From: Platerodrilus igneus | Taxonomy: Eukaryota > Arthropoda > Insecta > Coleoptera > Lycidae | Assembly (NCBI GenBank): GCA_036346225.1 | Contig: JARFIW010001342.1 | Location: 310,001 to 374,000, forward strand | Direction of reading: 5' to 3' | Length of the DNA: 64,000 bases | Part shown: positions 1 to 64,000 of the stretch, in pieces | Numbering within the stretch: the first letter of the stretch is position 1 | How the letters are laid out: the number at the start of each line of letters is the position of its first letter | Translations under genes and position numbers: made by a program | Notes under the pieces: model-generated | Databases searched by the model: none | What the model was told of the DNA's origin: nothing | The model's input: the letters and a program-made list of their open reading frames with translations, nothing else

Positions 1-1130
1 AAAAATAAGTTTAAAGATCAAAAGTCATTCAATTTTTAAGATATGCTAAAACAGTTAAACTATTTACAACAAATGTTACTTCAATTAGACAGGCCTGGCA
101 TGTTTGGATCACAAATATAAAAGGCAAGGACAGCACAAGCTGTTTGTTACATGATAAAATTTAGCATATGGACAACAAATAGAAAATTTTCTTGTAAACT
201 TTTATGAAAAATAAAATATGTTAATTTTGTAAAAATAAAAGTCTGCTTAAAGCAGCTGCAAAACCTCCAATTTTAAAACTTATTTCACTTGGCCGAAACA
301 AAGGCAAGTTCACTCATAACAGATAATAAACTTAAAACTTACATATAGGCCTGTTTATCCTTTTGTATATTAAAGCAGCAAACCAAGGCACAGAACTCTT
401 GATAGTTTGTAAAACTAACAGCAGCATAATTTAATGCCGTTAATCATAAAACAACATTGAAAAATCTTGTACATCCAAGTAAAACCATATGCACAAGGAC
501 AATACATTCTAATATATGGACACAGTGCAATTGCGAACATCTGACCTGCAAGTAATATGGCTGGTTTTCCGTTTAGGTAGATTAATGCATATTTATTTAA
601 GAGTAGAGTAGATTCACTGAAAACATACCACAATAAATGGAATGGAATCACTCCATCTTTTAGGAGACCCTTTTTAAAAAACAATGCATTTGTTCTGCCC
701 TCACTTTTAATATAATTTTCATTCTTTGTACTACCGAACTCAATAAGCGAATTTATCATATCTATGAACTAATCTTTCCTTTAAAAGGAAAAGTTCCATT
801 CTAATACTTTAACTTGCACCATGCCAGTATGTATAAATATCAAAATTAAAATAATAATGATGTCACATTCTGCTTTTCAAGGTTTTATTTCTCTAAACCC
901 ACTTGCATGTGCTTGCACTAATACCTGACCAGACGTACAACTCAGAAGTGACAATGTAAACTTTCAAATAGACCTGACTTGAGATGCAATAAAAATAAGA
1001 ACCAATAGCAAAAGACAAATTGCTAATGACAAAATACACAATAAGGAAGGATACCACAATGATATTAGTATCTATATTAACGGTTTAATACTTAAAACCA
1101 AATCAGCATAATTTAATGTAGCGACAGCGC
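1..1130. other. AT-rich noncoding sequence
   Basis: I see no coding similarity, terminal repeat or RNA gene here. The one longer open frame (415-759, minus) has composition typical of AT-rich chance ORFs and no motif. Because the FTSJ3 exons on the + strand start at 4598 and lack the N-terminal domains, this stretch is probably intronic or upstream sequence of that gene. Confidence 0.5.
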
Positions 1131-1212
1131 AGGTGTATACCAAAATTTGCCCCAAGTCTTTTACCAATTCTCTTAAACTTTCATCAAACACAATCAAACA
1201 CAATCAAATCAA

Positions 1213-2063
1213 TTATACTTCTCGCATTTGCCCTTTGCCATGTGTACTTGTGTATGTCCTTATGTTTATGAATACAAACAGTTGTCTTTCTACTAACATA
1301 TTTCCATTTTCATTTGTTCTTGGATTGCCAAATGGACCTACCGCATGCTCAGGATTTTCTCTGTGTACTCTGACCCAAGTATTCATATCACTTAATAGAA
1401 CCGTGTGGCCATTGCTTTCGCGTTTGTCCAAAACATTTTTTAACTCCTGCCAAAACTGCTCACACTCCCTATCGTCATTCACTGGAGCATAACATGCTAT
1501 TACAAAAATCTTTGTAAAGTCTACTTCCATTCTAAAATGCGGGGAGAAACCAATTATATTGTTTCATGCGTGCTTTTGCTTGATCATTTAAAATTAAACC
1601 AACACCTTTCACCCCAAGCTCATTGCTCTCTACTCCAAACCACAAACCCAACATACCGTTATCTAATTCAATAACATCTTTCTCCTTCCTATTCGTTTCA
1701 CTTAAACACAGCACAGCCATGTGCCTTGTTTTTCATTTCCTTCATGATTTCATACTCTTTACCGTACTCTTCCCTGACATTCCAAGTACCAAATCTCCAT
1801 TCCTGATTCATGCGTTCGTTATCTGATGGGCCAGATATTTTCCGTTTCAGTTGCTCACCATGATTTTGACGGCCTGAGGCTTTCACAAAGGGCTTGTTAG
1901 TACTGTTAATTAGATTGAACCGGGTTACCAGCGTAGATCGCGACTGTACCATTGTAACTTCCCCTACTAACGGTAACGACACCGTACTGTTCAGTGTTGG
2001 CATGTTTAGCCTCTCTGTCACAGACGTCGCCACGATTCCCAGTCCCCCAGGTGTGCCCAACAT
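1213..2063 (-). pseudogene. LINE endonuclease fragment (RTE-like, APE type)
   Basis: Three overlapping minus-strand frames (1698-2063, 1532-1720, 1213-1530) read in order as the apurinic-type endonuclease of a non-LTR retrotransposon. The landmarks are a FGTWNVR start, then CLSETN (the catalytic-Glu block), then GVGLILND, then IACYAPVND, and finally LLSDMN in the place of the usual GDxN block. The frame changes near 1720 and 1530 and the reverse transcriptase is absent, so this is a broken 5' fragment. The same type of endonuclease is often annotated in insects as 'craniofacial development protein 2-like'. It may belong to the LINE family whose 3' ends occur at 28.1, 35.7 and 55.4 kb, but there is no overlapping segment to prove it. 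Confidence 0.72.
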
Positions 2064-2112
2064 CTTTCAATACAAGCTAAAACTTTCCCTTCCTATGGGG
2101 ATTACTTTGTAA

Positions 2113-4597
2113 GCCAGCAGAAAGTTGTCTGCACTACGACTACTAGGAGGTACATGCTGTGCATTGACACACATCGAGCGCTCAGATATTACTAAAAGAA
2201 AACAAAGAAAAAAATATTAAATCGTATCCATCAATAGTACTAGCACTCCAATTTTTATCGTTTCCCATATTGAATTATACAACATTCTAAATTCCGTTGT
2301 CTGGAAATGTCCTTAATGACAGTCATAGAAACAATTACATACTAGCTTTTCTTTTTATGATTTCATTGTCCATTCAAAATAATTTAAAATCAATATGTAC
2401 ATATTTCTTAATATTTTAAAATGTTCCAACTTCCTTGTACAATAGCATCATGCTTAAATTTAATCAACACTCATTTTCTTGTTAATTCGTCGTTCAACAA
2501 AATAATTACTTTCACTTTTGATTAATGATTACCAACCTGGTTTACACTTAAAATTCACACATGCATGCATGCATGAATGTACCCACACATACACCCACAT
2601 GCACACACAGTTGCACACAAATAATTAGAAATTATAAACATAATAGCTCATCTATTACTCACTATTTTACTACATCTTTCCAAGGATTAAGGGTGTCGAG
2701 AAACCATCAGCTTTCCAATTTCGCATCCTTCAAACAACAGCTCCCTTAACACAACCAACCCACTTATTTTAGTTATACCGGCAGGTAGCTCTTTTATTAC
2801 AGCACACACTAGTTTTCATAATTCCGCACACTGATTACATTCCTTCCCAAATCCGCATGCGAAGTGATACAAAAGCTTGTTCACCGTTAATTTGCTTCTT
2901 CGGAGAAGTCCACATTACATGTTAAAATTGTATTATGTCCACTGACTTTTAACTTGTCCTCATACTGATGCAACAACGCGGCCCTTCCGTCTTATTACAT
3001 ACATACATACAAACATTTTGACCTTTTTAATTATGTGCTTGCGAATAATTAATTTATCAATGTATTTGCTACTCGGAAAGCGGTTATTCCAGATAGATCT
3101 CCTTGTTTTCAATGTTATAAAATTTCGTCACCTCAGCCGTTATCTTTAGTAACCATACCCCAAGAATACTCGTGTGCTCCATCAAATTACAGAATTTCAA
3201 AATAATGGCCTCTTTCAACTGTGACTTCATCACTGGGGTAAGTGGATATTTTTTTTATAATGATCAGCTTACCTATTTTATAAATAACTTGCAATAAAAT
3301 TTCATTTAAGTTGAAACTCTGTTAACAGTAATTTTCGATAATATAATTGTATGTACATTAACTTACAGAAAACAAACCTAATTTAACTTCCACTGGCCAG
3401 GTATTATTTTCATAACTCCTAAAAAATATTAGTCTGTAGGTAATACTACGATTCCATTGCTCTAGATTACTTTATGTGACATTTTTGAATCTTATTCACT
3501 TGGAAATGCTCTTAATAACCAGACAGATTTATGTGGCATAATACCAACTTCTACTTTAGCCATTCCAAGGTTTATTAAAAATATAAAATTGATGCAAAAA
3601 ATTTACTAGCAATAGATCCTATAATTAAAGCCAACATATAGTTGCTCAGTGACAACTCACTTACCACTCTTTCAATACACCACTGATGTGATTTAACTTC
3701 ATGCATAACACGTGCACTTGAGTTTTCTGATCTAGATTATTCAGCAAAACTCAAAACAATTCGCCATGATGGTCTTTTGCATATATACGTCTATTTCCCT
3801 TAAACCATATTTTCGTTCTTTATATTACAATCTCCCTACCTTTTGTTAAAATTCAGAATTCTGTTCTCACACGTTATGCATCCAATGTTTTCATAGTGTC
3901 TTCAGTTTTGGTGAACGCACTAATTTTTATGACATTTTATTATTCTGTGATTGTTTGCAATCTCTTGAACCTCATGTGAATTGATACAGATGGTATTATT
4001 CCTAATTTTTATTGGTGATTTTTCTAATTAAATACGACTATTGTCATTGCTGTTTATATAAAAATGTATTAGGTGCTTTTCGGTTTATTTACTTGTCTTA
4101 ATTTAAGTATCATGTTAAAATAACCCCTTTATAAAACGTAAACTCTTCAAGCTTCTATACAATTTTAAGGATTCTTTTAGTGAAGCTCATTTAGCTAACT
4201 TAAATTAATAAATGCTTTTCTATTTATGAACGTATGCAAAAGTAACGCATTAGCATTACAGGTTTTCATAAATTTTTAGTGTAAACACAACGGGTTATCA
4301 AATTCTGACTACAATATAATCTAATATAGGTACATATTGTAGTTTCTGTTGTGACTCAGGCGATTAATTACATAAAGGTTTTATCAAACGATAGGTCATT
4401 CTATAGTGAAGCAGAGTATAAACAGTTTAGGATCTTTCCATGGCTAATCATGCCATGCTTTATATAGTAACTAAACTCAAACCGCTTGTTCTAATCTGTT
4501 TTACCCTCTCCTAAAATCCTCTTTATTTGAATTCTGCTATTTGTGTGGGATTATATTTTCTATTCATTTAACAGAAATGATCTAAATTTTATCATAG
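2113..4597. other. noncoding, probably FTSJ3 intron
   Basis: No coding similarity is recognised. Short simple repeats occur around 2560-2610 (ATGC-rich and CA-rich) and 2995-3015 (CATA). The stretch ends in a splice acceptor TAG at 4595-4597. The upstream FTSJ3 exon was not found, so the intron start lies before this stretch or outside the window. Confidence 0.4.
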
Positions 4598-4973
4598 GAA
4601 GAAGAACAGAGAGAACAAAAACGTAAGAAGAAAAAGGTATTAAAAGAACGAAAAAAATTAAATGAGCGACTTAATTTAAAAATGGTACACAAAGGAGACC
4701 AAGGTCCAACATTAGAGAGTGAAGACATGTTTGACTTGAAGCAAATATCAACCACACAAGACATGTCAAAGATTACGGATCAAAATCCAGACTTCATTGC
4801 AGAATCTGATGAAGAAGAAACTGCACCTAGAAAGAAATATGTTAAGTATGGTAAAGATGAAGGGCATTTATCAAGTTCGGGATTATATTATAAAGACTCG
4901 GATTCAGAACTGGAGATGGAAGGCGATGATGTCGCTGAGGATGATGATAATGAGGATACAACAGAAGGTCTTG
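4598..4973 (+). CDS. FTSJ3: FTSJ3/Spb1 pre-rRNA 2'-O-methyltransferase, internal exon
   Basis: This is the first visible exon of the nucleolar 2'-O-ribose methyltransferase FTSJ3 (yeast Spb1), which acts in 60S/40S ribosome assembly and pre-rRNA processing. It opens with a Lys/Glu-rich helix whose RKKLNERLNLKM block is highly conserved in the family. This is followed by DMFDL and an acidic, Ser-rich linker (SDEEE, DSDSELEMEGDD). The acceptor is ATCATAG before 4598 and the donor is GTAAGT at 4974; the exon ends in phase 1. It begins downstream of the FtsJ SAM-binding fold, which must be encoded to the left of the window. The acidic linker is poorly conserved in sequence but typical in composition. 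The reading frame is open across the whole exon, and the gene looks functional. Confidence 0.93.
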
Positions 4974-5455
4974 GTAAGTTGTTTAAAACTTAAAATATAC
5001 CTTTTGGTATTTCAATATTTTGTTTCAAATTAAATTAAATTACCACTTTTCTCATGGATTATAAATAATTTGGGTCCCACATATGACTTTACAGTCCCTA
5101 TAATGTAAACTGAATCTTTTACAGTATAAACTACCATAGAATAGGATCTGCCTCTAGATAATAAACAAAAATAATACTGGTGACGTTAAAGCTTTACCAC
5201 AATATAATAGTAATTACAGGACATAAACGCATAAACACTTGCCGATTGGACAGGTATGTATCAGATTTTTATAATCTAAACAGTAATTAATACTAAAATA
5301 AATAACGAAGCATAACCAATCCAACTTAAACCCCAAACGTCAAAACTTGGAATTGTTCCGACCAATATTTAAAATGCACATGTGTGTAATCACAACTTGT
5401 CCGAAAATGCTCTACAATTTCTTTGTTTATCTGCTCGGTAGGATTACCTTGAGGC
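4974..5455. other. start of 8.9-kb FTSJ3 intron
   Basis: Intronic sequence after the GTAAGT donor. Nothing is recognised before the Gypsy integrase remnant that follows. The intron runs 4974-13851 and is filled with minus-strand LTR-element debris. Confidence 0.6.
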
Positions 5456-5990
5456 TAATAAGTTGATATATGCAACACCCGAACCAAATTATTCCTAACA
5501 CTTGTTCTAATTTTTACTTGAGAAGTAAGTGGCATTGTCGCTCAGTAAAATATTTGGTGTACCAATTTCAAGAAAATATTTTTATAATAAACACCGCAGA
5601 ATATTCTTAGTAGTCACAATTCTTAATGGATATAAGTAGAGATGTTTACTAAAGGCATCAATTGTAACTAATAGCTGCATACTACCGCTTTTTTCCCTAG
5701 GCAATGTACCAATGAAGATCCATGCATACTAATTCGTCAAGCATCTGAGGCAGTGGGCACTGCATCTTCCAGTGGCAAGCTTCGCTTTGTTTCGATTTTT
5801 GGCATCACATGATGGTACACTATTTCAGATTAATTTTCTCATTTTTAGCCAATAATAAAACTTTGACAAATAACCAAAGCATTTTTGGTGCCAAACTGAC
5901 CGTTATTTTGGTGCCCTTCTAACACAATAGGTAACAATAGATTCCCTGAGACACAAATCCTCGTTTTGCCATTGTTTGTTTCTAACCCAT
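5456..5990 (-). pseudogene. decayed Gypsy integrase remnant
   Basis: Translated on the minus strand by eye, this stretch shows an integrase without any long ORF. First comes a zinc-binding-like segment, with FYYWLKMRK and a CxxC-like VPSCDA at about 5800-5860. After a frame change comes the catalytic core: LLVTIDAFSKHLYLYPL with the first Asp at about 5660, and ILLSDNATYF with the second Asp at about 5530. An in-frame stop lies near 5590. The DAFSKxxxxxPL and SDNxxxF spacing is that of Ty3/Gypsy integrases. No terminal repeats were assigned to it. Confidence 0.7.
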
Positions 5991-6049
5991 TATGAAACAA
6001 CACCTTGTACATAAACATGAGCACTTGCAGCCCCTTGTTTTTCTAATTC

Positions 6050-8160
6050 GATCCGAAGAGATTGTAGTGTAACCGACCTGAAGGCCGACCCAACACCCTC
6101 TATGAACGGCACACCAGGCTCCATGGTCTAAGATCTAGTGGCAGTGGCTTGGCGACACCTACGTTGTGTTGTTATAATGTAACCCAAATTCACACTGGGA
6201 AGATGGCGTTAAGGTGAGAAGGTTTGAAATAAAACTACAGTATTTACCTAACTTAATTTTAATCAAAAAATAACCACTAAATAGGCCATTCGCATGACAG
6301 AAATAGGAAAATGACATTCAAAGCAAACAGTGCCGTACTCAACCTGGGCGATTGGGGAAAGAGCACGGTAGAGAAAACCCCAAACTGCCCTCACACTTCC
6401 AACTGCACTTGGCACATCTCGACAAGGACGGGTAACGTACCAGTCCCCAGATCACCAACATTGAATTTAACGGGATGTCAACTGTTACCCAGGCATACCT
6501 CACGTGACAACTGAAGAAGCGTTAGTGTAAACCAGCTAGTCTTTTCTGGTAGGTACTGAGGTCGGTGAGGCCAATACTACTCAGCTAAAGTTGAAGAGGG
6601 GGGGCACGAGGAAGATGACCTGCACCTTGACTACCAATGTTCCTCCCCGCACGGACATAAAATGTTAGTAATATTCACCAAGGCTCGATCACACGTGCCC
6701 ACATACATACATTAAGAGTTTCCAGCCTGTGTTACAAAATATTTCACAAAGGCTAGCCGACTTTCTATTATTTGCAAGAGTACAACTACAAGTACAATGA
6801 CAAAGACAACATAAATCACTTAAATGAATTTATGGTATGATTGCGCATAGTTAAAAAGGCGCTTAATATTGAATAGACTATCTCCAACATAGTCATAAAT
6901 GCAAACCCGTAAGGCATGTGAAGGACGGTCATACCAGAGGTTCAAGTTAATTACAATAATTATCACAAACGTTAAATACGAGTTAATTATATAGGAACAT
7001 TGGCAAGATAATAGGATAAACAAAACAATAAACAATATAATTAAGTATAAACCAAGATGTGAGCAGTGCAGTTGAAAATGTGGTTAATATGCTGAAAATA
7101 AAACAATTACACATAAAATAAGAATGTCAAATGCATCACAAAGATCAAACATTATAAAACATGTAGGCAGCAAAACATATCAAAATTTTATAGCACAAAT
7201 ATAAGGATGTTAGTTAAAATATACATGAAATCTAGTGAGCAAACGTTAAAAATTATTCATTATGATTGCATCGGTTAAAACATACCTTTTGAAAAATTAA
7301 ACAACATTGTAACACTGTAAAGTTACAAACAAAAAATATACACAACGTCGTTATGGTTGTAACACTCTGCCCTCTTTCTTCGTCCTAAGTTACACTCAAA
7401 GAAACAAGGAACGAATTACCTAATACATATAAAATAACATGCAAATATCGATTATTAAAGTTTAAGTTTTAAATACAAGGGTCCACTCACCTACTCCACA
7501 AGGTTGTTGACTATTTCTGATTCCACAGCAACCACGGTACTTCACTCAAACGCCTTGGTTCCTCTATAGCGGAGAGTACATGGACATTCCTCAGGGTGGT
7601 TAGGCATAGAACTCTGAAACCGACACTGGTGAGTTAACTTATCCAAGAGTTTACAAAATACCCGTACCTAAATGTATTTCAACGAACACCTTTTAATTGT
7701 AATATACATATCTCAACCTTTGTATCAAGTAATGCATTTAATAACCCTTAATATGGTGATAAAACTATATACATTACCTATATCGACATACCTTTCACTT
7801 TCTGGGTCTTTTACCCAATAAATTAAAAGACATACTTGAATGCAACAAAAGAATATCTACTATTTAACTAAAAGTTACCTTAACCCGGGTTGTTATACAC
7901 TGTACTAATCAATGTAAATTCTACAATTAAAACAAATTGGCTCCGAATTAAACATAACCAAGAACTCTTGATATTCTACACAAAATTCATAATATTAAAT
8001 GGTAATGTTAATAATAATGTCCAAAAAATTCCAACATTAACTTAGCAACTTAATAACTTATTCATATAAAAGCATATGTATAAATATATATAAAAGTTCA
8101 TACCTGCATCCTCACGTGTATGCATGCATATGCATATACACGTCCGTTCTCTCGAATCAT
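6050..8160. other. intronic sequence, unclassified
   Basis: I find no coding similarity. The 6060-6660 part is relatively GC-rich and unlike its AT-rich surroundings, which suggests mobile-element noncoding sequence such as an LTR or untranslated region, but no matching second copy was found in the window. 6660-8160 is AT-rich with nothing recognisable. Confidence 0.35.
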
Positions 8161-8167
8161 TTATTCA

Positions 8168-8228
8168 AAGATTCGCCCAACAGCTGTTTTGGGTATACAA
8201 TACTCACTGTTGCTCCAGTGTCTAAAGT
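8168..8228 (-). pseudogene. Gypsy-type aspartic protease motif remnant
   Basis: The minus strand reads TLDTGATVSIVYPKQLLG, the active-site loop (DTG) of a retrotransposon aspartic protease. No intact frame surrounds it. Its position downstream (in minus orientation) of the 10-12 kb reverse transcriptase is the wrong order for one element, so it comes from a separate insertion, possibly the same one as the integrase remnant at 5.5 kb. Confidence 0.55.
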
Positions 8229-8269
8229 ACTTCCGAGGTTAACTTATCCTCACCAGGGTTGATAGTGCT

Positions 8270-10150
8270 TAATGCGGCTGTTGATAAATTTTGTGCTCGA
8301 AACTCTTTGTATTCCCCTACTTCTTTACCATCACTAAATAATGAACCGTATGGAAGTGATTCTTCTTCGTAACTTTACTTTTATTTAACACATCACCATC
8401 GCCAAACAACGAACTCTATGTTGGTGGTGAGTCATCATCTTTTTCGCAGTTAGTAAAACTGCACTTCCTACCATTAAACGACTTACGGCTTAACCATTTA
8501 GTTTGCTGATTAAATTTAAATTTATCGCTATTTAATTCTCCTTTAAGAGCCTAACTTATCTTATAGAATGAAACTAATATTTGTATATCTCCGAATATGG
8601 ATATTTAGTATTATGTCCACCATCAACTACTTAGACCCACTATTCTTCCCGTATAAGCATACTCACTTCTCAAATTTATTCACTAAACATTGTTTAAATT
8701 TAAACTGGTAAATAATCAATACTGCTACACGGCATTGCAGCATAACACGCACCAGCCCCGGGCTAGTTACATTAACGTTCACGTGCCTCCTTTCATATCT
8801 TTGTGTGTCTTTGTGAGGCTTTGTGTGTCGTCTTTAGTCTTTTCTTAATTTTCCACTTGCCGTAGTTATATACCTTCGATCACGTGACTGGACCAGCCAA
8901 TCAAAAACCTTATATATTTCACAATCTTAAATCATCCCTACATGTGCTTTCAGGTTAATTGATTAAATTAACTTTTATTATTACCATTGCTGCTTGGAAA
9001 CTACCCTATATTTAAATTTAAATTATTCTTCAATATTCTAAATTACTTTCTGTTAATATTTTTTATAGATATCGCGAAAAATTAAATATTATTGCACACT
9101 TCCGGTTTCGAATTTTCTAGAACAAACTAGCATTTCCTTTGGCGCCTTGATTTAAAAATTCCTACATTTCACGGGATGTTAGATATCAGTTGATAGGTTA
9201 TGTTCATTTACGTTGTCAACTGTCACCCAAAACCAAACTAGGGTTGGGTAACTATATTAATTCTAGTTAGTGATGAGTTACATTTTAGATAGAATTGTCT
9301 GTGATTGGCAAAATTTTGTTTGAAATTTGGATTAATTTAAAAATGTTCTTGGGTGTTACATGGTTAAATTCAATTACTATCGTAAAATCAAGATACATAT
9401 AACATAGAAATATAATACTGTTCATATTCAAAACTGCTTAATAATTTGATTTAATATATTGAAGATTGGCGTTGGTACAAATTACTCGTACAATCACAGT
9501 AAGGGTACATTGACTATTGATTCGGTAACAGGTCAAATGCTATTGGAGTTACAGCTCCGTATTAAATACTAAATATACATTATTTCAAGTAAATAAATAT
9601 TAGTTTTTGGTCGTTTAAACAAATAACACTCATTTATACATAAATAATTTCAATGAAATCGTAAATCAACAGGAAAAATATAGATTACACCTGATAAGTA
9701 CAGCAAATGGCAAATTCAGAGACAAAAGCAACAGGTAATCATAAAAATATTTCCTTCAATGGTTAACTAACTAACTAACGGTTTTACAATAAATACCAAC
9801 ATCCATTCAAAACATCGCCCTGATTACAAAGATGTAATCAGATTTCCTTGAATATCAACTACATTATTAATTTATAAAACATTACCTTTAATAAAGCCAG
9901 CCAAGTGGAAGCTTTTTTGACCTACCATTTTGAAAAGTCAAGACAAAGTGCTTTTCAAACCTGTCGACTGTCTCGATTACCCATACGCATGCGCCCCGGA
10001 TGTTGTCAATTCTGATATCCCGGAATGCGTTCAGAAATCTGGAAGTGGTCATGGAGCTACTAACAAATACCTCCGAATATTGAAATGTACACTATAATAT
10101 TTGTAATAATTATCAACCAATGAGAAAACGACTTAGAAACACCACGGATC
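8270..10150. other. intronic sequence, unclassified
   Basis: 8270-8600 may contain further gag/protease debris on the minus strand, with short open segments but no clear motif. 8600-10150 is AT-rich with no recognisable coding, RNA gene or terminal repeat. Confidence 0.35.
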
Positions 10151-10555
10151 ACTTCAAGATGTACAAAACGAATCATTTAACAGGCAATTTATATATTCCT
10201 TATACCCTTTTTAACCATCTTTGCCAATGCATCCAATTTAATAACAAAAATATGAACATTCCGTGGATTAAGAAGTTCCACTAAAACCCCCTTTTCAGGC
10301 TCAAAAGGAAACCGTGATAATGTGTCGACAACAACATTTTCCAATTTTTTGCTGTATTCATTATTAAAGGGGTACTCTTGTAAATAGAACACCCAGCGTG
10401 ATAGACGCAAATTGTGTAATTTGCAGGTAAGTATAAAAGAAAGGGTTTTATGGTTTGTAACAGTGGTTAATTCTCGACCTAGAACAAAAACACGCCACTG
10501 CCTAAACGCAGCTCCGTCACTGTATTATTAATTTCAGCTTTCTACAGAATCCTGT

Positions 10556-10886
10556 TATAAAAAGCGATAGGACGGCTTCGTAGCTTAGTTGGTATGCATT
10601 TGACTACTGAGCCTGTCTCGTGTTCGAATCCCGACATGGCCTTCTTGAAAAATGTTGGGCAAGCATTTTTCACAAAAGTACATCTTCGTTCGGATGAGGG
10701 CTAAAATGTAGGGTTCGTGTATGTGTGCATGTGTGTGTGTTGTCATGCATGCTAAAAATTCCTACCTTGCTTGGAACATCAAGGGTTCGACAAAATTCAA
10801 AGTTTCCAGTTAAAAAAATGCTTCCTGGCCAATGTAGTACCTTTGGGCGGAGCATTGGAAAATCAAATGTAGTATAGAAAGCGATA
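10556..10886 (+). mobile_element. tRNA-derived SINE copy 1 with target duplication
   Basis: The body runs 10570-10872 (about 303 bp). It starts with a tRNA-like head: box A TAGCTTAGTTGG and box B TGTTCGAATCC at about 10620. A non-tRNA body ends in a GGAGCATTGG block. It is flanked by a 14-bp direct repeat, 10556-10569 and 10873-10886, differing at one base. The insertion splits the RNase H coding of the minus-strand Gypsy: the IAFY block lies on one side and NRIL on the other. The Gypsy was therefore already in place when the SINE arrived. Confidence 0.88.
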
Positions 10887-11234
10887 ACATGCTTGTACGT
10901 CATTTCTTCACCGAATTGATATAAACAGGTCCTCAAACCTTAGGCGGAGCTATCTATTCTGATATAAAATTTTTCATTGATATTCGGATGCAATTGCATC
11001 AGAAGACCCAAAATAGCTAACTTCTTTCTTTGAATGCTCCAAACTCTTATTCACCCCACAACCATTTCGTATCTTTTTCAGCAAGTGCAATAATGGAAGG
11101 GATATCCCTGAACAGTTCTCTACAAAATGTCTCTCAAAATTTATAAACCCCAAAACATCTCAACTCTTTAACATTGCAGTACACGAAAATCAGTTATTGC
11201 CTTAATCCGGGCAAGATCTACGCTAATACCTTGT

Positions 11235-11555
11235 GGACTAAGAACATAGGGCGGCTTCGTGGCATAGTTGGTATGTGTGACTACTACGTCCAAGGTCCCG
11301 GGTTCGAATCTCGATATGGTCTGCTTGAAAAATGTTAGGCGAGCATTTTTTACAAAAATACACCCTCGTTCCGATGAGAGGTAAAATGGAGGTCCCGTGT
11401 GTGAGTGTTGTCACGCACGTTAAAGATCCCTATCTTGCTTGGAACAGCAAGGGTTTGGCAAAATTTCAAATTTTCCAGGTAAAAAACTCGCTTCCTGACT
11501 AATGTTGTACCTTCGGGTGGAGCATTGGAAAATCACATGTAAGGACTAAGAACAT
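11235..11555 (+). mobile_element. tRNA-derived SINE copy 2 with perfect target duplication
   Basis: The body is 11248-11542 (about 295 bp), with box A-like GGCATAGTTGG, box B GGTTCGAATCT and the same 3' body as copy 1. It is flanked by an identical 13-bp repeat, GGACTAAGAACAT, at 11235-11247 and 11543-11555. It sits in the reverse transcriptase region of the decayed Gypsy. A perfect duplication suggests a more recent insertion than copy 1. Confidence 0.92.
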
Positions 11556-12589
11556 GTCCCAAACACAGCACTTTATTCATATCAAACCTAAATTTCTTCA
11601 GTTTTATAGTCGACCCCGCATCTTAAATTTCTGGAAAATTATCCCTAAGTAAATTAAATGATCAGGTGCATTTTTAGAATAAATCAGCAAATTGTCTACG
11701 TACACGATAACAAAAACGCCTATATCATTTTTCAAAGCCAACTTCAGTTCTGTAATAAAACCCTCGACTGACATGGTCATCCCAAATGGTATTACCTTAG
11801 AAACATACGTTACTCCATTGACCGAAAACCCCAGTATACTTCCAGCACTCTTTCCTAATCGATATTTGTCAACACAATGACGTAAGATTAAGCATGGTCA
11901 ATATCTGCCCTGTACTAAACTGAAATGAAAAATCATTAAGAATCGGTGGTACCAAATAATCTCTTTCCATTTCGTATTTAAAACTATACACATCTGAATT
12001 GAAGGATCTTTTGATCTTTTTTTACCACAACCAATGGGGTAACATATTTGGTCTGTTTTTTCTCAATCGCTCCAAACTCAGTCATTTCTTCCAACTGCTT
12101 GTTTACATTTGCCCTGTAAATGTGGGAAATATAATTTCTTATATAGAATGACGTCAAGCCTTTCTTCATGATTTCATGCTCACAACCCCACATTAAACTG
12201 GACCTTTTGAAAAAATTTCTTATACAGCCGCAATAAATCTAGCAATCTTCCTTTATCCCTAGCTTCTAATATTTCTGTCTTTTGTGCAACTCCACATTTT
12301 CTGTTCAGAATATAATTTTTGTAGCTGTCGTCTGAACTTACTCTTTAACCATCGACCAAAACCTCACACACCTCAACTCCCTTCACCATGCTCTGATCTG
12401 TTGATAAAAATTTCAAATTTTGCATTTTTCTTTGTCAAACGTTCCACTCAGTACGTATTGTTCAAAATCAATAACAACCGAAAATTGGTTCATCATCACA
12501 CCCCAGATTACTTGTTACAATAGATTAGGTACAACCAACTATGAACGGACTTCATAGCGCACCGTGCCACTAATAACTTTCAAATAAAT

Positions 12590-12930
12590 TTTGTTGCACT
12601 TTTTTGGCTTTGCATTTTATTTTAATATTTAAATTTAGGGAATTTTGAAACTCAGTATGGGAAAGTTTTCTTTTCTCATCCTTAATTTAAGTTTTTACAC
12701 GTATGGTTTTACGATTATAGTTTCACAGGACATTAATTCATGATTTAGGTGTGAAAACCGCATAAGTTTACATTCCCAGGCTAAAAGAATGTGGCATGGG
12801 AAGTGTAAAAAGAGCGGTGTTCTATAGTTGGTGATAACTAAGCTTCTTAAAAGAAGGGACATTACTTTGGCGTTTGATCAAGTTAAACACGTATGCGGTT
12901 AAGTTCGACAAATTGATCCCTTTCCTTGTT
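12590..12930 (-). repeat. LTR-like segment (third copy of the 53.35-kb LTR family)
   Basis: This stretch is similar to the left parts of 18240-18950 and 53350-54013. All three share a run beginning TTGC(A/G)CTTTT, then TTTAATATTTA(A/G)ATTTAGGG, then a conserved internal GATCCCTTTC-like block. It is more diverged than the other two and lacks the right third. It interrupts the Gypsy coding between protease and reverse transcriptase. Confidence 0.6.
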
Positions 12931-12950
12931 ATTTATGCCGCCAGATTTGT

Positions 12951-12972
12951 AGACGTAATACTTTACGTCTAG
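12951..12972. repeat. short perfect hairpin
   Basis: TAGACGTAA and TTACGTCTA form a perfect 9-bp inverted repeat separated by four bases. It lies just right of the LTR-like segment, between it and the protease remnant. No function is assigned. Confidence 0.5.
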
Positions 12973-13270
12973 GATCTTGCATGATAATCGACACGGGGTG
13001 TTTAATTTTACTGAATTCATGCTATAATTAACGTAAATATAACAATTTGTTGCTTAATTGGTTGTTTTCTTTTAAGCGGCCCAAAAACTGTAGCGCCCAT
13101 GGCCACTGGCAATGGAATAGCTCCCTTTGCTTCATGTATTTTATGAAAAAGTCCTGACTCGGAACTCATAACAGAGTCGGTATCAACTAATAATTCAACA
13201 TCACTACCTTCAATGCTCGCTCGCAATACGAGGGTACGAAATACTTAACTAACCGCACTTTGGACAATTA

Positions 13271-13851
13271 TTATACTGACTAAAGATATTTTATTACAAA
13301 TTGAACACCCCGTGGTAGAACATACGTTAGGTGTTTCATTAAATACATATGAGCTTAACCCTAAAATTAATTAGAATGCTTGACACATCTCACGTCCCTA
13401 ATTGAATTAACGTATTGCCAAATACGAATTCAATTCCTTCACAGAGTCCTAGTCAGGTCAACTAATGTTCGGTAAGGTACTAAATTTACTGTATTGTGAA
13501 TGCTCTGCAATAACGCAGTAATGTCTTCCAGAATAAGAAATGGGGTTGACGACGCGCACCACTTTACACTATCCGTTAAAAAGCAGAAAACTTTTCTATT
13601 TACTTGTCTTCGGACAACGATTCGACGGGTGGCAACGTACCAACACGTGATCCCCCGCAGCAAAACTGGTGTACTTACGAGTAACTCAATAATGCCTGAA
13701 CATTTTTGGTTGTTTTTAGTGGTCAACCTCTCGCTTGCTAGAAAAACAAAAACCATCAGCTCCGTTTCACAATCTCCACAACCAATTCCTCGTACAAATA
13801 TATTTCTGCTTGATATAGCAATTCATTCAATGATTTTTTTTTCATTTTTAG
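13271..13851. other. end of 8.9-kb FTSJ3 intron
   Basis: No gene is recognised. The open frame that appears to extend the next exon leftwards (from 13500) is intronic: a polypyrimidine tract and TTTTTAG acceptor at 13832-13851 precede the conserved exon. The residues upstream have no counterpart in FTSJ3. Confidence 0.7.
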
Positions 13852-14262
13852 GTTTTAGCGATTCAGAAATGAGTTCAAACGATGACAATGAAGACGAATC
13901 CACTAAAAAAATTGCCAAAGCAAAGAATCCTCTTATAACAGATTTAGATCATCGAAGTAAAGAAGAAAAAAGAGCACAGAAAGCACAACTGTGGTTTGAA
14001 CGAGATGCTTTTAAAAATCTTCTTACCGAAGAAGATGAAGACGTTGATTTAGATATGCTTGTTAAGAAATATCAAAGTGAAGGTGTAGAAGTTGTCGGAG
14101 AAGAAACAAACAGTACACCTTCAAAAAAGCAGGTAACAGACAGTGCTTATAGTAGTGATAACGAAAGTAGTGATGATAGCGATTACAACATCGAAACTGA
14201 TTTGGTTAAATCAAAGAAAACCATCAAAAAAAGTAATGGCTTTGAAATAGTAAAAAGCACAG
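13852..14262 (+). CDS. FTSJ3: FTSJ3/Spb1 internal exon
   Basis: This exon joins the previous one in phase 1 across an 8,878-bp intron. It encodes about 137 residues at the start of the Spb1 C-terminal region: FSDSE and acidic stretches, then NPLITDLDHRSKEEKRAQKAQLWF, continuing to FERDAFKNL. This Asp/Lys-rich segment, with the LWF(E/D)xxxFxxL motif, is a family signature. The second half is low-complexity Ser/Asp (SSDNESSDDSDY), as in orthologues where this region is a phospho-acidic linker. The donor is GTATGA at 14263 and the exon ends in phase 1. No stop or frameshift is present. The minus-strand ORF over 13439-13756 lies in the intron and is not a gene. Confidence 0.94.
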
Positions 14263-14307
14263 GTATGATTATCTGAGTCATTTCCAGTCTTTATTTAGTA
14301 TTCTTAG

Positions 14308-14489
14308 GTAAAAGGAAACTTTCTGAAGAAGAATTAGTATTAGGAACAATGATGATCGATAGTAAAAAGGCAAAACGCGATCTAATAGATGGGGCTTGGA
14401 ACCGTTACGCCTTTAATGATACTAATTTGCCAGATTGGTTTGTTGAAGATGAGAAAAAACATATGCGCCAAGAGTTACCAGTTCCCAAG
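14308..14489 (+). CDS. FTSJ3: FTSJ3/Spb1 internal exon ([10 protein letters not shown] block)
   Basis: A 45-bp intron (14263-14307, acceptor TTCTTAG) separates this exon from the last. It encodes about 60 residues carrying the best conserved motif of the Spb1 C-terminal domain: [18 protein letters not shown], followed by [12 protein letters not shown]. In yeast Spb1 and human FTSJ3 the equivalent block is nearly identical, so this exon fixes the identification. It ends in phase 0 with donor GTAATA at 14490. Confidence 0.96.
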
Positions 14490-15340
14490 GTAATAACAAA
14501 CACTCTTACCTTCTCATGGGCGTTCAAATGAGAGAATTACTATAGTTTAAGTAAAATATAAAAAGCACTTTAAATTTTAAAACATTTTTGGCGTTTCTAT
14601 ATCAGCTTCAGCTTATTTGATCAACATTTTCTCTAAAACTACAACAAGCTTTCATTTTTGTCCTTTATAAATTTTGCTTAATGTAACCAGCTTTTATCCT
14701 AGTGCTGAATTTTTTGTTTTCAAATACTATTTTTTACAATAAGTTTAATCAATGCAACTTTATGCGTTTTTGACTATGTCCAGTTAATAATAATCTATTC
14801 TTTTCATTATATATAAATGTTTGGTTAGGTCAATGAAACGTTTCTACCGTAGGAATTAACATATACCATTAACACGTACCCGACCATAACCACTCGGATT
14901 TCCACATAGGTGCTGCTATCTTAGATCAGGGCTACCAATTTTCAGTTGCTAACACAGTCTAGCCGTCGTTGATGGTGTGTTTATTTTGTATTTGCACTGT
15001 CAACGAACATTCAGTAGATTTTTTATCGAGTTGGTTTTTGAGCATTCATTTTTTGTGTTTTGTTGTAGTGTTTTTTTGTACGTGCTTTAGAAGAAACTAA
15101 TGAACGGTAGTACTATTATATTTGTGTATATTTTTGTGTGGTAGTTTTGGTGTATAAACAATTTTTTGTGACTTTCTCATCGAATGTAAGTTTAGCATTG
15201 TTATGTTTCGATTGGCTACAGAATAATTTTATTTTAATAATTATCTTAGGGGACTTTCTTGTAGAATTAAGTAGGCTATGACACATAAATAAAGTTTTGA
15301 GTTACCAGCATTTCTCGGGCAATATTTATAATTCATTATT
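14490..15340. other. start of 8.1-kb FTSJ3 intron
   Basis: AT-rich and TG-rich noncoding sequence with nothing recognisable as a gene, RNA or terminal repeat. The intron extends 14490-22618. Confidence 0.6.
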
Positions 15341-15349
15341 GTATTTTGT

Positions 15350-15600
15350 GGCGTAGACGTATTGTCATACTTCGAGTTATGTGCATCATTGCTTTGACCA
15401 ATGAGAACGTGTGATGGAAATGAGCACTATGATTGACTACTCTGGACTACCATACCTAAAAGTCGAAGTGACAAGTTAGTGCTTGCAATGCAGTGAAGTT
15501 GTCTTTCAATTTCTACCTTCATATCTCTTAGTATCCGTCTGTTCCTCATTTTAATGTTGTAGATGGTCAACAAACTTCATCGCATCTGCAGAATAGAGAC
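15350..15600 (+). repeat. dispersed intronic repeat, copy 1
   Basis: GTGCATCATTGCTTTGACCA and the following GAGAACGTGTGA at 15381-15414 recur, inverted, at 22153-22186 with about 31 of 34 positions matching. A more diverged direct copy lies at 21110-21370, sharing the order of blocks up to the terminal GTAGxTCAACAA...GCATCT. No coding is present, so a nonautonomous element is likely. Confidence 0.6.
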
Positions 15601-15891
15601 CACCGTGCCCATACAAATAATGTGTAAAAATTTGCATGGCAATTGCCGTAATATAAGTATTCTGTAATTGGCTCCACCTTAATTTAACTATCTAGATAAA
15701 TAAAGGTTGGCTATTTCATGGTATTAATTATTATTATTTTTGTATTTTAAAATCTGTAATATTACTACCTCCTCTGTACAACCACACAATGATTTATATT
15801 ACTTTTGTATCAATCTAATCGACAAGTAATTGTGTTCGTGTACATCATTTACGAGGACTACTGTACATTCGCATTTCATTTCTTCTTCTTG

Positions 15892-15894
<3 letters not shown>

Positions 15895-15930
<36 letters not shown>
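15895..15930. repeat. (AT)n microsatellite
   Basis: About 36 bp of uninterrupted AT dinucleotide repeat inside the 8.1-kb FTSJ3 intron. Confidence 0.95.
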
Positions 15931-15933
<3 letters not shown>

Positions 15934-16049
15934 GTATGTCTAGATATATTGACGTGATAAGGGTCCACGAGAGGTCATGGAAATCCAAATTCTGAAAATA
16001 AATCCCACGAAAATATAATAGAATCTGGAAAAAATGGAATTTTCCGTAA

Positions 16050-16260
16050 ATTCATAGTTACGCCCTGTATAATATAAGAGTACCTTTATTGATTGATGTA
16101 TAATGCAAAAATGCAAATTGCGCGTATATAAAAAATCACCCTGTATTATATAAGTGTATTGTAAATAAATAGCAAGTAACGTAAGTTGTAAAATAATTAA
16201 TTGTAAGATTACCGTAAAATGCATTTTAAAATAAATACAAAGCCATTTATTTTGTAATTA
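16050..16260 (+). repeat. dispersed CACCCTGTATAATA repeat, forward copy
   Basis: This contains two CCCTGTATxATATAAG blocks (about 16063 and 16138), followed by GTATTGTAAATAxATAGCAA and AATAAATACAAAGCC. The same blocks occur in the same order on the opposite strand at 20900-21060. The two copies form a widely spaced inverted pair in one intron. Nothing is coded. Confidence 0.65.
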
Positions 16261-17730
16261 TCAATACATTTTTGATACAAGTGCATTTGATTTGCTGTAA
16301 ATAGCATAAAAGAGTATAGCTTTACGCATTTAGTTTGAAAAACTACAATCAACGTGTATTTAAAAATCTCAAAATTAATAAATAATTTTGTGTACTGAAA
16401 CGAAAGCAAATATTTCTATAAAACGGAACCCCTTTTGTATTAAAAACCAATTAAAGTTTAAATTAATTACCCTGTGGATATTGAAATTTATTCTAAATAA
16501 TGAATTCTCTAGAATATAGAAATATGAGTCATCGGTATTTAAAAATACGTTAAAATCGTATAACTCATTAATAAGTAAACATTTTATTCCTAGAAGCAGC
16601 TTGAACATTGAAAATAAACCATAAAATTCCTGGAATAACCGATAAATAATTGATTCTCTTTTGCATTAGTATGCAACGCCGTAATAATAGTATATGTGGG
16701 ACAAGAACGGCAAGAACGCCTCACGGATAATTGGAACCAGATAACAAGGTGATAAATTCCAAAATCAGGGACGCTAATTAGATTTTCAGAGAAACTTTAC
16801 ATCATCATGTTTCACATTTTTCTAGTAAGCTTCTGGAAACAGATAAATTTGTATATAAAGGAAACGTTTATTCATTAGGAGGTCATTCATTGATTAGATT
16901 TCATTCATGCGAGCACAAATGTTATTTTAACCGCAAGCTGTTGCTATAATATTTGAGTATGTAGTAAACATACTGTAATGTAACCAAATCGCGAGGTCGT
17001 AAAGAATAAAAAAGCGATGTTTTAAACGTAACTTGTAAAGAAAAATGGAATTTATTAATTACGATGAAGAGGCAAGATTCCTCAATATAAAGTTATTTTA
17101 ATAAAATAATTGAAGGGAATATTTAACCAAAAATGTACTTTGGTAATTGCTGTTTGAAATGAGAATTTTTTTATGATTTGGAGATCAATTTAATATAAGA
17201 AGATTTTTAATTAAGAGGAGCGTGTTTGTGGATTCTGCAAATATCACTTTTGGATTTATTTTTAACTGATATTGGAGTATTTGGATCTAGTTTAAGATAG
17301 TCCTAATAATTGTTTTTTCTGCGAGGGATTTCTTTTACCAGGAGTTTGTGTTCGGAGTTCGAAATACTCTGACCTTTTAATAGATTATATGTCGAGGATT
17401 TTTCCTGGCCAAAACAAATCTTACAAGCGTGGAAATAATTTATTACCAGGTAAATGATCCTCAAAAGAATAAGTTTAATTCTGTAAATTTAAAATAAGGT
17501 AAGAAACAATATTTTTATCAAGTACTTTTTAGAAATTATTTTGTTTGAAAGAAACAATGTTATAAATGCTTTTGTATGAAAGAAAATAATTCATATTGTA
17601 TAAATGCTTTGTGGTATTACTGCTTTTATTTCATTTTGAAAACTCTGTAAATTCCGTTGAGCTAGTCAGGCAAAGTTAAAAACGAAGGTAAGTGAATAAT
17701 CTCAAGTAAAAGAGTGCTGTATCTTTTTTC
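16260..17730. other. AT-rich intronic sequence
   Basis: Very AT-rich. Minus-strand open frames at 16209-16608 consist of AT-biased residues (F, I, L, Y, K, N) with no motif and are chance ORFs. No repeat or RNA gene is recognised. Confidence 0.5.
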
Positions 17731-17732
17731 AC

Positions 17733-17850
17733 AACACCCTTTTAGTAACGCCCCAAAGCGAGGCTTGTCATAGCACTCTTTTAGCGACACCTCAACACGG
17801 GGCCATTTTCGTACACTCTTCCAGCGATGCTCTCAGTGCGGCCGTTATCA
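17733..17850. repeat. three ~39-bp tandem repeats
   Basis: Starts at about 17734, 17773 and 17812 share the pattern CACYCTTYYAGYRAYRCY followed by a GC-richer half with GCGAGG, CGGGGC or GCGGCC. The units are diverged. They directly precede a long inverted repeat (17860-17959) and may be part of the same short element. Confidence 0.6.
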
Positions 17851-17859
17851 TTCAAGAAC

Positions 17860-17959
17860 ATTGTCGGTTGTTTTGCAGAGAGAAATCCGCCAATCAGATG
17901 AGCTGCAATCACAGCAAAACCAATGATTGGCTTTTTCTCTTTGTAAAACAACCAACAAT
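17860..17959. repeat. 100-bp imperfect inverted repeat (hairpin)
   Basis: The left arm begins ATTGTCGGTTGTTTTGCAGA. The right arm, read on the minus strand, begins ATTGTTGGTTGTTTTACAAA. Each arm continues through GAGAAA to a GCCAATCA-like block, giving arms of about 37 bp around a loop of about 25 bp. It has the shape of a foldback or MITE-like element. No target duplication was identified. Confidence 0.75.
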
Positions 17960-18239
17960 TTAATTTACTTTCCTAATACCAGACAGAATTATTCATTACT
18001 ATCAAGCTAGAAGCGCATTAATTTCTGTCGAGCAACTTCTCCATTAACATTAGTAGTAGTACTTTCTTAGAAAGTCAATTAATGTTATAGTAGGTAATCC
18101 GTTATTTGTTTATTTTCACCTGAAGTTCCTTAAAATCTAAACTCACCTTATGTTTCAATAACCAATCACACCCTAAAATGAAACTTATTTAGTTTATTTA
18201 GTTTAAGTACTACTCTGTCTCCATCCCATCTATATCTAC

Positions 18240-18950
18240 TGATAGTAATAACTTTTTGCGCCTTTTGGCTGCAATGAATTTTACTTTAATTATTGAATTA
18301 GGGGATTTTTTAATTCAGCTTGGGATAGCTTTTTTCCCATTCTTAAATTAAATATTTACAGTCAAAGTTCATGAATAGAGTCTCTACCGAATACGAGGAC
18401 AATCACCCCATGATTCATGACATCTAAACCACATATGCTCACGTTTCTCAGGTTTACTAAACGAATGAAATATGGTTAAAACACGCAGTCATTGAGAAGC
18501 ATGGAATGGAGGGGATATGCAGGCTCAAGAGGAGCGATGCATTTTAAAGTAAAGGACTTGACTATTGGCTATCGAAAAGAACGAACGTGTGTGTATGTTA
18601 GTTTTCGGCGAAGTGATTCCTTTCGTGTTTTGTAACTTTTCTATTACATAAAACAAATGTTCCGCTAACCTGTAAGTGCTTTTGCTTTGCCCATAAAATT
18701 TGTACATACAGACGAAACCATTTAGCATCAATCCGGACTTAAAAATTAGTTAAAGCGGCCTTTGGTTCCAGCAGAAAAGCAGGCAAGCCTCTGGCTTATT
18801 GTTATTTTTGTTGGCTTTTTACTTATGACGGCAACACTTGCAGCTGAATTTGGGGACATAATAGTTTACATCCATGGTAATACAGTGATTGGCAACGTGG
18901 GGAAAGCTTAAATATATTTTAATTTTTATTATTGTAACAACCTGCTGTTT
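18240..18950 (-). repeat. solo-LTR-like copy of the macro-Gypsy LTR family
   Basis: Similar along its full length to 53350-54013. Shared blocks include GTTAGTTTTCGGCGAAGTGA, CCCATAAAATTTGTACA, then ATCCGGAC and CTTATTGTTATTTTTGTTGG. The stretch ends in TTATTATTGTAA. No internal coding flanks it, so it is best read as a solo LTR in the FTSJ3 intron. At 53.35 kb the same sequence lies immediately downstream of a minus-strand retrotransposon, which gives the orientation. The apparent ORFs inside (18525-18731, 18819-19013) are chance. Confidence 0.75.
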
Positions 18951-20880
18951 GATTGTCTGACTTCTTACCCCTATAGCAACAGCGATGTCGGTATTAGTGA
19001 CTGGTAGTAGCATAGAAAAATCCTTTATATTTTTAAAACTTCATAAAAATCCCTATAATAACAGATACCTTACTACCACTATCAAGCGATACCTTAACCT
19101 GTAAACCTGCCACCTTCATATGAAAACATGGGCTTAGTATCATATCTATATCTTCCTTTCCTCTCCCTCACTTAATAATATTTGACCATCGTTATAAAAA
19201 CTTGGTCATAAAACATATGTTTCCCCTTCTTTCCGCATTATTTAAGCTAGGCTGCTGCTCCCGCCATTCGATTTCTTCTTCCCAAGAGCACTAGGTCTTA
19301 CATTTTGTGTATTATTGTTAGTACGGTATTATACATTACTACTGGTATTGTGCCTAAAATTGAGTCCTCTTTCTGTACACCAATTGGCATTAATAAGACT
19401 AATTTGCTCCCTTGCATTTGTCATCTATTTTACTTAAATATTTTTCAACCTCCTCTATTTTAGTAAAACTCTGAATTATAATACCTCTTTGAATTTCAGA
19501 TGTAAAATGATTCGAAAGCATTCTGATTAATGTTGCCTCCAGTATTGCTTCAACAGGAAAGCGAGCTTCTTTACAAGTTTAAAAAAATTATCTGCTCTGT
19601 TACTTCACTTAAATGTTCCATATTTTATTTTTAAGTAAATATCTCTTTACCTCTCTTTACCTTTCCACCCAATGTCTGTTTAAAAGCACTAGAAAAATTG
19701 TTTGGCCAAAAGTCCTTGGCAGAATCTATAAAAAAAATCAAGAGTGTTTCGATCTCTGACCACAAACTTCCTGGTAAATATATCCTTACAAAAATAAAAT
19801 TATATGATTAAGACGTATTCTACCTTAAGTTAAATGACAAATACTCAAATATCAGTTACAAATAAAATAAATCTAAAAGTAATACTTGCAAAATCGACAA
19901 AGCGCTTTCTAATTCGTAATTAACAGTATTAAATATCTTTTGCTTATATTTTTAAACTGACGTTCAAAATTAGCTCACAAGACTTTCATATTATTTAAAT
20001 CTCCATTTAGAAACCAATGTGCATTCTCGGTTTAATTATAAAATTTTAAAATAGCTTTTTATCTTGAAGAATTTTCCATCTTCATTGTATATTACAAAAC
20101 AAATAACTGCATTTAACAATTTCCATTTTTATGCAGGTTATGTTTACAATTTACTTCTTTATTCATTGTTACATGCTAATTATTAACTACGGTATGTGTA
20201 TGCATATTTTAAAACAATTTCTTCTCAAAGTGACATTTTAACGATCGTGTTTGTGAATGAATCTCTTTAATAAAAGTTGTCGTTTATATACAATTTATCT
20301 TGACTACATCACGCCTTCTACATTGTTCTAGTACACCGCAATGATGTAAAATTTCTGAGAAAAATTCATTAGCATCGACTGTGTGATTGATTTATAATAG
20401 TGACGTGCGTTGTCCGTCCTACTCGAACACTTAAGGTTATTGTGGCGTCGCATACTATTTCAGTAGTAATGCGAAAGCTAATAAATAATTCTTATCTATG
20501 TTATGGGTTTTTAATGTTCCGAGACTTCTTAGAAGAAACGTTTATTTATTAATTAGGTATTTACGTAGTTCTAAGTACAGATGGCGCATACTTTCTCTAT
20601 TCCGAATATTCTAGAAAATTCTTTATTTAAATTTGAATTTATGTTATACACAAGTAAATGTGGGTAATTAATTTAAGCTTTAATTGCTTTATCAATGGGT
20701 TTTGCACATGCAGAAAAACCCGCATTCTTAATGCTTGAAAAATATGTGTTTCACGGCAAACTAAAATGTGTTTAATACACCTCTATTAAGATTAAAGCAT
20801 TAATTTTTTTAACAAGATTGATATAGTTCTTACGCTAAATAGAACGAATGTTTTATATGCAATTGGAAATGTATTTTTAT
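18951..20880. other. AT-rich intronic sequence
   Basis: No gene or terminal repeat is recognised. 19200-19760 may contain minus-strand gag debris of an LTR element (a charged coding-like texture with many stops), but I cannot name a motif. The rest is AT-rich. Confidence 0.35.
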
Positions 20881-20899
20881 GCTAATAAGTGAATATAAA

Positions 20900-21060
20900 C
20901 GGCTTTGTATTTATCTTAAAGTGATTATATAAAAACACGGAATTGTTTTTTGCTACTGCACATTATTTGCTATGTATTTATAATACGCTTATATTATACA
21001 GGGTGATTGCATTTTTTGATTGGCAAAAAGTAAGCTTGTATTATACAGGGTGTAACCATT
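20900..21060 (-). repeat. dispersed CACCCTGTATAATA repeat, inverted copy
   Basis: On the minus strand this reads CACCCTGTATAATATAAGCG, then GTATTATAAATACATAGCAA, then AAGATAAATACAAAGCC, matching 16050-16260 block by block. As in the other copy, the CCCTGTATAATA motif occurs twice (about 21000 and 21050). Confidence 0.65.
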
Positions 21061-21109
21061 AATTTTCTGAAATTTCTATTTTTTCAATATAATTTATGGT
21101 ATGTATTTT

Positions 21110-21370
21110 ACTGCACAGACGTTTTTCTCATGCTCAAAGTAATGTGTGTCATTGCTTCCACTATGAGAATAACGACAGTAGAGATATTTAAATAGGTTCA
21201 TGTGAATGAACACCATGATCGTGGTAGCTTACCTTGGGCTTTTTTTACCAATCAGTGCAGAAGATGCAGTGAAGCTACGTTTAGATTTCTTACTGTCCTT
21301 TTATCTTAATATCTGTTGTGTTCCATAATCTTGTAGGTCAACAACAATAGCATCTTCACTGCGAATTTGC
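21110..21370 (+). repeat. dispersed intronic repeat, copy 2
   Basis: A diverged direct copy of 15350-15600. Blocks GTGTCATTGCTT, ATGAGAA, CACCATGATC, ATGCAGTGAAG and GTAGGTCAACAA occur in the same order. Confidence 0.5.
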
Positions 21371-22039
21371 ACTAAATAGTCCAATGAACCAACGAGAACT
21401 CTGACCTATGTGTGAAAGGACTAATACATAGCATTTGCCATACAGAAATGACCGTAATACGAAAATATGGTATTTCATTCTACCTTAAATATCTATATCA
21501 ATATAGGTTAGCAATTTCCTTGATTTATATTGTTATCTTTCAGTACTGTATAGAGAATCTGTGTAATAGTGTTACGCCTCTGTATGGTAACCTGATAGAT
21601 TGTTATTTTTATACTTTTCATTTTATGAGTAATAACTATACATTATTTTTTTAAAATTTATTGAATTTATAAGCAGTATACTACTACTTGTCTGTTAGAC
21701 AGGTAAAAGGTACTATAGTTCATCGCATGCACGTACAGAGGTTGTAATCGATTTCACATGAATTGTAAACATCAAATTTACTTTGCTTACAAATTAACTT
21801 TGCAAAATTATTAAACTAGGCTTATCTGTTCTTCTAAATAATAAAATTTTGGTAAAGCTGATTAATGAATACTTATATTACGACATTTGTCACGCTGGAA
21901 TACCAATTATTTGTACGACTACATAAACTGGGTTGTAGCTTTTTGTCCTGTTATATATACAAATTGTTTAAGTGGATTCTATATTTCCCTACAACATCAA
22001 AGGAACATGACATAAGGTAATTGCTCAGGTAGGAATTGA

Positions 22040-22220
22040 CGGGTGAACTCCACACACTAAAGCACTGCATACAGCTTCAAGATATGATAGTTATGTGTAG
22101 AACGATCATGGTGGCTGTCTTTTTCACTTGTCAAAGCCACCACCCTTATTTGTTACACGTTCTGATTGGTCAGAGCAATGATGCACATCACTTCACATGA
22201 TGGGAAAATGTCTACATTGC
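22040..22220 (-). repeat. dispersed intronic repeat, copy 3 (inverted)
   Basis: The minus strand matches copy 1 at the GTGCATCATTGCTCTGACCA block (22153-22186) and the block that follows it. It lies 400 bp before the penultimate FTSJ3 exon. Confidence 0.6.
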
Positions 22221-22618
22221 AAAATGCATAATAATAAAAACATTCTAAAAAACCCTGAGGAGAATTCACACGACTTATGCTCTAGCTAAATTGTAATGTG
22301 TAATACACTTTAAATTAATGGTTACAAAACCTCTACGATTGAGGCGTAACAATACTACCGTTTAAATATGAAATTTTTTATTAGGCACCTATCAACAATG
22401 TGCAAAAAATCATTGGTAAACGCCGGGTGGTTTCGATAGGAGTTTTTTTTTTCTGTTAGGTTTTTTCAACATTGAAGGTACAATAAATTCATAAAATATT
22501 CATCCTATTGACAAAAATTTCCAATTTAAACGTAGAAATAAATTTGACTCTTGAGTTAGCAACACTGAAAGGCGGCAACGAACATGTTAAGACCTGCTGT
22601 AATTTAATATTTTTCCAG

Positions 22619-22806
22619 GAAATGGTTGAAACATATACAAAGAGACTTCAAGAAATAAATGTACGCCCAATTAAAAAAGTTGTAGAAGCTAAAGCACGTA
22701 AGAAGAAACGAGCCTTAAGGAAACTTGAGAAAGCTAAGAAGAAAGTTGAAGCGATTATGGAGAATGTAGATGTTACAGAAAAAGAAAAAGCAAAACAGAT
22801 TAGACA
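22619..22806 (+). CDS. FTSJ3: FTSJ3/Spb1 penultimate exon (ARPIKKVxEAKARKKxR block)
   Basis: Joined in phase 0 to the 14308-14489 exon across an 8,129-bp intron; the acceptor is TTTTCCAG at 22611-22618. It encodes about 62 residues: a helix ([18 protein letters not shown]), then [20 protein letters not shown] and [13 protein letters not shown]. This is the basic coiled-coil core of the Spb1 C-terminal domain, which in yeast engages the maturing 60S particle. It ends in phase 2 (CA of a Gln codon) at donor GTAAGA. The open frame continuing left from 22618 is intronic, and the minus-strand ORF 22648-22935 is a shadow. Confidence 0.96.
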
Positions 22807-22852
22807 GTAAGAGATATTTTTTTTTACATTTTTAGAAATATATTTTTTGTAG

Positions 22853-23096
22853 GTTATATAAAAAGGCGAAAGCAAAACCCAAATCTGATGTGACTTATGT
22901 GGTATCAAAGAAATACATGGCAGCACGTAAACCAAGGAGACCTGCTGGTGTTAAAGGACAGTACAAAGTTGTAGATCCTCGAATGAAGAAGGATATGAGA
23001 GGGCAACAGAAGGCTAATGCAAAGGACAAGAAATCAAAGAAAGGAAACAAAAATTTTAACAAAAATAAATCAAAGAAGCAAAGAAGAAAAAGTTAA
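22853..23096 (+). CDS. FTSJ3: FTSJ3/Spb1 last exon with stop
   Basis: A 46-bp intron (22807-22852) precedes it. The exon completes the Gln codon and reads LYKKAKAK, then [29 protein letters not shown], and a Lys-rich tail ending at TAA 23094-23096. [22 protein letters not shown] is an invariant family block. The Lys/Asn-rich C-terminus is a typical nucleolar localisation tail. No break is seen, and with the four exons upstream this gives about 466 residues of the C-terminal half. Candidate poly(A) signals are weak; ATTAAA lies near 23138. Confidence 0.96.
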
Positions 23097-24300
23097 ATAG
23101 TTTTAGTCTTAAATGTTTTCTTGTTAATACGTTGAAGATATTAAAGTGGTCTGCGTTTTTGTTATATCTGAATAGCCAGAAATTAAAAAAATTGGTACAC
23201 TGAAGAAATTGAATGGTTACTTGTATATTCCTGTAGCAAAAGTGGAAAAAGCGTGTAGTTTTGTGTACTTGTAGGGAAAATCTTACATGCAAGCACACAT
23301 ACACATAAAATTGATTTGTTGTAAGTGAACTTTTAATGTTAACGCATTAATTTTAAAATTATTGGTTTATCTGCCGAACCTTGTAGATTCGTTAGTGAGG
23401 ACTCTGCCGAGGTAGAACATTAAACTGATTTATTAAATTAAAAACTTCTACAATGTAATTAAATGCAAGTTTTAATTTAAAATTGATACAAAGCCAAGTC
23501 ACAACAGTTGTAAGTAGTAATTACCTAGAGCTGGAGGATTTCTTACATGTAACATGTCCTTTATCCTTACGTTAAATAGAAACCAAATGCAAAAAGAGGA
23601 AAATGATTTTAAACGGCAACCTTACCCTGCATATTTTGATTTCATGAATGATAGTGTTTATTAAGCATGACACTTCAATAACATTTTCGTTCTAGTAAAG
23701 GAAATTAAGGTCATAAATGGAAAAACCACAAAAGCATGATTTTATTTTTGGGTGATACATATGGGAATGTAGTTTAGGTTCATAAATTATTTTAAAACCA
23801 CAAGAAAGGCAAACAATTCTAAGCGTAAATTTTCATTGTGTGGTCATGTCATTTTAAGAAAGCTTTAGAATTGCGAAATAATGATATTTTAAACGCACAT
23901 GTTCCATATAATTATTCCAAATATAGGAGAGCTTCTTACAAATCTTAGTGAGATAAATTTGAATCTGTTACATAGTTGCAATGCCAAGTAAACCTAGACT
24001 ATATTAGAAATACATTCATACATTCTACAAATTATTTAAAAATCCAGGCGCTAAGTAGCGGAACTCACCAATATCAAGTTACAGATAATTATATCATTCC
24101 ATACAAAGTACAAAGGTTTGCAATATATTGATTCAGATTGATTAGAAAATGCAAGTTATAGACACGTGGTTTTGCACAATGGGTCACGTAGAAATTGGAC
24201 TTCAATGTAATACACCATTGGGAACTTTTTACACTAACTACTTGAACGTGATCATCCTTTTCAGTATGTAATGTGACCTAAAGGCCATTGAAGGGGTGGG
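23097..24300. other. FTSJ3 3' UTR and intergenic sequence
   Basis: After the FTSJ3 stop the sequence is AT-rich with no coding similarity up to the BEL/Pao remnant. The 3' UTR end cannot be fixed from sequence alone. Confidence 0.5.
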
Positions 24301-24309
24301 ACATGGTCT

Positions 24310-26625
24310 TCCTTAAATAGGACCATAGCTCCTAGAAGTTCAGATGATGCAGGTGCAAATTGTCATTTGGATCTTTGTTGTAAGGTATGCATATACTCAG
24401 ATTTCCATTGTACATGTTGGTAGTGGGATAACCGATTAACAAGCTCACTCCTTATGTCAAGGTCAGTAGTCATATTTAAATGATGGGCTATCAGGAAATA
24501 ATATGGGGTCAAAGGTACCATTTGGATCATTGCTATGCAGGTACAACGGTCCGGAATTGAGGACACCATTGATTTGCACTAACAAGGCGTAGAATTCCTC
24601 ATAGGTTAAAGAATTCGAATCAGTAACAATGTGCTGTAAATGACCCTTTACAGGTTTTATAGAACTTTCCCAGATCTCTCCAAAATGGGGCGACCTAGAG
24701 AGATTGAGATGCCAATTGAATTTGTTTTCCTTATAAAAGTTGTGTAGTGTATCTTGTTAGATAATGTCGCGAATATTTTGCAGTTTGTTATTGGCACCCA
24801 CGAAATTTGTCACATTGTCAGAATACAGATTGCTGAATAGACTGCACCTAGAAATAGAAAGACATAAAATAGTCAGAAAACATTCAATTGTTAGTCTGGT
24901 AGCTAATTCAATATGCACCGGCTTTACAGTCATGCATACGAAAACAAACATATGCCTTTGAAAAACGACGTTTGCAGTATTTAGTTTCTTTTAGTAAGAA
25001 AGGCCTAGCGTAATCAACACCTGAAACCGAAAAAGAGACGTATAGACATGACGGCTAGGTAAATTTCCCATTATGTTCATCAATGATAGTGGACTCGCCT
25101 TAAAGTAAGGAATGTATTTTCGTAATAACTGGTTTTTCCACACAAATGATAATGTGGCTTTATTACCCCCATGAAGGTTAGGAATATGCTCTTCTAAATA
25201 ACAAGATTGGTAAATGTATGTCTTTTGGGGAGCACTACTGATTGCTTAGCTAAAATTTTAAGGACAGAATTAATAAGTCGACCTCCAACTCTCAAAATGC
25301 CATTATTATCAAGAAATGGGATGTGCCTTTAATTTACTGAAGACTTTCATCCAGCCATGGGCCTTTAGATTATGAATATCGTGTGAAAATGCTTGACTCT
25401 AAACAAACTGTACAATGAGATTTTTACTGAACGTTATTTCTTTGGTTGTCAGTGGGTTCGAAGTTCTGGAGCTTGCAGGTATCATAATTCTTTATGAACT
25501 TTAAACAGTAGGCTGTGATATTTAATAGCTTACAAACGTTGAACATATTTTAAATAAATGAAAACTTGTTCAGATTTGGTTTCCTGCGTGGTTAATACAT
25601 AGGATCTGGCATTAACTTCCGGGATATCAGGTAGATCTGAATTGATTGTAAAATTAGATATATGAGTATTACTAGGCCAATAATCAACGGGCTTAGATAA
25701 AAATTTGGGGCCGTGCCACCATAATTCACAATTTTGAAGCTCGCGGAGGCTTACTGCTCTGGATATTAAGTCAGCAGGATTGTTTGCAGAGCTACTATGG
25801 TGCCAATTATTAATATTTGTAAACATATGAATTTCAGCTACCCTACAAACAAAAGTATTTAAGCTGCGGGGTTCTAAGTCAACATAGAACTATCGTAGAA
25901 TCCGTATAGTAGAAAATTTTATATCAATTGTTGATAAAATATCTTTGACAGCGAGCTATAGATAAAGCACTGCACGAAATGATTTTAAGAGGAGTCACAC
26001 GAGATTTTGCACCATGCAAATTGCTAAAAATGTTACCTCAGAAATTTATAGAACACACACACACTACATACGTATTTATAGAGCTGTTGGAAAAGCCATG
26101 CAATTGAAGATAACACTGTTCCCTGACGGTTGTTCATCGAGGTATTTTAAATGACTGGATTAAAGATAAATTATCAATAGAATTTCTCCAAGTTTTTTAT
26201 GTCATTCAGCACGGGATTGTCCCAATCAATCGTTTGCAACCATAATTTTTGTAGAATTTTTATAGTAATTATCTTAGGGCTAAGAAGACAGCAGGTTCCA
26301 AATCGTAGATATGGTGGACAATTGCTTTTGTTAAGTTGAAGTGGTTTTGATTTTATATTTAAAATGAAAATGGAAACGTTGTCTTGAGAATTCCAGGTTA
26401 TATCCAATTCCTTGCTGTGTATTGGGTTGGTTACCATAAACTTTAAATTAGAATTATTTTGATCTAGGTCAGATAATGTGGCAGGGCTATGGGATGTAAA
26501 TTTTCGTAAATTGAAACCGTAGGATTTTAGCATATTGGTCACGTTTTGATGGACAAATTTAAGATCATCCTGAGTAGGTGCGCCAGTTACTACATCGTCG
26601 ACATACTTATCTAATTCAAGGACTT
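24310..26625 (-). mobile_element. degenerate BEL/Pao pol fragment
   Basis: Minus-strand pieces follow BEL/Pao order. The reverse transcriptase catalytic KYVDDVVTG lies at 26591-26610 and GFNLRKFTSHSP just after it. The RNase H/linker block NPADLISRAVSLRELQ is followed by LWWHGP at about 25700-25780. The integrase core has VHIELATRLT and the second catalytic Asp in YSDNVTNFVGA at about 24800. The C-terminal LTPYYFLIAHHL lies at about 24500. Stops and frameshifts occur between pieces. Gag, protease, the RT N-terminus and LTRs are missing, and the coding stops abruptly near 26625. It is dead and older than the provirus at 38-45.8 kb. Confidence 0.82.
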
Positions 26626-26639
26626 AACTCTCACTTAGA

Positions 26640-27260
26640 TATAAACACTACATGTTTTTAGTTGTATTACATTAACTATATTTAATACAACTTTCAACGT
26701 ATTCGTACTCTAATACTCGCCTCCTTAGTACGGCCATTGTATCTAAGTGGGTTGGTACAATCTGTGTAACGTGCCCCCCTACCTACAGATTGGTCGGAAT
26801 ATAAATGCAGCTTATAGATGCCAACTAGTACCTGTTGCCAAGCAAACCAAGCTCACTTTATTCAAGGATCATGGAACATCCATGATACACTAGAAGGGCA
26901 TCCAACACTGCAAATGTACATGGCATCATTGAATTGCCACTGAGGAGTCCCACCACCTATAGTAGAATCCGATACCAATCGGTTTCTAGAATAGGTTGGA
27001 GACCGTCTTGTTCGCAGGCTATAACCCTTATTTATTACCTCATACTTTAAGCTAATTTTAATTTCAAAAGAACAATATGCGTATGGCTTTTGTATTTTTA
27101 GACGTGCATTGGTTAATAATTACTTACTATATTATGAATATTCAGTTATCGGTACCTGGTTTTTGTTTGTAGACTTCTGCAATCACAGCTGGACTTCCGT
27201 TATGTTATACTTTATACTTCGGTTTGCTACAGCGGTGGTGCGTGGAGGTTTCTGCAGGAT
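26640..27260. other. unclassified sequence between two BEL/Pao fragments
   Basis: The composition (stretches with balanced GC at 26690-27010) resembles noncoding parts of a mobile element, such as an LTR, but no partner repeat is present in the window. Confidence 0.35.
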
Positions 27261-27269
27261 GGGACGGCT

Positions 27270-27480
27270 AAAAATTTTCAAATTAACGAGTTAGTGCTCT
27301 TAAAGGACAATGTTCCTTCTTTAAAATGGCCACGAATCAGAATACTTGAAGTTCTATCAGGCCCTGACAACCAGGTTAGAGTTGTTAAACTTAAAACATC
27401 AAATTCTATATTAACTAGATCTGTGATTAAGGTTTGGCCATTATCTGTCACAATAAAAAATTTTTTTTTAGCTAATTTAA
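27270..27480 (+). pseudogene. BEL/Pao integrase C-terminal tail
   Basis: The plus strand reads NELVLLKDNVPSLKWPR, then RILEVLSGPDNQVRVVKLKT, then LTRSVIKVWPL. This is the C-terminal SH3-like module of BEL/Pao integrases (VLLxDxxxxxxxWPxGxI...GxDxxVRxVxxxT...RxxxxxxPL). The orientation is opposite to the 24.3-26.6 kb fragment, so it is a separate insertion. The remaining open frame to 27587 has no motif. Confidence 0.75.
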
Positions 27481-27599
27481 GGTTTCTACACAGTGTAGTG
27501 ATTTTCGATTGTGCATTTTCTTTGAAGTCAATTGCTTCAGGGGAGGAGGGGGTGTGGAGATATATGCTGAGATTTACCTCAACTTAATTTTAGATTGTA

Positions 27600-28070
27600 A
27601 TACAATTTTTTAAGCCATTCTTTGTTCCATTTAGAAATCGTTGGTTGAGGGTGTAAAAAATAGTCTCCCACCCTTAGCAGATAAAGTGATCCTTACGTAT
27701 TGGTTTAAAGTTTTGTACAAAAACTACTACTTTTTAGAATTATGTTCTAATAAGTATAGTTCATTAAAGCTCCTTCCAAATATATTGTGCAAAAAGTAGT
27801 GAAGTGTAGTTCCATATTTTTACATGCCGATTTAATACAATATTAAATTGTAAACCAGATATTTATAAAATTAGAATCAATTCCAATTGCGATTATATAG
27901 GTTGCAGTACAATGAACCTAGATATAAGAATTTAAAGGTCCTTCAGTTGTAAGTAGGTTACTGTTGTTTTGGTTCATTATATAAATTGTGATTAAAAGGT
28001 TAAATGTGGTTAATTTATTTCCTGTTTTCACAACAAGAACTTACTAAGTCCACATCAGGTTTAAAATAAT
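27600..28070. other. AT-rich sequence, nothing recognised
   Basis: No motif, repeat or RNA gene is seen. Confidence 0.4.
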
Positions 28071-28079
28071 ATTAAGTAA

Positions 28080-28375
28080 ACACTGCGTTTCAACAAAGGA
28101 TGACAAGGACAAAATTTCCTTAAGTTTCCAGTAGTGGAAGAATGATATCTGTGGAAAATAAAAAGAAATAGAAGAATAGGATGCGTTCTAAGGCATTGGG
28201 GTATAGTACAGGATATATTACAAGAAGAGACAGGAAAGAAAGAGATGTAGACATATATTAGACTATTGCATGCAGATAGTGAAAGATATAGGCTGTGCAA
28301 ATTTCAGGGAAATGTGTACGTTAGCTCAGAATATGAAACAATAAAGGTATGCATCTAACCAGTTGATGATGAGGT
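28080..28375 (+). mobile_element. LINE 3' end, copy a (RTE-like)
   Basis: This matches the last ~270 bp of the elements at 35715-36250 (minus) and 55351-55975 (plus). Shared blocks include GCGTTCTAAGGCATT, GGGAAATGTGTA, then CTAACCAGTT and a GATGATG tail. The region corresponds to the C-terminus of the reverse transcriptase ORF and a short 3' UTR. It is strongly 5'-truncated. Confidence 0.75.
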
Positions 28376-28962
28376 TGAATGTATGGCACGAAGGTGAGGG
28401 TGTCGCTACTACAATGAATTTGTGTTATGCATTTTTAATTTTATTACCAATTAGACATCAGGACGTGGATATGAAGAGATCGCTACAATTATCAGAACAG
28501 AAATTATGTAATAGCCAGGAGTGCTGGGCAGTACTCAGTATTGGTACTGGAGAGAACGACGGATTTACATGGAAACATATATGGTGTGTATTGTACTAAC
28601 ACTCCTGGTCATCTGAGCAGTAGAATTTTTGTTAACATTATTCACCCTTTTTATTCCTTTTATAAATGCCTCTGCATAAATAGGGTTACATAAACGATTT
28701 CATGATTCTTTACCACTCATCGCTTTATTAATACCAGCTAGCCAATTATGAACACACAATGTTGTGAAATTAAGAAGACTATTTTTTAAACATTAAAATG
28801 TGTTTCTCACATACATAATGCTAACTAAAATTAGCCGTTATGAATTTCAAAATCTCTAAGAAAGATTTTTCCTTTCCTATAACTTTTGGTAATAGATATA
28901 TAATATTATTATACGCTTTAAACACTCGTAAATAAAATAACCATTGTGTAGGTGATCTTCTA
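28376..28962. other. unclassified sequence
   Basis: A 78-codon open frame at 28363-28599 has no recognisable motif. The rest is AT-rich up to the Gypsy LTR. Confidence 0.35.
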
Positions 28963-29124
28963 AAGGGGTTAGATGTTTACACAAAACATAAGCCAGGTTA
29001 TAATTATATTTTACTAAAACTCAGCACACATAACTACAATCTTAACATAATCCGCCATATATCCTTTTTTCTTCACGCACAACCGCCTAAATTCAAACTT
29101 AACCTTTAAATATTTTCCACTACA
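28963..29124 (-). repeat. Gypsy 3' LTR
   Basis: The 162-bp partner of 34987-35152. It lies about 370 bp downstream of the integrase C-terminus in minus orientation. Confidence 0.75.
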
Positions 29125-29493
29125 GTTCAGCCAATCCTGACATTTGATCGTCCCGATCATATTGCCAGATACACATAACAGCCAGCTTTCATAAATCTTA
29201 CCTAAACATAAATCATGATCATAAAGTATCGCATCATAAACATTGGTGCATAAATAACATGTCATAAAGTTGATAGTATGTACCATAATCAGCATAATTT
29301 TCATCATCTAGAAATATTCTAAGCATAAAGTACATGCCGTGAAGTAATTACATAAAAGCATAAGGAAAAACCAACACAATATAAATGGTAGCTAATTCAT
29401 AATGATGCTAAACGTAAGCAAAAACAAAAGTTCACACATAAATCATAAATATTCCTAAATAAGCCTTATTTTAGAACTAAGTAACCTACATAA

Positions 29494-29734
29494 TCATAAA
29501 AGGTAAGTAAAATCATAATTAGAGGCATCTAAAATGCCATCATAAGGAATTTGCATTTGTTGGAACCCAATGTCATTCACTACATACCTATCATTAGGAA
29601 GAATTTTAACGATCTCATAAGGACCTCTGTATTTCGGGATTAATTTCTTATTAACACCGGGAGTAGTATCGACATTAGATACCATGACAAAATCTACTTT
29701 ATAAACATTAGCAGCTCTGTGTCTATAATCATAA
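29494..29734 (-). pseudogene. Gypsy integrase C-terminal module
   Basis: This part continues the integrase interrupted by the mariner at 29737-31013. It reads DYRHRAANVYKVDD-like residues, then LIPKYRGPYEIVKILPNDRY, which is the GPY/F module that follows the integrase core in Ty3/Gypsy elements. Removing the transposon and one TA restores reading continuity at the T-K-K-Y / Y-D-Y junction. Confidence 0.8.
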
Positions 29735-29736
29735 TA

Positions 29737-31013
29737 CAGTATTGCTTGAAATAAACAGTACTGAAATTGTAATTGTTTTGTATATTTAAAAAATACATAT
29801 TATTGACACTTTATTATATGTTCTAAATGTGCACCTCCTCGTTCGAGACAGACTTCATAACGATGTTCTAAGTTTCTGGTCATGTTATTGAATAAGGGTT
29901 GTCTCAGGGCTGCGAAGAAGACTCTAACGGCATCCTTTAATTCATCGATGGTTTGTGGTGCCCGTTTGAAAACGGCATTTTAGCCATGCCCCAAATGTAT
30001 GCGTCTGGAGGTGTGAGGTCTGGAGAATGTGAAGGATAAGGAAGTCAGTAAATCGTGATATGAATTTGCTTGGAAAATGTTCTTGAAGAAATTGACGAAT
30101 TGCGGCAGCAGTATGGCAAGTTGCCCGTCCTGCTGAAAAATTGGTTTCGAAATGCCAAGTTACGTGACGACAGAATTGACGTAGATCAGGATAAATCGTG
30201 TTAAAATTTGTCTGTACCTCTGTTGATTAAGTGTGACTTGCCTACCATTCTCTTCGATAAAGTACGGACCAATGATTCCGTGTCCGGAAACAGCACACCA
30301 GACACTCACTTTTTCACTATGTAAAGGAACCTCTTGAACCTCATCGGGTCTGGCAAAGCCCAGAAATCGATTTGTGCGACGATTCACATAGCCTGACAAG
30401 TGAAAATGTGCTTCGTCTGAAAACCAAACATTTTTCAAAAATTCAGGTTTTTCATACTGTGAGAATTCTGGCGCAATATGCCACTCTACTGCGATAATCC
30501 CGAAGATGTAGTTGTTGATGTACCTGAATCACATACGAAAATGTACCCAGCTCCTTCAGGATTCTTTGAAAGGAAGTTCTTTTTAAATCAAGTTGTAACG
30601 CTGTCCTTGCCTGGCTGACTTTCGGATTTTCTAAGATTTGCTCAAAAACACGTTCATGGTTATTGTTGTTGTTAACTGTCCTGGGACGTCCCGAGTTTCC
30701 TTTTCGTTGGCACAATACACTACCTGTATTTCTAAACTTTTCAATAACCTTCAAAATTACAGCATTATTTGGAGAACGTTTATTAAACCTTTGTGTGAAT
30801 TGATCAGACACGTATAGCAAACTTGCACCATTACGTCGGCCGATTCCGTATGAACGAAAATAATGCTCTAACAAATACTCTAACAATTAGGCCCTACTAA
30901 TTACTTGTTTGAGGTTTACTTGACAGGTCTATACTAGCTAACTTGAGTGTGACAGCGCACGCATAAAAACACCGCCAACTTAGTTTCAGTACTGTTTATT
31001 TCGGGCAATACTG
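29737..31013 (-). mobile_element. mariner-type transposon (1,277 bp) with terminal inverted repeats
   Basis: Terminal inverted repeats of about 30 bp at 29737-29766 and 30984-31013 begin CAGTATTGC and match at about 28 of 30 positions. TA dinucleotides flank it (29735-29736 and 31014-31015), the target duplication expected of IS630/Tc1/mariner elements. It interrupts the integrase of the 28.96-35.15 kb Gypsy, so it arrived later. The apparent C-terminal extension of the upstream integrase ORF is coded by the terminal repeat itself. Confidence 0.93.
29800..30886 (-). pseudogene. mariner-like transposase, broken
   Basis: The first frame (30452-30886) is the N-terminal DNA-binding part: an HTH region with KVIEKFRNTGSVLCQRKGN, a GRPR AT-hook-like motif, and the second HTH SQARTALQLDLKRTSFQRIL. 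The second frame (30160-30438) starts with WFSDEAHFHLSGYVNRR, which holds the first catalytic Asp, and continues with VWCAVSGHGIIGPYF. Beyond a stop near 30160 come FQQDGQ (second Asp) and, in another frame, SPDLTPPDAYIWG (third acidic position). The protein ends with RGGAHLEHI. At least two frameshifts and one stop make it nonfunctional. Its length of about 350 codons is normal for the superfamily. Confidence 0.88.
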
Positions 31014-31015
31014 TA

Positions 31016-31879
31016 TTTCTTAGTTTTGGCTTGCAGTGATTCTATCGATTCAGCAGCCTTTTCATGTAAATCTGCTAAATCGTCCACTGATTCTTCATAC
31101 GATTCCAAGAAAAAACGACAGTGATCATCAATTTTTCCTAATTGATTCCTTCCAAATAACAACATTGAGGGTGTTTGACCTGTAGAACGGCTCACTGTGT
31201 TATTGAAACAAAACTCAATTTTATCTAAAATTTTATCCCAACACAATCTTCGTTCATCTATTATCTTGGCTAGCATTGGAGTTAGCGTCCGGTTCATTCT
31301 CTCTATTTGGCCTTAGGTGCTCCAGTTGCAATAAGTACATGACCAACATCTTGTATATTAAGAAAACTTTTGAAAGCTTCAGAAGTAAAACATGTGGCAC
31401 GGTTCAAAATAATTCGCCGAGGACGACTATAATACATAAAATAAGAACGTAAAAGTACAACTTCCTTAGTTTTGCAAGCTTTAAAAGGGTAAAATTTTAT
31501 GAACTTTGTAACCCATCAACAACGGCAAAAATATATTTGTTTTTGATTTAGTAGTCTCTAATGACCCAAAATGGTCAATATGTAAACAATTAAATGGACC
31601 ATTTTGTTTAGGAATATTGTGTAAGAATCCTTCACCCCTTCCTGGCTTAGAGTTAAATTCAATGCATTTCAAGCAATTTTGAATATGCTTCTGAATTTTG
31701 TTCTTTACAAAAGGAAACCAATAGGAACGAGTAATAAGTTCTAATATTTTAGTGATGCCTACATGACCCATATCATTGTGGTACATGTGTAGCACATTAG
31801 CTTCCATATCACTGGGGACGTAAAATAAAATTTTATTACCATACTTGCGGTATATCATTCCATTCCGCATTTCGTACAA
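31016..31879 (-). pseudogene. Gypsy integrase, N-terminal and core
   Basis: A zinc-binding domain (HNDMGHVGITKILELITRSY, then NCLKC) lies at 31700-31800, followed by HIDHFGSL with the first catalytic Asp at about 31570. A frameshift follows. In the second frame RRIILNRATCFTS has Asn where the second catalytic Asp is expected (about 31413). QIERMNRTL with the Glu spans another break near 31310. SRSTGQTPSMLLFGR is the usual core C-terminus. The mariner cuts the frame at 31015. Confidence 0.82.
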
Positions 31880-31888
31880 AGCATGTTC

Positions 31889-32470
31889 CTATTTTTCTAG
31901 TTCGTTACGAATAGCAACAATCGCTGTATCTAGATTTTGCTTGATCGCCAATTCCTGCTCAAAAGTATTTCCTTCTAGCACAAATATACTCTGTAGCCTA
32001 CTGAGAGCATCAACATGTCTCATTCTATTATTCAGTCCATACTCAACCACAAAATCATAATTTTCAAATAATAAACACCAATGCATAATTCTAGGAATTA
32101 TAGCCCGTCTAACCAAGGTATGTCTAAAACTGTCACAATCCGTAACAATTTTAAAATGAATACCCTGCAAGTAAACATGAAATCGCTTTAAAGAATAAAC
32201 TATTACTAGGCACTCAATCTCGTAACTGTGATATTTTGCCTTTTGTTACGTAGTTCTCTAACCAAAATAGAATACGGGATGAAATTTCTCATCTTGTTTT
32301 TGCATCAAGATTGATCCATATCCAATTGAACTGCCATCACAGTGTGATTCTGTTTCACGAATAGGGGTATAAATTGGCAAAAAATAGGCTTAGAAATCGT
32401 GTTTTCAACGTTTCAAATGCATTCAATTCGGATTCCTCAAATTTGTACTTAGCACCCTTTTTCAATAAAT
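31889..32470 (-). pseudogene. Gypsy RNase H
   Basis: The open part at 31889-32170 reads FKIVTDCDSFRHTLVRR, then IPRIMHWCLLFENYDF, ending in RHVDALSR. This is the C-terminal half of the Gypsy RNase H, with the TDxxxxxxT and ADALSR-like landmarks. The N-terminal half at 32170-32470 is visible only in fragments, e.g. a CDGSSIGYGS-like run. Confidence 0.8.
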
Positions 32471-33230
32471 CACAGTGGTTTGGCTATGATTGCAAAATTA
32501 TTTACAAACCGTCTGAAATAACTCATCATTCCAACAAAACTATGCACTTCTTTAATATTAGTAGGAATTGGATAATTATCAATAATTGCCAAATTTTCTT
32601 TATTTTGGCTAATTCCGTTTCCACTGATATCGTACCCAAAAAAGTAATTTTTTCCTTCAAGAATGAACATTTGTCAAGTCTTAACTCCAACAAATTCTCA
32701 TTTAACATAAGTAAAACCTTTTTCTAAATTTTCATCGATACTTGTTATAGCGATCATAGAATCGTCTAAATATATCAGCACTTTTTCAGTATGAATTAAA
32801 TCTCTATAAATTTCATTGATAAAGTGCATGAAAGTGGATGGGCTTGAACTCAACCCAAACGGCATCTTGTAAAATTCAAATTGTCCTTGAGGCGTCACGA
32901 AAGACGTATATCGGTGTGATTCTTCATCCAAAGTTACATGATAAAATGCACTTTTCAAATCTAATTTGGTAAAGTACTTCTTGTTCCTCAAATTATCTAA
33001 ATGGTCATCGATCAATGGCAACGGAAATTTATCCCTAACAAGGTACTTATTAAGTGTTATATAATCAACACACATTCTGTAATCTCCCGTTCGCTTTTTT
33101 ACCAGTGCAATAGGTGAATAATAAGGGGATTGGCTTTCACGTATAATGCCTTTAGCCAGCAAATCATCTAAAACCGTCTTTTCATAATAGAAAAATCTTC
33201 TCGGACGTGAATAAAATGGTCTTGTTTGTC
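32470..33230 (-). pseudogene. Gypsy reverse transcriptase
   Basis: The largest piece (32698-33162) starts at GIIRESQSPYYSPIALVKKR and continues with YRMCVDYITLNK, FTKLDLKSAFYHV (catalytic Asp), MPFGLSSSPSTF and the active site VLIYLDDSMI. The thumb region (32470-32708) holds EKITFLG and a VGMMSYFRRFV block but is shifted in frame. The YLDD box is intact and the lesions are frameshifts. The N-terminus extends to about 33230 in a second frame. Confidence 0.87.
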
Positions 33231-33731
33231 TAACGTTAAATGCATTCGAAATTTAGTCTTAGGGTCATTTGGTTTAATTGCATTAAAATAATGACTATCA
33301 AGAATATCGTGTGCTTTAACAACAATATTCATTGATAAGTTACTATTAATATCTAATTCTTTCTTATCACATACATTAACATAATCAAAAGTACCTCATT
33401 GCTTTGAAACTCGGGATAATTTGTTGAAGGTTCTAACGAAACATTATTTTTGTAAACTTCAAGGTGCCATTGGAATTACTAACAAAATCTCTACCTAGCA
33501 AACAAGAACATAACATAGTATTATTACTAACCACATAAAATGTTATATCAAAAATTTTCATCTATTTTAACCCAATCAGTATAAGATCCTAAAATTTGTA
33601 ACTTTGAATTATTAATACCAGTCAAAATTATAAATTTATCATTACATGGCTCAATAAATTCAGGTGCTACGTAAGTTTCTAAAATTAATGAAATTGGGCT
33701 AACCGAATCTACCACAGAATCAAATGATAAA

Positions 33732-33944
33732 TCAATTTTTGGAAAAAATGCGAGTAAAACAAGACAAATCTAAAATAAGCGGTTCTTGGATCAATATTGT
33801 AGAAGACACAGACTTATGAGGACAATCCTTGGCTTTGTGTTCTGGTGATACACAGTTGAAACAACTACCACGTGGTCTTTTAGGTTTGGGACAATTATCA
33901 GCATAATGTCCAAGGGCGAAACAATTAAAACACACCAGCGGCAC
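33732..33944 (-). pseudogene. Gypsy gag nucleocapsid with two CCHC zinc knuckles
   Basis: CFNCFALGHYADNCP and CFNCVSPEHKAKDCP are two adjacent CCHC knuckles, the RNA-binding end of Gag. The protease would lie between here and the RT (33230-33730), but no DTG-type motif could be read with confidence. Confidence 0.85.
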
Positions 33945-34123
33945 TAGGCCTTAATCTAACTGTATGGTTTGTGTTGTCTACATTAACTCGAGGCTGCCTT
34001 ACCACCGGATGTGAAGATCCAGCTCCAAATATTGGTGTTTCCTTCCTGTCACTTCTTTTGTCCCGTCTCGCCTGACATACTCTTTCATAAGTGATAATAT
34101 CGTGATATAATGCATCCTAGCTA

Positions 34124-34934
34124 TCATGAACTGCTCAATTCTCGGGATCCTAATCCAATGATTAGCTGTTCCTTAATTTTACCAAAATCCAATCCTAACT
34201 GATGACATAAAGCTATCTTTTCGTGAAAGTAAACACTAACATTTTCTTTCAGTCCTTGCATGCGTGATTGCATTTGAAATGCAATATTAAAATCGTTCCA
34301 ATTACAGATTTCCTCCCTGCGACTGTTTAGCCAATACCTTGCAGCTCCTTTTAAATTACAAACTGCCATTTGATACGCAAATGCATCTGGCCACCTTTTC
34401 AAAACAGCTGTATGCTCTAACTATAAAAGCCACAATTTTGCAACATTTGACCCCTTGTTCACCATCAAATAGTTCGATAGTTTTTGGTAAGTCTGGCATG
34501 ACATTAAAATTTGCTATCGAATTTGAACTTTCACTTTTCGATTGCTGCTGAATTGGCATCCTTTGCCTTTGAATTAAAAGTTGCATCATCTGACTATTTT
34601 GTTATAATAGTGTGTTTACCGCATCCATAAATGATGTGTTTGAACTCGCATTCACGCCAGTGTTTGGTACATTGTTATAAGTTGAACAGTTTGCAGTTCC
34701 TTCAGTACATGGATTTGGAGTATTTTCCTGAGCTACATTTCCCTGATTTCTATTTGCGTTCGTAGTTTCGGTATTTGTTATTTGTGCAAAAAACGATTCA
34801 AGATACTCTTCCGTCATCATTATTAATGTATAAATAACATAAAATCGCGACGTGTAAAACGTGTTCACGGTAAAGTTTTGACACGCATCAATGACCTTTT
34901 CAATTTTTCGTATTTTCACAATAATATAAATCAT
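34124..34934 (-). pseudogene. Gypsy gag, broken
   Basis: Three frames (34602-34934, 34356-34589, 34124-34402) cover a capsid-like protein. A Gln/Asn-rich N-terminus with MTEEYLESFFAQI is followed by LPKTIELFDGEQG and WPDAFAYQMAVCNLKGAARYWLN. The last is the Gag motif (LKGxAxxWxxxR) of Ty3/Gypsy elements. Frame changes occur near 34590 and 34390. Confidence 0.75.
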
Positions 34935-34986
34935 TTGTGAACACCTGTTACCTCACACCTGAAAAATCTCCTAGGGGAGTTTTTTG

Positions 34987-35152
34987 AAGGGGTTAGATGT
35001 TTACACAAAACATAAGCCAGGTTATAATTATATTTTACTAAAACTCAGCACGCATAACTACAAACAATCTTAACATAATCCGCCATATATCCTTTTTTCT
35101 TCACGTGCAACTGCCTAAATTCAAACTTAACCTTTAAATATTTTCCACTACA
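34987..35152 (-). repeat. Gypsy 5' LTR
   Basis: The 166-bp partner of 28963-29124, just upstream of gag in minus orientation. The sequence beyond 35152 does not match the sequence beyond 29124. Confidence 0.75.
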
Positions 35153-35470
35153 ATTGCAATTATTCGGTCCAATAGGCAATTTACAATTATCTCTTTGCAT
35201 TGATCATATCATTCCACTCCGTATCCTCTTTAGCTAATAAGTTTATTTTGCATGTGTTGCGATTATCAATGCGACCAGCTACTTTTCTAAAAAATAAAAC
35301 TGCTTATATATTAACAATTTTTGAAATTTAATTGTTGGAAGGAGGGGTGGTATTATCATAGCACAATTCTTTAACATTTTGCACAGATTCAATTACTGGT
35401 TTTGAAAAAAATTTTAATAAACAATAGTATGCGTTGTATCCAAATTGTTAATTAAAATAGATTTAAAATG
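35153..35470. other. AT-rich sequence, nothing recognised
   Basis: No coding motif or repeat partner is seen. Confidence 0.4.
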
Positions 35471-35474
35471 TGCC

Positions 35475-35610
35475 ATAATAGTATATTATATAATGAGCGA
35501 ATTATGATAGCCATTACTCGTCCGGAAGATTTGTGCCGCGAGCCCATTAGGGCGAGTGGCATAATCCAAATGAGTAATGGCCATAAATCGCGAATAGAAT
35601 ACTATAATTT
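35475..35610. repeat. ~135-bp imperfect palindrome
   Basis: The left arm contains ATAGTAT, then CGAATTATG, then GCCATTACTC, GGAAGATT and GCGAGCCC. The right arm, read on the minus strand, has ATAGTATTCT, CGCGATTTATGGCCATTACTC, then GGATTATGCC and CGCCC in the same order. Arms are about 60 bp with several mismatches and small gaps; the centre lies near 35545. The open frame across it (35468-35686) is likely a by-product. Confidence 0.7.
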
Positions 35611-35714
35611 TCCCATGTCTACACACGTATTCATTAACAAATATTTTCTAAACGTTTTAACTAATATTGCAAACACTGACAAGTAAACATTTATTTGTCA
35701 AAGTGTAACAGCCT

Positions 35715-36250
35715 ACTTTACATCATCATCATCAAGTTATCAGTCCTGGAACTGGTTAGACACATACCCTCATTATTTCTTATTCTGAACTAAACCTACA
35801 CATTTCCCGGAAATTTGCACAGTCTACATCTTTCACTATGCGTGCAATAGTCTGATCTAGGTAGCTCTTTTTCTCGTATCTCTGCTTGTAATATATCCCG
35901 TACTATTCCCCAAAAATACCTTAGAACGTATCCTGTATTTCTATTTCTCCTATTTTTTTTTTGTTCTCCACAGATATCTTTATCCCCTACTATTTCTATA
36001 ACCTCTTTGTTATTAACTTTGTCTGTCCATGCTATCATCCTCATACATCTGAAGCACAACATTCTGAAAGGCTTCTACCATTTTCCTGTCTGCTTTTCCT
36101 ACTACCAGTATTTTATAGCCATACTGTGCTGTGCTTCACACATATGCTTTCAATAATTTTTGTCCTGTTTCTATGTTTGTTGTCTTTGAACATAGCCGCT
36201 GTTCTTTCTTGTTAGATGTAATTAGGTCCCCTTATATTATTTTACAATTA
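35715..36250 (-). mobile_element. LINE 3' end, copy b (RTE-like RT C-terminus)
   Basis: Minus-strand copy of the family at 28080 and 55351. Its frame (35796-36062 and upstream) reads MLCFRCMRMIAWTDKVNNKE, then VLRYFWGIVRDILQAEIRE, ending in CRLCKFPGN. This is the RRMLRIxWTDxVxNxEVL...GHxxR...IxEGxI C-terminal region of RTE-like LINE polymerases. It ends at 35715 in an ATGATG-type tail after CTAACCAGTTCC. It matches 55450-55975 closely and is 5'-truncated. Confidence 0.85.
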
Positions 36251-37140
36251 TATAAATGATAGTTATTTACAATTTTGATTTGGAAGAAAAACATTTGGAT
36301 ATGCATCTTTCTTTAATAATCCATTAGAGATGGTATCTTGCGCAGTAAAATGTAGACATACCCATTTTGTTTGGTCTGTTTGTCGCACGTTTTCGTGTTT
36401 AATTTTAAGTCGTAAATTGGTAGTTATAAATCAAATGGCAAGGCTGTTATCCCTTATCCCGTTATATCCTGTCATAAAACCTCCTTTGTGCCTGTGGAAA
36501 TTAAGTTGAAAAAGGGGTAGTGATTGACACTTGCTCATAGACATTGAAGAGAAACGTTTGTTGGTTGGGTAAAGTGAGCTAAGTCATTAGTGTCTCTGAA
36601 TGTGATTTTGTGGATAAACCCTTAAAAACACAGTGATAGTGCATACGTAAATAGCCATACAGTCCACTACGTTGAAGAGTAGAAACGACACATAGAACAA
36701 TAGAATACGGCTGAGGTAAGTCGATATATAAAATTATAAGATCCCTCGCACGTTAACACATTTGTTTTTAAAAATATAAGTTGGTGTCAAATTCAGTAAA
36801 TTTAGATTTTGACACAATTTCACCAATTTTTGCACCAGCTAAAATTTTGTATCAGGATTTGGAAATGTGTGTCTCGAAGACATTCTGTATCTAAATCCTG
36901 ATAATCGCTTGCGATATCCAACTATTCTAAAACTACACAAGTGTAAATTAATAGTACATACAATATTACTATTTATATATCAGTCCCTCCAAATAAAGGG
37001 AATTCTTAGCAATCAAGTTAAGTTAAAAACACCAAACAAACCAGGGATAATGATTTATACTTACCTGGGTTAGTGTTTGCTGTAGGGGGAAATTAGAAAA
37101 CAAAATCAATTTTAAGCATACAAAAACATAGTAGAAAATA
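36251..37140. other. unclassified; probably the left end of pogo-like transposon A
   Basis: The transposase C-terminus of element A ends at 37141, so the element's 3' untranslated part should lie here. A weak match to the right-end terminal sequence (GGGTAAAGTG near 36568 versus GGGCAAAGTG) is a candidate left terminus but is not flanked by TA. No other feature is seen. Confidence 0.35.
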
Positions 37141-37963
37141 TTACACACATAACTCGCAGGTAAAATTTTTAACTTCTTTTTCTACCCCAGCACATTCGCA
37201 ATGACACCATAACTTGCAAACCTCACATTGGATCCAAACCTCTCTAGTGCGGGATTGGGAATATAGTTCATTGCAGTATAAGCAACCTACGTCGACGTCA
37301 TCTGCGATATTCCAGTCGATTTCATTATCATTGTTGCTGCTATTTTCTACAACAAGCCGTTTCTTTGCCCTTCTTGCTAACCCTTACGATCTTTTTCTTC
37401 TGCTTTTTCTTTTAGCTCTATAATGTTAGGAGTTGTATTTAGAAGTCAAGTTCTTCCATGCCTTCGCTCTCTTTTATTTTTTTGTTCAGAAGTAGCTACC
37501 GAAATCGGCGAACATTCCACAATGCTGAGTCTAACTTTGTCAGCACAAGAAGGTCCGGCTATGTTTAAATCTACGATTTTGTTTAAATCTTGGGGTGTCT
37601 GCTCACTGTCGTTGGGTTGGAAATTTGTTGATTCTTGGTAGTTGCAGTTTGTAACATCCTGCAACGGTTGCTCATTGTTTCCATGCTCAATAGTAGATTG
37701 GTTCAAGCTATAAGGTTTATCGGTCGTTAATGATGGTGCAAACATCCAATCTTCAAACACATCGGGATTAAATGGAACTATTCCCGTTTTGGCAGGTGTT
37801 GCGCTCTTTAGAAACGCGTTTTTAAACAGACCAGTAATTTGAAAGTCTGTGTTGCCTTAGGCACAATTGAATTTCTTGCCCAAAATAGGTTTGCAAAGGG
37901 CCAAAGAAACCAATGTCAAGTTGTTGAACACGGTGAGTGCAATGCACAGGAAAACAATATTAC
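37141..37963 (-). pseudogene. pogo-like transposase A, C-terminal third (after BEL/Pao insertion)
   Basis: This is the downstream portion of a transposase cut in three. From the right edge it reads QQLDIGFFGPLQTYF (third catalytic Asp of the DDE-1 domain, after a frameshift), then NAFLKSATPAKTGIVPFNPD, the usual end of the catalytic domain. An acidic, Ser/Asn-rich linker follows (37446-37760). It ends in a Cys-rich PHD-like finger: CLYCNEL, WIQCEVCKLWCHCEC and FTCELC, with stop at 37141-37143. Insect pogo/jerky-type transposases commonly end in such a finger. The first bases, GTAAT in minus sense, are the BEL/Pao target duplication. Confidence 0.88.
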
Positions 37964-38230
37964 TGTCGTTTCAAGAAATCAATACTACCCGTATAGACTC
38001 TTGAATCATAAATTCGTGGTAATACTGCGTTTTCTAAATATTGATTACCAGAAAGACTGTTTTTTAATAATTCAAACTCCGAAAATTTTTCATTTCAAAT
38101 TACAACCTTTAAAAAACTCAATAAAAAACTATAACAACCATTCTGTTTTTAAATTCAAGGCTAAATTATTTTGCCTTTAACATCAGAAATTAGAAACGGT
38201 CTGCAGGTCTACATTGTTGATCCCGCAACA
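37964..38230 (-). repeat. BEL/Pao 3' LTR
   Basis: A 267-bp repeat. On the minus strand it begins TGTTGCGGGATC and ends GAAACGACA. It differs from the other LTR by a handful of substitutions and by short length changes in poly-T and A runs. Confidence 0.95.
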
Positions 38231-38327
38231 TCCTCCCACCTGTCGCCAAAAGGAGACACAATTCTCGTACAGGATCACCTTTACTCTGCAAATCTTGACG
38301 GCAGTCGCACAGTTCGACCACTACGCG

Positions 38328-39881
38328 TCACTCGAGGCATAATATTGACCTCATCATTCTTCTTAGGTTTTTCTGTCTTTTGTAGGGTTCTTTTTCTGCA
38401 GGTATACGATTAAATAAGGGATTTGATACTTCTATTTCGTCAGTCTTCAAACTTTCTGTACATTCCAACGGGAATATACGCTGAATCGGTCGTAACATAT
38501 AACCTTGCGAAGTTTTTAAGCGAACTAAACGTACAGCTCCATCACTTCCCGGTAACAGGTCAACTACTAGTCCCAAGGGCCAATCTAGCCGTTTCTTATT
38601 ATCGTTACCAATCAGGACTACTTCGCCTAAGGCAACTTCTGTACTTGGTTTATTATAATACACCTGTCACAGTTGTCCTAAATACTCAGTACGAAACCGT
38701 GATTTTAACTCGTCGCGCAATTGTTGACAATACTGTACTTTTTTACGCAGAGACTTAGCATCCAATTGATCGCAGTCTGCCATTCCGCTTTCCCGAATAT
38801 CTTGAATAAACATAGCTGGTGTCAAACTTATCAACTCGGAAGGGTCGTTGGATGAGTAAGTGATAGGACGTGCATTCATGACAGATTCCACATCACATAA
38901 AATAGTAGACAATTCTTCCAAGGATAACACGGCTCTTCCTAAAACACGCCTCAGTAATTGTTTTGACATACCTATCAAACGCTCCCACCAACCGCCCCAC
39001 CAGGCAGCTGTCGCAGGATTAAACTTCCACTCAATTTTAAGAAGGCTGGAATATGTCGATATGCATTCCCAGTCTAGCTTTCGTAATCCATTATCGGTAC
39101 CCACAAAGTTTGTTCCGTGATCGCTATATATAACTTTTGGATGACCACGACGTGCTACAAATCTTCGTAACACTTGCACAAAACTATCTGTAGATAAAGC
39201 CAATACCCATTCCAAATGTATGGCTCTATGCACCGCACACGTAAACAGGCATATCCATGCTTTCCGTGAACCTTTCACAAATATTGGCCCTGCTAAATCC
39301 ACACCAACGATTTCAAATGCCGCTGCATCTTGAACGCGATTTAACGGCAATGGGGTTGGAACAGATTGGAACGACCGATCACTGTGACGTTTACAGGCTT
39401 GACATTTTGACACAACATACTTCAACGACTTTCTTCCGCCTAAAATCCAAAAGTGTTCTCTCAATATGCTCATCAAACCTTGAATGCCAACATGACTATG
39501 TTTCAAATGATAATAACGAACCAATCTCGTCACTACCGGGTGCTTATTAGGTAATAAAATCGGGTAGCAAAAGTCTGGAAAATCGTCTCTTTTGCAAATG
39601 CGGCTTCGTAGTCTAATTACATTTTCTTCATCCAAAAACGGTTGTAGTGAACAAATTTTTGGATCTGTGAGATCCTCAAATGTTTCCTTCTGAACCATTC
39701 GTAAAAGCTTTAGTTCTGCCTTTTCAATTTCACTGAAAGATAGCACACCATTTCTTACGTCATTTTGATTTTGACAATTGTGCGCAAATCGACAAATCCA
39801 AGCAATCAATCTCACAACTTGACAGTATCCTGAAAAATAATCACAATACCATTGTTGCGGTTCAACCTTTAGCGACACCAA
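38328..39881 (-). pseudogene. BEL/Pao integrase (one in-frame TGA)
   Basis: Reading starts in the linker after RNase H. The zinc-binding module at about 39420-39500 is HSHVGIQGLMSILREHFWIL followed by CQACKRH. The catalytic core has VGVDLAGP (Asp), YSDHGTNFVG (Asp) and AWWGGWWERLIG (Glu), so the DDE triad is present. The BEL-specific VMNARPITY and LTPAMF follow. A TGA at 38667-38669 lies where Trp or Arg is usual; the same frame continues through LGEVVLIGNDNKKRLDWPLG and RLVRLKT to the C-terminal stop near 38328. That single nonsense codon is the only obvious lesion in this 1.55-kb segment. Confidence 0.93.
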
Positions 39882-39922
39882 TATCTGTTTTTTCTTTAAA
39901 TTTATTTTGTTTTCGTCATAAT

Positions 39923-40400
39923 TTAAGTCCTTTTGAAAGTCAACATTTGGAAAATCGTAGAGCTATTCAGGTCCCTCCCACCATTTTGTCTAAAAGTTGT
40001 TTTGATAAACATCCTCGCGAGGGTAGATCGGCGGGATTTAATTTGCCAGGAACGTGGTTCCTCTCTTCTGTTTAAGTCAAACTTCGAATTTCTTGTACTC
40101 TGTTCCAAACAAAAGTTGCCCACTCATCTTCTCGTCGAATCCAGGACAACACTGTTGTCGAATCGGTCCAGAAGTGACATTTTACTCCTCTAAAATTTTC
40201 CCAAATTCCAGTCGAAAGTCTGGCTGCTATGGTAGCAGCCAATAGTTCTAATCTAGGAATGGTGAGCGTTTTCAAAGGTGTGACCCCTGTCTTTGCTGTC
40301 ACCAAACTAATATTTACGCCTTTATCTGCTTCTACATGCAAGAAGATAGCGACTGCGTAAGCTTCACTACTAGCGTCACAAAATACGTGAATACTTTTAT
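39923..40400 (-). pseudogene. BEL/Pao RNase H region
   Basis: Frame 40072-40341 reads VTAKTGVTPLKTLTIPRLEL, then WTDSTTVLSWIRRE and FVWNRVQEI. These are the Glu and the Asp of the RNase H fold in BEL/Pao elements. Upstream of 40341 a VFCDASSEAYAVAIF-like run contains the first Asp. A frame change near 40080 leads into the linker toward the integrase, where an NPADLPSRG-like block is seen at about 40000-40040. Confidence 0.85.
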
Positions 40401-40440
40401 TGCCAGTATGATTATTGTCACCGTGTATCCATCGTGGTAT

Positions 40441-41659
40441 TCAAATGTTTTGTAGATACGGTAACTCTTTTACCCAATTGAGAAACGTAAACTTAGTTTC
40501 TCCATCGACCAGATCGTCCCATCCTAACTTTGTTTTCCATATTCTTTGCAAAAATACGTTTGGAAGTAACGTCGCAGGGCACGTAAATCCAATAGGATCA
40601 AATACACTCTGTGCTGTAGAAAGAATTAACCTTTTCGTTGCACCTCCTTTTAAAGTTTTATAATCCACGTTTAGCACTTGGTCGTTGAGGTGTAGGGTAT
40701 CCTTATGTGGATCCCAAGTTAATCCCAGAACAGTCATGTTAGATCCATCCATATCTGAATCGCGTGTGTACTCCCATCCTCGCAACTCAAATTGTCCTTT
40801 GGCCATTACTTGAGTGGACTCTTATGAATACATCCAACTCCTTCTTATTCGAAAGGCTGGAAACACAGTTGTCGACATAGAAGCTACTCTTCAAACGCTG
40901 TATTGTAGCCACGTAAGAAGTGTACTTTTCTAACATTTCATCTAAATGATACTGAATAGTCATCCCTAGCAAATATGGGCTGCAGCAGACACCAAAAACC
41001 ACTCTTCTATGACGGTAAACAATTTGCTCTTGGTTTTTATCAACCCATAGGAAACGTAAAAAATCCCGATCTTGCCTACAAAGGCCGATTTGCAAAAATG
41101 CCTTTTTAATATCGGAAACAACGCCTAAACGTAGAGTTCCAAATCTTAGTAGGATAGTTAGCAGCAACTCTATCAAATTTGGGCCCTTCGCCAAACAAAC
41201 GTTCAATGACGGTTGTCCCTTTTCATGCGATGACGCATCAAACACCGGGCGGATCTTGGTGGTTAAACTCGAAAGTTTTATAACAGGCCGGTGCGGCAAA
41301 TAATGGGAAGGATTACTGAGTTCATCGTTTGGCACTAATTCTATAATGCCTTCCTGTAACCACTCCTGAAAAATCTCGTTATAGTCGTCATAAGAGCTTT
41401 TCGATTTTAACAGGTGCATCACTGCATCTAGACGTTTCTTTGCAACCAGAAGATTTGATGACAAAGGTGGGTGCCTCTCTAACCATAGCAACTGCACTTC
41501 ATACCTTCCAAAGTCATCAATCTTAATGGTGTCTAAAAAGTTTTCGTTTATAGCCGCTTCTAATTGCTTTTGCAGTCTCTTCTCTGATGGATCAGTGATA
41601 CCAAGCACATCTAATCTCCAAAACTCTGAAATATTCATGTCCTTAGCCAACAAAGTCAA
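40441..41659 (-). pseudogene. BEL/Pao reverse transcriptase (one frameshift)
   Basis: Frame 40787-41659 reads FGRYEVQLLWLE, then EGIIELVPNDE, YLPHRPVIK, IRPVFDASSHEKGQPSLN and VVSDIKKAFLQIGL (catalytic Asp). It continues with RHRRVVFGVCCSPYLL and SSFYVDNCVSS, with YVDN at the usual YVDD site, a variant common in this superfamily. A one-base shift near 40800 moves reading to frame 40441-40806: FELRGWEYT, then VLGLTWDP and VFDPIGF, the conserved BEL connection to RNase H. Confidence 0.92.
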
Positions 41660-41666
41660 AAGGACC

Positions 41667-42200
41667 TTAGTATGTTTTTTTATTTGGTAGCCGTCCCATC
41701 AACGTCCATCCAAGCAAAGTTTCTACTGCTACAAGGCCACATTGCAATATGTGCCGTTTTCCAGTTAGAAGCTTTCCAGCTACATCGGCGCCAATTAGAA
41801 CGTCAATTCTTCCCGAATCGCGCAAATCAGTCAAGTCTATGTTCATTCTTTTTAGTTCTTCTGACCAGCTGCCATCATGTAGCGAAGCAATACCATCACA
41901 AATGTTTGGCTGGTCATAAACTTCAAAACGACAGGCGTAACTGTCATTTAAACTTGAAATGCGCACGTCATAACAGGAATGACATTCTTCTGGCAAACAT
42001 GATCCACCAAACAAGGCGTGAATCAACGTTTTTTTACGTTTACTAGGATACCCCATTTCCGAGGCCGTAGATTTAAGGATGTAAGATCGTTGTGATCCCG
42101 TGTCAATCAATGCACGTACTTCACGTTCCAAAGTTTCGTTTCGTAGTTTGATTCTTAACGTTTGCAAAAACACTTGCACGTGCGTTTTATTGGTCAACAC
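41667..42200 (-). CDS. BEL/Pao aspartic protease
   Basis: The frame reads VRALIDTGSQRSYI, the active-site loop of BEL/Pao proteases (DTGSQ(R/S)S(Y/F)), with the second conserved block IDVLIGADV and LLGWTLMG near the end. It cleaves the Gag-Pol polyprotein in intact elements. The ORF is open over 177 codons and ends eight bases before the RT frame. A lesion at the PR/RT junction is possible, because BEL elements normally encode one continuous ORF. Confidence 0.9.
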   Translation of the reverse strand: MLTNKTHVQVFLQTLRIKLRNETLEREVRALIDTGSQRSYILKSTASEMGYPSKRKKTLIHALFGGSCLPEECHSCYDVRISSLNDSYACRFEVYDQPNICDGIASLHDGSWSEELKRMNIDLTDLRDSGRIDVLIGADVAGKLLTGKRHILQCGLVAVETLLGWTLMGRLPNKKTY

Positions 42201-42229
42201 TCTTTCAATTTTGCATGCCTCTTCCTCCA

Positions 42230-43045
42230 GACAGTCTCCACCAATTTTAGCATCCGTTAGAGGTTGATCATTTCGTTGTCGATCAAGCTCTGGACAGAGT
42301 AAAATAAAATGCCTCTTACTACAAAAATGACATCGTATTTGTGATTTGCATTTTCGACTTAAATGTCCAACTCTTAAACATAAGAAACACGCGCCTTAGC
42401 TTTTAAATGCTTCTGTTTTTCACTAAGATTCATCTTTTGTGCCTTAAAACAGTCTTCACTTTTATGTGTTCCATCACAAAACCAACATTTTTGTGGTGTC
42501 TGAGCATTAATCAATCCTGCTGCAGTTGGAACTGAGACACTGGTTGGTCGAGGTTGACCAAGCTTTTTCGATTTCGCCATACTACCACTCTGCACAAAAC
42601 CTTCAGCAGTTAATCTGACTCGTTCTTCACCTTCTACCTCTGTTTTTAGAAACTGCATCAACCCCTCTAACTTGGTCGTAGTCTTCTCATTTCTGTTTTT
42701 AATAAAATGAGTAGACCGTTGCCAAATTCTTAGCAGATCTTCCGGCAAGCAAGATTCAACTAGTGGATACAACATAGCCGCACATTTATCGGTGGTTACA
42801 CCCAACGACTCTAATGCTCTAAGTTGAGTTTCAATTTTGTCGTACAGGCGGACCAAATGTAATTCTCCTTGTAAACAGACTTTGTTGAGAACTAACTTCA
42901 ACAATTCGCGAACATATACTTCTACTTGCAGTTCATCGCTACCGAATCGAGATTTTAAGCTTTCTATGGCCTTTTCGTAATTAGTTGCCGTTGGAGGAAA
43001 GCTTTCAACAAGTTCTCTTGCTCTGGAACCCGGTACGGTAGCTTA
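42230..43045 (-). pseudogene. BEL/Pao gag, C-terminal part
   Basis: After the LINE insertion, gag resumes at about 43045 with TVPGSRARELVE, then NYEKAIESFKSRFGSDE. Frame 42374-42904 holds LRALESLGVTTDKCAAMLYP and LPEDLLRIWQR. The CCHC-like knuckle CWFCDGTHKSEDC is followed by further Cys/His pairs toward 42290 (CFLC, CRFC-type) after a frameshift. This is the DUF1759/zinc-finger architecture typical of BEL Gag. Confidence 0.87.
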
Positions 43046-44985
43046 CAAAAAATCTTAATCTTCTTAAACAATCCTAAGAAACTATGGATGTTTGACAGAT
43101 GTCAAATTCACTCCAGAGAACGAAATCAAATCTCACCTGATATTCAAAATGCAACTGATGTAAACCATTTCCTTATTAATTCCATTCCACAACAGACAGT
43201 ACCTGCAGAACAACTCAAATACTATTGGACAAATTTTTAGCCAAAAGCAACTGATTTTTTAAGTTTTAATCAGGTAACTACAGAATCAGTGGTTAAATCT
43301 GTAAGAAGAATCAAAACTAATGCTCATGGTATTGACGGTATTAACCGTAAAATGGTGTTACTAATAATGCCTTTCTGTGTCAAGACAATCACTCACATTA
43401 TCAACTTTTCACTACAGTCTGGTACTTTTCCTGTGGCATGGAAGCTTTCGGTTATAACCCCTATTGCTAAAAAAGCACAAGCTATGAGCTACTCTGACCT
43501 ACGGCCGATCAGCATATTGCCTATCCTATCAAAAGTCATTGAACATTTGGTATATATGCAAATAATGAAACATATCAAGCGATGTAGTATATTACCATCA
43601 CTTCAGTCAGGCTTCCGAACACGATACAGTACTGCTACAGCACTAACCAAAGTTGTCACCGATTTAACAACCTCAATTGACGAATCAAAGGTTACGTACC
43701 TAGTTTTCATAGATTTCAGTAAGGCTTTTGATGTTATCAATCATGATTTTATGATAGCAAAGCTTCACTACTATGGATGCAGGGCAACTGTCCTTGATTG
43801 GTTTACAAATTACCTATTGGACAGGTATCAATATGTTAAACTAGTTAAACATCAATCCCAGTTTTTTCATATACCTCAGGGTATACCACAGGGAAGTATT
43901 TTGGGACCTCTCCTGTTTGCCATCTATACAGCAGACCTTTCTTCAGTGTTATCTTCAGCATGCAAATACCATATGTATGCAGATGATGTACAGTTATATA
44001 TATCGAGTGACATGCAATCTGTCAATAACACCATTGTCCAATTGAACAAAGAACTTTCTGCAGTCTGCAAGTGGGTGCAAAATAATGGGCTAATCCTGAA
44101 TACAACGAAAACTGAGGCCTTGCGTGTTGGTTCAAAAACAAACTGAAAAACGGGCAGGTATGCTACAAAAAATAAATCTGAAAGTGAACAATACTGTAAT
44201 TAATATCAGTGGTAGTGTTAAATATTTAGGGATAACATTGGACACTGAATTCAATTTTGAAAGTCATGTCGATAAAAAAATAGCAGTATGTTATTATAAA
44301 ATGCATACCCTATACAGATACAAGCACTTACTAAATTCTTATATTAAGTGGAGACTTTGTAACAGTTTAGTTATTTGTCATCTAGATTATTGCAGCGTTG
44401 TATATTATAAACATCTGACATCTCATCTTAAGAACAGAATACAAGTGTTGCAAAATGTATGCTTTAGATTCTCGTTTGATATACAACGCAGGATACATGT
44501 AACACCCTATTACAACTCAAAACTTAAATTTGATAGAAGAACAGATTTATTACTGGCCACTCTCATATATGTAATCATAGTCACCAAGGAACCAAATTAC
44601 TTTCATGAAATATTACAACCACGATCTAGCTTAAATCGCCTAAATCTGAGAAACAATACTAGTCTTACGATACCTGCACATGTTACTGCTAAATTTAAAT
44701 CTTGTTTTGCTTATGTTGCTCCACTGATATTTAATAAATACGAAGAATTACTTGATAAGAAAACTAAAAAAACATTTCGCACAAAGTTTCATAATAGTCT
44801 ATGGGACGAACAGAAAAGAACTTGATATTAGAATATACATATACCTACCTACTTGTTTATTATATTTAATATTAATAGTTATTTTATATTTTATACTGTA
44901 GGGGAGGAATTGAAAACCAGCTTTGCTGAATTCCTCGCCCGTTGGTGTAATTTCTTCACCAATAAACGTTATTCTATTCTATTCT
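43046..44985 (+). mobile_element. 5'-truncated non-LTR retrotransposon inside BEL/Pao gag
   Basis: A plus-strand insertion splits the minus-strand gag between FWSQF (about 44985) and TVPGS (about 43045). It ends at a short (ATTCT)n tail at about 44962-44982, as in LINEs with simple-repeat tails. It lacks the endonuclease, so it is 5'-truncated. Roughly 20 codons of gag normally lie between the flanking blocks and are missing, suggesting a target deletion on insertion. Confidence 0.88.
43289..44825 (+). pseudogene. LINE reverse transcriptase (Jockey/CR1-like), one frameshift
   Basis: Frame 43289-44146 reads SVRRIKTNAHGIDGI, then PVAWKLSVITPIAKK, SYSDLRPISILPILSKVIE, LQSGFRTRYSTATAL, VFIDFSKAFDVINH, GIPQGSILGPLLFAIYTADL and the active site MYADDVQLY. 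The frame shifts near 44130, and 44124-44825 continues with INISGSVKYLGITLDTEFNF and the thumb/C-terminal region. The motifs place it among Jockey/CR1-type non-LTR polymerases; I cannot assign the clade further. Stops upstream of 43289 break the N-terminal part (about 43090-43288). Confidence 0.9.
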
Positions 44986-44989
44986 AAAT

Positions 44990-45432
44990 TGGCTCCAGAA
45001 CAGTAACCAATCACGTACGTCACCACCAAACTTCTTGAGCTCAATTTTAGGCCATTGAAAGCTACGTTGCGGTATCAGTGACTGAAGGTCGTTTTGACTA
45101 ACAACTTGTGACTTTCCAGATTTAGAATCTTGATCTTGGAGAAGAGTATGATAACGTATTGACAATTTCATAAACGTAGACAGATAATCATCGGCAGAAG
45201 AAATTTCCTTTAACAGATCGTCTTCAGAGACGTCGGCTTCTAACATAAGGTCATACATTTGCTGGTCTATCTCTCGAAGTGAATTTTGCTTTTGTTGGAG
45301 TATTTCATAAATTACTTTCAATTCTGGCACAAGACTAGGTTCGTTTTCCATCATTTCGGTTAATAGGTTCGCGTTCTTTGTAAAGATGCTACGCTGAACA
45401 GCTCTCGATTTCTTTAGGCGCTCCATCGGCAA
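44990..45432 (-). pseudogene. BEL/Pao gag, N-terminal part
   Basis: The start Met at 45432 lies about 95 bp inside the 5' LTR. The protein begins with MERLKKSRAVQRSIFTKNAN, continues through a coiled-coil-like segment, and ends at LPKIELKKFGGD-like residues with RDWLLFWSQF, the conserved start of the BEL gag capsid region. The LINE insertion then cuts it. Confidence 0.87.
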
Positions 45433-45527
45433 TAAAATTTAAAACGGTATCTACTACCTCGCTTTCAAATAGGAAAACTAGCTCTTGTACACAAACGCGG
45501 TAAAACCGGTCCTGTCACGGTCGCCAA

Positions 45528-45804
45528 TGTCGTTTCAAGAAATCAATACTATCCGTATAGACTCTTGAATCATAAATTCGTGGTAATACTGCGTTTTCTA
45601 CATATTGATTACCAGAAAGACTGTTTTTTTTTAATAATTCAAACTCCGAAAAATCTATATTTTATTTCAAATTACAACCTTTCAAAAAAACTCAATAAAA
45701 AATTATAACAATCATTCTGTTTTTAAATTCAAGGCTAAATTATTTTGCCTTTAACATCAGAAATTAGAAACTGACTTCAGGTCTACATTGTTGATCCCGC
45801 AACA
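45528..45804 (-). repeat. BEL/Pao 5' LTR
   Basis: A 277-bp copy with the same TGTTGCGGGATC start and GAAACGACA end (minus sense) as 37964-38230. The length difference comes mostly from poly-T expansion and a small AT insertion. Confidence 0.95.
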
Positions 45805-46308
45805 ATTACAATCTCTTTTTCTTTGGCAAATTTCAATGCTTGAAGACCTTTATGGCTGCCATGGCTATCAACCAACAGCAAAACTTTATTATCAATAGAG
45901 CATTTACTATGGTGTACAAAATGTTGAAGTCACTTTACAAAGAGGTCGCTTGTCATCCAGCCCTTTTTTTGGCAGAATGCTTTGCTGCCTGGCGGTGCAT
46001 TATCCATAAGTTCATTCTTAAACCATTTTCTGGAGAAAATAAAAACTGGAGGAATATACATACCAATTGCATTCATAGCGCAAACTACCGTTAAATGTTT
46101 ACCGCGATCAGAACTGCTAAGAGCCCCCACTTGTTTGCGGCCCTTAGTAGCAAAAATTTTTTGTGCTCTCTTTTGCACGTTGTTAACACCTGACTTATCA
46201 ACATTGAAAATGTTCTCTGGTGTAAAGTTATATTTAAGCAAAGTCGCATGTAAAGCAGTAAAATATGTCTTGATGTTATTTTTGTTGAAAGCCTGAGCAC
46301 GAGCATTA
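45805..46308 (-). pseudogene. pogo-like transposase A, middle part
   Basis: From the right edge it reads ARAQAFNKNNIKTYFTALHA, then NIFNVDKSGVNNVQKRAQKI (first catalytic Asp), QVGALSSSDRGKHLTVV, MYIPPVFIFSRKWFKNEL, and DNAPPGSKAF with GWMTSDLF. Left of 45930 it continues with VLLLVDSHGSHKGLQALKFA (second catalytic Asp). The right edge is the TA where transposon B entered; the left edge is the GTAAT of the BEL/Pao duplication. At both edges the reading continues across the insertions when these are removed. Confidence 0.93.
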
Positions 46309-49175
46309 AGGAAAAGTGGGGAAATGGTGCGGACCTAAGCGAGAATCGCTCAACTTGTAAATTCTAGAAAATAAAAAAACGTCATCTGAAGTACTAATGA
46401 TTACTTTCAGTATGTATCACGATATTTGATGAATTTCTCAACGTAATCATATACAATTGGAAAAACTAAAAAGATGCATTTGCGCACCGTTCCCCATCCC
46501 CTGGGGTAACTGTGCGCACAGGATGGGGAATAGTGCGCGGTAGTTTGGAAACCCCAAGTTAGGTAGATCAAGTAGTATAAAAGTAATTTTATATGCAAGA
46601 ATAAATGTTTATTAAAACGAGTAATTATATATAATGTAATGTACCAGTTTAAGCTCGACAAAAGTCGCAAATGTATTGTTCGGGAGCATCTTCACCGGTA
46701 CAAGCCGCGTGATTCCACATGCCGCATGCAACACACCTGTACCATAGTTCGCTTTATCCTTGTTCCCCACATATGCCACACAAGGAAGTCTTCTCATCAT
46801 GTTCTGTACCACATGGAACATAGTTGGGGTTAATGTCGTCTACCTTATCATCGTCACAAATGTCACGATCGTCTATGTCAGATACGTCGGATGATTCATG
46901 CGTCACTGGTCTTTTTTTCTTTCTTTTTTTAATTTCTGGAGACTGGTATACGCGTCTTACTACTTGTTTTGCAACATTCCCTTTGGCTGTTCTCTTTCCT
47001 TTAGCATTTCCATAGAAGGTGGGTGGTGGAATTGAGAAATAAGCATTATCTGCTTCGTCATCATCGTCACATTCCTGTGCATCAAGTTCGGCTTTTGAGT
47101 ACCTTTTTATTTTATTTTTCTTAATATTGTTCTCTCCTAATGTTCGGACTCTTTTTAATATGTTTTTTTGCTTCTTTTTCCCTTTTTTTTCTTGTGCTTC
47201 TTCTAATCTTTCCTTCATGAGTGTACTAGTTAGTATTTCTGAATGTTGTTTCTGACGAGAAACTCTTTTTACTCTTCCTATTTCTTCTTTCCTTGGAATA
47301 GGAGCAAATAGGCAAAAAGAGTTATTTAATTTAGATGCAAATGGTAGATGGTGTTGTTCAGAGGTAGACGTAGATGGTAGATGGTTTTGTCCAGAGGTAG
47401 ATGTAGATGGTCTTTTTCAAGAGTTGATGTAGATGCAGGTATTGGTAAATGAGAAGTGCCACGTTCGGGAGAGCTTTCTACAGCGAACTGTCTAATTTCG
47501 TTGACAGGAGCAAAATCGTCTTCGTTAAATTTGTCAGGATTAAACGGATATATTCCAGAAGAACGAAAACCCAAAGCTGCTTTCCCAATCGATGAGACTT
47601 TCATGAATGCTTTATTTAATAGCTCAGCTAAGTCATACTCAGTGATTTTTTCATGCCCTGTTGTAGTTAGATATATATCATACTCTCTGTACAGTGCATT
47701 TTTTAGAAGGTCAAGTCGAGTGGCTGAAGGTGATGGGAAGTGTGTGGTGGCAGGGACACCATATGAATATGGTTTGACTTACAGAAATTGTACGCCTCTA
47801 TAGAAACATGACTGCAATGATTGTCAAAGACAAGAAGAATTGGGTCATCTGAAGTGGGCTTTGCCTGTTTTTGTAGGTGCAATAGCCAATCAAGAAAAAG
47901 TTGAGAATTTATCCATCCGTTTGCCGAATATTTGTAGCTGGCACCAATTGGTCCATTTTTTTTGCAACGCAGGAGTCATTCTCTTTCTGGGATAAACTAA
48001 CATTGGCGCAATGTAGTTTCCTGCAGCATTCATGCAAAATACGACTGTAATGGTTCTTCCTCGTTCACCCGAAATAGCAGCCCCTACTTTTTTAGCACCT
48101 TTACATCCGTAAACTTTAGGGCACTTCTTCTGCACAGTGGTCATACCAGTCTCATACATATTAAATAATCTGTTCGCTTCAAATTTAACCTTTCGTAAAA
48201 CTTGTTCTAAATTCGAGTAGAAAAGTTTTAACTCGTTCTTGTTAAATGCTCCAATTCGATTGAGGCTAGTCCTCTCAGGCTGTCTCAATGATATTTTGGG
48301 ATTTCGCTTTAGAAATCCATACAGCCAATCTTTTCCTGCCAACTGAGTTTCTCTATTGAAATTGTGAGGAATTTTTTTCTCTTCAGCATAATTAAACGCT
48401 AACTGCTTCAGTTTTTTGGGCGTTATGCCTTAAAACAATTTTGCGAGAATAAGAACATAGTCGCTTAATTCAGCTTCTATTTGTGCTGTGAAAATCGACC
48501 TTCGACCTAGATAGGGGATTTTTAGTTGATTTAGAGAAGGTTTCTTTCTAAGTGTTGATTCTGGAATACTAAACGATCTCCCAACTTTCCGTATTTTTCT
48601 CCCATCGTTTCTAATTGCATTCAGTGCAGCCTCCAACGATTCTTCACTATATTGATGAATTTCAGTCTTACGAACATAATTTCGCGGCATCTGAAAATAA
48701 AAGATAGATTTTGGTACGGAAAAATGGTAGGTATATACCAATAGTAATTTGTAATATTGCTTGACATTTAATTGAATGAGGGGGAATCGTGCGCATTTTT
48801 GCGCATGGCTACCCCACTATGATTTTATAACAAAATTATAAGTTCTCCCTCAACAATTATTTATCTAAATGCAACAATACTATATGCATGTACGCAGAAT
48901 ATTATGAGAATATCATTACTTCAAAACAATTGGTTAAGATTTACGGACTCACCGTCTTAATTTGTACACACGGATAATAGTAACAAAAACCTAAGATGCA
49001 CAACTCTACCTCTTACTAAGTACACAACTCAACTGGCTTTGCAATTAATGGCTTCAGAGACCCGGCACATGCTCCCACTTAGACTGCACGGGGGTTGATC
49101 TCGCAGTATGCCGCGTAATTTAAATTATAACGATGCGCATGGTTACCCACCGCGCATCGTTCCCCCACTTTCCCT
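46309..49175 (-). mobile_element. pogo-like transposon B (2,867 bp) inside transposon A
   Basis: Terminal inverted repeats of about 24 bp start AGG(A/G)AAAGTGGGG and continue through A(A/C)(T/G)(G/A)(G/T)TGCG-like positions. TA lies on both sides (46307-46308 and 49176-49177). Subterminal GTGCGC-rich motifs occur at 46482-46541 and 48780-48816 and again near 49130-49170. The insertion site is within a codon pair of transposase A (Thr-Ser / Asn-Ala), so B is younger than A. The transposase gene (46649-48690) has one frame with several breaks. Confidence 0.92.
46649..48690 (-). pseudogene. pogo-like transposase B
   Basis: The start at 48690 gives MPRNYVRKT, then the psq-type helix-turn-helix YSEESLEAALNAIRNDGRKI with FSIPESTLR. 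Next come the second DNA-binding region (48190-48342, MAGKDWLYGFLKRNPKISLR) and the DDE-1 domain. That domain has LFNMYETGMTTVQ with Tyr where the first catalytic Asp is expected, VFCMNAAGNYIAPM, then ILLVFDNHCSH with the second Asp at about 47830. After GFRSSGIYPFNPDKF there is a long Lys/Asp-rich tail and a PHD-like finger: CGICGE, WYRCVACGMWNHAAC and YICDFC. Stops near 48430, 47900 and 46755, and the Asp change, make it inactive. Confidence 0.9.
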
Positions 49176-49177
49176 TA

Positions 49178-49605
49178 GATGTATTTTCTGGGATTCTCAA
49201 ACTTATTTTAGGATTCCTTGTCAAAAATCCTTTTACCCATTTCTTGCCAGCCATCTTAGTTTCTTAATTAAAATTATGTTTGAATGTGTTTCTTTCTGCT
49301 ACTTCATAAACCAATTTTCTTAGATCCTTAGTAGTAAAACCAAAAAAACGGGATTCCATTTCTATATGCTTAAAAATTTCTTGTTCTACGTCACGTGGTA
49401 ATACAGTTCTACAACCTCCTAAGTCCCCCTTTGAAGTATCATTTTTCTTAAATCTTCTACGTAATGTTGTGGCCGGGACATTACATGTTTTAGCTGCTAA
49501 CTGCCACCCCATCTCTTTTTCTTTAACATTCTGTATTGCCTTTTTCATAGCTGCCTCATCCCATTCTTGCCTTTTCTTTATCGCACCTTGTGTATGTAGA
49601 GCCAT
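49178..49605 (-). pseudogene. pogo-like transposase A, N-terminal part
   Basis: The start Met at 49605 is followed by KKRQEWDEAAMKKAIQNVKE and WQLAAKTCNVPATTLRRRF, the psq/pogo helix-turn-helix. VLPRDVEQEIFKHIEMESRF is the CENP-B-like second domain. After a frame change near 49265 comes MAGKKWVKGFLTRNPKISLR, then PENTS at the TA junction with transposon B. The three pieces of A together give about 580 codons, a normal length for this family. Confidence 0.92.
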
Positions 49606-50060
49606 AGCTGTAAAAATACCCTGCTGTTTAAAAACTTTACTGGTTATAAAACAGGGACATTTTCTTATGATGGCATACCTATGCCATCATTAGAACCTAC
49701 GAAGTATGCCATCATAGGAGTAAGTCGTAATTTTATTTAATCGGCATAAATGTTAAAACGACAAACTAACTAGTACAATATATGCAGAAAGCCTATTAAT
49801 TACGAACATGCAAATTATTCATTGTAATGTTTTTCATTCAGCAATATTTAAAAATTGCTAGCGTTACTTGAATATTTACCTAAATCTTGATTTGTTTAAT
49901 GACACAATATAAAGCATCTGAACGTCGCCAACTACAATCACAACACTAAATGAACTCATATGCCTTTGTGTATATGGCAGGGTGCGTGGTAAAACGAATA
50001 CATTCGGCTCGATCGCGGTATGCCAACATAAGCTCTATGCCATCATAGGCCACTTTGCCC
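49606..50060 (-). mobile_element. right end of pogo-like transposon A
   Basis: The 5' flank of transposase A. The probable terminus is at 50060: on the minus strand GGGCAAAGTGGCC begins right after TA (50061-50062) and resembles the terminal repeat of B. The motif TATGCCATCAT occurs repeatedly (about 49680, 49710 and 50040), in both orientations, as subterminal repeats. The matching left end was not found with confidence. Confidence 0.65.
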
Positions 50061-50062
50061 TA

Positions 50063-53000
50063 TGTACTGATATAATTTATAAAAATTTTTATAACCCCTA
50101 ATGTACTAACTGGATGTTAATGAGTAACAATAAATTTTTGGAAAATAAAAAAAAATTCTACCAGATTTAGCACAAAATCGGGAAATACAAGCCTTTTAAA
50201 AAGTTATTCTTGTTATAATTATTGACAAATGAGCATAGACAACTAATCAAATGAGCATCAGAGCGTCCTTTCACGCAATACCTTACCTATTACCTAATAT
50301 AATAAATTGCTAAACAAACTATCTAATTTACCGGCCAAAAGTGTGGAAATGAGCGCCATCTAGTGCAGGAAGCTTCTTGTGTTATTTTGATTTGTTCGAA
50401 ATTTCTTACCATTGACGTAACACCCCATGATTTTCAGTGCCCAAGATTGAATAACAAAACTACAATTTGCTTAAGACATCGGAGTTATTAATATACACGA
50501 ATGAAATGATGGTTTAGATATAGAATATGATTTTGACTCGCAAATAGTTGAAAGAATACCACTGGTACAACTTTGATTTGAGTTTGTAACCTTTTGTTAT
50601 TTAGTATTTATTCAATGTTGAAAGCACTATCTTCCATTCACTACTTGCACACATACAAAACGTATAAAGCTTTGTTTATTTACTAAGTATATAAACAAAG
50701 GTATAAACATTTTAAAACGAACTTATTGCATTCAATTTGGATTAAAAATAAATGTTTGAGAAACAAAACATTTTAGGTTTTACTCCGTGCTTGGACTTTC
50801 TGGTTAGTGGTACTAGAAGCCGCTGGAGGACGTAACAAACGTGTTGGATTCTATTGCGTTGTATACGCTCTACAAAGTCAATAATTATACAAATATCGGC
50901 TACAAATACAAGTAGGTTTGAAACCAAACTATACGTTTTACAATATTCGGTTAGATGGCGATGCTAATATGTTATATCAGAAGCGATTTAAAATTTATTT
51001 TTACGTTATATATTGTCTGAAATGTATACAATATTGTTATTTTATTTAATATTCAGACACTAACTTGCCGAGGTATTGAATAGTAAGTTAGTGTAGGATA
51101 GATTGTAGATTAGAGTTTCTCAAGATTCACCCGAAAATTGCATAGTTGCAAGTGGATGAATTTGATTGGTGATTAGCGATTATCTGAAATTTTCTTTTGA
51201 TTTTCAGCTATAGGGCCTTAAAATGATTCATTGTCATAAAATATCCTTAGTTTTATCATCCAGGCTTATGTAACACTGGTATTAAATTAAAGTAGTATTA
51301 TTAACTAATTATCTATATCAGTTTGTCCCTGAAAAGATTGCGCATTGTTAATCAACGTGTATTTACGTATTGCCCTTGAACTTCCTCTATTTGCACACTC
51401 ATTTATTAAGATAACACTTCTAGAAAGCATTAATAAAAATGTATTTTTTTCTGTGTTAACATCTAAATGTGTATCATTATTTACCCTGCGGTATATTTTA
51501 TTTTTAACTTGTTTTCGACGGTAGCAACGCGTACGAGAGGTTTTGACCCTGAACTTTTCTTCGTCGCGGGTTGCTTGTTCAAATGTATAAAATGCTAAAA
51601 CACAGTTTCAGAAATCTACATTGTAATAGCAGAAAAAGGGGTTGGAAGTAGGGGAATCACCCACTTGTAGCAGACCGACGCAATTGCTCGAACATTCTAT
51701 ACCCCTACGACCTTCCTAAACTTGACCTTGTTTTGTTAGTGCTCCAGTCCAGTAGCGCGCGTTTTCTTATGTAAACAAAGTATTATCGCTGGATTTCTAT
51801 TATTGTACTGTACCTACGCAGCCAATTAAATCTCGTGCATTTTAACGGGGGGAATTACTCTATTTTTAACTCGCTCTTGGAAAAATAAAACAGTTAAAGC
51901 GGAAGGGTTGTACGGCTCTACAAAAACCGCAAAATAAGACCTGGTTTTTTAGCGAGAAGGTTAACTAGAGGTTAAACCTGTCTTTATTGACTTTTTCATT
52001 TTCCTATGTGAAATTTTCAATGCTATTTCATATGCGGTAATAAGTTATCAAGGTTAACCTCTAACAAATTCATAATAAATTAGCAAAAAAATTAGAGGTA
52101 ACGCGTCTCGAACCTTGATTTTAAGTATTCAAGTTTACTAGATTTATGTAATTTTCAAAATTCAAGGTGGTGGCCATGACTTTAGTATTATTTGTACCTT
52201 TCCGGATCGTTTATTTTTAATGCGGTTTGAAGTTAAGCTTCGAAACTTGTCATTGTGCCTGACCGTGAAAGGTTTGGGGTTTTAATTTGTATTTTAAACT
52301 ACGTGGGCGTTAGGAATTGTTTGGAACAATTAATTATCCTGCTTAGGAACAGTAAATATTCTTAATTATACAAACAGCGCGTGCTTGTCGTTTTATATAG
52401 TTCTTCAGTTGTCTGCCTTGGGTTTGTATACCAGAAAAGAGCGGCACAACCTTCAAGTGTATTGAACTTCTTCCGTTTCTTCACCAAACCTTGAAGCCTT
52501 CTTCTTTAAACTTTCTTGCCCGTTTGTCAAATGCGTTAGCATTCTAAGTCTAGCAGAGTGAGGAAATGTCAGTCTACAAATTGATACTTCCTCAAAGTGT
52601 CAGTTTAGAAGTAAGTTTTTAAACCCTTGGCTAAGAAGTAAACAGACCAATGTTCCTAACAGGTGAAGAACTGAAAAAACACTGTATTGTAACGAAAACT
52701 CTATTTGGACAAGCAACAGTTCTTTATTATCAAACTAAGCCTTTTCAACAACTCGTAGCTACAATGAAGTTCTAAAAGCTCTCGCAACAATTTCTTTCCA
52801 GCTAATTGCTAACAGTACAAATACGAACTTCTTAACACTATGACGCTCTTTTCTTGTTTCTTATATCGATGCACTATGGTTAATTTATATTATCACTACA
52901 ATAAATTTATATCAATCACTTCACAAATTTATATCGCGACTTTTAAAACTTTAAATAAAAGCTTCATTTAGAACTGAACTAACTAACGCTCATAAAGTCA

Positions 53001-53349
53001 AACTATATTTTCTTCAATCATTCGAGAATATGCAAATAATATCTCGAATGTACCTATTGTAATTTAAATAATGCTCTTAAATGCAAAACTCATGTATCTG
53101 TTAATCAAGTCCATCACCTGCAGGTACCTATCAATTATCTTTGGTGTACAAACACCTCGATTACGTTCTAGTGTAATTATTCTGGTTAGAGATAGACTAA
53201 ACGGCGCTACATTGCCACCTCTTAAAGCTGTTCTGTCCCAGAACACTGACCCAGACGTTCTAAGTCCCTGTAGTGGTAAGGATATTCAAAACCATTTCTG
53301 CAGTTTCTATGTTGATGGAAGTAACAATCAACACTCTTTATAATAGGAT
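50063..53349. other. 3.3 kb of unclassified sequence
   Basis: No transposase, polymerase, RNA gene or terminal repeat is recognised. AT-rich parts alternate with stretches of mixed composition (51490-51800, 52280-52620), which may be noncoding mobile-element sequence. Open frames at 50742-50927 and 53064-53343 have no motif. The boundary with the LTR at 53350 is the only structural landmark. Confidence 0.4.
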
Positions 53350-54013
53350 TGTAACCATTGTTGCGCTTTTAGCCAACTAAATTTTATTTTAATATTTAGA
53401 TTTAGGGGATTTCTGAATCCAGCATGAGAAAGGTTCTTTTCCATCCCTAAATTAAATATTTAAATGTAAAACTCACGAATAGAGACTCTCACGAACCCGA
53501 GGATAATCGAACCACAATTTATGCCATGTAAACTGCTCGCATTCTCAGGCTAAAGGTATGCGATGTGGTTAAAACGGTTCGTCTTAAGAAGCACGGAATG
53601 GAGGGATATTACAACTCGCTGGAACGAGATATCTTAAAGTAAGGAATTTTACTATCAATGATCGAAGAGAACAAACGTGTATGCGTGTTAGTTTTCGGCG
53701 AAGTGATCCCTTTCTGTTACAAAAAAACTATTTTATGTTCTGCTAACGGGTCGGTACTTTCACTTCACCCATAAAATTTGTACAAAGAAAAGAAACCACT
53801 CAGTAGCGATCCGGACCTAAAAATTAACTGAAGCGACCTTTGGTTACAGCCAACAACTAGGTAAGCCTGTGGCTTATTGTTATTTTTGTTGGCTTTAACC
53901 GTGACGGAAACACTAACAACCGAATTTGAGGAGGTAATACTTTACGGCAAGGGTAATGTGGTGATTGACGATGCGGGGAAAGCGTAAATAAATTGTTATT
54001 TGTATTATTGTAA
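53350..54013 (-). repeat. 3' LTR of macro-domain Gypsy element
   Basis: About 660 bp, similar over its length to 18240-18950 and partly to 12590-12930. On the minus strand it starts near TTACAATAATAC, five bases after the macro-domain stop, and ends at GGTTACA. Its position right after the last gene of a minus-strand retrotransposon and its presence as solo copies both support an LTR. The partner 5' LTR was not found. Confidence 0.7.
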
Positions 54014-54017
54014 AACC

Positions 54018-54505
54018 TCACACCAAGATCTGGATTCCATTCTTTTTAGAACAGTACCTCCGGAACATTTCGTACCACCCTCCAGTCAACGCATCGAACC
54101 AATCGATCTTGAGTATGACCAACTTTTTGTCTTCAAATTTGATCATCTGGCCCGTCAGGTCTACCAAGGCCTTCCACAGATCCTGGTAATTTGGTTTACC
54201 AGAAGGCTGTTGCTTAGTCATCAGGTAGTGGATGTCATCATATCGGTCCTCTAGCTGTATGATCTTTCCAATCTCTGGTTGTCGTGGGCGAACAGATTAC
54301 CAAATTTATTTTTAAACAGCCGCAAAAGTCCTCGGGTCATATCAGTCGTTACTCATTGTGCCAGGGAGTATTCCAATGGCACATCAAATAGATCACCGCG
54401 AATCTCTTCCGTGACTCCAAATCTCGCTTTGGCTGTGCCGCTTGTCAAATACATGAACCAGTCACAGCTCGGTCCATCCTTTCGTGCATCTTCATGAACG
54501 TAACT
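54018..54505 (-). pseudogene. macro domain (OARD1/TARG1-like) encoded in a Gypsy element
   Basis: The minus strand reads DWFMYLTSGTAKARFGVTEE, then RGDLFDVPLEYSLAQ, a TGA, DMTRGLLRLFKNKFG, and after a frameshift DRYDDIHYLMTKQQPSGKP, NYQDLWKALVDL, LKIDWFDALTGG. It ends with a Cys-Ser-Lys-Lys tail at stop 54018-54020. This follows ADP-ribose-hydrolysing macro domains of the OARD1/ALC1 group in order: GDLF with the adenine-binding Asp, LAHC, a D-M-x-x-G-(I/L) loop, F+xxFG, Y(I/L)xYLxTK, P(T/N)Yxx(L), and a GxGLDxLxxG-like loop. The last loop is altered here (WFDALTGG). It lies directly between integrase and LTR. One stop and one frameshift make this copy dead. The identification rests on motif order by eye. 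Confidence 0.75.
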
Positions 54506-54519
54506 GTTTGTTCGTCTCA

Positions 54520-55344
54520 TTGCTTGTCGTTCTAAGGCATTACGGCGTCATCACAGGGTACTAAACGGTTAACGTATTGTTCTTTCTTTTGAGAGCTTTT
54601 GAATCAGATACACGGCGTTGATTTCTTTTTATAACTTTGTATGGACCCTACCAATGTCTCTGTAACTTTGGGATAGTCCACACTTCCGTCTGGGTTTGTA
54701 TAGTCAGACACGGTTTCCCTTTTGAAAACTAGACTCTACCACCTTGAAGATGTATCTGGTCTTCATCCGATCGCTTACCATCTAGATATTTTTGTAACGT
54801 CACCATGGATGCCATGCATCTGGCGTCTAAACGTTTCAATTAGGCCTCACCCACGATGTCATCTCCAAACGTATGTCCAAACTAAAGTCACATGGTAAAC
54901 GTATCTCGCATTCCATAGCACATACAGGTGCCTGCCCATTCCTTTCATGAACCAAAGACTGATAGGCCAATAAAAATAGATGTAAATATTGGTCCCAGTC
55001 TCTCTGATGATTGAAGATCATCTTGGAAAGGTATCTGACCAAGGTTCGGTTTACGTGCTCTACCATACCATACGATTGTGGGGACAACAATGTTGTTCGG
55101 GTCTTTCGTATCCCCAGCAACCGGCAAACTTCTTGAAATAACGTGACCCAAAATTTCTGACCTGACCGCCGTGCTACTTTACAGGAATTCCAAAAGAGCA
55201 GAACACTTCCCTTACCAGTACGTCAGCGACGGATGCAGCTTCTTGGATTGGTATAGCAAACGCTTCGATCTTCTTCGTAAAATAGTTTATGGCTACCAAG
55301 ATGTACTTATTCTTGGGGTTGGTTTTAGGGAATAAAACGGCATT
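54520..55344 (-). pseudogene. Gypsy integrase core and C-terminus, macro-element copy A
   Basis: From the right: NKYILVAINYFTKKIEAFAI, then VREVFCSFGIPVK and a degraded second-Asp region. LGIRKTRTTLLSPQSYGMVE contains the integrase Glu. NRTLVRYLSKMI and WDQYLHLFLLAYQS with HERNGQAPVC are the core C-terminus, followed by remnants of the GPY/F module (RHW-GPYKV-like) at about 54620-54680. Several frame changes occur. It matches copy B (63110-63748) block by block. Confidence 0.82.
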
Positions 55345-55981
55345 ATCGATTGAAAAAAATATTAAATCGGTAAATGTTTAAGTGCTGGGGGAACTTGGCA
55401 GTCACAGGCTGCTTACCCCCCCTCACAACCACTGAATGTCGGAGAAATAGGGTATATAATTGTAAAACAATAAAAAGGGACCGAACTGCATCTAACAAGA
55501 AAGAACAGCATCTATGATCAAAGACAACAAACATAGAACAAGAAGAAAATTGTTGAAAGCATATGTGTGGATCACAGCACAGTATGCCTATGAAATACGG
55601 GCAGTCTAAAAAGCAGACAGAAAAACGGTAGCAGTTTTTTGAAATGCTGCGCTTCAGATGTATGAGGATGATAGCATGGACAGACAAAGTTAATAACAAA
55701 TAGGTTATAGAAATAGTAGGGGGAACAAGAATATCTGGGGGAAAAAAATAGAAGAAATAAAAGGACAGAATACGTTCTAAGGCATTTTTGGGGAATAGTA
55801 TGGAATACATTACAAGCAGAGATAGGAAAAAAGAGGTAGATGTAGACCTAGATCAGATTAGTGATAGAAGCAAACTGTGCAAATTTTAGGGAAATGTGTA
55901 GGTTAGTTCAGAATAGGAAACAATGAGGCTACATGTCTAACCAGTTCCAAGACTGAAGACCTAATGATCATGATGATCGAT
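55345..55981 (+). mobile_element. LINE 3' end, copy c, inserted in Gypsy integrase
   Basis: A plus-strand insertion at 55351-55975 with ATCGAT at both edges (55345-55350, 55976-55981) as a likely target duplication. It splits the integrase just after PFERVAID, at the first catalytic Asp. Its last ~500 bp match 35715-36250 (inverted) and 28080-28375. The ending is CTAACCAGTTCCAAGACTGA and an ATGATCATGATG tail. It encodes the RT C-terminus with several stops. Confidence 0.82.
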
Positions 55982-56220
55982 GGCCACTCTCTCAAAGGGG
56001 CTTCCCACGCTACATTACTTTATCGGAATTTCACAGTTTCCTGACACTTGCGGCACCACCCTTTAACATCGTCCTTACAGACTACCCAGTAAAATCTAGC
56101 TAGGAATTTCTCCAGAGTCTTCTTAACGCCTAAGTGTCTTACATGTTGGAGCGGCAACTTGCATTGTTTTTGGTCTATGTTTGTTAATGTGTACATGGTC
56201 TTCCTCATTCTATTATTTAC
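55982..56220 (-). pseudogene. Gypsy integrase zinc-binding domain, macro-element copy A
   Basis: Frame 56020-56208 reads LPLQHVRHLGVKKTLEKFLA, then RFYWVVCKDDVKGWCRKCQE, the HHCC module of Ty3/Gypsy integrases. PFERVAID follows at the left edge, before the LINE insertion. The coding is lost to the right of 56220, so RT and RNase H of this copy are absent. Confidence 0.82.
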
Positions 56221-56285
56221 TCTTCGATGTGATTTTGGAGAGAGTGTGATCTAATTAATGGATGTTTTTGCTGTACTGTAAGTAT

Positions 56286-56464
56286 GGGCGGCTTCGTGGT
56301 TTAGTTGGTTTGTGTGTGGCTACTAAACCTAAGGTTTCGGCTTCGATACCCGACGCGAACCGCTTGAAAAATGTTAGGCAAGCATTTTCCACCAAATCAT
56401 GCCCTCGTCCGGATGAAAGGTAAAATGTAGGTTTCGTGTGTGAGTATAATCACGCACGTTAGAC
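56286..56464 (+). mobile_element. SINE copy 3 (3'-truncated)
   Basis: The tRNA-like head (GGCGGCTTCGTGGTTTAGTTGG and a degraded box B) and the first half of the body (CTTGAAAAATGTTAGGCAAG, GTAAAATGTAGG) match copies 1 and 2. Similarity stops near 56464. Confidence 0.85.
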
Positions 56465-57130
56465 ACCAAACGCAATCGCGTGGAGCATCTTATAGTCCCG
56501 TCGACGCGGTACAAGCGTCACAAAGGACAGTTGGTAACGATATTACATAATGTGAAAATCGACGCGCAAATTTCGATGACGTCACACAATATGCAAATTA
56601 TTGCAACACATTTTTAAAATATACAAATTTTACAAGACCCCTAAGGGGTACTTACGTGAATATGTAGAGCTTCCTTCGGGATCACTCCATGATAGCGGCG
56701 GCTTTTTTCAGAATTACTCCATGCTAGCGGCTGCGGGGCTCCGTGGATTCCCTAATATTTCTCGGGTCGTGGATCTTGAACCAGGTTGCATCCAAATTCG
56801 CCGTTCTTCTTCCTATGTAGAGGTACGATAAGGAACGGGTTTGAGGAACGATACTCAAAGAAGGCAAAAGGGAATCTACATCACAAAAGGATACGATAAG
56901 ATATCAGACCAACTCCTCTTTGCGTTTCGGAGGCAAGTCCCTACGTGTCTTTCGTAAATTCCCCACTTTCTTGTTCCCCCACACGCGTTGACGCGAATCT
57001 CGCGCAACGCACTTCTGAAGTGACGGAAATACGCGCAACAAGTCTTTTAAATTTATGGCGCGAAATCCTTACCAATTTAAAACTTATTTAAAAATGTCTA
57101 GTGCCGATTTTTGGCACGTAACAAGTATTG
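56465..57130. other. GC-richer unclassified sequence
   Basis: A 76-codon open frame (56601-56831) contains a diverged internal duplication (ACTCCATGATAGCGGC and ACTCCATGCTAGCGGC, about 60 bp apart) but no protein motif. CG-rich words such as GACGCG and GCGCAA recur through this stretch. No gene is assigned. Confidence 0.45.
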
Positions 57131-57743
57131 AAAAATTAAGTATAGGGTCACGGATTACGCGCAAATACGCCAAGTCAAAGCCAATGATCAACTTTTTCGG
57201 CTGCTGATGGTCTGGATCGCAGGCGAAGACTGATACAAGCCAAGTGACCAAACAACAACGATAATGGCACACACACACACACAAGTACCAGTGTCGTACA
57301 GTATGCTTGCATCTGTAATTTCATGCTGCCGATGGTCATGGAGCACGCACAAATAGGCCAAATCAATGCCAATGACCTTGATTTACGGACTCCGTCGTTC
57401 GGGATCAGAAGCGGACTGACGTCAATGCTAGCGGCTAAGTAGCAACATCCACACATACATACATACACTCCCAACACAAATACACACACATACACAGGTT
57501 CCGGTGTCGAAAGACCTACGTGCAGCCATGGCTTCCGACTGCCGACGGTCGTGGAGTATGTACAAATAAGCAAATGTAATATCAATGACCTTTCGGGCTG
57601 CCGACGTTAGGGATCAACAGCAGACTGACATAAACGCAAAAGACTAAGCAACAACACATACACACACTCCCAAAACACACACACACACACAAAGTACCAG
57701 TGCCCCAAAGTGATTTTTGGTTGCAGACGATTACGGAGTATGC

Positions 57744-57832
57744 AGCGGCTTCGTAATTTAGTTGGTTGCGTGTGACTACTACGCCCAAGATCCCGGGCTC
57801 AAATTTCGACATGAACCGCTTGAAAAATGTTA
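57744..57832 (+). repeat. SINE tRNA-like head inside tandem unit (first)
   Basis: About 89 bp matching the start of the SINE: GCGGCTTCGTAATTTAGTTGG, box B-like GGGCTCAAATTTC, ending at CTTGAAAAATGTTA. The rest of the SINE is absent. It sits between GACGATTACGGAGTATG and CACCAGGGTTACAGAGTACG of the repeat unit. Confidence 0.85.
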
Positions 57833-58071
57833 CACCAGGGTTACAGAGTACGCGCAAATAGGTCAAGGCAAAGCCAATTATCAACATTTCTGGCTGCTGT
57901 TTGGATCGGAAGGGAAGGCTGATACGAACCAAGCGACCAAACCACAACGATAATGGTACACAAACGCACACACACACGCACACGCGCGCGCACACACACA
58001 CACACAAGTACCACTGCGGCAAAGCCTGCGTGCAATAGTGATTTTTGTTTGCCGATGAATTTGGAGTACAC

Positions 58072-58161
58072 GGCGGCTTCGTGATTTAGTTGGTTGCGTG
58101 TGGCTACTAAGCCCAAGGTTCTGGGCTCAAATCTCGACATGGACCGCTTGAAAAATGTTAA
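58072..58161 (+). repeat. SINE tRNA-like head inside tandem unit (second)
   Basis: About 90 bp with the same endpoints as the first (GGCGGCTTCGTGATTTAGTT to CTTGAAAAATGTTA), at the equivalent position in the following unit. Shared endpoints argue that the head was captured once and then amplified with the unit. Confidence 0.85.
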
Positions 58162-58756
58162 GACGAGGATCAAGGTGTATGCGCAAATAGGTCAAGTGAA
58201 AGCCAATTATCAACATTTCTGGCTGCTGATGATCTGGATCGGAGGTGAAGACTGATATGAACCAAGCGACCAAACAACAACGATAATGGCGCACACACAC
58301 ACCCACACACAAAGGTACCAGTGTAGAAAGGTCTGCGTTTATCCGTGATTTTCAGCTGCGACGGTCACAGAGTACGCATAAATAGGTCAGTCAAAGACAA
58401 TCATCCAGATTTCCGGTTGCCGATGGTCTGGATCGGAGGCGAAAACTGATATGAACCAGGCAACCAAACAACAAAGCCAATGGTACACACACATACACAC
58501 ACACAGACACAAGTACTAGTTTTGCAAAGCCTGCGTGCAAACGTGATTTCCGGTTGCTGACTATCACAGAGTACACGCAAGTAGGCCAAGTCAAAGCCAA
58601 TGATACTGATTTCGGACTGCCTATGGTCAGGTTCGAAGGCGAGGACTAACATGAACACAAGGGACCACATTTCAACGCCAATGGTACGCACATGCGCACA
58701 CATATCCTTCCACACTTACACACACACACACACACATCCGTTCGCGCGCACACCTT

Positions 58757-59055
58757 ACATGTGATCTTTTTCCGATGCTCCACCCGAAGGTACTACATTG
58801 GTCTGGAAGCGAGTCTTTTTTTACCTGGAAAATTTGGAATTTTGCCGAACCCTTGCTGTTCCAAGCAAGATAGGGATCTTTAACATGCGTGACAACACTT
58901 ACACACGGGACCTCCATTTTACCTCTCATCCGAACGAGGGGGTATTTTTATGAAAAATGTTCGCCTAACTTTTTTCAAGCGGACCGTGTCGGGATTCGAA
59001 CCCGGAACCTTGGGCGTAGTAGTCACACGCTTACCAAATACGCCACGGAGCCGCC
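58757..59055 (-). mobile_element. SINE copy 6, full length
   Basis: A minus-strand copy of about 299 bp. On the minus strand the head reads GGCGGCTCCGTGGCGTATTTGG with box B GGTTCGAATCC at about 59000. The body has CTTGAAAAAAG and GTAAAATGGAGG and ends in GGAGCATCGG. It lies just right of the tandem array, next to CA and GCGC tracts; no clear target duplication was seen. Confidence 0.88.
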
Positions 59056-62000
59056 GCGCGCGCACATCATCAAAACTCTGGGCAAGCGTACTACCTCCTC
59101 GTGGCCAGGGACGGAAACGAAACCTGGGTCATGGGCAGAATGAAAAAGGGAGAGCATTAGCCGGGCAGAAAATAAAGCAGTCTTGGGGTACACATTGATC
59201 ACGCACCCGAACAAGGGAACGAAGTATGGGTGAACCACATCCAGGACGACCTCGGGAACTGTCTGGTACGCACAAAATCTCCACGCTGCACGACTACCAT
59301 AAAAATCTCACACACCGCCAAAGCACAGCTCCAACCACACCGAACGAACCACCAGGTCTGTTTAAAATTTTAGACAACAGATCGTTACCAATTGATAGTT
59401 GAAAAAAATCCCGAAACTGCGCCACACCAACCTCGAGATAGTGACTAAGAGATATAGAGATAGATAGATAGTGGTTAGAGGGTTCTGAGTGGTGGCCAAA
59501 AAGCTGTACGTCTTTAAAAACCTCAGAGACTACTATTACGTTCTTAAGTGGAGGAGAAAGTACGCGAAATTGGACAGTGACGGGTGTAGAGACCTACTCC
59601 AGAATCTAAAAGAACCATTGGAGATGCTAGTAAATGATCAAAGTGCTCAGTAACGGCGATACCAATTCTACGTTCTTGTGTTATGAACAAATAAAATCAA
59701 AATGGCGTTTGGAATCTGCAAGTTTGCTCAACGATTACTCGTTTATTTGTCCATTAATAAACCAACAATATGAAAAAATAAACGAGTGAAGAAAATCTTT
59801 CATCACGCTCACTTCCGTATAAACATTCCTTTCTTACGTTTAAAAATATACGAATCTGCGAACTTAACATCCAGATGCAGACGTAGTGATGTGTTTGTCA
59901 GAAAAAAGATACAAGTGTTAAGTATGTGGGAGTTAATTAGTTTTAACAAATATTAGTCATTTACATTCCTCGCCTTCTATTTTTGGTTTAACGATATAAA
60001 GTGTTCCAGGATTTATACCTTGTTTTCATCGTCAAGGCACCGTATTGTCTTGACATGTACAAAAATGTGGCAAACATCTTTTACTTTCTATATTTATTTA
60101 GCTCAATTGAGCTATGCTTCTTTGAAAACACGCAAGAAGTTATTATTCAGTGTCCTCCAGATCACTGTTTTTGATTTTTATTGATTTGAAATTAAAGTCA
60201 AAACTGAATTCCACCTTTTTTAAAGACAACCTCAGGGTTGGTCTGATGTAGCTCCCACTGCTTCCTGCCCGAGCTAATTATAAATATGTTTGCCGTCTTT
60301 TAATCTGGTCTTGCTGAGCGAGTCTTTGAAATCTTTTCATACTGCAACGAACTTCAATTTACTCTTCTTTATTCGGGCAAAAGTGTCTAATTATTCAGTT
60401 ATTTATTTACAAACATCTTGCAGTCGCTACAGAAGATCATAACTGTCAGTAATTACTAACAACATTTATAGCACTAAGGTTTTTGTCACGTGCCGAATTG
60501 ACGTTACGTTTTTGAATTAATTTTACACTACGTGGGCGGAGTGACGTAACAGTAATTAGTGCATCGGCTAGCTGACAGTGGTGCAGGTGGGTTTTATGAA
60601 AGCAAATATACTACTCTTAAGGGTATATAGATTGTGACACTTCTACTAAATACCTGTACGCTTATCTTAAAAGGTCTTTAAACTCTCTTGTCTATGTAAA
60701 GCTTTTGAGCGCCAACCCACCTGAAAAATACAAATACAGCTTACTCGGAAGATTTGTGTTTCGAATAACAGCTTAGCGGTTATCACTGCTACTAGAGGTT
60801 GATTGAGCCTCGCTTACACCTTTATCACCTTCTTCTACTAGTTTAAAATAGACAGAAATAAAAACCTCCACGTATTGTATACATATCCTATTCGTAAAAC
60901 GTGATTAAAACGGGGAATAACAATAACGAAAACTGAATTATGATCTACGCCTAATTAGCCAAATACGCGTATAAGAAAAACAACATATTATGTTACGGTT
61001 TATCGTGCGAACAAGGAAGAGAGCAATGGAAGCAATGTAGGTAATGCGCACCGACTCCCACAACAAAACAGAAGGGAAGAATGCCGTACTAACTAACTAT
61101 CCGTGAGGGGGGGGAGGGGCAAAAACAAAAGAAAATTCTCAATACCGATTCGCCACGGAGAATTTTACACAGTAGTACAAGTTGAAGCTTTTCATACTTT
61201 TCATCTTCGAACATTTATCTTAATGTTCAATCTTGTGAATGATAGTATTTTGCGGTTGGTTCAGTCTTCAATACAGTCTCCCGTTAAAAAAATTTATACA
61301 AAAAAAAATTACAACACATCTTTTGTTGTTACAAAATAAATATCAAGTATATAAACGTAAACAAAACAATCACTTGTTTACCGTGATGATCCACCATTTT
61401 AAACGTTGCCCTCAACTTCAGGTTCCGTGTATTACTGTAGGATTAAAAACTGCTTGGTAACACCGGCCTTCAGGTCATATCTCACTTGAAAATGTTTTTA
61501 TCTTTAAAACACCAAACGAACACTTGTTTATAGCGGTGTTTATAAGATAAACAAAACGAAGAAGAAAAATATAACCTTTGTTGTTAAAGACGAACGACAA
61601 TTTTTATTAAACTGCACGCATTCTATTTCGACCAACAAAACATCTAACAACATCAAACTAGTACATTTTAAATTACATCAAAAACAGAATTACATTTTAT
61701 TCCACAAATTGTTTTTAAAATCCAACACTATATGAATGCCAAGAAAAACTATTTCACGCTCCAAGCACGCGTAATCAAGTTTTCGTGTAAGATAAGGAAC
61801 CATAGTATAAACTTGAACGTGCAGACCTTGAATTAAATAAAGGACGAGTACAGTTGGTTGCCTATCTACGTGGTTTCAATTTAGACAAATGTGGCAAACA
61901 TAAACTTAAATAAGTACGAACTGAAATAGTTTTTAAAGTGATGACGCTATGCATTATTCCTTAAATATGAAATAGACCCCAACGGTCTGGGTAGGAAACA

Positions 62001-63100
62001 GAAGCAACGGACCAAGTAATACACTAACAGAACAAACGACAAGAAAATTCGTTTCATAAGAAGAAAGAAAAACCAACCAACAAACAACAATTTTCATCCC
62101 GCTCGAAGCCAATATACTGGACAAAACCAAAAGAGGTAGAGGACTGTAGGAAAAAGAAAGATATAAAGTAGCAATCAACGAGGAAAAAGATAAAATGACA
62201 TTAACATTGCAAAAGTCGTTGAAGAACGGATACCTCTAATAAAGGAACAGTAAAGTCTCTAAAGCGCAGAAAAAGAATTGGTTTCTTGCGAAAAATCAAA
62301 ATGTAAGAAAAGAAGCAAGGAAGAAAATCAACAGCAAAAGCCAAAACGCGTCAATAACTTGTCGAGCTAGGGAACGTATGCTAGAGAACGCTGGATAAAT
62401 AAAATTGATGTACTTCAAGCTGTGGTATCAAAAAATTGTATTAAATAGTTCGAGGAGTCGACTAAGTTATAGTTTGCGAAGAAAAAAAAGAAAGGTGTAA
62501 AGAGTACATATCACAGAAAGAGGATCGAAAATTAAACAAAGTTAGTTTGAAGACTGACGGTAGGAAAAACCAGCCAACAAAAAGGGAAAGGAAGGTCGAA
62601 CAACAGGAACGAAGAAGCAAAATATAAATTCAGAAGCAAGAAAGAGCACAAGATCCGAAAAAACAAGACAAAAAACGAAACTGAGTGTAGTTATTGTTGG
62701 GTATGTATGCGTGTCTAGGTCTGCGTGTGTATGTGTTGTGTGTGTTTGTGCGCGAGTGTGTTGTGGAGCGTTTTAAAAGTGTGTTGGACCTCTTTAGTCT
62801 CCTCTTAAGACAGGCAAGTCGTACCGTGCGGCTATTCTAATCCGGACCCACTCTAAAATGGGTACGAGGAGTAAACCTAAAGAGAAGAAAAACAAACAAA
62901 AATATGTGTCCGAACCCACTCGGGGATGGACACGAAGAGCGAAACGAAAGAAAAGAAAAAACAATCAAAAATAGTGTGTGTGTATGTGTATGTGTTGAAG
63001 AGTGTGTTGTAGTCGCCTTTTACGACAGGCAAGCCGTACTGTGGAACTATTCTATTCCAAACCTACTCGGAGGGAAACTGCTGTGAAACAAGGCGGAAAC
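59056..63100. other. 4 kb of unclassified sequence
   Basis: 59060-59690 is more GC-rich and partly coding-like: a plus-strand frame at about 59490-59650 reads KLYVFKNLRDYYYVLKWRRK and LLQNLKEPLEMLVNDQ, possibly gag debris, but no family is recognised. 59700-62690 is AT-rich with nothing recognised. 62690-62770 and 62975-63010 are TG-rich simple sequence. Confidence 0.4.
62790..63075 (+). repeat. duplicated ACGACAGGCAAG-type core motif
   Basis: TAGTCTCCTCTTAAGACAGG at about 62799 and TAGTCGCCTTTTACGACAGG at about 63009 are each followed by CAAG(T/C)CGTAC(C/T)GTG, CTATTCTA and a CCCACTC or CCTACTC block. A partial third occurrence of the CCGAACCCACTCGGGG part lies at about 62910. Similar TCGCCTTTTACGACAGGCA words are widespread in invertebrate retroposons as a conserved core; I recall this only generally and cannot name the family. 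Confidence 0.55.
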
Positions 63101-63750
63101 GGTGCATGATTGGCAGCGAAATTAGAAGCAAGTAATACGGAGTTGCACGTCGATCAAGACAGAAACTTTGAGTTGGTGTTGTTCCAAGAAGTCTGCCAGT
63201 TGCTGGGAATGAGAAAGACCCTTTCAACGCCATTGCATCCGCAAGTGGGTGGTACGGTAGAGCGCATAAACCGTATTTTGGCCAAGTACCTTTCCAAGGA
63301 GGTCTTATAACATCAAAGAGACCGATACCAATATTTACATCTATTCTTATTGGCCTATCGGTCTTCGGTTCATGAGAGCACTGGACAGACACCTGCGTGT
63401 GCTATGCTGGCACGCGGGATACGTCTACTATGTGATCTTGAGTTTGGGCATAAGCTTGCATATGACATCGTGGGTAGAATCTACGACGAGAAGCTCAAGC
63501 GCAAGATGAATGACATTTATGGCGACGTTAGGAAAAAGATCCATATCGCAAATGATCAGATAAAGACCAAATATGACATGAAGGCGCAGGAGTCTGGTTT
63601 TCAAGAGGGCGGCCGGATGTGGCTATATAATCCAAGACGGAGGCGTGGACTGTCGCCAAAGTTACAAAGACACTGGGAGGGTCCGTGCGAAGTTGTAAAA
63701 AGCATTAACGACGAATTCGTAACTCCCAAAAGGAAGTGTGCACATTAACT
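63100..63750 (+). pseudogene. Gypsy integrase C-terminal half, macro-element copy B
   Basis: The plus strand reads DQDRNFELVLFQEVCQLLGM (second Asp region), then STPLHPQVGGTVERINRILA (Glu), LHLFLLAYRSSVHESTGQTP and LLCDLEFGHKLAYDIVGR. MWLYNPRRRRGLSPKLQRHW with WEGPCEVVK is the GPY/F module. There is a stop at about 63308 and a frameshift near 63715. The 5' part of the element is absent, so the copy begins abruptly at about 63100. It is the plus-strand counterpart of 54.5-55.3 kb. Confidence 0.87.
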
Positions 63751-63828
63751 GGTTAGCACTCTACGATAGTGATGATGCCAGCAATGCCGAAGAACTGCAA
63801 GCAGTGAGATGATCAAACATTACGCTCA

Positions 63829-64000
63829 TCAGCATGAACGAAAGCCGATTGAGCTATGATTGGTTCATGTCTCTGTACAGCGGCACAGGCAAAGCGAGAT
63901 TTTGGGTTGTGGAAGTGATCTGTTCGATGTGGCATGTGAATACTCTCTAGCACACTGCGTAGCGGTGGACGTTGATATATCCCGAGGACTTGCTTGGGTG
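63829..64000 (+). pseudogene. macro domain start, macro-element copy B (runs off window)
   Basis: About 80 bp after the integrase GPY/F region the plus strand reads YDWFMSLYSGTGKARF. After a small frame change it reads SDLFDVACEYSLAHCVAVDV and DISRGLAW at the window edge. The DLF, LAHCV and D-x-x-x-G-(L/I)A elements are those of the ADP-ribose-binding macro fold. Copy A shares DWFM, SGTxKARF, DLFDV and EYSLA. LAHC, altered to LAQ-stop in copy A, is intact here. The window ends before the rest. Confidence 0.78.

What the first reader, a model, noticed from the sequence alone, without database searches (positions are those of the whole stretch)
54018..56208. A Gypsy-type retrotransposon carrying a macro domain between integrase and 3' LTR
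Seen: on the minus strand the order is integrase zinc finger, core, GPY/F remnants, a macro-domain-like reading frame (DLFDV, EYSLA, DMTRG, NKFG, YLMTK, KPNYQDL, LTGG), then the LTR. Known: macro domains of the OARD1/TARG1 group bind ADP-ribose and remove it from proteins; they occur in hosts and in some RNA viruses. I know of no established description of one as a module of an insect Ty3/Gypsy element. Inference: the element acquired a host-like ADP-ribose hydrolase, perhaps to counter ADP-ribosylation-based host restriction. Both copies here are damaged, so intact relatives would be needed for any functional claim.
Basis: partly seen in the sequence, partly recalled or inferred. Interest (0 to 1): 0.88.

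Follow-up and report, generated by a model that had tools for sequence, protein, structure and literature searches.

The report
Retrotransposon carrying an ADP-ribose eraser domain
The two damaged copies in this window belong to an abundant insect retrotransposon lineage, also seen in several beetles, whose integrase is fused to a captured host-like enzyme domain (TARG1-type macro domain) and a zinc finger, probably an eraser of ADP-ribose marks that was kept under selection.

Summary
Confirmed and extended. The window holds two decayed Ty3/Gypsy-type copies whose integrase is followed by an OARD1/TARG1-type macro domain; copy 1 scores 119 against human OARD1 in a frame-aware test, shuffles 30±4. 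In the genome, 45 of 59 fetched old copies have integrase within 700 bp upstream and 53 of 59 a CCCH-finger-type tail downstream. A younger family has the module intact: integrase, macro, CCCH in one open frame (1,653 aa in the copy read); 134 of the 150 best of 13,975 candidates lack stops. Its macro matches human OARD1 at E 6e-39, folds like TARG1 (pLDDT 90, TM 0.97) and keeps catalytic K84 and D125. Beetle proteins share it; 11 element macros form one clade (support 100). Internal branches of the old family show purifying selection on macro and integrase alike, with noisy controls. Corrections: the macro is an in-frame extension of Pol, a CCCH finger follows, and 53360-54018 is an insertion, not the LTR. 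Enzyme activity and counter-restriction remain inference.

The parts
56020..56250 (-). Copy 1: integrase H2C2 zinc finger
   Evidence: PF17921 E 4.7e-8
55453..55975 (.). Copy 1: repeat inserted between zinc finger and core
   Evidence: 83% match to 35721-36254, part at 28136-28364
55174..55377 (-). Copy 1: integrase core, first part
   Evidence: PF00665 E 0.01, below cut-off; matches relatives such as L011 and L017
54836..55222 (-). Copy 1: integrase core end and C-terminal domain
   Evidence: 72.7% nucleotide match to copy 2 over 874 nt (54326-55178); no Pfam match of its own
54572..54775 (-). Copy 1: GPY/F-type integrase C-terminus remnants in several frames
   Evidence: frames; relatives carry Integrase_p58_C at this place
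54018..54406 (-). Copy 1: TARG1/OARD1-type macro domain remnant, frameshifted
53360..54018 (.). Repeat inserted between macro and CCCH remnants; not this element's LTR; edges approximate
   Evidence: 73% match to 18253-18943; element sequence resumes below it
53276..53338 (-). Copy 1: CCCH zinc-finger remnant
   Evidence: unbroken motif in 11 of 59 old copies and in L072
53206..53223 (-). Copy 1: purine-rich tract at the 3' LTR border
   Evidence: role as polypurine tract is inference
52683..53211 (-). Copy 1: 3' LTR, edges approximate
   Evidence: similarity among copies ends near 52683; LTR pairs inside other copies
63110..63748 (+). Copy 2: integrase core end and C-terminal domain
   Evidence: (rve E 0.25 only)
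63893..64000 (+). Copy 2: macro domain N-terminal part, cut by the window end

Best explanation
A Ty3/Gypsy-type LTR retrotransposon lineage captured an animal OARD1/TARG1 gene, most simply once, and fixed it as the C-terminal part of its Pol polyprotein: integrase, linker of roughly 45 aa, TARG1-type macro domain, CCCH zinc finger, then polypurine tract and 3' LTR. Shown: anatomy, intact copies, catalytic residues, TARG1 fold (predicted), purifying selection inside the old family, presence in other beetles. Inferred: the module removes ADP-ribose (from Asp/Glu of proteins, nucleic-acid ends or thymidine, as TARG1 does), the CCCH finger tethers it to element RNA or DNA, and because it is fused to integrase it acts in the element's RNP or integration complex, erasing marks that host PARP-type enzymes put on integrase, cDNA ends or nicked target DNA. 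Whether the purpose is to evade a restriction or to smooth integration is open.
For: Macro piece of old copy L017 vs OARD1 E 1.6e-19; intact L072 E 6e-39. Fold of L072: pLDDT 90.1, pTM 0.80; best match TARG1 with ADP-ribose, 4j5s, TM 0.97 on the target, rmsd 0.8. K at the K84 column in 46 of 58 and D at the D125 column in 39 of 48 readable old copies; both kept in L072 and in 7 of 8 database relatives P0001-P0008; roles from PMC6397177 (both) and PMC8501950 (K84), passages. Anatomy: integrase upstream 45 of 59, linker 51, tail 53, counts including the query copies; 14 of 150 integrase matches have a macro match downstream on the same strand, 13 at 131-136 bp and one at 113, none on the opposite strand, 11 of the 14 with the same open-frame length. 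Selection: macro internal-branch dN/dS 0.52 (p 0.0045; CpG masked 0.55, p 0.02), integrase 0.42 (p 0.005), shifted macro frames 0.97 and 1.12. One clade of 11 element macros, support 100. RNaseH E 5.5e-24 in L011; LTR pairs in 10 of 38 loci.
Against: No activity, expression or transposition data. Loop 1 differs from human: GAG is SRG in 7 of 11 element rows and otherwise SAG, SQG, PAG or SWG. P0007 lost both catalytic residues, so binding or a structural role may suffice in some. One non-coding LTR frame gave dN/dS 0.76 internal and 0.64 terminal, so the selection estimates carry method noise. Terminal macro dN/dS is 0.86, at n=38 slightly below 1 (p 0.039; CpG masked p 0.07). A parsimony count showed depletion at codon position 2 only (internal 105/62/103; LTR 141/141/151).
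Confidence: 0.7

Rival explanations
1. The domain only reads ADP-ribose: it tethers the integration complex to PARylated, damaged or open chromatin, as a chromodomain does at the same place in chromoviruses (recalled), without erasing marks.
For: Position right after the integrase C-terminus; altered loop 1 and a relative, P0007, without the catalytic pair.
Against: Catalytic Lys and Asp kept in L072 and 7 of 8 of P0001-P0008, which binding alone would not need.
Confidence: 0.2
2. Passenger: a host OARD1 fragment was caught between integrase and LTR in one source copy and amplified without function.
For: Most fetched copies are decayed; one burst could spread a neutral insert. The selection signal is moderate.
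Against: Internal-branch constraint in the right frame only, no stop in 134 of the 150 best young matches (a list that favours intact copies), catalytic residues kept in relatives from other beetles, in-frame fusion.
Confidence: 0.04
3. Chance resemblance: the reader's motifs are not a macro domain.
For: PF01661 does not hit the window pieces; two pieces have no PDB match.
Confidence: 0.005
4. The frame is a host OARD1 gene or pseudogene that merely lies beside a retrotransposon.
For: The domain is host-like; the host's own OARD1 gene was not located here.
Against: The same order recurs across the genome, nucleotide homology of the two window copies runs from integrase into the macro, and element macros form their own clade.
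Confidence: 0.005

Closest known systems
OARD1/TARG1 (C6orf130), terminal ADP-ribose protein glycohydrolase
   Same: Predicted fold (TM 0.97), 48% identity over 130 aa between L072 and human, catalytic K84 and D125, loop 3
   Different: Fused to integrase and a CCCH finger in a retrotransposon Pol; loop 1 GAG changed, mostly to SRG
Ty3/Gypsy LTR retrotransposons (Metaviridae)
   Same: RT and RNaseH before an H2C2 integrase, Integrase_p58_C, LTR pairs in relatives; a protease-like and a gag-like frame by eye only, without a Pfam match
   Different: C-terminal macro-CCCH module after integrase
Epsilon-like endogenous retroviruses of ray-finned fish with macro-domain ORFs (Basta et al. 2009 as cited in PMC4977317; passage read, original not read)
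   Same: Retroelement carrying a macro-domain protein
   Different: Vertebrate retroviruses; additional open reading frames; macro type and any CCCH fusion not stated in the passage
DarG antitoxin macrodomain
   Same: TARG1-like; NCBIfam match E 1.5e-7 for L016 with 31 bits against a cut-off of 250; 5m3e TM 0.81 on target
   Different: Bacterial antitoxin; more distant than animal OARD1
Macrodomains of coronaviruses and alphaviruses
   Same: Macro fold
   Different: 17-20% identity in the fold comparison; catalytic class recalled as different

Membership tests
TARG1/OARD1-type macrodomain | Sequence and fold nearest to TARG1 among macrodomains | tested here: met
   (PDB only)
TARG1/OARD1-type macrodomain | Catalytic Lys84 and Asp125 | tested here: met
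   L072 and 7 of 8 of P0001-P0008; majority of old copies; not in P0007
TARG1/OARD1-type macrodomain | Pattern TKx(30,35)Px[IL]GxGxD (PMC6397177) | tested here: met
   Read by eye in the L072 translation; among decayed copies exact in 1 of 60, reverse-strand control 0
TARG1/OARD1-type macrodomain | Loop 1 GAG of human TARG1 (not established as defining) | tested here: not met
   SRG in L072 and 7 of 11 element rows in all
TARG1/OARD1-type macrodomain | De-ADP-ribosylation activity | not testable with these tools
   needs a bench assay
Ty3/Gypsy LTR retrotransposon | RT and RNaseH before integrase | tested here: met
   L011, L015, L037; RNaseH above cut-off in L011, RVT_1 in L015 E 3e-4 below cut-off
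Ty3/Gypsy LTR retrotransposon | Paired LTRs | tested here: met
   10 of 38 loci have an upstream match to their own 3' LTR that many other copies' LTRs also hit; for several the match is under 130 bp; L015, L023 and L042 were dropped (other repeat, tandem array, poor support)
Ty3/Gypsy LTR retrotransposon | tRNA primer binding site and target-site duplications | not tested
   none
Ty3/Gypsy LTR retrotransposon | RT phylogeny within Metaviridae | not tested
   none
CCCH zinc finger | C-x7/8-C-x5-C-x3-H | tested here: met
   L072 C-x7-C-x5-C-x3-H; PF00642 19.5 bits against 20.5, above cut-off in P0004; CPSF4 E 3e-4; incomplete in P0006

The most novel reading that the evidence does not exclude
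Beetles and perhaps other insects restrict retrotransposons by ADP-ribosylating element proteins, RNA or cDNA ends, and this lineage answered by welding a host TARG1 hydrolase and a CCCH RNA-binding finger to its integrase: an ADP-ribose arms race at transposable elements, with the eraser delivered inside the integration complex.
Probability: 0.3. Interest if true: 0.92.

Novelty: new variant of a known kind. Interest (0 to 1): 0.8.

Why it matters
Viral macrodomains are known counter-measures to host ADP-ribosylation (recalled). A TARG1-type one as a fixed, selected module of an abundant Ty3/Gypsy lineage suggests that ADP-ribosylation matters to retrotransposon integration or restriction in insects. 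Intact copies make the question testable with an isolated domain. The database relatives P0003 and P0006 carry precomputed integrase domains but no macro domain, while the Aquatica fragment P0072 has a source name 'Macro domain-containing protein', so the fusion has probably gone unnoticed.

Tried and rejected
Rejected: the block near 53350-54022 as the element's LTR. I first noted it as a TGT..ACA LTR; element sequence resumes below it, so the edges I noted were wrong. Chance resemblance, neighbouring host gene and neutral passenger: see rivals.

Led nowhere: protein searches with the 92-aa and 165-aa pieces gave no accepted match; viral-contig scans gave none; AlphaFold of decayed copy L010 was poor (pLDDT 57) and was not searched; the search meant to find the host's own OARD1 did not complete; Rfam and tRNA scans of the window were empty. 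The branch test with L072 added is saturated (neutral length at its bound) and its number is not used.

Biases: L009-L028 were picked from the list for few stops or long frames, L030-L047 from its top, L052-L071 from further down; L048 (tandem array overlapping L023) was dropped from counts; L029 is window copy 2. Genome searches score only the best 150 candidates, so counts are lower bounds and favour good copies; the query copy itself is among the matches. In the young family the DNA behind the integrase was read in one copy (L072); other young copies rest on coordinates. Of the six other old integrase matches (66-70%), C684 and C1122 have a macro match 204-235 bp downstream; C1047, C1349, C1179 and C821 have none in the capped tables and were not read. 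Whether some integrase copies truly lack the macro was not tested. The tree is rooted arbitrarily on human OARD1, its sequences were all found with L072, and placement among OARD1s was not tested.

Full report
What is in the window. On the minus strand from 56250 down to about 52683 lies a decayed Ty3/Gypsy-type copy: H2C2 finger, core pieces with an inserted repeat between them, integrase C-terminus, and a frameshifted macro-domain remnant from about 54406 to 54018. On the plus strand from 63110 a second copy runs from integrase into macro and off the window end. The two copies are 72.7% alike over 874 nt, from integrase into the macro.

Is the macro real? The C-terminal piece of copy 1 has TARG1/OARD1 as its top five of seven PDB matches (E 0.019-0.023); the N-terminal piece of copy 2 matches only OARD1, weakly (E 2.9); two more pieces of copy 1 match nothing. 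A frame-aware alignment to human OARD1 scores 119 and 52 against 300 shuffles each with maxima 48 and 46, and these are the best places of the window on their strands. PF01661 does not reach the pieces, but human OARD1 itself scores only 27 bits with it.

Genome-wide copies. The window's assembly is 2.7 Gb. The macro piece has 6,581 first-look candidates; the best 150 were scored and match (query included). Of 59 fetched copies, 45 have integrase ending within 700 bp upstream, 51 the linker, 53 a tail like that of L024 or L027, and 11 an unbroken CCCH motif right behind the macro (the query copies count themselves). In L028 and L038 one open frame holds the integrase C-terminal domain (PF22938; 26.9 bits, just under the cut-off of 27, and 31.9) and the start of the macro. 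Relatives carry RNaseH (L011, E 5.5e-24) and RT (L015, E 3e-4, below cut-off) upstream; a protease-like and a gag-like frame were seen by eye and had no fitting Pfam match. Ten of 38 loci have LTR pairs, for example L027 79.7%, L046 80.7%, L028 74.5%, so these are old insertions. Similarity at the 3' side ends at about 52683 in window coordinates, so copy 1's LTR is about 52683-53211; the block 53360-54018 is an insertion.

A young family with the intact module. The integrase piece of copy 2 finds, besides itself and six decayed copies at 66-70%, a large set at about 61% identity with near-identical scores and open frames up to 1,653 aa (150 scored of 17,070). The DNA behind one of them, L072, reads in one frame: integrase C-terminus (PF22938 E 9.5e-9), linker, macro without a stop (48% identical to human OARD1 over 130 aa, tblastn E 3.6e-46 against this locus alone), CCCH finger, stop. 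Searching with this macro-CCCH part gives 13,975 candidates; the 150 scored are at least 93% identical, 134 without stops, 9 in frames over 1,400 aa. Fourteen of the 150 integrase matches have one of these macro matches downstream on the same strand, 13 at 131-136 bp and one at 113, none on the opposite strand; both lists are capped. In 11 of the 14 the open-frame length is the same in both tables. The copy is named only as the source of the letters read.

Enzyme features. AlphaFold2 of L072 macro-CCCH gives pLDDT 90.1, pTM 0.80; the best PDB matches are TARG1 structures (4j5s with ADP-ribose: E 1.3e-18, TM 0.97, rmsd 0.8), then DarG. In TARG1 K84 is the nucleophile and D125 serves hydrolysis (PMC6397177, passage; K84 also PMC8501950, passages). 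In old copies K stands at 84 in 46 of 58 and D at 125 in 39 of 48 readable copies. L072 and 7 of 8 of the relatives P0001-P0008 keep both; P0007 lost both. Loop 1, GAG in human, is SRG in 7 of 11 element rows; in the old copies S is commonest at position 41 (33 of 49; position 42 was not tabulated).

Spread. The third protein search found 83 proteins; the best include Molorchus minor (P0003), Gonioctena quinquepunctata (P0004), Callosobruchus maculatus (P0006) and fragments of Aquatica leii (P0072, P0083), besides unnamed ones. Pfam finds the integrase C-terminal domain in P0003, P0006 and P0007; macro matches, all under the cut-off, in P0001, P0003, P0004, P0005, P0008 and P0017, none in P0002, P0006, P0007 and P0072; CCCH-type matches in P0001-P0005, P0007 and P0008, one above cut-off, P0004. 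P0006 aligns to human OARD1 at 40% but its finger is incomplete; P0004 as annotated starts after the integrase. These hosts are beetles of Cerambycidae, Chrysomelidae and Lampyridae. IQ-TREE groups the 11 element macros tested in one clade (support 100) among 84 sequences, many of them animal OARD1, with fly OARD1 nearby when drawn from human; P0072 was too short. The simplest reading is one capture of an animal OARD1. That this genome is a beetle is an inference.

Selection. A two-class codon model written here: macro internal branches 0.52 (p 0.0045, n 58; CpG-masked 0.55, p 0.02), terminal 0.86; integrase internal 0.42 (p 0.005, n 32; CpG-masked 0.36, p 0.005), terminal 0.87. Macro shifted frames: 0.97 and 1.12. 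LTR frames (n 23): 0.76 (p 0.17), 0.94, 1.02, but with terminal 0.64 in the first, a sign of method noise. With 38 copies the integrase test lost significance after CpG masking (p 0.09) and the macro kept it (p 0.014). A parsimony count showed depletion at codon position 2 only. The macro was thus probably constrained while copies were moving, like integrase, and decays nearly neutrally afterwards.

How it most likely works. As the last part of Pol the domain travels with integrase. TARG1 removes ADP-ribose from Asp/Glu, from thymidine in DNA, and in vitro from DNA end phosphates (PMC8501950, passages). Integration nicks DNA, which calls in PARP enzymes (recalled). I infer that the module cleans integrase, cDNA ends or target DNA, with the CCCH finger providing nucleic-acid contact. 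Counter-restriction is one form of this, not shown.

Known or new. My searches listed no paper that joins a macro domain with a Ty3/Gypsy element; searches listed none at all, and most papers of the others were seen as listings only. The library holds open-licence PubMed Central papers, no preprints. Passages were read in PMC4977317, PMC7159879, PMC11642819, PMC8501950 and PMC6397177. The nearest precedent is the mention that fish epsilon-like ERVs occasionally encode macro-domain proteins (PMC4977317; the original was not read). Hence a new variant of a known kind.

Noticed in passing
G000:C1527:13124588, 13129109, 13133620: Three macro matches about 4.5 kb apart on one strand: a tandem array of element copies, possibly sharing LTRs.
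   Followed up: partly
53360-54018 and 18253-18943: An unidentified repeat of about 660 bp, one copy inserted between macro and CCCH of copy 1.
   Followed up: partly
38667-42395 minus: Long open pieces that look like a BEL/Pao element (recognition recalled).
   Followed up: no
45930-48816 minus: Pogo/Tigger-like DDE transposase pieces (recalled).
   Followed up: no
30160-30886 minus: Mariner-like transposase pieces (recalled).
   Followed up: no
31481-33252 minus: RT and integrase pieces of another LTR element (by eye).
   Followed up: no
4598-4993 and 13500-14276 plus: Frames resembling exons of a host FTSJ3-like rRNA methyltransferase (recalled).
   Followed up: no
56290-58730: Repeats D1-D7 that border copy 1 on its upstream side.
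   Followed up: no
P0007: A relative with integrase, macro and CCCH whose macro lost both catalytic residues: possible reader-only form.
   Followed up: partly
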